From Hoeflea sp. (GTDB lineage Bacteria > Pseudomonadota > Alphaproteobacteria > Rhizobiales > Rhizobiaceae), in NCBI RefSeq assembly GCF_030682515.1, contig NZ_JAUXOD010000065.1:1-34619 (forward strand): 34,619 nt of DNA. Reading direction: 5' to 3'. Below the pieces are notes generated by a model that was not told the origin of the DNA, made no database searches, and saw only the letters and a list, made by a program, of their open reading frames with translations. How positions within the stretch are numbered: position 1 is the first letter of the stretch; each line of letters begins with the position of its first letter. Below, piece after piece: positions 1 to 34,619 of this stretch. The translations under genes and the position numbers were made by a program.

Positions 1-26
1 CACCGTCATGCACAGGCCTGCCCGGA

Positions 27-341
27 TCAGCCCCGCGCCCCGCCGCGCCGGTTGCGCGCGAACGCCCAGCCGAGCGCCACGCCGACGGCGAACACCGGCA
101 CCCAGATCACCGCATCGAACCGCATGTAGCTCAGCGCGCTCTCAAGCCGCGTCGACCCGTCCGGGTTGATCCCCGGCGAGACCTGCAGGACAAACAGCAC
201 CAGCACGACGACGAGCAGCGGAACCACCGCATAAGCGGTCCCCCGCGCAGCCCCCCACCGGTAGGCAAACACAAAGCCGATGATGAGCGGCGCGACGAAA
301 TCGGCCAGGAACGCCATCGGATTGGACACCCAGAATGCCAT
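27..341 (-). CDS. small hypothetical membrane protein
   Basis: This 104-aa protein is not recognised as a named family. Three hydrophobic stretches are visible (about residues 10-29, 35-53 and 75-95), followed by a short Arg/Gly-rich tail (RNRRGGARG) that would stay in the cytoplasm, so it should be an inner-membrane protein. The start is supported by a GGAGG Shine-Dalgarno sequence 5 nt before the ATG. It stands alone: the next gene to the right is separated by a palindromic repeat. No catalytic motif is visible and no function is proposed. Confidence 0.7.
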   Translation of the reverse strand: MAFWVSNPMAFLADFVAPLIIGFVFAYRWGAARGTAYAVVPLLVVVLVLFVLQVSPGINPDGSTRLESALSYMRFDAVIWVPVFAVGVALGWAFARNRRGGARG

Positions 342-413
342 GTCGACCTCCGTTCCAGCCGCGTCGAAGTCGGATCTATGATACTGGCTTAATATCGGGT
401 CGACAAGAAGTTC

Positions 414-462
414 GGGGACAGTTTACCTTTTCGGGCCATGCCCGAAAAAGTAAACTGTCCCC
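414..462. repeat. REP-like imperfect palindrome
   Basis: Two 23-nt arms (414-436 and 440-462) are inverted copies with a single mismatch around a 3-nt centre. The arms start with GGGGACAGTTTAC and end in CGGGC. The outer GGGGACAGTTTAC word is, from general knowledge, common in REP-type palindromes and near REP-associated (Y1/RAYT) transposase genes. No such transposase is present in this window. It lies between two leftward genes and could also act as a bidirectional hairpin. Confidence 0.7.
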
Positions 463-481
463 TGCATAGCCGCATACCCCC

Positions 482-1093
482 TCAGCCGATCGCCGCGACG
501 ATCTTCCGCAGATCAGCCGTTCTCGCGCCCAGCATCAGCACGTTTTTGAGCGCCGTGGTAGGGTCGGTGGTCTGGAACAGGACGCCGTTGCCGCGGACGT
601 CGCGGTTGATCACCTGGCGGCGCGGTTCGCCGTCGTCGGCGGGTTTCATCGCCACGGCGAAATACATCCGCGAAGTGCGAGGGCGGATGCGCTGGAAGAA
701 GCGGTCCTCGGCGGTGATCTCGGCCTTGAAATTGGCAATGTAGAACCCCCAGGAGACATCCTTGTGGTCGGCGAAGTCGGTGGTCGACGCCGTCACATGG
801 ACATAGCCAAGGTGCGGCGCCTGGGAGAGCGTCTTGTGAAAGATGATCTCCGGAAACCGGATCCTGGCGTGGAAGGTGTTGAGCCGCTGGTGCGTCGTCC
901 TGCCGGCGTTTTCAAGCCTTATGCCGGTGCGCCTGGCGACCTCCGCATCGGTGAGGAAGCGCTGCTCCTCATCGACCCAGTCCTCCGCGTCGCGGGCGAT
1001 CCGCCCGGTCCTGAGGAAATTGGTATAGACCGCCTTTGCAGGCACGGGCGCCTGCCCCTTGGCCTTGGCCGCGTAGTATCTGAACATCGACAT
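482..1093 (-). CDS. hypothetical protein, 203 aa
   Basis: This is a soluble, Arg/Ala-rich protein of 203 aa with no signal peptide or membrane segment, and no family is recognised with confidence. The N-terminus begins MSMFRYYAAKAKGQ. A second in-frame ATG lies two codons downstream (1087) and either could be the start; no strong ribosome-binding site separates them. The sequence has ordinary alphaproteobacterial composition and continuous coding character. Neighbours (a palindrome on one side and an ornithine cyclodeaminase-family gene on the other) do not suggest a role. Confidence 0.65.
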   Translation of the reverse strand: MSMFRYYAAKAKGQAPVPAKAVYTNFLRTGRIARDAEDWVDEEQRFLTDAEVARRTGIRLENAGRTTHQRLNTFHARIRFPEIIFHKTLSQAPHLGYVHVTASTTDFADHKDVSWGFYIANFKAEITAEDRFFQRIRPRTSRMYFAVAMKPADDGEPRRQVINRDVRGNGVLFQTTDPTTALKNVLMLGARTADLRKIVAAIG

Positions 1094-1286
1094 TTCGAGC
1101 GCGACCCAGGGTTTCCTTAGCGCAAATCATGGCCCCGAATGGTTAACGGAGTGCTGCCGGCGCCGCAGAAACCGTCCTGCGGGCCAGGCCCGGGCACAGG
1201 GTGCGTTCAGGATGGACAGGAGGCACGGGGAACAGGATTTTACCGCCCGCGCGCCGCATCTCTCATCGCCACCGTCAACATCCCTC

Positions 1287-2222
1287 TCAGCGACCCTGGA
1301 GCGCCAGATAGACCGCATGGGCGATCATCACGTCGAGATGCGCGCCGCCGCCGTTCTTGAACACGGTGATCTCGTCGGCCGAGCCCCGCCCGGAGCGGCC
1401 CTGGACCAGGTCGTGCAGGTCGCCCTGGATGTCGGCTTCGGTGATCGCGCCCGCGGCCATCGGGATCATCAGCTCGCCGATATGGCCCACCGTGGTGGCG
1501 CGGCTGTCGACGAACAGGCGGCCGCGCATAAGCGTGGCGTCGTCGGCCTCGCGCATCGCCGGCGTGTAGGCGCCGACGAGATCGACATGGGTGCCGGGCC
1601 TGAGCATCTCGCCCATGATCAGCGGTTCGGTCGACATGGTGGCCGACGAGATCAGGTCGGCGCGGGCGACGGCCGCGTCGAGGTCTGTGACCACTTCGGC
1701 CGTCACGCCATCGGCGGCAAGCGCCGCCGCCAGTTCTTCGGCGCGGGGCGCGCTGCGGTTCCAGATCATCACATGATCGAGCGAGGGGCGCACGGCGCGG
1801 TGGGCGTCGATCAGCGGCCGCGCCATCGAGCCCGCGCCCAGCATCAGCATGGTGCGGATGTCGATCCGCGACAGGCACGAGGAGCCGAGCGCGGAATCGC
1901 CCGCCGTCTTCCAGGCGGTGAGATCGACGCCCTCGAGCACGGCCACCACATGGCCCTCCGCCTCGTCAAACAGCAGCACCTGGCCCTGCACCGAGGGCCG
2001 GGGCGGGCTGGCCCCAGGATTGTCGGGATAAATCGTCACCGCCTTGACGCCCGAGGCGAGGCCTTCGATCCAGGCGGTGCGCACCAGCATCTTGCGGCCC
2101 GAATTCTCGACAAGGGAATCCCTGAGATCCGCCGGCTTCATCAGGTGCCCGGCCCTGAGCGCCTCCACGGCGAACGGCCAGGAACAGACCGACCTTATGT
2201 CGTCTCCGGTGACAATATGCAT
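1287..2222 (-). CDS. ornithine cyclodeaminase / mu-crystallin family protein
   Basis: This 311-aa protein belongs to the ornithine cyclodeaminase/mu-crystallin fold. Members use NAD(P)H as ornithine cyclodeaminases, alanine dehydrogenases, or ketimine (delta1-pyrroline-2-carboxylate) reductases. Visible features are the central Rossmann motif MLMLGAGSMARPLI (about residues 125-138), the upstream DLTAWKTAGDSALGS substrate-site stretch, and the family-typical C-terminal EITVFKNGGGAHLD. The length fits the family (310-350 aa). The exact substrate cannot be read from the sequence. It lies 48 nt downstream of the phasin gene on the same strand and may be cotranscribed with it. Confidence 0.88.
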   Translation of the reverse strand: MHIVTGDDIRSVCSWPFAVEALRAGHLMKPADLRDSLVENSGRKMLVRTAWIEGLASGVKAVTIYPDNPGASPPRPSVQGQVLLFDEAEGHVVAVLEGVDLTAWKTAGDSALGSSCLSRIDIRTMLMLGAGSMARPLIDAHRAVRPSLDHVMIWNRSAPRAEELAAALAADGVTAEVVTDLDAAVARADLISSATMSTEPLIMGEMLRPGTHVDLVGAYTPAMREADDATLMRGRLFVDSRATTVGHIGELMIPMAAGAITEADIQGDLHDLVQGRSGRGSADEITVFKNGGGAHLDVMIAHAVYLALQGR

Positions 2223-2270
2223 GATGGGGTCCTGTTGATCAGATCATTCGGGCAGTGGCCGCAGACGGGC

Positions 2271-2702
2271 CTACTTCTTCCCGCTCATCGCCTTGCGCAG
2301 ATCCTCGAGCGTCTCCTGCATGCTCTTCTGCAGCACCTTGAAGGCCTCGGTGCCCGACTGCTGCGCCATGCCGGCGATCTCCGATGTGTTCTTGATCGCC
2401 ATCTCGAAGGAGCGCTTGGCGAACTCGGCCTGGGTGGTCATCATCGATTTCGGATCGGCGCCCGATTTGATCGTGTCGGCCATGGCGGAGATCTCGTCGA
2501 GCGCCTCCTGAACCATCTCGCGCTGGCGCGTCAGGATCGAGCTGGCGCCGGAGCCTGCCTTCTTCGCCGCCTCGTCGAGCGCCTGCAGGTTCTTCTTGTG
2601 GCGCGCCACGATCACGTCGAGGTCGGGCTGCGGCAGCTTCATGTCCTTGCCGAAATTCATGAACATGGAAACCAGATCGTCGGTGGCTTTCTTGTCGGTC
2701 AT
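2271..2702 (-). CDS. phasin family protein
   Basis: This 143-aa helical, Lys/Gln/Ala-rich protein is typical of polyhydroxyalkanoate-granule phasins. The N-terminal stretch (VSMFMNFGKDMKLPQPDLD, about residues 9-27) and the following long amphipathic helix with KKNLQALDEAAK match the phasin family layout. A phasin coats the PHA granule surface and controls granule number and size. The start at 2702 (MTDKKATDD) is chosen because GGAGGA lies 6 nt upstream; an upstream in-frame ATG would add 13 poorly coding residues. It is the only PHA gene in the window. TGC-rich repeats about 160-200 nt upstream may be its control sites. Confidence 0.85.
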   Translation of the reverse strand: MTDKKATDDLVSMFMNFGKDMKLPQPDLDVIVARHKKNLQALDEAAKKAGSGASSILTRQREMVQEALDEISAMADTIKSGADPKSMMTTQAEFAKRSFEMAIKNTSEIAGMAQQSGTEAFKVLQKSMQETLEDLRKAMSGKK

Positions 2703-3633
2703 GGTCTTCCTCCAGGTTGCGGCGGAACGCCCGCCCGCCAAAGTTCAGGGTGAACTATACAGCCCCAAGGTCGACTGACCCAACGCTTATTTCAACCCCG
2801 CGCGGATGGGGCCCCATGTCGCGGCCGCGAGGGTGGAACCGCGCCGCCGGGGCGATTCGCGTGTTGCGTCGCAATATTTGGTGCGCTGCAGCAGGAAAAT
2901 GCGCTGCGGGTCCGCCGCCCTCAAGCCACCCTGATTCGGGCGCAGCCAGGGGCCGTCCCGGGTCCGGCCACGGCGCGCGCGGGCGCCCGGTCCTGACGCC
3001 GTTCTGCCGTCATGAAGACTGAAGGCACTGCCGGACGGGTAGCCGCGGCAGCGCCTGCGGCTCCTCCGGCAAGAGCCACCCCCGCCAACCTGCGGCAGGA
3101 TCCGCGCGCCGTCAAATCCAGTGCCGGCACTGCTCCCCCGCCGCATCGGCGCGCGCGATGGCGCGTCGCCCGAGGCCTGCGTGACGGCCCGAAACCGGAT
3201 CGAAGGAGTGTCTGGAAAATCGCGCGGTCCGTCCCGCAGTGCCGCCGCGGCCCCGCGCCATGATCCTGCGCAAATGCGCGTCGGCGGTAGGCGTCTGCCT
3301 CAGCGGCCGATGCCGTGCAGGTCCGCGCCCGCCATCGACTGGGTCATGATCCGGTCGACGCCGAAGGCTTCGAGCGCCCGGCCGAGGCCGCCCGGAAAAC
3401 GCCTGCCGCGGCAGCCGGAGCCTGTGGCGCGCCCGGCGCCACAGGTGCATCCGCGCCGGAGCCCCGTGCCCTCGCCGCGCGCAGCGCCCGACCAGCGCAG
3501 GAGGCGCCCGTCATCAAGGGAAAATGTTTCCGGCCTGTCGCTGCAGCGCATAACCTGGCCCACCTTTATCTCATTCATTCAAGGACTTGGGTCCGATTCC
3601 GGACTCAATTTCCCATCCAGTTGATTCAATCTC
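2703..3633. other. GC-rich stretch without a convincing gene
   Basis: These 931 nt separate the phasin and GNAT genes. Several short open frames exist on both strands (for example 3300-3578 on the minus strand and 3012-3263 on the plus strand). Their products are Arg/Gly/Ala-rich, lack good ribosome-binding sites and resemble no family. The last part of the 3300-3578 frame (GVDRIMTQSMAGADLHG) has some protein-like character and could be a decayed gene. Phasin promoter elements probably occupy the left end. No tRNA was seen. Confidence 0.5.
2864..2907 (-). promoter_or_regulatory. candidate TGC-rich control sites of the phasin gene
   Basis: A perfect inverted repeat TTGCG-T-CGCAA (2864-2874) is followed by two direct copies of TGCGCTGC (2882-2889 and 2900-2907), 18 nt apart. 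The first TGCGCTGC overlaps the palindrome GCTGCAGC. Phasin genes are commonly repressed by PhaR/PhbF-type proteins that bind TGC/GCA-rich repeats, so these could be such operators. That is inference: the sites lie about 160-205 nt upstream of the phasin start and no phaR gene is in the window. Confidence 0.35.
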
Positions 3634-4239
3634 TCAATTGACCGGCGCCGCGATCGCGGCCATCTCCGGCTTGGGCGCGGGCACGGCCGGAAAGCTCCGG
3701 TGCGCCCGGTCGCGGGCGGCGAGCCTGAGCCCGTCGGCGACATTGATCCGCCCCACCGACTGGTCGGAGGCGAACTGCATCTTGGCGCCGAACTTGCGCG
3801 CAAGCGCCTTCATCGCATGGTTCTGCGATCCGGTCTCGACGATGATGGTGGAGATGTCGTTCTCCGACGCAGCGCGCAGCAGCGCCTTCAGGAGGATCGT
3901 GCCGAGCCCCTTGCGGCGCCAGTCGGACGCCACCGAGAAGGCCGATTCCCCCTCGCCCCTGACAATCTGCCCGCCGGTGTGCAACTCGGCGACCGCCACC
4001 AGATGGTCGCCGATATAGGCGCCGATGACGATGGCTTCATTGAGCGAGCGGGCGATGTATTTGTCGAGCCACGGATCGGACACCAGGCCGTTGAAGCGGT
4101 CCCGGAAATCCTCGTAGTGCAGCTCGTGAAGATGGGCGCAGAAGTCCTTCGCATCCGACGGGCCCAGATATCTGAGCATCACATCGGAGCCGATGACTAA
4201 CTGTGGTTGGCGCGGTTTGAACAGAAACCGAGAGAGCAT
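3634..4239 (-). CDS. GNAT family N-acetyltransferase
   Basis: This 201-aa protein has a single GNAT domain (about residues 20-170). The acetyl-CoA pyrophosphate-binding motif A is seen as SVASDWRRKGLGTILLKAL, matching the R/Q-x-x-G-x-G/A signature. The later IIVETGSQNHAMKALARKFGA segment is typical of motif B. Members transfer an acetyl group from acetyl-CoA to an amine on a small molecule or protein; the acceptor here is unknown. The last 20 or so residues are Ala/Pro-rich and probably disordered. The start at 4239 has GGAGG 6 nt upstream, and a good sigma-70-type promoter lies about 40 nt further up. Confidence 0.88.
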   Translation of the reverse strand: MLSRFLFKPRQPQLVIGSDVMLRYLGPSDAKDFCAHLHELHYEDFRDRFNGLVSDPWLDKYIARSLNEAIVIGAYIGDHLVAVAELHTGGQIVRGEGESAFSVASDWRRKGLGTILLKALLRAASENDISTIIVETGSQNHAMKALARKFGAKMQFASDQSVGRINVADGLRLAARDRAHRSFPAVPAPKPEMAAIAAPVN

Positions 4240-4277
4240 GGTCGACCTCCAAAGGTCATTGTCCCCCCGAATTCTCC

Positions 4278-4313
4278 TGACTCAGATATAATTGTGCAAT
4301 GCAACAAAATCAA
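4278..4313 (-). promoter_or_regulatory. sigma-70-type promoter of the GNAT gene
   Basis: On the minus strand, TTGATT (4313-4308) and TATATC (4290-4285) are separated by exactly 17 nt, which predicts a start of transcription near 4278, about 40 nt before the GNAT start codon. The spacer contains the repeat-like word TTGTTGCATTGCACAA, which could be an operator. The match is by eye only. Confidence 0.5.
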
Positions 4314-4393
4314 GACACGTCCTATGACTAAAGTTAAAGAGCGTGTTCGGAGCGAGCCCGGACAGGGGAGGCCTCTCGCTTCGTGTCATGGTG

Positions 4394-4975
4394 TCAGACG
4401 CGACCGAGGAACTCAAGCACCCGTGATTTGAGCCGCGCGGTCGCATCTGAATCATAGGACGGCAGCGAGGGATCGGCGAACAGGTGCCGCTCTCCAGGGT
4501 AGAGAAACAGTTCGGCGGCCCGGACCGTCGCCGCGATCTCCCGGGCGGCGTCGATGTCGCCCTCGCCCGCAAAGAACGGGTCATTGTCCATCCCGTGGAT
4601 CTGCACAGGCACGCCCTCCGGCCATGGCCCGAAGGACCACTCGCCGCTGACCGGCAGGCAGGCACTGACGAGAAGCGCGCCGCGGGCGCCGGGCCGGGTC
4701 TGCGCCAGCTTCTGCGCCGGCATCACCCCGAACGAGAACCCGGCATAGACGAGCGCCCCGGGCAAGCCGTCGGCCGCGCGGTGGCCGCGCTCGCGCATGG
4801 CGTCAAACCCACTCTCCTCGATATGGGCGACACCCTCCTCCAGGGTCTGGAACGTCCGTCCGTCAAACAGATCCGGGGTATGAACGATGTGGCCGTTGGC
4901 CCGCAAGAAGTCTGCAAACGCGTGCACACCCCGGGTCAGCCCCTGCGCATGGTGGAACAACAGGACTTCGGCCAT
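4394..4975 (-). CDS. dienelactone hydrolase family alpha/beta hydrolase
   Basis: This 193-aa protein has the compact alpha/beta-hydrolase fold of the dienelactone hydrolase (DLH) family. The N-terminus EVLLFHHAQGLTRGVHAFAD is the family-typical first strand and helix. The nucleophile elbow reads AGFSFG with Ser81, whereas classical DLHs have Cys in this place. Asp130 or Asp132 (GMDNDPFF) and His164 (PGERHLF) complete a plausible triad. It probably hydrolyses an ester or lactone; the substrate is not known. The start has GGAGG 6 nt upstream. It lies 107 nt downstream of the sarcosine oxidase operon on the same strand and could be transcribed with it. Confidence 0.85.
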   Translation of the reverse strand: MAEVLLFHHAQGLTRGVHAFADFLRANGHIVHTPDLFDGRTFQTLEEGVAHIEESGFDAMRERGHRAADGLPGALVYAGFSFGVMPAQKLAQTRPGARGALLVSACLPVSGEWSFGPWPEGVPVQIHGMDNDPFFAGEGDIDAAREIAATVRAAELFLYPGERHLFADPSLPSYDSDATARLKSRVLEFLGRV

Positions 4976-5082
4976 GGCAAGCCTCCAGCGGCGTTGAACA
5001 GCGGCCGAAATCTACAGCATCACCCGCGCGCTGTCATGTCGATCTGGCGCCGCACATGGCTCCCGCTCGGATGCAGCGCGCC

Positions 5083-8000
5083 TCAGTCCCTGAGCCGGAT
5101 CGCCCGCGCCAGGCTTTCCGCCAGATCCCGCGCATAGGTCGAAAACGCCAGGATCTCGAAGCCGTCCGGCCCGAGCCGGGTGAGCTGCACCGGCACATGG
5201 CCGAACAGCGTCGGCTGGCTTGCCCCTGGCTTGCCCATCACGCCGTCAAGGTCGATGCCCGTCTGGGTGGCGAGGATGTCCTGCGCCTCGGGTCCGGTGA
5301 GCGAGAGCCGCACGCGCGCATCGGAGAGATCGCACAGGCTCAGATCATCTGCCGCACCCAGCCGCTGCATAAGCTCGGCAATGCCCTCGCCCGCGTGTCC
5401 AACCGCCAGCGCCTGGCCCGGCTGCACCGGGCGCAAGACGCCGTCGCCGGCCTGGGTGGCCTTGCGCACAGCCGCGTCCATGGTGACGGGGCCCGAGACC
5501 AGGCACACCGGCGCTGCGGGCAGCAAAGCCAGAAGCGCCCGCTCGGCCGCGCCGGTCGTAAGCCCGTCGAGCCAGGCCGGCGCGCGCGGCGCCGGCGCGA
5601 TCACCCGTGGATAATCCCGCGCGGGCCGCGTCTTGCTGGCATCGGCGCTGAGCAGCACCGGATCACCGACGATCGCCCGCGTCTCGACGCCCCTGAGCGG
5701 ATCCCACACGGTCAGGATCTCGCCATGGCGGCCGCGCCCGCCCTTGAGCATGGCGAGCGCGATGGTGGATCTGAGATGCGGCGACCAGCAGGCAGACGTC
5801 ACGTGGCCCTGGTCGTTGGCCATGGTGGGTGCTGCGTCAGGCTCGAGCAGGTGACCGCCGGCCAGGATCCGGTGCGCCGGATTGACCGGGCGCAGGCCCA
5901 CCAGCTGCTCGCGGCCCTCGCGTTGCAGGCCCTCGCGGCCGAGCATCGCACGGCCGATGAAATCGTCCTTCTTCGTGCTCACCATCTTGCCAAGCCCGAG
6001 ATCGCCCGGCGTCGTGCGCCCATCGATCTCGGCATGGGTGATGAAGCCCTTCTCGATGCGGAGCACATTCAAGGCCTCGAGCCCGTAGGGCACGATCCCG
6101 AAGGGCGCGCCTGCGTCCAGGATCGCGTCCGCCACCGCCTCGCCATGGCGCGCGGGCACGGCCAACTCGAAGGCCATCTCGCCCGAAAACGAGATCCGGA
6201 ACAGCCGCGCCGCGAGCCCCGAATGGAGCTTGACCTCGCGCGCGGCCATGAACGGCGTCGCCTCGTCGCCGAGATCGGCGTCGACGATACGCCCCAGCAC
6301 GTCGCGCGAGGCCGGACCGGCGACCGTGATCTGCGCCCACTGGTCGGTCACGGAAGCGAGCCGCACGTCGAGTTCCGGCCACAAGACTTGCGCGCAAAAC
6401 TCCATATGCGCCATGGCCTCGCCGGCGGCAGCCGTCGTCGTGGTGATCAGGTAATGGCTTTCGCCCAGCCGGCTCACCGTGCCGTCGTCCATCAGCAGCC
6501 CGTCCTCGCGCAGCATCAGCCCGTAGCGCGCCTTGCCGAGGCCAAGCGTCGACATCTTCGAGGTGTAGATCAGATCGAGGAACTGGCCCGCATCCTTGCC
6601 CGCAAGATCGATCTTGCCGAGCGTCGAGGCGTCGGAAATGCCCACGCCGGCGCGCACGGCCAGCGTCTCGCGGTCACAGGACTCCTTCCAGGAGGGTTCT
6701 CGGTCTCGCGGGAAATGCGAGGCCCGCATCCAGGCGCCGGCCTCGATGAACACCGCGCCATGCTTTTCGGCCCAATGGTGCAGCGGCGACCGCCGCACCG
6801 GACGATAGTGGTGGCCGCGGTGCTCGCCCGCCAGCGCGCCGATGCTGACCGGCGTGTAGAACGGCCGGAAGGTGGTGGTGCCCACCTGGTCCGGCGTCAC
6901 GCCCCGATTCTCGGCCAGGATGCCGATGGCGGTGACGTTGGAGAGCTTGCCCTGGTCGGTCGCCATGCCGGTGGTGGTGTAGCGCTTGGCAAGTTCCACA
7001 TGGCCGTAGCCCTCGCGCACCGCGAGGCCGAGATCGGTGACCGTCACGTCGTTCTGGAAATCGACGAAGGCCTTGCCGCGCGCCTCCGCGACATGCCACA
7101 GCGTTTGAAACCCTGTCGCGCCGCCGCAGGCCTCTCGCACCGACTGCGCATCGAGTTTTTTCGGCTTGAAGCCGAGATCGGTTGCGGCCTGCGCGCCGGC
7201 GTCCGCCCCGCACGCAAGGCAGCCTGCGAGATCGAGGATCCCCGCCGCACTGCCCGCCGCCACCAGCCCGTCGCGCGGCGCGGGCGGCAGGAACATGCCG
7301 CTCTCCTGATTCCACACCGGCCTGTCGCCGCGGTGGCAGGCGAGATGGACCACCGGGTTCCAGCCGCCGGCCATCGCCAGCGCATCGACCTTGATCTTTT
7401 CCCGCTTGCCGGTCGCCCGCTCGACCGCCTCGATGCCGGTGACCGTCTTGCCGCCCTTGGCATCCGCCACCACATGACCCAAAAGCACCCGCACGCCGTC
7501 CGACGCCGCCAGTTCCGCCGCGGGCACCTCGGCGCGCGCGTCGATGAGCGTCACGGCAAGCCCGCGCGCCAGAAGATCGCGCGCCGTCTCGTGGCCCGAC
7601 GGCCCGGTCGCAAACACCGCCACATGGTCGCCCGGCCTTATCGCCTGGGCGTTGGCGAGCCCGCGCATCGCGGACGCCATCATCACGCCGGGCCGGTCAT
7701 TGCCGCCGAACACCAGCGGCCGCTCCTCGGCGCCCGCCGCCAGCACGGCGCGTTTCGCCGCGATCCGCCAGATCCGCTGCGCCGGACCCGAGGCTTCGCC
7801 GTCGCGCCGCTCGACCGCGCCGAACACGCCGCTGTCGTAGGCGCCGAACACGGTCGTGGCCTTCAGCAGCCGCACATTGGGGTTGCCCGCCAGTTCCGCG
7901 ATGACGGAAGCCGCGAATCCCGGCCCGTCGGACTCGCCGATCTCGACCTTGTCGCGGATCAGCCGTCCGCCAAACTCAAGATTCTCGTCGCAGAGCACCA

Positions 8001-8580
8001 CCCGTACCCCGGCCCGCGCCGCCGCGCGCGCCGTCATCAGGCCCGCGGGTCCGGCGCCGATCACCAGCACGTCGCAATGGGCCCAGCGTTTCTCGTAGTC
8101 CTGGGGGTCGGGCGCATGGCTTGCCCGGCCGAGCCCCGCGGCCTTGCGGATCAACGGCTCGTAGAGCGTTTCCCAAAGTGCTGCCGGCCACATGAAGGTC
8201 TTGTAGTAGAACCCCGCGCCGAGAAACGGCGACAGCGCCGAATTGACCGCGCCGATATCGAGCCCGAGCGACGGCCAGCGGTTCTGGCTTTCCGCCACAA
8301 GCCCATCCCGAAGTCCAACCATCGAGGCGCGCAGATTGGGTTCGCGCGTCACGCCGTCGCCGATGGTCACCAGGGCATTGGGCTCCGACGCCCCGCCGCT
8401 CAGCAAGCCCCGCGGCCGGTGATACTTGAACGAGCGGCCCATCAGGCTCACGCCGTTGGCGAGCAGCGCCGAGGCCAGAGTGTCGCCGGCAAAGCCCTCG
8501 AGGGACCGCCCGTCGAAGCTGAAGCGAATGGTTCTGGAGCGGTCGATCAGCCCGCCATCGTCAAACCGGGAAAAGCTCAT
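5083..8580 (-). CDS. soxA: sarcosine oxidase alpha subunit fused to gamma subunit (SoxA-SoxG)
   Basis: Heterotetrameric sarcosine oxidase demethylates sarcosine to glycine, making H2O2 and 5,10-methylene-tetrahydrofolate. This 1165-aa protein starts with the ferredoxin-like domain (about residues 15-95) and the Rossmann dinucleotide-binding motif VLVIGAGPAGLM (171-182). The second nucleotide-binding half follows, including GCLACGADAG, and then the folate-binding GcvT-type domain (about 590-990). A normal SoxA ends near residue 990. Here about 165 more residues follow, and they resemble the gamma subunit: DLSDARVRLSLTGPEAQDIL, then VPVQLTRLGPDGFEIL and TYARDLAESLARAIRLRD. No separate soxG is nearby. 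Its ATG overlaps the soxD stop codon (ATGA). The alpha assignment is very sure; the gamma fusion is strong inference from length and motif resemblance. Confidence 0.95.
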   Translation of the reverse strand: MSFSRFDDGGLIDRSRTIRFSFDGRSLEGFAGDTLASALLANGVSLMGRSFKYHRPRGLLSGGASEPNALVTIGDGVTREPNLRASMVGLRDGLVAESQNRWPSLGLDIGAVNSALSPFLGAGFYYKTFMWPAALWETLYEPLIRKAAGLGRASHAPDPQDYEKRWAHCDVLVIGAGPAGLMTARAAARAGVRVVLCDENLEFGGRLIRDKVEIGESDGPGFAASVIAELAGNPNVRLLKATTVFGAYDSGVFGAVERRDGEASGPAQRIWRIAAKRAVLAAGAEERPLVFGGNDRPGVMMASAMRGLANAQAIRPGDHVAVFATGPSGHETARDLLARGLAVTLIDARAEVPAAELAASDGVRVLLGHVVADAKGGKTVTGIEAVERATGKREKIKVDALAMAGGWNPVVHLACHRGDRPVWNQESGMFLPPAPRDGLVAAGSAAGILDLAGCLACGADAGAQAATDLGFKPKKLDAQSVREACGGATGFQTLWHVAEARGKAFVDFQNDVTVTDLGLAVREGYGHVELAKRYTTTGMATDQGKLSNVTAIGILAENRGVTPDQVGTTTFRPFYTPVSIGALAGEHRGHHYRPVRRSPLHHWAEKHGAVFIEAGAWMRASHFPRDREPSWKESCDRETLAVRAGVGISDASTLGKIDLAGKDAGQFLDLIYTSKMSTLGLGKARYGLMLREDGLLMDDGTVSRLGESHYLITTTTAAAGEAMAHMEFCAQVLWPELDVRLASVTDQWAQITVAGPASRDVLGRIVDADLGDEATPFMAAREVKLHSGLAARLFRISFSGEMAFELAVPARHGEAVADAILDAGAPFGIVPYGLEALNVLRIEKGFITHAEIDGRTTPGDLGLGKMVSTKKDDFIGRAMLGREGLQREGREQLVGLRPVNPAHRILAGGHLLEPDAAPTMANDQGHVTSACWSPHLRSTIALAMLKGGRGRHGEILTVWDPLRGVETRAIVGDPVLLSADASKTRPARDYPRVIAPAPRAPAWLDGLTTGAAERALLALLPAAPVCLVSGPVTMDAAVRKATQAGDGVLRPVQPGQALAVGHAGEGIAELMQRLGAADDLSLCDLSDARVRLSLTGPEAQDILATQTGIDLDGVMGKPGASQPTLFGHVPVQLTRLGPDGFEILAFSTYARDLAESLARAIRLRD

Positions 8581-8963
8581 GGCTTGGCCCTCCCCGTGCC
8601 CGGCTTAGCAGCGGTCGCGGCTTTCGCCTTTCCTGCCGGCCTGGCGGATTTCACCGTCTTGCCTGCCGTCGTCGCCCCGGCCGGCTTCGCTGCCTGAGCG
8701 CGGGAAAAATCCGCCGCATCGACCACGGAATGGACGTCATGGGTGAAGGTGTCGCGCTCCACCACCAGCCAGCGCCGGCAGCCGCCGGTGTGCTGCCAGT
8801 GTTCCTTCATGACCCCGCGCACATTGTCGCGCAGGTGCACATAGGCGTCCCAGGCCTCGAACGCGGCCCCGGGCTGGGGCCGGATCGGGCTCGCGTCACC
8901 GCGGATGGTGAATTCCTCTTTCGGGCGCACGCCGCAATGAGGACAGGTGATCAGACTGGCCAT
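8577..8963 (-). CDS. soxD: sarcosine oxidase delta subunit with a basic C-terminal tail
   Basis: SoxD is the small zinc-binding subunit of heterotetrameric sarcosine oxidase. This 128-aa protein shows the expected N-terminal ligands ITCPHCGVRPKEEF and, further on, the family pattern HTGGCRRWLVVERDT with VHSV after it. After about residue 88 the protein continues with some 40 residues made almost entirely of Ala, Lys, Pro, Gly, Thr and Arg. This low-complexity basic tail is longer than is usual in SoxD (about 85-100 aa). The gene starts 11 nt after the soxB stop codon, with GAGGCGG as ribosome-binding site, and overlaps soxA by 4 nt. Confidence 0.95.
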   Translation of the reverse strand: MASLITCPHCGVRPKEEFTIRGDASPIRPQPGAAFEAWDAYVHLRDNVRGVMKEHWQHTGGCRRWLVVERDTFTHDVHSVVDAADFSRAQAAKPAGATTAGKTVKSARPAGKAKAATAAKPGTGRAKP

Positions 8964-8974
8964 CGGTTCCGCCT

Positions 8975-10225
8975 CTAATGCAGGTTTGCCTGGGCGCCGT
9001 GCCCGGTTTCATCGATCTGGGTGCCCCGCGAAAAGCGGTCGAGCCGGAAGGCTTTCGCGAGCTCATGGGTCTCGCCGGTGGCGAGCAAATGGGCAAAGCA
9101 CCAGCCGGAGGCGGGCGTCGCCTTGAAGCCGCCATAGCACCAGCCGCAATTCAGATAGAGGTTCTCGACCGGCGTCTTGTCGATGATCGGCGAGCCATCC
9201 ATCGACATGTCCATCACCCCGCCCCAGGATCGGAGCACTTTCACGCGGGAGACCGACGGCACCATCGCGCAGGCCGCCTCCATCACGCTTTCCACCGTCG
9301 CCAGATTGCCGCGCTGGGCGTAGGAATTGTACATGTCGAGGCTGCCGCCGAACACCAGCCCGCCCTTGTCGGACTGCGACATGTAGAACAGCGCCGCGCC
9401 AAACGTCACCACCTGGTCGATGAAGGGCTTCAATCCCTCCGACACGAAGGCCTGCAGCACCTGGCTTTCCACCGGCAGCCGCATGCCCGCCATCTCCGCC
9501 ACCCGGCCGGAATTGCCAGCCGCCGCGAGCCCCAACTTGTTGCAGCCGATAAAGCCGCGCGAGGTTTCGACGCCAACAACGCGGCCTCCCTCGCGGCGGA
9601 TGCCGGTGACCTCGCAGTTCTGGATCAGGTCCACCCCGCGGCTGTCCGCACCCCGCGCGTAACCCCAGGCGACGCCGTCATGGCGCGCGGTGCCGCCGCG
9701 CCGCTGCATCAGCCCGCCATGGACGGGAAACCGCGGATTGTCGAAATCAAGGAACGGCACAAGTTCGCGCACCTTGTCGCGGGTGAGCAACTCGGCATCC
9801 TCGCCCGCAAGCCGCATGGCGTTGCCGCGCCGCGCATAGGCATCGCGCTGCCCGTCGGAGTGAAAGAGATTGATCACGCCGCGCTGGGACATCATCGCGT
9901 TGAAGTTCAATTCCTGCTCGAGCCCTTCCCACAGTCTCAGCGAATGGGAATAGAACGGCTCGTTGCCCTCGAGCAGGTAATTGGCCCGCACGATCGTGGT
10001 GTTGCGCCCGACATTGCCCGAGCCCAGATAGCCCTTCTCCAGCACCGCCACATTGGTGATGCCGTGGTTCCTGGCCAGATAATAGGCCGCCGCCAGCCCG
10101 TGCCCGCCGCCGCCGACGATGATCACGTCATAATGGCCCTTCGGCTCCGGCTCCCGCCACGCCGGCTGCCAGCCTTTGTTGCCCGAAAGCCCCTGCCTCA
10201 AAATGGATAATGCCGAATATCTCAT
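8975..10225 (-). CDS. soxB: sarcosine oxidase beta subunit
   Basis: SoxB carries the catalytic flavin site that oxidises sarcosine. This 416-aa protein has the N-terminal FAD motif YDVIIVGGGGHGLAAAYYL (about residues 32-50) and the downstream GNVGRNTTIVRANYL stretch typical of SoxB. The ARHDGVAWGYA motif (about 180-190) holds the histidine to which FMN is thought to be covalently linked in this family. The start at 10225 (MRYSALSILRQG) gives the usual family length and N-terminus; a longer open frame upstream runs through a repeat and is not coding. It is the first gene of soxB-soxD-soxA. Confidence 0.96.
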   Translation of the reverse strand: MRYSALSILRQGLSGNKGWQPAWREPEPKGHYDVIIVGGGGHGLAAAYYLARNHGITNVAVLEKGYLGSGNVGRNTTIVRANYLLEGNEPFYSHSLRLWEGLEQELNFNAMMSQRGVINLFHSDGQRDAYARRGNAMRLAGEDAELLTRDKVRELVPFLDFDNPRFPVHGGLMQRRGGTARHDGVAWGYARGADSRGVDLIQNCEVTGIRREGGRVVGVETSRGFIGCNKLGLAAAGNSGRVAEMAGMRLPVESQVLQAFVSEGLKPFIDQVVTFGAALFYMSQSDKGGLVFGGSLDMYNSYAQRGNLATVESVMEAACAMVPSVSRVKVLRSWGGVMDMSMDGSPIIDKTPVENLYLNCGWCYGGFKATPASGWCFAHLLATGETHELAKAFRLDRFSRGTQIDETGHGAQANLH

Positions 10226-10318
10226 GCGCCGCACCCGTCCCCGAAACCCGCGCCATAGGAAGGCCGCAAGGGCCGGACTGTCAAGGACGGGACGCGACAC
10301 GGACGGGGATTGTTTGCG

Positions 10319-10339
10319 GCGGGGGGGTGGGGGTGGGGG
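10319..10339 (+). other. G-quadruplex-type G-run
   Basis: On the plus strand, runs of 7, 5 and 5 guanines (10321-10327, 10329-10333 and 10335-10339) are separated by single T residues. The long run can be split, giving four G-tracts of three or more. The G-rich strand is the template strand for leftward sox transcription, about 95-105 nt upstream of the soxB start codon. Confidence 0.6.
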
Positions 10340-10345
10340 CAAAGA

Positions 10346-10500
10346 CCCCTCCCCAACCCCTCCCCACAAGGGGGAGGGGCTAGGATCGCGGCGCGCCCTC
10401 GGACAAGCCTCGCCAATCCCATGGCGTTGAACCAACAGCGGCATCAGGAACCGTCGGCCGGGTAAGCCCCTCCCCCTTGTGGGGAGGGGTTGGGGAGGGG
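10346..10500. repeat. 155-bp element with perfect 35-bp inverted ends
   Basis: Bases 10346-10380 and 10466-10500 are perfect reverse complements (35/35) separated by 85 nt. Each arm is itself partly palindromic: CCCCTCCCC and GGGGAGGGG halves flank ACAAG or its complement. This layout is typical of GC-rich palindromic intergenic elements that recur in rhizobial genomes. Short size and no coding capacity suggest a MITE-like or palindromic repeat family. As RNA it would fold into a very stable long hairpin upstream of soxB. Confidence 0.75.
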
Positions 10501-10732
10501 TTCTTGACTTGCTCGCGATCGGATGCGCCGGACACAACATGGCCGGGTCAGGCCATCAAAGTCGCCTCACTCCGATGACCCCCACCCGGATCGCCTGCGC
10601 TGCGCTTGTCTCTCCCTGGGTACGAGCCACGTGTCTGGTCCCGTCCTTCGGACCCCTCAAGGGGAGGTGGTCCGAGCGCTCAATTCAGGGGACGAATGCC
10701 CCCAGCCGCTGCCGCACCCAGCAGGCCGCGTC

Positions 10733-11950
10733 TCAGAAAAACGCCTGTATCCCCGTCTGGGCCCGGCCGAGGATCAGCGCGTGGACGTCGTGGGTGCCCT
10801 CGTAGGTGTTGACGGTCTCGAGGTTCTGGGCGTGGCGCATGACGTGGTATTCGGCCTGGATGCCGTTGCCGCCGTGCATGTCGCGGGCCATGCGGGCGAT
10901 GTCGAGCGCCTTGCCGCAATTGTTGCGCTTCATGATCGAGATCATCTCGGGCGCGAAGCGGCCCTCGTCCATCAGCCGGCCGACGCGCAAGCTGCCCTGC
11001 AGCCCGAGCGCGATCTCGGTCTGCATGTCGGCCAGCTTCTTCTGGTAGAGTTGGGTGCCGGCCAGCGGCTTGCCGAACTGGTGCCGATCGAGGCCATACT
11101 GCCGCGCCCGGTGCCAGCAATCCTCGGCCGCTCCCATCACGCCCCAGGAAATGCCGTAGCGGGCGCGGTTGAGGCAGCCGAAAGGACCCTTGAGGCCGGA
11201 GACATTGGGCAGAAGCGCGTCTTCGCCGACCTCGACATTGTCCATCACGATCTCGCCGGTGATCGAGGCGCGCAACGAGAGCTTGCCGCCGATCTTGGGC
11301 GCGCTGAGCCCCTTCATGCCCTTTTCCAGCACGAAGCCGCGGATCTCGTTGCCGTGGGATTCGGACTTCGCCCAGACCACGAAGACATCGGCGATCGGCG
11401 CGTTGGAGATCCACATCTTGGCACCGTTGAGCACGTAGCCGCCCTCGGTCTTCTTGGCCCGGGTCTTCATGCCGCCGGGATCGGAGCCGGCGTCGGGCTC
11501 GGTCAGGCCGAAACAGCCGACCCATTCGCCGCTCGCAAGCCTGGGCAGATATTTCATCCGCTGCTCTTCGCTGCCATAGGCCTGGATCGGGTACATGACC
11601 AGCGACGACTGCACGCTCATCATCGAGCGGTAGCCCGAATCGACCCGTTCGACCTCGCGCGCCACCAGCCCGTAGGAGACATAGCCAGCTTCCGCGCCGC
11701 CATAGATCTCGGGCACCGTGATGCCGAGCAGGCCCGCGGCGCCCATTTCCGAGAAGATGGCGCGGTCGGTGGTCTCGTTGAGATAGGCGTCCGTGACCCG
11801 GGGCGCGAGCTTGTCGGCCGCGAACGCGCGCGCCGAATCCGCGATCATCCGCTCCTCGTCGGTCAACTGGTCGGCGAGCAGGAACGGATCCTCCCACTGG
11901 AACGGGGATTTCGCGGACTTGATCGATACGGCGGGGGATACGGACATCAT
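10733..11950 (-). CDS. gcdH: glutaryl-CoA dehydrogenase
   Basis: This 405-aa acyl-CoA dehydrogenase-fold flavoenzyme should oxidise and decarboxylate glutaryl-CoA to crotonyl-CoA in lysine, hydroxylysine and tryptophan breakdown. The glutaryl-type assignment rests on the C-terminus: the stretch ending [20 protein letters not shown] contains the catalytic base at about Glu384, and [15 protein letters not shown] holds the Arg that binds the substrate carboxylate. Family FAD-binding stretches [16 protein letters not shown] and [10 protein letters not shown] are intact. Length is normal. Two ATGs in a row lie behind GCAGGAG. An inverted repeat 55-83 nt upstream may be an operator. Confidence 0.95.
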
Positions 11951-12004
11951 GACACTCCTGCTTGATCCGGAAAGGCGCGGTGAGCCCCTGGCCCGGTGGC
12001 GCGA

Positions 12005-12033
12005 TCCTGACAGGTGAAACCATTCTGTCAGGA
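12005..12033. promoter_or_regulatory. candidate operator upstream of gcdH
   Basis: Two perfect 9-nt inverted arms, TCCTGACAG (12005-12013) and CTGTCAGGA (12025-12033), flank an 11-nt spacer. The site is 55-83 nt upstream of the gcdH start codon, a sensible place for a repressor or activator of the TetR, GntR or LysR type. No regulator gene sits next to it on the gcdH side. The repeat is seen directly; operator function is inference. Confidence 0.5.
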
Positions 12034-12068
12034 AAATCCCACCGGAACCATCTGTGGGCTGGGGTTTG

Positions 12069-12093
12069 GAAACGGAGGGTTCGCCCCCGTTTC
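12069..12093 (+). other. UUCG-capped hairpin between gcdH and the PAS gene
   Basis: Arms GAAACGG (12069-12075) and CCGTTTC (12087-12093) enclose a bulged A and the inner stem-loop GGG-TTCG-CCC. When read as plus-strand RNA this makes a 10-bp stem with a UUCG tetraloop. No T-run follows on either strand, so a classical intrinsic terminator is not supported. It lies downstream of the leftward PAS gene. Confidence 0.45.
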
Positions 12094-12204
12094 GGTCAGA
12101 CCACGCGGCACATTACAGCCTCTGGATCTTCTTTAACATGGATTTTCCGGGATACTATAGGCTTAAAATAAATTTCGCCCGCGTCTCTCGGCCGCACCCG
12201 AAGC

Positions 12205-12678
12205 TCACGGCGCTGACGGCGGCTCCATGACTTCCCACAGCGCGATCAACTCGCGGCCGGCGCCGGCGGCAATCGGCGCCACGAGCCGGGCCAGCGACAC
12301 GGTCCGCCCGCCATGCATCCAGGATGTCGTTTCGAAATAGTCGGGGATGCCGCTTTCGAGCGTTTCCCTGAAGGCGCTGACCACGCGCTTGATGCTGAGC
12401 GGCGGAATCGTTTCGGCCACCGGCCTGTCCCTGACCGGGGGACCGAAGGGCCAGTGCTCCGCATCCGTGAAGTCGCGCCAGTGCAGCTTCTGGTCCGGCC
12501 CCATTGCGCCGATGCGCGCCAGCAGCGGGAAATCGGCGCTCAGCTGGCCGACATCGAAGTGCGAGGCATCGGGCAAAGCGCCGGCGGCCTTTTCCATCCA
12601 CAGATCATGAAATTTACGGATTCGCGCAGGTGCATGGTCGGGCAGTTCAAAACGGGCGGAAGAACCAGTTAAATCCAA
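12205..12678 (-). CDS. single-PAS-domain protein (PAS_5-like)
   Basis: This 157-aa protein consists of one PAS-like domain of the type found in many short alphaproteobacterial proteins. It has RIRKFHDLWMEKAAGALPDA, then FDVGQLSADFPLLARIGAM and a final strand stretch ending in LIALWEVMEPP. No output domain is attached. It may sense a small ligand or serve as an interaction module, but the ligand is unknown. The full N-terminus needs a TTG start (12678) with only a weak ribosome-binding site; the first in-frame ATG is at about residue 28 and would remove part of the domain. It is divergent from the AraC gene, with about 115 nt between. Confidence 0.72.
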   Translation of the reverse strand: MDLTGSSARFELPDHAPARIRKFHDLWMEKAAGALPDASHFDVGQLSADFPLLARIGAMGPDQKLHWRDFTDAEHWPFGPPVRDRPVAETIPPLSIKRVVSAFRETLESGIPDYFETTSWMHGGRTVSLARLVAPIAAGAGRELIALWEVMEPPSAP

Positions 12679-12745
12679 GGGACAATCACTCTATACACGT
12701 CAATAACACGCCCTATCTTATCTTTGAACTCGACAGCATCACCGC

Positions 12746-12777
12746 TTGAGCGTTTACTTATCGCGCCGAACGCTTAA
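12746..12777. promoter_or_regulatory. inverted repeat just upstream of the AraC gene
   Basis: TTGAGCGTT (12746-12754) and AACGCTTAA (12769-12777) are inverted copies matching at 8 of 9 positions, with a 14-nt spacer. The repeat ends about 18 nt before the AraC start codon and lies in the divergent PAS/AraC control region. It could be an autoregulatory site. This is a weak call made by eye. Confidence 0.35.
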
Positions 12778-12794
12778 CTTTGGACGCCATTTTC

Positions 12795-13823
12795 ATGAAA
12801 TCGACTTTGGCTGACCAGTTTGAGGTTGCCGCCGGTCTCGCCTCCGGGGTCAGCCGCTACGCGGCCAGCATCGGCATCGACGCAGGCCCCATCGCCCATG
12901 CCTGCGGGCTCGACCCCGAGCGTTTCAACATCATCGGCGAGCGGGTCAGCCTCGACCGGGTCTGCCGCTTCATGGAGGCGCTCGCGATGATCTGCGGCGA
13001 CGATCAGTTCGGGCTCAAATCGGCGGCCGAGTTCCAGAAAGGCGCCTCGGGCCCGTTCGGCTACGCCATGATGAATGCGGCCACCGTGCGCGACTGCCTG
13101 GTGTTCATGGGCCGCAATCTCAGCAAGATCAGCGAGACCAGCATCTGCACACTGGAGTTCGGACCCCGCGCGGCACATTTCGAATGGACCTATTCGCCGC
13201 TGATCCTGCATCGCGCCCAATTCGTCGATCTGGGGGTGGCCCAGACCTTCAATCACCTGCGCGCCTTCCTCGGCGACGAGGTGAGCCGGATCCGGGTCGA
13301 GCTGGAACGCAAGAAGCCGATAAATACAAATTTACACAAACAGTTACTAACTCCCCTGATCAGCTTCGGCGCCCAGGTCAACACGCTCATCCTGCCGGCG
13401 GAGATTCTCGGCCGGTCCAATCCCGCCGCCGACCCGCGCCTGTTCACGATGATGTCGCAGCAGATGGAGGCGATGCCCCAGCGCAACACCGATGCGCAGG
13501 ATCCGGTGGCCGCCGTTCGCCTGCATGTGGCCGAGAACCTGTCGAGCACCACGCTCACGCTGGCGCGCGAGGCCGAACGGCTCGGCATGAGCTCGCGCAC
13601 CCTGCAGCGCCGGCTGACGGAGGCCGGAACCAGCATGCAGGCCATCGTCGATGACTGCCGCAAGGAAATGGCCGGCCGGCTCCTGCTCGAGACCAATCTC
13701 ACCCTGTCGAGCATCGGCTACAAGCTGGGCTTCTCCGCCCCCGCCGCCTTCACCCGGTCGGCGATCCGCTGGTTCGGCAAGACCCCGAGCGAAGTCCGCA
13801 AACATCACCGCAAACCGGTCTGA
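12795..13823 (+). CDS. AraC family transcriptional regulator
   Basis: This 342-aa regulator has an N-terminal arabinose-binding-domain-like sensor half (about residues 15-200; GLASGVSRYAASIGID, then GPFGYAMMNAATVRDCL) and a C-terminal AraC DNA-binding domain with two helix-turn-helices. The first HTH is EAERLGMSSRTLQRRL and the second is IGYKLGFSAPAAFTRSAIRWFG, followed by the family-typical KTPSEVRKH. Regulators of this architecture (OruR/ArgR-like) sense small metabolites. The ATG at 12795 is preferred over an in-frame TTG at 12780; the choice changes five residues. It is divergent from the PAS-domain gene, which is one possible target. Confidence 0.9.
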   Translation: MKSTLADQFEVAAGLASGVSRYAASIGIDAGPIAHACGLDPERFNIIGERVSLDRVCRFMEALAMICGDDQFGLKSAAEFQKGASGPFGYAMMNAATVRDCLVFMGRNLSKISETSICTLEFGPRAAHFEWTYSPLILHRAQFVDLGVAQTFNHLRAFLGDEVSRIRVELERKKPINTNLHKQLLTPLISFGAQVNTLILPAEILGRSNPAADPRLFTMMSQQMEAMPQRNTDAQDPVAAVRLHVAENLSSTTLTLAREAERLGMSSRTLQRRLTEAGTSMQAIVDDCRKEMAGRLLLETNLTLSSIGYKLGFSAPAAFTRSAIRWFGKTPSEVRKHHRKPV

Positions 13824-14033
13824 TCGCCTAAGGTGCAGGCCTGGCGGAAAACCCGGATGACGGATGCGGCTTATGTTTTTGGCGCGCGACGTGAAGGCAG
13901 AGCGGCGCCGAACAGGGCATAAGCTCGCCAACAAGCAAACAGATTCCGGTGACGCATCGCGGCGGGCCCCTGGCCACGTCGCGATGTCCGGTTCGGCCCC
14001 TTTGGGGCGCACGGGTCACCCTGAGAGGACAAA

Positions 14034-14273
14034 ATGATGGATCTTGGAAACGAGCGGGGCTCTCTTCCATTGACGCGTACCGAAATGAGCTGCCTGCGCA
14101 AATGCGCCGAGGGCCGCACCGACGCCGAGATCGGCGCCGACCTGGAGCTGACGGCGGCCGAAGTCGCCTCCGTGCTCTCCGTCGTCATGCTGAAACTGCG
14201 CGTTCCCAACCGAATGGCCGGCCTCGCCAAGGCTGCCCGGCTCGGCTACCTGGGGAACGACCCGGCCGGCTGA
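14034..14273 (+). CDS. stand-alone LuxR-type helix-turn-helix protein
   Basis: This 79-aa protein is little more than a LuxR/GerE DNA-binding domain. LPLTRTEMSCLRKCAEGRTDAEIGA contains the family LT-x-x-E signature, and the recognition part follows, ending in KLRVPNRMAGLAKAARLGYL. No receiver, autoinducer or other sensory domain precedes it. A good ribosome-binding site (GAGAGGA) and a double ATG support a genuine start, so it does not look like a fragment of a longer gene. It may act as a small DNA-binding regulator by itself or by heterodimerising with full-length LuxR proteins; targets are unknown. Confidence 0.75.
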   Translation: MMDLGNERGSLPLTRTEMSCLRKCAEGRTDAEIGADLELTAAEVASVLSVVMLKLRVPNRMAGLAKAARLGYLGNDPAG

Positions 14274-14431
14274 GACGCCACCCGGTCCTCCGCGCGAGGG
14301 CCGCAGTGAACCCTCTCCCCATGCGTGGCGCGCCAGGGTCTCCCCTCGACCGCGGCCCGCAGCAGAACGAGAAACCGCTGCCCACCTGCCTTAGGGGGCG
14401 GGCCCGGGTCCGAGGCGCGGTTTTTCCAGGG

Positions 14432-14465
14432 CGTCAGCCGAAGCCATGCGGGGCTGCGGCTGACG
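14432..14465. other. strong hairpin downstream of D-lyxose isomerase
   Basis: CGTCAGCCG (14432-14440) and CGGCTGACG (14457-14465) form a perfect 9-bp stem, extended inside by AGCC/GGCT after a single mismatch, with a 6-nt loop. It lies about 75 nt past the end of the leftward lyxose isomerase gene and 160 nt past the small LuxR gene, which converge here. No T-tract follows on either strand. It may protect or terminate both transcripts. Confidence 0.45.
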
Positions 14466-14540
14466 TCCAAACCCTTGCTGGGCTTGAGGCTTTCAGGCGG
14501 CTAGCGGTCTCGCGCCCCGGGCTTGCGGGCGTGGTCCGTG

Positions 14541-15227
14541 TCAAAGCCAGGTGTCGTAGTCCGAGACCAGGAGATGCCTGGGTTTCTCGTCCTCGATGAT
14601 CGTCGAGAACCGGCCGATCGGATCGCGGAAGACATTGTCGGTCAGATCGTCATTGACGGTCGACACCTCGCCGATCAGCACATCCCCGCCTTCCCCCCAG
14701 AACGCATGCCAGAGACCCGGCATCAGCGTCACGCTCTCGCCCGGATCGAGCTTGAGAAGCGCCCCCGCCTGCATCCGCCGCACCACTCCATCGGTGGCAA
14801 CCACGACTTCGGCGGACGGATCGATCGACCCGTCCTCGGCCGAAGTGAACAGTTCCAGCACCAGACTGCCGCCGCCGCGGTTGATGATGTCCTCGGCCTT
14901 GATGTTGTGCCGGTGCATCGGCGAGAGCTGCTTGTCGCGCGAGATCATGATCTTCTCGGCATAGAGCATGCCCCTGCCCGCAGCCAGATCGGCGGCCGAT
15001 CCGTTGCGCACGGTGAACAGGAACAGACCGAGATCGTCAAAACGCCCCTGGCCGTAATCGGTGATGTCCCAGCCCAGCCGGTTGGCGCGGATGTCGCCAG
15101 CGTCCGCGCCGGTGCGGGCGCGCATCTCCTCGACGCTCCAGTAGGCAAACGGCGGCAGGATGTATCCGAAGGAGCGGATGAACCGGTCGCTCTCCTCAAG
15201 GATCTCGTTAATCTGGCTGCGCTCCAT
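14541..15227 (-). CDS. D-lyxose isomerase
   Basis: This 228-aa protein matches the D-lyxose ketol-isomerase family, cupin-fold metalloenzymes that interconvert D-lyxose and D-xylulose. They typically also act on D-mannose/D-fructose. The metal-binding motif is visible as SPMHRHNIKAEDIINRGGG (two His and Glu) and the last ligand as GLWHAFWGEGG. The N-terminal MERSQINEILEESDRFIRSF is family-typical and the length is as expected (about 227 aa). It is transcribed divergently from a MarR regulator, with a palindrome between them close to its start codon. Confidence 0.88.
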   Translation of the reverse strand: MERSQINEILEESDRFIRSFGYILPPFAYWSVEEMRARTGADAGDIRANRLGWDITDYGQGRFDDLGLFLFTVRNGSAADLAAGRGMLYAEKIMISRDKQLSPMHRHNIKAEDIINRGGGSLVLELFTSAEDGSIDPSAEVVVATDGVVRRMQAGALLKLDPGESVTLMPGLWHAFWGEGGDVLIGEVSTVNDDLTDNVFRDPIGRFSTIIEDEKPRHLLVSDYDTWL

Positions 15228-15251
15228 GGTGTCCTCCGCGGCAGGGCCTGT

Positions 15252-15266
15252 TTCAAATCGATTGAA
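15252..15266. promoter_or_regulatory. candidate MarR operator
   Basis: TTCAAATCGATTGAA (15252-15266) has inverted TTCAA/TTGAA ends around ATCGA. It lies 25 nt upstream of the lyxose isomerase start codon in the 150-nt divergent region shared with the MarR gene. A second small inverted repeat GTTGC-AAAG-GCAAC (15342-15355) lies near the MarR start. Operator function is inferred from position and symmetry. Confidence 0.4.
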
Positions 15267-15377
15267 TCAAAAACTAGAACCTTGGCCTTCGTATTGCAAT
15301 TGCGCGCTCCCGCCTTTCGGTCTAATCGCACCGGGACGACTGTTGCAAAGGCAACCAAGGGGAAGAGGCTTCCGGCG

Positions 15378-15851
15378 ATGAGTTCGAGCCGCACACATGA
15401 GGGCGAGGGTCCGGACAACGCGCCGCTGGCGCTGGAGCAATTCCTGCCCTACCGGCTGGCCCGCGCCGCCGAGCAGGTGAGCCGCCAGTTCGCGCTCCTC
15501 TACCGCGACCGCCACGGCATGACCCGGCCGGAATGGCGCACGCTCGCCACCATCGGCCAGTTCAGGAAAATCACCGCCACCGCCATCGGCCAGCATTCCT
15601 CCATGCACAAGACCAAGGTCAGCCGCGCCATCAAGGCGCTGGAAGAGCGCGGCTGGATCACCCGCCAGCCCGACGCCACCGACCGCCGCATCGAACACCT
15701 CGAACTCACCCGCGACGGCCGCACCCACTACATGGAACTGGTCCAGCTCGCCCGCAGCTACGAAGCCCGGCTCAAGGCCGCGCTGGGCGCGGCGGCGACG
15801 GCCGAGCTCGAAGCGGGGATCGCGGCGGTCGAGACGCGGCTTGGGGAGTGA
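15378..15851 (+). CDS. MarR family transcriptional regulator
   Basis: This 157-aa winged-helix regulator is of the MarR type. EQFLPYRLARAAEQVSRQFA is the dimerisation helix. TRPEWRTLATIGQF and TATAIGQHSSMHKTKVSRAI form the helix-turn-helix, and the wing is seen as GWITRQPDATDRRIEHLELT with the conserved D-x-R-R. The ATG at 15378 is chosen because a GGAAGAGG ribosome-binding site precedes it and the product has the standard length; the open frame extends far upstream without coding character. The gene is divergent from D-lyxose isomerase and may regulate it, although MarR ligands are often phenolic compounds. Confidence 0.88.
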   Translation: MSSSRTHEGEGPDNAPLALEQFLPYRLARAAEQVSRQFALLYRDRHGMTRPEWRTLATIGQFRKITATAIGQHSSMHKTKVSRAIKALEERGWITRQPDATDRRIEHLELTRDGRTHYMELVQLARSYEARLKAALGAAATAELEAGIAAVETRLGE

Positions 15852-15989
15852 GCGGGGTTGAACAGGGCGATCGGCGGGCGTGCGTTGCGTCGGAAGCGAT
15901 GACCGGAATGGGGCCGGTTACAGACTATCTGCTTACGAGCGTAGATGGCGTAAAGCTGACGATCGACGGCACCGGCCGCGTTGGCGCTT

Positions 15990-17327
15990 TCAGCCATGAG
16001 TAGGCCAAGCGCGATGCTCATCGTCGATGACAAAGACGTGGCGATGCCACTTTCCGTCAGCCTGGTGTTCCCGCAGATGCGGATGATCAAGCGGAAGATC
16101 GGTGTGGTCATGCACCAACTCTTTGGATTCCTCTGGCGGCCAGACGAAATGAGCCGCAATTGCCCCTATTAGAGCAATGAACCCCAAAATGATCATGGCT
16201 ACGGCCAGTCCAAAAGCCTGCCCCGCCCAACCCGCTACGGGATAGGTCAAAAGCCAACAGGCATGGGAAAGCGCAAACTGTGCCGAGAAGACTGATGGTC
16301 TGTCTTCGGGGTGCGCCGAAATTCTGAGCAATCGTCCGGACGGTGTCAGGATTGCCGAGTATAGCGCCCCGCTTACCATCCAAGCGGCCAAAAACAGCCC
16401 CCATGAAAGCAGCCCATAGGCCACGGCGGTGAGGCCATGGACAATGGTGAGCGCGGTCAGGAGAAACGCGGCCACAAGCATCAGCGTTCTGTCATCAATC
16501 AAGTCTAGAAGCCGCGGAAGCAACAAAGCGGTCAACATCGAACCGCCGCCAAACGCCATGAGAGCGTAGGCCACTTCACTCTGGCCCGCCCCGTAACCCG
16601 CCTGGACAATCACAACTGTGTTGACGATCACAAAGGCACCTGCCGCTGCCGCGGTCAGGTTCAAGGCGAGCAACCCTCGCAACCGAGGAGTCGCCAGATA
16701 GATATGCGAGCCTCTGGTCAGCCGCTCAAGGAACGGCCTGGCTTTCTCCTGAGCCACCCTGGGCGGAATGCTGACGAGCGAGACAAGCGCTGCCGAACAA
16801 ACAAAGCCGACAACCGTGCCGCCAAACAGCCAATGATAACTCATGAAGGCCAGCAGGAGGCCCGCGAGGGCGGGGCTAATCAGGTTCTCCATGTCGTAGG
16901 CCAGCCGCGACAGTGACAGGGCCTTCGTGTATTCCTTTTCGTCCGCCAGAATATCGGGAATGATTGCCTGAAACGCGGGCGTAAACGTTGCTGACGCCGC
17001 CTGAAGCACAAAAATCAGGACGTAGATCTGCCAGATGGCATCGATGAACGGCAGGCACAAGGCAACCGCGGCCCGCACCAGATCAGCGCCGATCAACACT
17101 GCCTTGCGAGGCAGCCTTTCGGAAACAGCATTCGCCACTGGCGACAGGCCCACATAGGCAATCATCTTGATGGCGAATGCGGTTCCCAGAACCGCCCCCG
17201 CCTTGTCGCCCGCGAGATCAAACGCCAGCAGACCGAGCGCCACGGTCAGAAGACCGGTTCCCAGCAAGGCAATGACTTGCGCCAAAAACAGGCGCGCATA
17301 GACTGGATGTTTGAGAACGTCTATCAT
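15990..17327 (-). CDS. MFS transporter with histidine-rich C-terminal tail
   Basis: This 445-aa membrane protein of the major facilitator superfamily (MFS_3/EntS-like layout) has about 12 hydrophobic segments, from ARLFLAQVIALLGTGLLTVA near the N-terminus to about residue 400. The cytoplasmic C-terminal tail is unusual: VHDHTDLPLDHPHLREH continues to WHRHVFVIDDEHRAWPTHG, giving some nine histidines in about 40 residues. Such a tail suggests binding of a transition metal, and the transporter may export or import a metal or metal complex. The start at 17327 (MIDVLKHPVYARLF) gives normal length. It is the last gene of a lower-GC four-gene cluster, with an 80-nt gap carrying a hairpin before it. 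Confidence 0.85.
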   Translation of the reverse strand: MIDVLKHPVYARLFLAQVIALLGTGLLTVALGLLAFDLAGDKAGAVLGTAFAIKMIAYVGLSPVANAVSERLPRKAVLIGADLVRAAVALCLPFIDAIWQIYVLIFVLQAASATFTPAFQAIIPDILADEKEYTKALSLSRLAYDMENLISPALAGLLLAFMSYHWLFGGTVVGFVCSAALVSLVSIPPRVAQEKARPFLERLTRGSHIYLATPRLRGLLALNLTAAAAGAFVIVNTVVIVQAGYGAGQSEVAYALMAFGGGSMLTALLLPRLLDLIDDRTLMLVAAFLLTALTIVHGLTAVAYGLLSWGLFLAAWMVSGALYSAILTPSGRLLRISAHPEDRPSVFSAQFALSHACWLLTYPVAGWAGQAFGLAVAMIILGFIALIGAIAAHFVWPPEESKELVHDHTDLPLDHPHLREHQADGKWHRHVFVIDDEHRAWPTHG

Positions 17328-17369
17328 GGGTTGTTCTACCAATCTGGAACGGGCAGAGACATTCGATCT

Positions 17370-17400
17370 GGAGCGCCTCCAGGATGTCCAGAGGCGCTCC
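17370..17400. other. 10-bp intercistronic hairpin in the metal cluster
   Basis: GGAGCGCCTC (17370-17379) and GAGGCGCTCC (17391-17400) are perfect inverted copies with an 11-nt loop. The hairpin begins 7 nt after the stop codon of the anchor-protein gene and ends 43 nt before the MFS start codon. No T-run follows in the minus direction, so it may stabilise the upstream message or attenuate MFS expression rather than end transcription. Confidence 0.55.
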
Positions 17401-17407
17401 GGTTTGA

Positions 17408-18046
17408 TTACTTCGGCAGAACAACTTGGCTGTATGCGCCGCGGACAGACAAGGTCACTGTGACGTCCTGCTTGTCGCGATTGCGCCAGAACCAACCGTG
17501 ATTGCCTGTAAAGGCGGCCTTGAGAACACCGTCATGGCCTGGCACTGCCCGTCCCTTTTCATAGCTGATCTCATTGCCTGACCCATCGCCATGAAGATCG
17601 TAGTTGAGTTTACCACCCTCGGCATTCCACTGAAATTCCGCTTCAGCGCCTTCCTGCATCACCAGCTTCACTTCAATGCCCTCGCCAGGTGTGAGCGTGT
17701 AAGTGACTGTATCGGTCCAGGCCTCGCTTGCCGATTGGGCATGAGCAGAACCAACAATCAGGCCAAACAAGCTGTCCAACAGATTGCTTGATTTGTCATC
17801 AGTCTCACTGTTTTGCAGCTCCAATTGGCGGTCCGCTTCCGCCTCGGCATGCAACTGTTGTTTAATCTCCCCCATTTCGGTGAGGTTGAGTATCTTGCCC
17901 ACGCCGGTCGGGTCGATTGCGTATTCTGAGGGCAGTACGATCGTCACCAAAATAACGATCGCCGAGATGATCGCGATGATCGTTGACTTGATGAGCTGGC
18001 GGGTCGAGGGCAACTCGGCACGGGTCGGGATGTCGGAATTGTACAT
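17408..18046 (-). CDS. membrane-anchored periplasmic protein of the metal cluster
   Basis: This 212-aa protein has a conserved-looking N-terminus (MYNSDIPTRAELPSTRQL), one transmembrane helix (about residues 21-39), and a probable coiled stretch (about 55-80). It then has a soluble beta-rich domain (about 105-212) containing WNAEGGKLNYDLHGDGSGNE and GNHGWFWRNRD. A second hydrophobic stretch ends in AHAQ at about 101-104, resembling a signal-peptidase site inside the protein. Proteins like this are often annotated only as 'transmembrane anchor protein'. Position between a HupE-like protein and a His-tailed MFS transporter suggests a periplasmic partner in metal handling. Ten nt separate it from the HupE-like gene. 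Confidence 0.75.
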   Translation of the reverse strand: MYNSDIPTRAELPSTRQLIKSTIIAIISAIVILVTIVLPSEYAIDPTGVGKILNLTEMGEIKQQLHAEAEADRQLELQNSETDDKSSNLLDSLFGLIVGSAHAQSASEAWTDTVTYTLTPGEGIEVKLVMQEGAEAEFQWNAEGGKLNYDLHGDGSGNEISYEKGRAVPGHDGVLKAAFTGNHGWFWRNRDKQDVTVTLSVRGAYSQVVLPK

Positions 18047-18056
18047 GGGGTTTCCT

Positions 18057-18800
18057 TCAGGAATTGAGAGTTGTGAAATAGCCAGTGAGATGCATGCCGG
18101 TCAGGACAAATCCTGCGGTCATCATCACCACATTTGCGGTGTAGGCATGACGCCAGAAGCTGTCGGTTCGCCGCCAGTAGCTCATGGCGATCAGGATGGC
18201 GGCCAGGGCCAGAAGCTGGCCGACCTCAACGCCGATGTTGAAGGCGATCAGATTGGTGAGCAGTCCATCGGGCGCAATCTCGTATTCCTGAACCTTCGTT
18301 GCCAGACCAAATCCGTGGAACAGACCGAAGATCAGTGTCGCAGCCTTGGTATTCGGCTGAAACCCGAACCAGCGCTGATATGCCCCCATATTGTCGAGCG
18401 CCTTGTAGACGACTGACAGGCCGATGATGGCGTCGATGATGTAGGAGCTCATTGTGATGTTGTAATAGATACCGAGGATCATGGTGGTTGAGTGCCCGAT
18501 GGCAAACAAGGTCACATAAATCGCGATGTGCTTCATCCGGTACAGGAAGAAGACCACACCTGCCAAAAACAGCAGATGGTCATAACCGGTGATCATGTGC
18601 TTGGCTCCCAGATACATGAACGGGATGAAGTGGATACCGGAGATTTCCTGGATGTAGCCCTTGTCGCCTTCGGTGACAGCGTGTGCCCATACGGCTTGGT
18701 CCATGAACGGAAGACAAGCCAGCGCGAGCAAGATGATGAGAGTAAGCCGCCGCAGCGCCAGACGCTGTTGCGGCACCCCCTCACTGAGTGAGTTCTGCAT
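18057..18800 (-). CDS. HupE/UreJ family membrane protein
   Basis: This 247-aa protein has a signal peptide predicted to be cut after AVWA (about residue 39), so the mature protein would start with His40. This resembles HupE, which is a nickel permease in hydrogenase clusters. Several membrane helices follow, with the family motifs MITGYDHLLFLAGVVFF (His75), AIGHSTT, FGLFHGFGLAT and FNIGVEVGQ, where His and Asp/Glu residues in helices can bind metal. It belongs to the HupE/UreJ_2-type group usually found outside hydrogenase and urease operons; no such genes are in this window. The ATG at 18800 has AGGA upstream and is preferred to an in-frame TTG at 18839. Confidence 0.85.
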   Translation of the reverse strand: MQNSLSEGVPQQRLALRRLTLIILLALACLPFMDQAVWAHAVTEGDKGYIQEISGIHFIPFMYLGAKHMITGYDHLLFLAGVVFFLYRMKHIAIYVTLFAIGHSTTMILGIYYNITMSSYIIDAIIGLSVVYKALDNMGAYQRWFGFQPNTKAATLIFGLFHGFGLATKVQEYEIAPDGLLTNLIAFNIGVEVGQLLALAAILIAMSYWRRTDSFWRHAYTANVVMMTAGFVLTGMHLTGYFTTLNS

Positions 18801-18851
18801 GTGGAATCCTATTTCCTTGATGGATTTTACCGGCTGCAATGGCAGCCGAAA

Positions 18852-19241
18852 TCAGATCAAAGAAACGGGCTTTGGTGGGCGATCCAGCCGAAATGAGCCG
18901 CCAAGCTCAATGGTTTCCGGGATGGAAGCGAAATGAATGCGGTTCTTGTCGCGGTACGCCAGATAAAGCTGACCAGCAAGATGCGGTGTCTCGTGCGAGT
19001 GATCAGCAGGGTTGTGACCATGGCTATGGCCCGCGCGCTGCTCCTCCAGCTCCCCATCGTCATGGCTGTGGCCGTGGTCGTCCGCGGATGCCAATTCGGC
19101 CTGTCTCATCTGTTCTGCTGCCTCAGCATTCACTGCCGAGTGCGACATTGAAATGCCCACGGCAGAAACGAACAATCCAAGCGTCAATGTGATCGCAAGG
19201 AAAATCCTGAAGGCTCTGCTGGGGGCGGAATTCATCATCAT
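18852..19241 (-). CDS. histidine-rich secreted or membrane-anchored protein
   Basis: This 129-aa protein has an N-terminal hydrophobic segment (about residues 11-32), acting as a signal peptide or anchor. It then has an acidic/histidine-rich stretch with DDHGHSHDDGELEEQ, AGHSHGHNPADHSHETPH and about nine histidines in 35 residues. The C-terminal part (AGQLYLAYRDKNRIHFASIP) looks like a small folded beta segment. Such stretches bind Zn, Ni, Co or Cu, so a periplasmic metal buffer or chaperone is likely. It is the first gene of the leftward cluster. Three in-frame ATGs in a row leave the exact start uncertain by two residues. Confidence 0.78.
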   Translation of the reverse strand: MMMNSAPSRAFRIFLAITLTLGLFVSAVGISMSHSAVNAEAAEQMRQAELASADDHGHSHDDGELEEQRAGHSHGHNPADHSHETPHLAGQLYLAYRDKNRIHFASIPETIELGGSFRLDRPPKPVSLI

Positions 19242-19739
19242 GAACTGCTTTCATACAATATCGCGCCGAAGCAATGAAGCTTTTTCCGCTCCTCCAGGGC
19301 CCGTAACTCCAAAACAGAAAATATGAAGCTTGATCAGACATGACAAATCCGAGGGTCTACGTGATGTCAGTAGGCTGAGCAGCGAAGGTCTGGATGGTCC
19401 CCATTGCTGCCGTTGGTGAAGCTGCAACGAGAATCCGCTTCCCGCCCTCCGCCGATTTTCGAACAACCGGAGCGAACAGCTGCTTTCGGGATGCCTGAAT
19501 TCGATCGCAAACGGCCGACATGGGGGCGCAAACCTGCCCACCCATCCAGGGACCTGCCGACCGCCGCCTCCTTGCGCCACCCTCTGCCTCAGGCAACAAT
19601 CCCGCCCGTCAACGCCCGCCATTCCTGTCAAAACTCAATGAACAGTTCTGGCAAATTGACCAAATCGGGAAAATTATGGATAGCTAAAATAAAGGCAACG
19701 CCTGGACGTTGTTTGCAGCCGAATCGGCGGGAGCCTCGA
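19242..19739. other. divergent intergenic region between the metal cluster and the 111-aa gene
   Basis: These 498 nt must hold the promoter of the leftward metal cluster and that of the rightward 111-aa gene. On the cluster side an AT-rich word TATTGTATGA (19260-19251, minus strand) could be a -10 region but no convincing -35 was found. Open frames through the middle (19404-19740 plus strand; 19251-19631 minus strand) lack coding character. No metal-sensor regulator gene and no mobile-element end was recognised. Confidence 0.5.
19656..19684 (+). promoter_or_regulatory. candidate promoter of the 111-aa gene
   Basis: TTGACC (19656-19661) is followed after a 17-nt spacer by GATAGC (19679-19684); a stronger AT-rich word TAAAAT lies just after it at 19685-19690. 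This puts the start of transcription roughly 50 nt before the start codon at 19740. The -35 box is good and the -10 weak. Confidence 0.35.
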
Positions 19740-20075
19740 ATGGGGTGTTCGGAAAACCTGGACGATATGCTTCTTCCTTTTCCGGCGGACGAAATGAACC
19801 GCGGCGTGCGGGAACTGTTTCAGACAATATTTCTGGAACGGCACGTCAAGAGATCATGGACCGTCTGCGAAATCACGATCGACGCTGGAACAAGGCCGGG
19901 CGCCAGGGTGCTTTGCGAGACATACAGGTCCGACGAAGTGCGTGAGGGAAACTGGGTCGAGTTCCCTTCCGTCGACGCTGCCGTGGTCGAGGCCGGGCGG
20001 TTGGCGCACAACAAGATGCGCAACGGCTTTCACTACAGCGCCGCGCATCAATCGGATGCGCAAAGGTCGCTGTAG
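19740..20075 (+). CDS. hypothetical protein, 111 aa
   Basis: This soluble 111-aa protein is not recognised. The start at 19740 (MGCSENLDDMLLPF) is supported by GGGAG about 5 nt before the ATG; the frame stays open upstream but without coding character. The product looks like a real small domain: an N-terminal helix (RGVRELFQTIFLERHV), then strand-rich segments (SWTVCEITIDAGTRPGARVL, NWVEFPSVDAAVVEAGRLA) and a short C-terminal tail. No membrane segment is present. A large palindrome follows it. It may belong with the neighbouring accessory genes, but nothing links them directly. Confidence 0.6.
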   Translation: MGCSENLDDMLLPFPADEMNRGVRELFQTIFLERHVKRSWTVCEITIDAGTRPGARVLCETYRSDEVREGNWVEFPSVDAAVVEAGRLAHNKMRNGFHYSAAHQSDAQRSL

Positions 20076-20085
20076 CACTTTGAAT

Positions 20086-20138
20086 TAATGCATGTTCGTT
20101 ATCGCTCAAATGAATCCATTTGAGCGCGACATGCATTA
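20086..20138. repeat. two-part perfect palindrome after the 111-aa gene
   Basis: Outer arms TAATGCATGT (20086-20095) and ACATGCATTA (20129-20138) are perfect 10-bp inverted copies. Inside them CGCTCAAATG (20103-20112) and CATTTGAGCG (20117-20126) form a second perfect 10-bp stem around a 4-nt loop (AATC). The two stems are separated by an uneven internal loop of 7 and 2 nt. It starts 11 nt after the stop codon of the 111-aa gene. No T-run follows. It may be a transcription end, a processed RNA structure or the remains of a mobile element. Confidence 0.6.
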
Positions 20139-20274
20139 TCGCCTGGCCTCCGTCGAGACGCGCTTTGGCGACGCCGCACCCGTTGCGATCGCCTGACGCC
20201 GCCCCGCCCGTGGCCGGACACGCCCAGGCCAAATGAGGGGGCGACGGCTGCCCGGCATCGTGGGGCGAAGCCCC

Positions 20275-20412
20275 TCACCGCTTTTCGCCCCACGGCCGGT
20301 GATGCTCACCCTCCGCGTCGAGCCGCGCAAAGCCGTGAGCGCCGAAGACGTCGCGGTGCGCCTTGATCAGCTTTGCCCTTCCCCGCGCGCCGGTGGATGT
20401 CGGCTGCTCCAT
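20275..20412 (-). pseudogene. remnant of the 3' end of gnd, now a 45-codon open frame
   Basis: The minus strand encodes 45 residues whose last 37 match the C-terminus of the intact 6-phosphogluconate dehydrogenase at 27634-29052 at 28 positions, including an unbroken FGAHGFARLDAEGEHH. Its stop codon lies where the real gnd stop lies, within a few residues. The rest of gnd (over 430 residues) is missing. An ATG has been gained at 20412, two nt after the stop codon of the YdeI-family gene, so a small coupled peptide could be made. It is read mainly as a relic of a second gnd copy. A GGGGC/GCCCC hairpin (20261-20273) follows at its stop codon. Confidence 0.75.
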
Positions 20413-20414
20413 GA

Positions 20415-21038
20415 CTACCGCTCCATCGCCCCCTTCCCCGCAAGGATCTTGTCCCGGTACCTGGCGATGCGGTTGATGCGGGTCTGCGCGGTCTTGGCTG
20501 AGCTCAAGGCGATGACGTAGCTCCTCTGGCGGCCCGGGGTGAGTGCGTGGAAGGCCTCAGTGAGCTCGGGGTCGGCGTCGAGCGCCTCGACCAGTTCGTC
20601 GGGCAGCTCGAAACCGCCCTCCTCTTTCTCAGGCTTGAGGCCCTGATCGGCATAGGCCATCGCCTCTTCGAGATAGGCGCGGATGATGTCCTCCATCTCC
20701 GCCACCTGGGCGTTGCGGGTGAAGCGGATCATGTCGGGATGTTGCGTGTTTTCGCCCTGGCGTTCGAGCACGCCATCAGGGTCCTGCATCAGCGCCGCGT
20801 TGAAGAAGCTCAGGCGGAAATCTGAGCGCAGGGCGCCGATGATGGCGATGTTGCGCCCGGCATGCCTGTAGCAGGGATGCGCCCATTTCACCGTTTCCTC
20901 AAGCTTCAGGTCGCGGCAGATGCGGCGCAGCGCGGCAAGCCCCGCGGTCCAGTGTTTCACCGAGCAGTCGGGCGTGTCGAAGCGGGCGCACCGCCCGCAG
21001 CCCCTGGTGAAGAAGTCTTCGATGTCGGTGATCATCAT
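20415..21038 (-). CDS. YdeI/OmpD-associated family protein (DUF1801 + OmdA-like)
   Basis: This 207-aa soluble protein has the two-part layout of the YdeI family. An N-terminal DUF1801-type domain (about residues 25-110; LEETVKWAHPCYRHAGRNIAI, then the FRLSFFNAALM strand) is followed by a C-terminal OmdA-like segment (ELPDELVEALDADPELTEAF, then LTPGRQRSYVIALSSAKTAQTR with R-x-x-R-I at the end). In enterobacteria YdeI is linked to stress and peptide resistance, but the biochemical role of the family is unknown. Four cysteines occur near the N-terminus (GCGRCARFDTPDC). The gene is followed at once by the gnd remnant. Confidence 0.85.
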   Translation of the reverse strand: MMITDIEDFFTRGCGRCARFDTPDCSVKHWTAGLAALRRICRDLKLEETVKWAHPCYRHAGRNIAIIGALRSDFRLSFFNAALMQDPDGVLERQGENTQHPDMIRFTRNAQVAEMEDIIRAYLEEAMAYADQGLKPEKEEGGFELPDELVEALDADPELTEAFHALTPGRQRSYVIALSSAKTAQTRINRIARYRDKILAGKGAMER

Positions 21039-21278
21039 GCGCGCTGGCCCGTGCTGGGGTCGCCCGCCTCAAGCGGCCGTCAGGACACTCGGAGCGGAGT
21101 GTCGCAACCTTGCCACGGGATGAGGCCGGCCGACAAGGCAAGCCGGCGCCGCGGCCACGAGCCGGGCACGCGCCGGCGAACGGCGCCCGCGCCACCCTTC
21201 CGGTTTGGCGCGATCGTTCAAGACAGGGCGGCCTGTGCCGCTTACCTCTTGGCCGACGCGCAACAGAAGGAGCTTGTC

Positions 21279-21737
21279 ATGAACCTTGTCCTGAACGGTG
21301 AAAGCCGAGAGATTCCGTCCGACTGGACGGATGAGCCATTGCTTCATCTGCTGCGGGAGCATTTCGGCCTGACGGGCCCGAAGTTCGGCTGCGGCGTCGG
21401 CCTTTGCGGGGCCTGCACGGTCATCATCGACGGCGTCGCCACCCGCGCCTGCATCACCAGGGCGGCCGATGTCGAGGGCCTGACGGTGCGCACCATCGAG
21501 GGCCTCGCCGAGGGCGGCGCACTGCACAGGGTGCAGCAGGCCTGGCTGGACCTCGCGGTGCCGCAATGCGGCTACTGTCAGGCCGGCCAGATCATGGCGG
21601 CGGTGGCGCTGCTCGATTCCGTGCCAGATCCTGCAGCGGACGACATCGCCGCCGCGATGGACGGCAATCTCTGCCGCTGCGGCACCTCGGCGCGCATCCG
21701 GGCCGCCATTCTGCGCGCGGCGGAGGGCGTGCGATGA
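21279..21737 (+). CDS. (2Fe-2S)-binding subunit of a molybdenum hydroxylase (IorA-like)
   Basis: This 152-aa protein carries electrons from the molybdenum site in xanthine-oxidase-family enzymes. It has the plant-type ferredoxin cluster motif FGCGVGLCGACTVIIDG and the second 2Fe-2S motif QCGYCQAGQIMAAVALL followed by GNLCRCGTSARIRAAI, all eight cysteines present. The two-subunit layout without an FAD subunit is that of isoquinoline 1-oxidoreductase (IorAB) and related membrane-side aldehyde or N-heterocycle hydroxylases. The start at 21279 has AGAAGGAG upstream. Its stop overlaps the next start (ATGA), so the two subunits are translationally coupled. Confidence 0.9.
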   Translation: MNLVLNGESREIPSDWTDEPLLHLLREHFGLTGPKFGCGVGLCGACTVIIDGVATRACITRAADVEGLTVRTIEGLAEGGALHRVQQAWLDLAVPQCGYCQAGQIMAAVALLDSVPDPAADDIAAAMDGNLCRCGTSARIRAAILRAAEGVR

Positions 21738-23800
21738 AACGGCGGACACTCCTCATCGCGGCAGCCGGCGGGCTTGTGGCCGCAATCGGCGCGGGCGCCG
21801 GGGTCTTGAGCCAGGTTCCGGTCATCCCCAAACGCCCCGGACCCAGCGCGCAAGGCGCGCTTGGCTGGATTGCCCATCGCGACGGGCGCTTTGCCCTGAC
21901 CCTGCCGCGCGCCGAAATGGGCCAGAACATCGCCACGGCCTTGAAGCAGATCGCCTGCACCGAACTGGGCGCGGCGTGGGATGCGGTCGACCTGCGGATG
22001 CACGAGACGACCATGCCGCGGGTCAAGGCGACGGTGGGCAGCGAGTCGGTGCAGCTCTTCGCCGCGCCGCTGGCGCTGGCCTGCGCCGCCCTGCGCGACG
22101 CGCTCGCGGCGGGACGGGTGACGGGCGCGGTCACGGTGACCGAACGGCCTCTGGCGGAGTTGCGCGCGTTGCGCCCGGGCGGACTGATCGGCGGCTCGCC
22201 CGAGATCGTCCACGGCCGCGAGATCGTCACCGGCGCGCCGCTCTATGCCGGCGATGTGCGGCGTCCGGGCATGCTGTTCGGCCGGGTGCTGCGCGCGCCC
22301 GCCTCGACCGAACTCCCCTCCCGCCCGTTGCGCTGGAACGAAGCCGCCGCCCGCGCCGTGCCCGGCTTCGCGGCCCTGGTCGAGGATTGCGGCCCGCCCG
22401 TCGGCAAGGCCCGGGGCCTTGGCATCGTGGCCCACCGCCCCGGCGCGCTCGATGCCATCGCCGCGGCCCTGCAGGTGGAATGGGAGATCGAGGGCAGCCA
22501 TCCGCGCTCCGACATCGCCCGCGCCATCGATGTCGACGCCAGCCTGGCCGAGGGCGCGCTGCCGCATGCGGTGCTCGACGGCGCGCCGGAAGCCGGCGCC
22601 TGGGATGTCGACCTGCGCATCGACATTCCGCTGGCCGCGCACGGATCGATCGAGCCGCGCACAGCCGTCGCGGAATGGAGCGAGGGCGCGCTCGCGGTCT
22701 GGACCGGAACACAGGACGCCTTCTACATCCGCGATGTGCTGGCCGATGCGTTTGGCCTCGAGGCCGGCGCCGTCACGGTGCAGTCCTGCCGCATCGGCGG
22801 CAGCTTTGGCGGGCGCACGCTCTGCATGGTCGAGGCCGAAGCCGCGGCCCTTGCCCGCGCGGCGCGAGCGCCGGTCAAGGTGGTCTGGACGCGGGCGCAG
22901 GAGCTGGCGCTCGGCTTCCACCGACCGCCCTCGTCGCACCGGATCAGGGCGCGGCTCGAGGACGGGCGGATCAGCGACTGGGATCACACCCAAATCTCCT
23001 CGCACATCCTGTTCACCGCGGCCGCCATGCCGCGCTGGATGCAGGCGGCGACCGATCTCGTCGCGGGCGATCCCGGCGTCGCCCGCGGCATGGCCGCACC
23101 TTACGTCCTGGGCCGGGCGCGCGCCGCCTATGACGCGATCCGTCTGCCCGTCCATACCGGGCCCTGGCGCGGCCTCGGCGCCGGGCCGAACGGGCTCGCG
23201 GTCGAAAGCGCCATCGACGAGGCGGCGATCGCCGCGGGCGTCGACCCGCTCTCCTTCCGCCTGGCCCATATCGGGGACCCGCGTCTCGCAGCCGTGGTGG
23301 CCCGCGCGGGCGAGATCTCGTCATGGGGCGATCCGCCGAAGCCGGCGCAAGGAATGCGCACCGGGCGCGGGCTCGCCTGCGGCATCTACAAGGCGGCGAG
23401 CTACGCCGCCGCGGTCGCCGATGTCGCGGTCGACGCAAGAGGCCATGTCCGCCTCACGCGGCTCTGGTGCGTGCATGACTGCGGCCTCGTCATCAATCCC
23501 GACCAGGTGCGCGCGCAGTGCGAGGGCAACCTCGTCTGGAGCCTCGGCATGGTGCTTCTGGACAGCCTGCCCATCGAGCAGGGCCGCGTCAGCGCCGGGA
23601 CCTTCGCCGACGCCCCGATCCCGCGCCTGAGCGAGGTTCCGCCGCTCAGCGTCGAGCTGATCGAAAGCCGCCATCCGCCCTCGGGCGCCGGTGAGACCGC
23701 CATCGTCGCCGGTCCCGGCGCCATCGCCAACGCACTCCGCGCCGCCACCGGGCGCCGGCCGATGCGCTTTCCCGTCCGCGCCGAGGAGTTTCGGGCATGA
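21734..23800 (+). CDS. molybdopterin-binding subunit of an IorAB-type hydroxylase
   Basis: This 688-aa large subunit belongs to the xanthine-oxidase family. The N-terminus MKRRTLLIAAAGGLVAAIGAGAG looks like a Tat signal or anchor, as in isoquinoline 1-oxidoreductase beta. Then come the aldehyde-oxidase a/b-hammerhead domain (about residues 170-240) and the molybdopterin domain with SCRIGGSFGGRTLC and GPWRGLGAGPNGLAVES. The catalytic Glu is expected in PPSGAGET (about residue 654). It is somewhat shorter than usual IorB proteins (about 700-780 aa). The substrate (aldehyde, N-heterocycle or other) cannot be read. No xdhC-type maturation gene or cytochrome c gene is adjacent. Confidence 0.88.
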   Translation: MKRRTLLIAAAGGLVAAIGAGAGVLSQVPVIPKRPGPSAQGALGWIAHRDGRFALTLPRAEMGQNIATALKQIACTELGAAWDAVDLRMHETTMPRVKATVGSESVQLFAAPLALACAALRDALAAGRVTGAVTVTERPLAELRALRPGGLIGGSPEIVHGREIVTGAPLYAGDVRRPGMLFGRVLRAPASTELPSRPLRWNEAAARAVPGFAALVEDCGPPVGKARGLGIVAHRPGALDAIAAALQVEWEIEGSHPRSDIARAIDVDASLAEGALPHAVLDGAPEAGAWDVDLRIDIPLAAHGSIEPRTAVAEWSEGALAVWTGTQDAFYIRDVLADAFGLEAGAVTVQSCRIGGSFGGRTLCMVEAEAAALARAARAPVKVVWTRAQELALGFHRPPSSHRIRARLEDGRISDWDHTQISSHILFTAAAMPRWMQAATDLVAGDPGVARGMAAPYVLGRARAAYDAIRLPVHTGPWRGLGAGPNGLAVESAIDEAAIAAGVDPLSFRLAHIGDPRLAAVVARAGEISSWGDPPKPAQGMRTGRGLACGIYKAASYAAAVADVAVDARGHVRLTRLWCVHDCGLVINPDQVRAQCEGNLVWSLGMVLLDSLPIEQGRVSAGTFADAPIPRLSEVPPLSVELIESRHPPSGAGETAIVAGPGAIANALRAATGRRPMRFPVRAEEFRA

Positions 23801-24411
23801 CCGCGCCCGCGAATTCTTGCGGGACGAAGGGCCGGCCGGCCACCGCCCTTGCCCTGTTTGGCCGCGAATGGCTGCGGGCCCCGCTGCGCGTGGGGGCTGT
23901 CGCCCCCTCGAGCGCCGCCCTCGCGCAAGCCGTGACCGCCGGGATGTCGGCCGCCGACGGACCGGTGATCGAACTGGGGCCGGGCACCGGCGTCTTCACC
24001 CATGCGTTGCTGAACCGCGGCATCGCGCCGGACCGGATCGCGGCGATCGAGGCCGGCGAGCGCTTCGCTATCGCCCTGGCGCTCCTCCACCCGGACATCA
24101 CCGTGATCTGCGCCGACGCGGCGCGCCTGCGCCATCTCACGCCGTTCGCGCCGGCCGGCGCGGGCGCGATCATCTGCGGCCTGCCGCTGCTGTCGATGCC
24201 GCCGTCGAAGGTGATGCGCATTCTCGCGGGCAGCTTCGCGGCGCTCAGGCCCGGGGGCACGGTCCGCCTCTTCACCTACGGCTCGCGCTGCCCGGTGCCC
24301 AAGGCCATCCGCCTCCGGCTCGGCCTGGTCGCCCAGCGCACCGCCTTCGTCGCGCTCAACATTCCGCCCGCAACGGTCTATCATCTGGTGCGACGGGAGG
24401 ACGCCGCATGA
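23797..24411 (+). CDS. SAM-dependent methyltransferase (phospholipid N-methyltransferase-like)
   Basis: This 204-aa class I methyltransferase has the SAM-binding motif I PVIELGPGTGVFTHALL (about residues 57-73), the acidic end of strand 2 (AAIEAGERFA), and a motif IV-like stretch AIICGLPLLSMP where phospholipid N-methyltransferases (PmtA-like) and rRNA dimethylases have similar words. The N-terminal REWLRAPLRVGAVAPSSAALAQAV is typical of the PmtA-like group. The true acceptor is uncertain: phosphatidylethanolamine is one option, a product of the upstream hydroxylase another. Its ATG overlaps the previous stop and its stop overlaps the next start, so it is part of a tight operon. Confidence 0.8.
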   Translation: MTAPANSCGTKGRPATALALFGREWLRAPLRVGAVAPSSAALAQAVTAGMSAADGPVIELGPGTGVFTHALLNRGIAPDRIAAIEAGERFAIALALLHPDITVICADAARLRHLTPFAPAGAGAIICGLPLLSMPPSKVMRILAGSFAALRPGGTVRLFTYGSRCPVPKAIRLRLGLVAQRTAFVALNIPPATVYHLVRREDAA

Positions 24412-25382
24412 CGCGCCAGGACAAGGGACATGACAGGGGATCCGGCACGGGTCACGACAGGGGGCAGGACTTCGCCTCGGCGACGATGATGCGCCTGGTG
24501 GCAGCAGGGCTGGCGCGGCAGGGCATTTCCGCGCCCGCGCCTCAGGCCTCAGGCGCGCGCGTGCCGATCGCGCACAAGCGGCATGTGCTCGACGCGGTCA
24601 TGGAGGCCCATGGGCCGCTGGCGATCCTGTCGATCGCCGACGCCGCGCGAAACATGCCGCCCGAGCCGGTGGTCCAGGCGCTGACCCGCGCCCGCGACAT
24701 CGACGACCTGTTCGACCGCTGGCGCCGTCTCGAGCGCTTCAGCCACGGCCGCCACCGGGTCGAGGTCCGGCGCCTGGACAATGGAACGTTCAGGCTCACG
24801 CATCAGGCGCGCGACGGCGGCCCGCCGCCCTCCCCGCCCGAGAGCCTGCTGGTGCTGGGCCTTCTCACGATACTCGCGGAGATGATCGGCGGCGGCGAGG
24901 CTTCGCTTGCAACCGAGGCCGGCGACATCTGGCGCGACCGCGGCGCCTGGCATGCGCCGGACCCGGGCGCCGCGACCCGCGGCCTGGTGCTTTCGCCGCC
25001 GCACCGGCCGAAGGCGACCGGGACCATTGCCGCGTCCGCGAGCGCCGACCCCGTCCTGGACCTGCGCCGCAACCTTGCCGCCGATCCCGCGCGCCGCTGG
25101 ACGCTCGCAGACCTCGCCGCAGAGGCCGGCGCCTCGCCGCGAACGCTCCAGCGCCGCCTGGCCATCAGATCGGTGTCCTTCACGCGCCTGGTGTCGGACG
25201 CCAGGCTAGAGGTCGCGGCGTCGTATCTCAGCGATACAGGCGGGCCGGGACTGGCCGAGATCGGCTTCCTGGCAGGTTTTTCCGACCAGGCCCATTTTGC
25301 CCGCGTTTTCAACCGCTCCGTGGGAACCACCCCCGGCGCCTACCGCGCCGACTTCGCCCGGCCCCAGGGCCAACCCGGGTAG
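24408..25382 (+). CDS. AraC family transcriptional regulator at the end of the hydroxylase operon
   Basis: This 324-aa regulator has a C-terminal AraC DNA-binding domain (about residues 220-315), with LADLAAEAGASPRTLQRRL and LAEIGFLAGFSDQAHFARVFNR as the two helix-turn-helices and TTPGAYRADF at the end. The N-terminal 200 residues are not a recognised cupin sensor; they start with a hydrophilic leader containing GHDRG twice. Being the last gene of a 4-nt-overlapped operon suggests local regulation of the molybdenum hydroxylase. Start 24408 is chosen for the ATGA overlap. A good terminator lies about 195 nt after the stop codon. Confidence 0.88.
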   Translation: MTRQDKGHDRGSGTGHDRGQDFASATMMRLVAAGLARQGISAPAPQASGARVPIAHKRHVLDAVMEAHGPLAILSIADAARNMPPEPVVQALTRARDIDDLFDRWRRLERFSHGRHRVEVRRLDNGTFRLTHQARDGGPPPSPPESLLVLGLLTILAEMIGGGEASLATEAGDIWRDRGAWHAPDPGAATRGLVLSPPHRPKATGTIAASASADPVLDLRRNLAADPARRWTLADLAAEAGASPRTLQRRLAIRSVSFTRLVSDARLEVAASYLSDTGGPGLAEIGFLAGFSDQAHFARVFNRSVGTTPGAYRADFARPQGQPG

Positions 25383-25707
25383 GACCGCCACCCGGGCCCG
25401 AAGCGGGGACTGCGGCGGGTGAGGAGCAGATCGGGGAGCGGGCGCTGCCTTGGGCGCATTGCTGCCTGACGCCAGTGCGGAAATGCATCCGCAACAATCC
25501 GATCAAGCCGCCCATCGCCGTGGCGCCCTTGACCGGCTGGTGTGCGCAGATACTGGAATTTGAAGCCTTGGCCGGGAAGCCGCCGCATCTAGGCGGCCGG
25601 CTTTTGGGACGTGGCCACCTGCTTTTTGCCGCGCCAGCAAGCCCACCAACATGGATCAAGTCTTGGAAGTCTGCTATCCCACTTCCCAATCCAAGGAAGC
25701 GAACGCA
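25383..25707. other. intergenic region with an intrinsic terminator
   Basis: These 325 nt separate the AraC gene from the phospholipase D-family gene. A strong hairpin with a short T-run (25577-25605) ends the upstream operon. Base composition becomes less GC-rich after the hairpin. No promoter for the downstream gene could be read with confidence and no small gene is evident. Confidence 0.5.
25577..25605 (+). terminator. rho-independent terminator after the hydroxylase operon
   Basis: An 11-bp stem with one bulged base (arms 25577-25586 and 25593-25603, sequence begins AAGCCGCCGC and ends CGGCTTT) surrounds the loop ATCTAG and runs into TTTT. It lies about 195 nt after the AraC stop codon, which is rather far, but nothing else lies between. 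Confidence 0.55.
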
Positions 25708-27276
25708 GTGGCACTTTTCCGCATCTTTCTTACCGCGCTGGTCATTGCTGTTGCAGGACTCCTTGCCACGAAGACAATGTTTCCACTTCCGGATCGACAG
25801 GGTATCGAAACGACCCAGGCCATTGCGGCAAGCGACAGGACACGGATAGGCGCTGCTGTTCTGCGCGAGCAGGCTGCTCATCCGGGCAGAAGCGGCGTGA
25901 TCCCCCTGGCTGGCGGCGGCGAGGCGTTTGCCGCGCGTGTGCTGTTGGCGCAGACTGCCGAACGCACGCTGGATGTGCAGTATTACATCTGGCAAGGGGA
26001 TACGACCGGCTACCTGCTGCTGGACGAGTTGCGCGCAGCTGCGGAACGCGGGGTGCGGGTGCGCCTGCTTGTGGATGACAATGGCATCGCGGGGCTGGAC
26101 GCGGAGCTGCGCGCGCTGGATGACCTGCCGAACATGCAGGTGCGCCTGTTCAACCCCTTCACCCTGCGCCGCCCGAAACTGCTGTCCTTCGCATTCGATT
26201 TCTTCCGGCTGAACCGGCGGATGCACAACAAATCCTTCACCGTGGACGGCGCGGCAACCGTGGTCGGCGGACGGAACGTGGGCGACATCTATTTCGCCTT
26301 TGGCCCGGACGCACATTACATCGATACCGACGTTCTGGCCCTCGGCCCGGCCGCGACAGATGTGTCCGAGGCGTTTGACGCCTACTGGAACAGTGCATCG
26401 GCCTATCCGGCAGGCATGATCCTGCCCGCTGCGCCCGACGGGCTGGTTCAACTGCAGGCGGGGGTGACACGTGCAATGGCTGACGATCTGGCCGCGCCCT
26501 ATCTGGCGGCCATCAGCCAATCACCTCTGATCCGCACACTGATGGCGGGGCCGGATGCGGTGGAATGGGCGCGCCTGACTCTGGTGGTCGACGACCCCGG
26601 CAAGGGCCTCGGTCAGCAGGGCGCGGGCGGGCTGTTGATCGAGCGGCTGGCTGCGATCCTGACGGGTGCGGCGACGGGTCCGACCGTGTCGGTCGATCTG
26701 ATCTCGGCATATTTCGTGCCGGGGCGACACGGGACGGGCCTCTTGACCGGCCTTGCGGCGCAAGGTGTCGCGGTGCGGGTGCTGACCAACGCGCAGGAGG
26801 CAACAGATGTCATGACCGTCCACGGCTCTTATGCCGAATACCGCCCCGCCCTGCTGGCGGGCGGGGTTGGTTTGGGCGAACTCAGAGCCGATCCGCTGAT
26901 CCCGCAACAAGACAAGACACTGGCCAGTTTCCTTGCAGGTTCTGCATCCTCGCTGCATTCCAAGGTTTTTGCGATTGACGGGGAGCAGGTCTTCATCGGG
27001 TCCTTCAATTTTGACCCCCGTTCGGCGCGGCTGAACACCGAAATGGGGCTGCTGATCGAAAGCACCACCTTTGCGAAAGCCGTGACGCGGGCGGTGGATC
27101 AAGTGATGGAGCGCGGGGCCTACGCCTTGCGACTGTCTCCGGCCAATGCGGTCGAATGGGTCACACAGGATGAAAGTGGCGCTGAGATCGTGCATGCCAC
27201 GGAACCCAACACGACATGGTTTGACCGGTTCAAGGTCAGGGTCATCGGGGTCTTGCCGGTCGAGTGGATGATGTGA
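25708..27276 (+). CDS. phospholipase D family protein
   Basis: This 522-aa protein of the phospholipase D/cardiolipin synthase superfamily has an N-terminal membrane helix (LFRIFLTALVIAVAGLL, about residues 3-20) and two HKD catalytic motifs. The first is RRMHNKSFTVDGAATVVGGRN (about 190-210) and the second SLHSKVFAIDGEQVFIGSFN (about 425-445). Members transfer or hydrolyse phosphodiester bonds in phospholipids. The GTG at 25708 is preferred because AAGGAAG lies 8 nt upstream; an ATG at 25651 has no ribosome-binding site. The gene converges on gnd. Codon use looks less GC-rich than its neighbours, hinting at a different origin. Confidence 0.9.
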   Translation: MALFRIFLTALVIAVAGLLATKTMFPLPDRQGIETTQAIAASDRTRIGAAVLREQAAHPGRSGVIPLAGGGEAFAARVLLAQTAERTLDVQYYIWQGDTTGYLLLDELRAAAERGVRVRLLVDDNGIAGLDAELRALDDLPNMQVRLFNPFTLRRPKLLSFAFDFFRLNRRMHNKSFTVDGAATVVGGRNVGDIYFAFGPDAHYIDTDVLALGPAATDVSEAFDAYWNSASAYPAGMILPAAPDGLVQLQAGVTRAMADDLAAPYLAAISQSPLIRTLMAGPDAVEWARLTLVVDDPGKGLGQQGAGGLLIERLAAILTGAATGPTVSVDLISAYFVPGRHGTGLLTGLAAQGVAVRVLTNAQEATDVMTVHGSYAEYRPALLAGGVGLGELRADPLIPQQDKTLASFLAGSASSLHSKVFAIDGEQVFIGSFNFDPRSARLNTEMGLLIESTTFAKAVTRAVDQVMERGAYALRLSPANAVEWVTQDESGAEIVHATEPNTTWFDRFKVRVIGVLPVEWMM

Positions 27277-27633
27277 GCGGAAAAGGAACGCTATCGGATC
27301 GACCGACGTCAACCCTGCTGGCCGGTCACTCCAGACTGCCATGCCATGGCGCCATGCCCTGACCAGCAGCGTCGCTGCCCTTGCGGACGCACGGCCCGCG
27401 AGGCACGCCCGCACGAGCAGACAGGCCAGCCTGGTGGGCAAAACGCTGGCTGAAATCTGCATCCTGGCCGTGCCCCCAAGCCTTGCGTCACCGCTCATTC
27501 GTCTGCTTCGGTGAAGCCGCATGGCAGCATGCTTCCGACGCTGAATGGCAGAAGAGGCCCGAAACCTCCCCAGCCCCTTTGACAAGGGCATCCGCCTCAG
27601 CATCGCGGCGGGAGGCGGCGTCCCGCCACCCCT
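27277..27633. other. convergent intergenic region between the PLD gene and gnd
   Basis: These 357 nt separate two converging genes. A 12-bp palindrome CATGGCGCCATG (27345-27356) sits in a larger imperfect inverted repeat (CTGCTG at 27315-27320 with CAGCAG at 27364-27369). A second hairpin GGCGGGA/TCCCGCC (27607-27627) lies 6 nt beyond the gnd stop codon and may end gnd transcription, though no T-run follows. A plus-strand frame around 27355-27515 (ending in ASPLIRLLR) looks slightly protein-like and may be a decayed coding fragment. No intact gene is seen. Confidence 0.45.
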
Positions 27634-29052
27634 TCACCCCTGCCCGCCCCAGGGCCCGTGATGCTCCCCCTCCGCGTCAAGCCGGGCGAAGCCGTGCGCG
27701 CCGAAGAAGTCGCGTTGGGCCTGGATCAGGTTGGCCGTGCCGCGGGCGCGGCGGTAGGTGTCGAAATAGCCAAGCGCGCTCGACAGCGCGGGCATCGGCA
27801 ATCCGTTGAGCGCCGCTTCGGCGACGATGCGCCTCAGGCTTGCGTCGGTGTCCTCGATCATGGCCGAGAAGGCGGGGGTGAGCGCCAGGTTCGGAACCGC
27901 CGGGTCCTCGGCGAAGGCCTCAGCGATCTCGCCCAGGAAGCGCGAGCGGATGATGCAGCCGGCGCGCCAGATCCGGGCGATCGTCGCCATCGGCAGGCTC
28001 CAGCCGAATTCCTTGGACGCCGCCGCCATCACGGCGAACCCTTGCGCGTAGGCCGCGACCTTGCCCGCGAGCAGCGCCTTTTCGAGATCGGTGATGACCT
28101 CCTGCCCGCTGCGCCGGTCCTGCTGCATCGGGACCCCGAAGCGGCTCTCGGCGCGTTGCCGCTCGGCCCGCATCGCCGACAGCGAGCGCGCCGCCACCGC
28201 CGCCTCGATCGCGGTCGCCGGCACGCCCATCATCTGGCTTTCGATCGCCGACCAGCGGCCGGTGCCCTTCTGGCCGGCCTCGTCGACGATGATGTCGACG
28301 ATCGGACGGCCCGTGGCGGCGTCGTGGACCTTGAGCACTTCGGCGGTGATGTCGATGAGGTAGGAGTCGAGCGGCCCGGTCGACCAGGCCGAGAACACCG
28401 CGGCAATGGTGGGCGCGTCCATCATCAGATGGTCGCGCATCACGCCATAGACCTCGGCGATCATCTGCATGTCGGCATATTCGATGCCGTTGTGGATGGT
28501 CTTGACGAAGTGGCCGGCGCCGCTCTCGCCGAGCCAGGCGGCGCAGGGCTCGCCCTTGTACTTGGCGGAGATCGCGGTCAGCACCGGTTCGACCCGCTTC
28601 CAGGCGGCCTCCGTCCCGCCGACCATGATCGACGGCCCGTGCCGCGCGCCCTCCTCGCCGCCCGACACGCCCATGCCGATGAAGCTGAGGCCGGAGCCTT
28701 CAAATGTTTCGAAGCGGCGCATCGTGTCGCGGAAATTGGCGTTGCCCGCATCGATGAGGATGTCGTTGGCCTGCATCAGCGGCCTCAAGGCTTCGATCTG
28801 CTGGTCCACCGGACCGCCGGCCTTGATCATGAGGATCACCGGGCGCGGCGGCCTGATGGCCGCGACAAAGTCCTCGAGCGTGGCGCAGGCGGTGATGCGG
28901 CCGGACAACGCCCCGGCGGAGGCGGCGAATTCTTCGGTGCGCGAGACTGTCCGGTTGTAGACGGCGACATGGTAGCCGTTGTCGGCGATGTTGAGCGCCA
29001 GATTGGCGCCCATGACGCCCAGTCCGATGACGCCGATTTCCGCTTCAGCCAT
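27634..29052 (-). CDS. gnd: 6-phosphogluconate dehydrogenase, decarboxylating
   Basis: This 472-aa enzyme of the oxidative pentose phosphate pathway converts 6-phosphogluconate to ribulose-5-phosphate and CO2, reducing NADP+. It shows the N-terminal coenzyme motif IGVIGLGVMGANLALNIAD with YNRTVSRTEEF after it, the catalytic stretch FIGMGVSGGEEGARHGPSIM, and the Lys-containing GESGAGHFVKTIHNGIEYAD. The C-terminus reaching the active site of the partner subunit contains FFGAHGFARLD. Length is that of the long, dimeric form. The ATG at 29052 has AAGGGG upstream. A copy of its last codons is found at 20275-20412, about 7.3 kb away in the same orientation. Confidence 0.97.
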   Translation of the reverse strand: MAEAEIGVIGLGVMGANLALNIADNGYHVAVYNRTVSRTEEFAASAGALSGRITACATLEDFVAAIRPPRPVILMIKAGGPVDQQIEALRPLMQANDILIDAGNANFRDTMRRFETFEGSGLSFIGMGVSGGEEGARHGPSIMVGGTEAAWKRVEPVLTAISAKYKGEPCAAWLGESGAGHFVKTIHNGIEYADMQMIAEVYGVMRDHLMMDAPTIAAVFSAWSTGPLDSYLIDITAEVLKVHDAATGRPIVDIIVDEAGQKGTGRWSAIESQMMGVPATAIEAAVAARSLSAMRAERQRAESRFGVPMQQDRRSGQEVITDLEKALLAGKVAAYAQGFAVMAAASKEFGWSLPMATIARIWRAGCIIRSRFLGEIAEAFAEDPAVPNLALTPAFSAMIEDTDASLRRIVAEAALNGLPMPALSSALGYFDTYRRARGTANLIQAQRDFFGAHGFARLDAEGEHHGPWGGQG

Positions 29053-29195
29053 GATTGCCACCCCTTGAAAAGATTCCCCGGAGGATGTTGTCGCCGATGC
29101 GGGCGCGGGCGGCAAGCTCGGGGCGCCGCGGTTTTGTCGGCAGGCCCCGGGTTATCCTTGGCATTTGTCTGCTGGTCCGGGAAAGGCCCGCCGGA

Positions 29196-29354
29196 TCAGT
29201 CCTGTCCGGGCTTGTCGTCGCCGTCGTCGAGCACGCGCCAGGCAGCGCCGTCGAGATCCTCATATTGCCCGCTTTTCATCGACCACAGGAACGCGCCCAG
29301 ACCCAGGGCGCCGAGAAACAGCGCGATCGGAATGAGGAAGATCAGATTGTTCAT
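29196..29354 (-). CDS. ccoS: cbb3-type cytochrome oxidase assembly protein CcoS
   Basis: This 52-aa membrane protein begins MNNLIFLIPIALFLGALGLG, with one transmembrane helix, followed by the family pattern WSMKSGQYEDLDGAAWRVL and a short acidic tail. CcoS is needed for heme and copper insertion into cbb3 oxidase. The start codon overlaps the ccoI stop (ATGA), and the length fits the family (about 50-60 aa). It is the last gene of ccoGHIS. Confidence 0.93.
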   Translation of the reverse strand: MNNLIFLIPIALFLGALGLGAFLWSMKSGQYEDLDGAAWRVLDDGDDKPGQD

Positions 29355-31711
29355 GCCTGCGCCCCGATGCCCGGACGGGCAGCGGCGGGCGCGGCCCGCT
29401 CCGGCGCGGTCTTGGCGAACTGTTCGACCCGGGTCTTGCGCCTGAGCCTCAGGGAATTGAGCACGACGATGACCGACGACGACGACATCGCCAGCGCGGC
29501 GATCAATGGCGTGGCGTAGCCCATCACCGCGATCGGCACGGCGATGACATTGTAGCCGACAGCCAGCGCGAAATTCTGCCGGATCAGGCTGCCCGCCTTG
29601 CGCGACACCTCGATCGCCATCGGCACGGCCTCGAGCGAATCGTGCAGGAACACGAAGTCCGCCGCCATCCGCCCGACATCGGCCGCGCTCGCCGGCGCCA
29701 TCGAGACATGGGCGGCCGACAGCGCCGGCGCGTCATTAAGTCCGTCGCCGACCATCAGCGGCTTGTGGCCCTCCGTCGCCAGCGCCTTGATGCGGTCGAC
29801 CTTGCCGCGCGGCCTGACGCCAGCGACATAGGCGCTCACGCCAAGTTCGCCGGCCAGCGCCTTGACCGGCCCCTCGCGGTCGCCCGACAGGATTTCGGCG
29901 TCGATGCCGAGCGCCGACAGCCGCGCCACCGCCTGGACAGCGCCGCGCCGCATCTGGTCCGAGAACAGGAAGATATCGAGGAACTTGCCGTTCTTCGACA
30001 GGATCACCTGGCTTGCGTCGGCGGCGCTCTCGATCCCCTCGTCGCGCTCATGGAGCGCAAAGACGGCGCGGCCGAGCCGGTAGACATCGCCCTCGGGCGA
30101 AATCGCCTCGACCCCTTCGCCGGGCGTTTCGGTGATGTCGAACTCCTGCGCCGCATCGCCGCCCGAATCGAAATCGGCCAGCGCCTGGCTCAACGGATGG
30201 CGCGAGGCCCGCGCGATCCGCGCCGCGATGGCCAGATGATCCGGCGCCACGGCTGAGGAATTGATCAGCCGCGGCTTGCCCCGCGTCAGCGTGCCGGTCT
30301 TGTCGAACACCACATGGTCGGCCTGCGCCAGCCGCTCCATGGCCGAGCCGTCCTTGACCATGATGCCGTTCTCGAACAGCCGTCCCGCCGCAATCACCTG
30401 CACCACCGGCACCGCGAGCCCCAGCGCGCAGGGACAGGTGATGATCAGCACCGCAACCGAGGTCAGCATGGCCATGCGCCAGTCGCCCGACACCATCATC
30501 CAGCCGATGAAGGTGCCAAGCGCAAGGATGTGCACCGCCGGCGCGTAGATCGCCGAGGTCCGGTCGGCGATCCGCCTGTAGCCGGCCCGACCGCTTTCCG
30601 CCGCCTCCATCATCGCCACCATTTCAGCCAGGAACGAGTCCTTGGCCTTGCGGGTGACTTCCAGCACCAGCGCACCGGTCAGGTTGAGCGTGCCCGCGGG
30701 CGTGAGCGACCCGGCCTCGACCAGTTGCGGCGCGCTCTCGCCGTTGACCACGGCGAAATCCATGTCGGAGCGGCCCGAGACGATCCGGCCGTCGACCGGA
30801 ATCCGGTCGCCCGGCGCGATCGCCAGCCGCATGCCGGGTTCGATCTCGTCCAGTGCCAGATATTCGCGGGCGCCGTCCTCGCGGATCACCATCGCGCCCC
30901 TGGGCGACAGCCGCACCAGGTTGCGCACCGCCGAGCGGGCTTTCTCGCGCATCATGTGATCGAGCGTCCGGCCCGCGAGCAGGAAGAACAGCAGCGTCAC
31001 CGACGCGTCGAAATAGGCGTGTGGGCCATGGGTGATGGTCTCATGCAGCGAGATCGCATAGGCGAGCCCGACGCCGAGCGAGATCGGCACGTCCATGTTG
31101 GCGTGGCCATGCCGGAGCGCGCTCCAGGCCGAAACGAAGAACACCCGGCCGGAATAGATCAGTGCCGGGGCTGCAATCAGCGCCGAGATCCAGTGAAACA
31201 GGTCGCGCGTCGCCGCTTCCGCCCCCGACCAGACCGACACCGACAGGAGCATCACGTTCATCGAGGCGAACCCCGCCACCGCGAGCGCCTTGAGCAGTTC
31301 GCGCAAAGCCGGGTCTGCGGCCTCGTCGGCGCCGCCGGGCAGATGCGCGGGATAGCCCAATGACTTGAATTTCTGGCCGAGCGCGGTCAGCACCGCCTCG
31401 GGATGATCGCTCGCCTCGCCGCTCGCGTCGGCTTTGGCACTGCCGATGCTGTCGCTGTCGCGGAACACCACCGAGACACGGCGGGTGGAGAGATTGACGC
31501 GGGCGTGATCGACGCCCCCGACGCTCGGCAGCTCCTTCTCCAGGAGCGCGATGCAGGCGCCGCAATGGACTCCCGGAACGATCAGGTCGACCTGGCGCAG
31601 GCCATCGCCCAGCTGCCGGCTCGACAGCCACATTTCCTCGGCCGACGGCCCTTCCGATTTCAGCGCTTCGAGCTCCGCAGCGCTTTCCGTACCCGCCGCG
31701 CAACAGCTCAC
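29351..31711 (-). CDS. ccoI: copper-translocating P-type ATPase of cbb3 oxidase assembly
   Basis: This 786-aa P1B-type ATPase delivers copper for CcoN of cbb3 oxidase. It has an N-terminal SCCAAG, a heavy-metal-associated domain with GVHCGACIALLEKEL, eight or so membrane helices, the ion-site CPC in VLIITCPCALGLAVPV, and the phosphorylation motif FDKTGTLTRGKPR. The hinge motif GDGLNDAPALSAA follows. The start is a GTG at 31711 whose GTGA overlaps the ccoH stop codon; this gives the usual VSCC beginning and normal length. It is coupled to ccoS by a 4-nt overlap. Confidence 0.95.
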   Translation of the reverse strand: MSCCAAGTESAAELEALKSEGPSAEEMWLSSRQLGDGLRQVDLIVPGVHCGACIALLEKELPSVGGVDHARVNLSTRRVSVVFRDSDSIGSAKADASGEASDHPEAVLTALGQKFKSLGYPAHLPGGADEAADPALRELLKALAVAGFASMNVMLLSVSVWSGAEAATRDLFHWISALIAAPALIYSGRVFFVSAWSALRHGHANMDVPISLGVGLAYAISLHETITHGPHAYFDASVTLLFFLLAGRTLDHMMREKARSAVRNLVRLSPRGAMVIREDGAREYLALDEIEPGMRLAIAPGDRIPVDGRIVSGRSDMDFAVVNGESAPQLVEAGSLTPAGTLNLTGALVLEVTRKAKDSFLAEMVAMMEAAESGRAGYRRIADRTSAIYAPAVHILALGTFIGWMMVSGDWRMAMLTSVAVLIITCPCALGLAVPVVQVIAAGRLFENGIMVKDGSAMERLAQADHVVFDKTGTLTRGKPRLINSSAVAPDHLAIAARIARASRHPLSQALADFDSGGDAAQEFDITETPGEGVEAISPEGDVYRLGRAVFALHERDEGIESAADASQVILSKNGKFLDIFLFSDQMRRGAVQAVARLSALGIDAEILSGDREGPVKALAGELGVSAYVAGVRPRGKVDRIKALATEGHKPLMVGDGLNDAPALSAAHVSMAPASAADVGRMAADFVFLHDSLEAVPMAIEVSRKAGSLIRQNFALAVGYNVIAVPIAVMGYATPLIAALAMSSSSVIVVLNSLRLRRKTRVEQFAKTAPERAAPAAARPGIGAQA

Positions 31712-32217
31712 TGGGTCAGGCTCCCATCCGCGTTGACGTGGAACCGCCAGCCGCGCTTGTAGAGCGTCTCGCCGTCCTTGATGGCAGTCACGGTGGCGAT
31801 CCACTCGCCTTCGAGCACCTGGCCCTTGCCACGGTAGATCCCGTCAGCCTCGCGCACCAGCACGATGTCGCGGTCCTGATGCTCGGCGACGGGGCGGCGC
31901 AGCTCGGCGATCATGCTGTCGGCCAGCGCCGGTTGGCCGGCGGAATCGATGAAATCGATCTCCAGGCCTTCGGCGTTCGGCGTGAGCTTGACCTGATAGC
32001 CGAGCGCTTCGATGGCGCGCGATTCCGCCGCCTTGTCGTTGAACTGCTGGCTCGCCACATAGGTGTTGGGCACGACGAGCCCGCTCCAGGTGGTGACCGC
32101 GAACCGGGCCATCACCAGATTGACGGTGATGATCACCCCGAAGAAGGCCAGCATCGCAAACAGCATGTGCTTGCCGGTGAATTCCTTGGGATTGAATATG
32201 GAACGGATCATTTGCAT
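31708..32217 (-). CDS. ccoH: FixH/CcoH family protein
   Basis: This 169-aa protein has one N-terminal membrane helix (about residues 18-38, MLFAMLAFFGVIITVNLVMA) and a periplasmic domain with TWSGLVVPNTYVASQQFNDK, typical of FixH/CcoH, which assists assembly of the cbb3 oxidase. The ATG at 32217 overlaps the ccoG stop codon and has GGAG 8 nt upstream, located in the end of ccoG. A GTG one codon upstream is possible but less likely. Confidence 0.92.
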   Translation of the reverse strand: MQMIRSIFNPKEFTGKHMLFAMLAFFGVIITVNLVMARFAVTTWSGLVVPNTYVASQQFNDKAAESRAIEALGYQVKLTPNAEGLEIDFIDSAGQPALADSMIAELRRPVAEHQDRDIVLVREADGIYRGKGQVLEGEWIATVTAIKDGETLYKRGWRFHVNADGSLTQ

Positions 32218-33800
32218 CACATTTTCTCCGGGGCATGGAAGTTGGCCGTGTAGCTGTCCCGTTCCGAACTGGCCATGTCTTCGACGATGATGTCGAAGGT
32301 TGCGGTCCTGGGCGTGACGAGATCCTTCGGCTGATGGATATTGACCCTGAGTTCGCGCAGCCGGTCGGGTTCGACCGGGATCTCGAACGCGACGGCCCCC
32401 GGTTCGTCGATCCCCGCGATCCGCATCGTCGCGCCCGGAAGCCCCTCGATCGACAGGCGGATCACGCGCGGTTCGGCGATCATGTTGAGGATCTTGACGG
32501 AATAGCCGTTGCGGATGTCACCGTTGGATTCGAGCACGAATTGCGGGTTGCGGTCATGCAGCACGTTGACCTCGAGCCGGTCACGCGACATGAGCCCGAA
32601 CACGAGACCGATGCCCACCGCCGTCCACACGCCCATGTAGAGCAGCGAGCGCGGCCGGAAGACGATGCGCCAGTTGAAATGCTTGATCCCGTCGACAAAG
32701 CCGCTGCCCGGCGTGCGCACCCGCCGCGGGTCGAGCGTGCCGGTCGCCGGATCGGTGGCGAGCGCCATGTTGTCGGCATAGTCGGCCAGCGTCGCATAGG
32801 AGATCAGCCCGCGCGGGCGGTCGAGCTTGTCCATGATGGCGTCGCAGGCATCGATGCACAGCGCGCAGGTGATGCATTCGAGCTGCTGGCCGTCGCGGAT
32901 GTCGATGCCCATCGGGCAGACGGCGACGCAGGCATTGCAATCGACGCAATCCCCCTGGATCAGCCCTTGCGCCGCAGCCTTCTTGGCGTGGCGGCCGCGC
33001 GGCTCGCCGCGCCAGTCATTGTAGGTCACGACCAGCGAATTCTCGTCGAGCATGGCGGCCTGGATGCGCGGCCACGGGCACATGTAGATGCACACCTGCT
33101 CGCGCATCAGCCCGCCGAACACATAGGTCGTGGCCGTCAGGATCGCCACGGTGATGTAGGCGACCGGCGCCGCGTCGCCGTAGATGAAATTCATCAGCAG
33201 CGTCGGCGCGTCGGCGAAATAGAAGATCCAGGCGCCGCCGGTGGCGACCCCGATCAGGATCCAGATCGCGTGTTTGGACACCCGCTTGGCGAGTTTCGAC
33301 GCGCTCCAGGGCGCGTCCTCCAGCTTCATGCGCTGGTTGCGGTCGCCCTCGATCGCGCGCTCGACCACCAGGAACAGATCGACCCAGACCGTTTGCGGAC
33401 AGGTGTAGCCGCACCACGCCCGGCCCACCGCAGAGGTGATCAGGAACAGCCCGAAGCCCGCCATCACCAACAGGCCCGCGACGAAGAAGAACTCCTGCGG
33501 CCAGATGTCGATGAAGAAGAAATAGAACCGCCGGTTGGCGACGTCGAGCAGCACCGCCTGATCGGGCGCGAACGGCCCGCGGTCCCAGCGCAGCCAGGGC
33601 GTGATGTAGTAGATACCGAGCGTGACCAGCATGACCAGCCACTTGAAGCGGCGGTAGGTTCCCTCCGCCCGCTTCGGGAAGATCTTCTTGCGCGCCTCAT
33701 AGAGCGGCTTGCGCTTCCACGCGGCGTTGACCGCCTCGGCGTCAAGCCGTTCGATCTGGTCAAGCTCGTCCGAAATTTCTTGGGGCGTGTGTGAATTCAT
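32217..33800 (-). CDS. ccoG: cbb3 oxidase accessory ferredoxin-like membrane protein CcoG
   Basis: This 527-aa protein has several membrane helices (for example WLVMLVTLGIYYITPWL) and two 4Fe-4S motifs, CVDCNACVAVCPMGIDI and CITCALCIDACD. A C-terminal immunoglobulin-like periplasmic domain follows. CcoG (RdxA/FixG) acts as a copper reductase in cbb3 oxidase maturation. Three in-frame ATGs lie near the start (33830, 33812 and 33800). The first has the best ribosome-binding site, but if the FNR-type box upstream activates from the usual -41.5 position, transcription would begin near 33819. The downstream starts are therefore preferred. This is the first gene of ccoGHIS. Confidence 0.94.
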   Translation of the reverse strand: MNSHTPQEISDELDQIERLDAEAVNAAWKRKPLYEARKKIFPKRAEGTYRRFKWLVMLVTLGIYYITPWLRWDRGPFAPDQAVLLDVANRRFYFFFIDIWPQEFFFVAGLLVMAGFGLFLITSAVGRAWCGYTCPQTVWVDLFLVVERAIEGDRNQRMKLEDAPWSASKLAKRVSKHAIWILIGVATGGAWIFYFADAPTLLMNFIYGDAAPVAYITVAILTATTYVFGGLMREQVCIYMCPWPRIQAAMLDENSLVVTYNDWRGEPRGRHAKKAAAQGLIQGDCVDCNACVAVCPMGIDIRDGQQLECITCALCIDACDAIMDKLDRPRGLISYATLADYADNMALATDPATGTLDPRRVRTPGSGFVDGIKHFNWRIVFRPRSLLYMGVWTAVGIGLVFGLMSRDRLEVNVLHDRNPQFVLESNGDIRNGYSVKILNMIAEPRVIRLSIEGLPGATMRIAGIDEPGAVAFEIPVEPDRLRELRVNIHQPKDLVTPRTATFDIIVEDMASSERDSYTANFHAPEKM

Positions 33801-33853
33801 ATCGGGCACCATTGGTTTGGAGGGCACCATGCTCCCGCCACCCTGCACACGCC

Positions 33854-33867
33854 TTGATCAAGATCAA
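33854..33867 (-). promoter_or_regulatory. FNR/FixK-type binding site upstream of ccoG
   Basis: TTGATCAAGATCAA is a perfect match to the TTGAT-N4-ATCAA consensus bound by FNR, FixK and Anr-type regulators, which switch on cbb3 oxidase genes at low oxygen. It lies 54-67 nt upstream of the 33800 start codon of ccoG, between ccoG and the end of the DmdA-like gene. Confidence 0.85.
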
Positions 33868-33871
33868 GCGG

Positions 33872-34619
33872 CTAGAGCCAGCTTCCGGACCGGACCCGGG
33901 CGCTCCGGCTGCCCGCGGGCGTCGCCACCTCGAGCGGGGTTCCCTCATCCCACCAGTCGCGGCCAATCATGCCGATCGCCACATTGACGCCGAAATCGGG
34001 CGACCAGACCGCCGACGTGACCTGACCCGCCGCGGCGCCGCCGGCGCTGACCAGCCAGGGTTCCCGGCATGGCGGCACGGCATCGCCGTCGATATCAAGA
34101 TAGCGGATCTGCTGGAGCGGACCTTCCCTGGCGACTCGCAGCAAGGCGTCGCGGCCGACGCAGCCGATCGCCGAGCGCGTGTCGCAAAACCGGCCCAGGC
34201 CGCATTCATGCGGCGTATTGGCGCGGGTCATGTCATTGCCATAGGACAGCATGCCCGCCTCGATCCGCTCGATCAGATTGGGGCAGCCGGCGCGCACGTC
34301 GAGATCACGCCCGGCTTCGAACAGCGCATCCCACAGCGGCTCGCCGAGATGTCCGCCCTCGACATAGATCTCGAACCCGCCCTGCTTGGAGTAGCCTGAC
34401 CGCGCGACCACCAGATCGACGCCGTTGAACTTGAGACGCTTGTAGCGGAAGAACCGGATCGACCGCACCTCGTCGCCGAACACCCGGGCGGCGAGTTCGT
34501 CGGCGCGCGGACCCTGGATTGCCAGCGGCGAGACATCGGGCTCGGTCACATCCACCGCCAGCCGGAAGCCCACGGCCAGCGCCTTGACCCACAACAGCAG
34601 GTCGCTGTCGGCGATCGAC
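33872..34619 (-). CDS. DMSP demethylase-like protein (GcvT fold), 5' end outside the window
   Basis: The last 249 residues of a folate-dependent aminomethyltransferase-fold protein are visible; the frame is open to the right edge (SIADSDLLLWVKALA). Motifs such as EPDVSPLAIQGPRADEL, SGYSKQGGFEIYVEGG, ERIEAGMLSYGNDMTRANTP and SAVWSPDFGVNVAIGM resemble the dimethylsulfoniopropionate demethylase DmdA of marine alphaproteobacteria more than the glycine cleavage T-protein. DmdA moves a methyl group from DMSP to tetrahydrofolate. T-protein or dimethylglycine-type enzymes remain possible because the N-terminus is missing. Its stop codon lies just before the FNR box of the ccoGHIS operon. Confidence 0.7.
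   Translation of the reverse strand, partial: SIADSDLLLWVKALAVGFRLAVDVTEPDVSPLAIQGPRADELAARVFGDEVRSIRFFRYKRLKFNGVDLVVARSGYSKQGGFEIYVEGGHLGEPLWDALFEAGRDLDVRAGCPNLIERIEAGMLSYGNDMTRANTPHECGLGRFCDTRSAIGCVGRDALLRVAREGPLQQIRYLDIDGDAVPPCREPWLVSAGGAAAGQVTSAVWSPDFGVNVAIGMIGRDWWDEGTPLEVATPAGSRSARVRSGSWL

Follow-up and report, generated by a model that had tools for sequence, protein, structure and literature searches.

The window (the whole stretch of 34,619 nt that was analysed) carried four leftward open reading frames, here called A to D, separated by gaps of 51, 10 and 80 nt (Table 1). GC content was 0.545-0.584 in the four 1-kb steps covering 16001-20000 and 0.608-0.743 in the remaining 30 steps. 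Reading frames and GC steps agreed with the original prediction, which had described four leftward genes with gaps of about 50, 10 and 80 nt in less GC-rich DNA. In the same-genus genome the cassette was found at another site with all four frames intact (identity 80% for A, 96% for B, 91% for C and 88% for D). At L101, a site without the cassette, the sequences matching window positions 15594-15834 and 20412-21044 were only 68 bp apart. The block was probably acquired horizontally. A strong hairpin in the 80-nt C-D gap (folding of the region -34.6 kcal/mol, z -5.0) had been overlooked previously, and hairpins were also present in the C-D gaps of L002, L003 and L004.

Table 1. Positions of the genes and other features of the block in the window.
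Feature	Position	Strand	Description
Gene A	18852-19241	-	129 aa, 11 His; small exported His-rich protein
Gene B	18057-18800	-	247 aa from ATG; HupE/UreJ-type permease, HupE_UreJ_2 (PF13795)
Gene C	17408-18046	-	212 aa; single-helix membrane-anchored periplasmic protein, predicted C-terminal GOLD fold (residues ~112-209)
RNA hairpin, C-D gap	17363-17407	-	Arms 17363-17379 and 17391-17407; without U-run
Gene D	15990-17327	-	445 aa; NcrA/NirA/NreB-type MFS transporter, His-rich C-terminal tail
Whole cassette	15964-19411		Common to a same-genus genome: 85% identity, 3453 columns, flanks unrelated

Related loci were found by C only. The best 80 of 448 relatives were compared, a sample biased to near kin, together with a second sample of 38 loci that overlapped the 80 (L114, L117, L123 and L150 look like L038, L039, L059 and L037, their contigs being of equal length).

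Protein A possessed a hydrophobic segment at its N terminus, the His-rich stretches HGHSHDD, GHSHGH and DHSHE in this order, and a C-terminal RPPK, as expected of the exported His-rich protein that had been proposed. It had no match at E 0.1 in the Pfam scan. The NCBIfam profile CopL_fam matched it weakly, reaching 15 bits where the cut-off is 40, which does not place it in the CopL family, and the same profile had no match at E 0.1 in eight other A proteins. CzcI is a small exported metal-binding protein. A resembled the CopL/CzcI-type metal-binding proteins in being small, exported, His-rich and first in the operon, but differed from them in its low CopL_fam score. Among the best 80 of 448 relatives, 75 loci could be examined with our own strict motif (DHxH and a C-terminal PP(R/K)), two loci without B and three cut at a contig end being left out, and 65 of these 75 had an A-type ORF upstream of B. 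By tblastn, A was recovered in 47 of the best 80.

The HupE/UreJ-type identity of B was confirmed by PF13795 (E 9.9e-55, 184.9 bits, cut-off 24.5); that scan gave no PF04955 match at E 0.1. Seven residues (H40, H68, D74, H75, H103, D123 and H162) had a conservation of 1.00 in an alignment of 75 rows, and many polar residues were conserved across the predicted helices. H40, the likely mature start after Ala-Val-Trp-Ala, was kept in all 72 aligned sequences reaching that position, which fits the predicted mature form starting with His. B is like the HupE/UreJ nickel permeases in its profile match, though PF13795 differs from the classical PF04955, which is named for UreJ in the part of PMC8472584 covered. 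It also differs from them in its surroundings, as it was tied to tolerance genes and not to urease or hydrogenase in most sampled loci, and no urease or hydrogenase genes were found in the window. E. coli carrying hupE or ureJ accumulated Ni2+ (PMC5557971, in part), and Rhizobium HupE is a diffusion facilitator for nickel uptake according to a reference title in PMC10142276.

C is named transmembrane anchor protein in plasmid records. It was predicted to consist of one N-terminal helix (residues 15-42) followed by a soluble part, in line with the anchored periplasmic protein of the original prediction. The predicted structure (pLDDT 85.6) had a GOLD-like fold, with 4-16% identity to the GOLD structures listed as matches, and W140, N148, D150, H152 and H183 were invariant across 62 sequences. 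Sequence searches did not recover this relationship: C had no Pfam match at E 0.1 and no match at E 1 in the PDB, and no family-level match to GOLD sequence families was found, the best hit of 66 members being a stray one (E 0.0038) to an unrelated family. GOLD domains are protein-binding modules of eukaryotic traffic, and the p24/TMED proteins have a C-terminal membrane helix and type I topology. Unlike GOLD-domain proteins such as p24/TMED, SEC14L and ACBD3, C is bacterial and periplasmic, shares only the low identity given above, lacks a family-level sequence match and is anchored by its N terminus, where its sole long predicted hydrophobic helix is located. C was found in 399 of 72,556 plasmid records; of 385 genomes sampled from the host's class, 29 carried it.

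D matched the Pfam profile MFS_1 (E 1.8e-33) and was similar over its full length to ncrA of pECL_A (L093; AMRFinder class NICKEL), with 54.9% identity over 443 aligned positions. Its identity to the MFS proteins of L082 and L095 was 60.8% and 55.2%. TIGR00900 scored D at 276.2 bits and the annotated ncrA at 298.1, both under the curated cut-off of 319.6. Six His residues of the tail (H406, H408, H417, H428, H430 and H438) were kept in 44/44 or 45/45 of the sequences reaching them, and the predicted MFS transporter with a His-rich tail was therefore upheld. Achromobacter NreB also has a His-rich tail. D resembled the nickel exporter NreB as an MFS protein with such a tail, probably of the TIGR00900 type, but differed in that its gene follows A-B-C, from which a hairpin separates it, and in the absence of an NreA-type repressor from the host genome. 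NreB of Streptomyces mirabilis belongs to Pfam07690/TIGR00900, and nreB alone increased the nickel tolerance of E. coli (PMC9195940, in part).

The set recurred across genomes, a check that the original prediction had proposed. Of the best 80 of 448 relatives, 78 had B immediately upstream of C; together with the A-type ORFs upstream of B, this links A, B and C. Near C, the same 80 loci included a CsoR/RcnR-like repressor in 52 cases, a D-type MFS gene in 53, RcnA in 8, a DmeF-like gene in 9 and a CzcA-type RND gene in 5; 28 lacked a repressor and 27 an MFS gene, a contig end explaining some of these. The 38 loci of the second sample included 18 repressors, 15 MFS genes, three RcnA and three DmeF-like genes. 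Among the best 80, 49 of the 52 loci with a repressor had it a short distance upstream in divergent orientation, and all 52 repressors resembled the NcrB queries (median identity 65%) more than DmeR. Given the frequency of the D-type MFS gene, the association of all four genes is not due to chance. The four genes thus belong together, as originally suggested, and capture by A followed by transport through B and export by D would be a putative route. The divergent layout was the usual one and the single-operon order A-B-C-D was rare: only 3 of the best 80 loci and 2 of the 38 had a same-strand MFS gene no more than 1.5 kb downstream.

Some plasmid loci carried A-B-C with ncrA-ncrB-rcnA or, in another case, with ncrABCY, and in others A-B-C was found beside RcnA/NcrB/MFS genes, beside an RND system or beside mreA. 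The plasmids with A-B-C beside nickel resistance genes were from several bacterial groups. In other loci A-B-C or B-C stood alone, without a recognised exporter.

nirABCD is a nickel resistance determinant. Compared with the ncrABC(Y)/nirABCD determinants, D is of the NcrA type, and enterobacterial plasmids carry A-B-C in the same region as the ncr genes. The host differs in lacking ncrB in its genome and an ncrC/rcnA-like gene in the window, and thus does not have an ncrABC operon. In the parts of PMC3046157 and PMC8545094 covered, the ncr operon is described without A-B-C. The nickel-induced region of Sphingobium sp. ba1 has an NreB-like MFS protein, a small His-rich protein and a HupE/UreJ-like permease, as in the block, and its HupE/UreJ gene is the most nickel-induced gene (PMC5557971, in part). 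That cluster differs in its extra RND system and NreA repressor, and a C-type protein is not described in the parts of PMC5557971 covered. The layout of a Sphingomonas plasmid locus (L095) resembled the Sphingobium cluster, with C also present.

No match to PF02583 (CsoR/RcnR, including ncrB) was found in the host genome, which is 98.86% complete; among 14 named genomes searched as controls, 6 gave a match. Nickel induction of the block is therefore not supported here. An ncrC/rcnA-type permease was also absent from the window, and the single NicO match of the genome was on another contig (C143), beside another type of gene.

We suggest that the four genes form a cassette, acquired horizontally, for tolerance of nickel and probably also cobalt, a reading from sequence and gene context to which we give a probability of roughly 0.7. 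The neighbour genes bear out the metal-handling set originally proposed, and they indicate that the metal, which had been left open, is probably nickel, with cobalt likely as well. By homology and context, D would be an NcrA/NreB-type proton-driven MFS exporter that carries cytoplasmic Ni2+ into the periplasm and collects the ion on the cytoplasmic side with its His-rich tail, and A-B-C a conserved accessory module travelling with nickel-sensing repressors and Ni/Co exporters. A may buffer Ni2+ in the periplasm, while C would scaffold A and B, presenting a protein-binding domain of the GOLD type on the periplasmic side of the inner membrane. B may be a second inner-membrane route for Ni2+, more likely outward, in the role of RcnA/NcrC in ncr loci; for B alone, we put outward transport slightly short of even odds. 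The usual CsoR/RcnR repressor was either lost from the block in this lineage or never part of it, so that expression would be free of nickel control or under another regulator. In E. coli K-12, ncrABC suffices for nickel resistance (PMC8545094, in part), so A-B-C is not required there.

Alternatively, A-B-C could be a periplasmic complex that binds or senses nickel without net transport, B holding the metal, A and C binding it, and D or its equivalents exporting it. The exported, His-rich nature of A and the invariant H152, H183 and D150 of C are compatible with this, and sequestration has been proposed for the Sphingobium HupE-like protein (PMC5557971, in part). However, the conserved polar residues across the predicted helices of B are those expected of a transporter, and the loci with A-B-C or B-C but no recognised exporter also argue against it. 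We consider this explanation unlikely.

A nickel or cobalt uptake module, in which B imports, A and C capture or guide the metal and D is a mere safety valve, is quite unlikely. HupE/UreJ proteins are known as nickel uptake permeases (PMC5557971, PMC10142276, both in part). The original prediction had reasoned that, with no urease, hydrogenase or B12 gene nearby, the block was not simply for cofactor supply. This is true for the window, but urease (alpha) and CobN genes are present elsewhere in the host genome, and in a metagenome-assembled locus (L024) urease genes are followed directly by A-B-C on the same contig; these observations leave room for a supply role in places. On the other hand, urease genes were near the block in only 1 of the best 80 of 448 loci, and an importer would be a misfit beside a nickel-relieved repressor (52 of these 80) and with the nickel induction in Sphingobium. 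Nickel enzymes were searched for in 25 of the 28 other genomes of the class with C (G256, G392 and G480 were dropped as fragmentary or mixed) and in 20 of the 356 without it. Urease was counted only at E <1e-40, weaker matches being taken as other amidohydrolases. Loci were called solitary when A-B-C or B-C had no D, CsoR, RcnA or DmeF match (tblastn with few queries, ~8 kb), and 64 of their 144 neighbour ORFs were scanned. Among the 12 genomes with a solitary block, two of them (G302 and G441) less than 90% complete, three had a strong urease hit and none had Ni-SOD or NiFe hydrogenase, leaving nine without any of the three, while urease was found in 4 of the 20 background genomes. No cobalamin or NiCo riboswitch reached the Rfam threshold in the window or in 14 solitary loci.

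A main substrate other than nickel (cobalt alone, zinc, cadmium or copper) is improbable. DmeF-like Co/Ni transporters and CzcA-type RND genes do occur near the block (9 and 5 of the best 80 of 448 loci), and the weak CopL_fam match of A stems from copper systems. However, the neighbours of tested function, of the ncr/nre type, are nickel systems, the regulators were nearest NcrB in every one of the 52 loci having one among the best 80, and loss of a 9-kb ncrABC region lowered only the nickel MIC among the metals tested (PMC8545094, in part). Finally, the missing CsoR/RcnR gene, the low GC content and flanking DNA that bears no relation to that around the relative's copy would suit an acquired passenger that is not effectively used, but this is very improbable, since the four intact and similar frames at another site in the same-genus genome point to selection on the block.

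We tentatively propose, at less than even odds, that A-B-C may be an unrecognised inner-membrane complex for Ni/Co handling, in which an anchored bacterial GOLD domain holds a HupE-type permease and a His-rich exported protein is the third partner. Such a complex might work without D in some lineages and might have been taken up into tolerance systems of the ncr, nre, cnr-like and dme types and, in one case, into a urease operon. If this is true, GOLD domains would have a role in metal transport in the periplasm of bacteria. A-B-C is common and mobile. Two of its three proteins nevertheless belong to no named family and bear at most a generic product name, and a literature search, with most subscription papers outside its reach, found no paper on A-B-C as a module or on C as a GOLD protein. 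Nickel resistance of the NcrA/NreB kind is described mainly by its exporters, and evidence of what A-B-C contributes to the efflux would fill in the rest of the system. It would also give a function to a bacterial GOLD-fold domain and decide whether HupE-type permeases can act in tolerance in addition to uptake.

The four-gene cassette of the window (genes A to D) is best read as serving tolerance of nickel, and probably of cobalt, with a probability of roughly two in three. The ORF positions agreed with the original prediction of four leftward genes at 15990-19241, spaced as claimed (51 nt between A and B, 10 nt between B and C, 80 nt between C and D) and lying in less GC-rich DNA (0.545-0.584, against 0.608-0.743 in the rest of the window). 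C, predicted to be a periplasmic protein anchored in the membrane by a single N-terminal helix, was not matched in Pfam and NCBIfam profile searches. The ATPase and Fix genes, the latter recognised by eye, are a cbb3-oxidase assembly cluster with no relation to the block.

Features of the cassette and of the rest of the window
Feature	Position	Strand	Description
Gene A	18852-19241	leftward	small protein; N-terminal hydrophobic segment, 11 His, C-terminal RPPK
Gene B	18057-18800	leftward	HupE_UreJ_2 match (PF13795, E 9.9e-55)
Gene C	17408-18046	leftward	"transmembrane anchor protein" in plasmid annotations
Gene D	15990-17327	leftward	MFS transporter by profile match; His-rich tail
Hairpin between C and D	17363-17407		strong RNA hairpin possible in transcript, z -5.0
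Sarcosine oxidase	5083-8580		alpha-type protein
D-lyxose isomerase	14541-15227		family protein
ATPase and Fix genes	29351-33848		heavy-metal P-type ATPase, then FixH- and FixG-like genes

The cassette is a discrete block that was probably acquired. Window positions 15964-19411 aligned at 85% identity with L002, a Hoeflea sp. MAG, and with the same-genus genome G139, probably one and the same assembly, and the alignment ended on both sides. Protein identities to L002 were 80% (A), 96% (B), 91% (C) and 88% (D). Counterparts of the window's flanks stood on a separate contig in G139 (L107), and L101, from a further genome of this genus, has both flanks with only 68 bp between them. Sampling of the family detected C in 13 of 151 genomes, and sampling of the class in 29 of 385, with its own genome counted both times; among 72,556 plasmid records, 399 carried it. 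In L121, a tRNA gene (9466-9537) lay some 0.1 kb away from the block's B end and is a possible integration site. Two loci (L003 and L004) had an inverted repeat, CCGTCAAGG...CCCTTGACGG, immediately upstream of A, which was absent from the window.

A, B and C are a module. Conserved co-occurrence had been proposed as a check, and it was borne out for these genes in a first set of loci (the best 80 of 448, with C alone as query): in 78/80, B immediately preceded C and shared its strand. A tblastn search recovered A from 47 of the 80. Since the sequence of A varies, a motif search was added for ORFs upstream of B that contain DHxH and five or more His and carry a PP(R/K)-like motif at the C-terminus; it detected such an ORF in 65 of 75 examinable loci. 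A second set, which numbered 38 loci and shared some with the first, contained B in 34 and A in 20. A second HupE-type gene was present no more than a few kb from the first in L047, L069 and L134 (38%, 39% and 58% identity to the window's B, respectively). Plasmid nickel resistance (ncr) regions in L083 (10831-11202) and L093 (12378-12749) encoded a second small His-rich exported protein, distinct from A, with a C-terminal RPPS.

Judged by gene content, the neighbours of A-B-C point to nickel and cobalt tolerance. The D part of the check also held, with a D-type MFS in 53/80 loci, and a CsoR/RcnR-like repressor was near the block in 52/80; the repressor was upstream, divergent and close by in 49 loci and the MFS likewise in 43. 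Other nearby exporters were RcnA (8 loci), a DmeF-like gene (9) and a CzcA-type RND gene (5). All 52 repressors were nearer to the reference repressor NcrB than to DmeR (median identity 65%). The second set had the repressor in 18/38 loci, 17 of the 18 nearer NcrB, and the MFS in 15/38. Neighbours in the plasmid loci agreed with this pattern. A-B-C was followed by nirA/ncrA, ncrB and rcnA in Klebsiella pKPN-edaa, and occurred together with chromate genes and ncrABCY in Enterobacter pECL_A. It was divergent from MFS, RcnA and NcrB-like genes in Ancylobacter pLGM and from mreA in a Pseudomonas plasmid, and accompanied RND genes in an Acinetobacter plasmid. In Sinorhizobium pSinB, dmeF and a repressor were next to C, and B was not annotated there.

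D shared 54.9% identity with ncrA of pECL_A (443 positions) and 60.8% with the Ancylobacter MFS. Both D (276.2 bits) and annotated ncrA (298.1) scored under the curated TIGR00900 cut-off (319.6 bits). Six His of the D tail were invariant among sequences extending that far. One study reports that ncrABC is enough to make E. coli K-12 resistant to nickel, and that the effects of mutating ncrA or ncrC singly are modest (PMC8545094); another describes higher nickel tolerance in E. coli given an nreB gene (PMC9195940).

A 75-row alignment of B showed that His40, where the mature protein probably begins, is conserved wherever sequences extended that far, as are H68, D74, H75, H103, D123 and H162; no clear match was found for its predicted model (pLDDT 76.5). 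In Sphingobium sp. ba1 at 10 mM nickel, the top up-regulated gene was a HupE/UreJ-domain gene, whose cluster also includes a homologue of NreB, a small ORF rich in His, RND genes and, divergently oriented, an NreA repressor; the authors found permease induction seemingly counterintuitive and proposed sequestration (PMC5557971). The Sphingomonas plasmid locus L095 has a layout of the same kind and carries B and C (69.7% and 36.4% identity to the window's). Outward transport by B, taken alone, is a tentative proposal, slightly short of an even chance.

Alternatively, the block might serve nickel supply in general. L024 (a 6.9 kb MAG contig, 423-6654) carries urease genes with A-B-C directly behind them in the same orientation, UreC being identified by tblastn and UreA, B, E, F and G by recognition; it is the sole such case, with no urease genes near the block in the remaining 79 of 80 loci. 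Genes for urease alpha and CobN are present in the genome from which the window comes. Certain blocks were solitary, surrounded by unrelated genes. We compared class genomes with a solitary block (12), with a tolerance partner at the block (13) and without C (20). Strong urease matches (E below 1e-40) occurred in 3, 7 and 4 of these, respectively, Ni-SOD in 0, 0 and 2, and the hydrogenase family (E 0.001) in 0, 4 and 2. At these thresholds, 9/12 solitary-block genomes had a match to none of the three enzymes. Such gene counts, from small samples, speak against a general supply role.

The cassette of the window has an uncommon layout. Its same-strand order, with D after C, recurred in L002-L004; such an MFS was found in only 3/80 and 2/38 loci. 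A search for CsoR/RcnR genes in the window's genome found none. The genome's sole NicO gene lies elsewhere, adjoining a gene recognised by eye as DUF1007-like, and its second HupE_UreJ_2 gene encodes a longer protein on a different contig. Hairpins were also predicted in the C/D gap of L002, L003 and L004 (z -3.4, -3.0 and -2.8), with sequences unrelated between the two pairs, that of the window being unrelated to those of L003 and L004. Because no U-run followed the hairpin in the folded stretch of the window or of L002-L004, we read it as possible control of the level of D rather than a proven terminator.

What is new is A-B-C seen as one module, together with its anchor protein C, for which a C-terminal GOLD fold is predicted.
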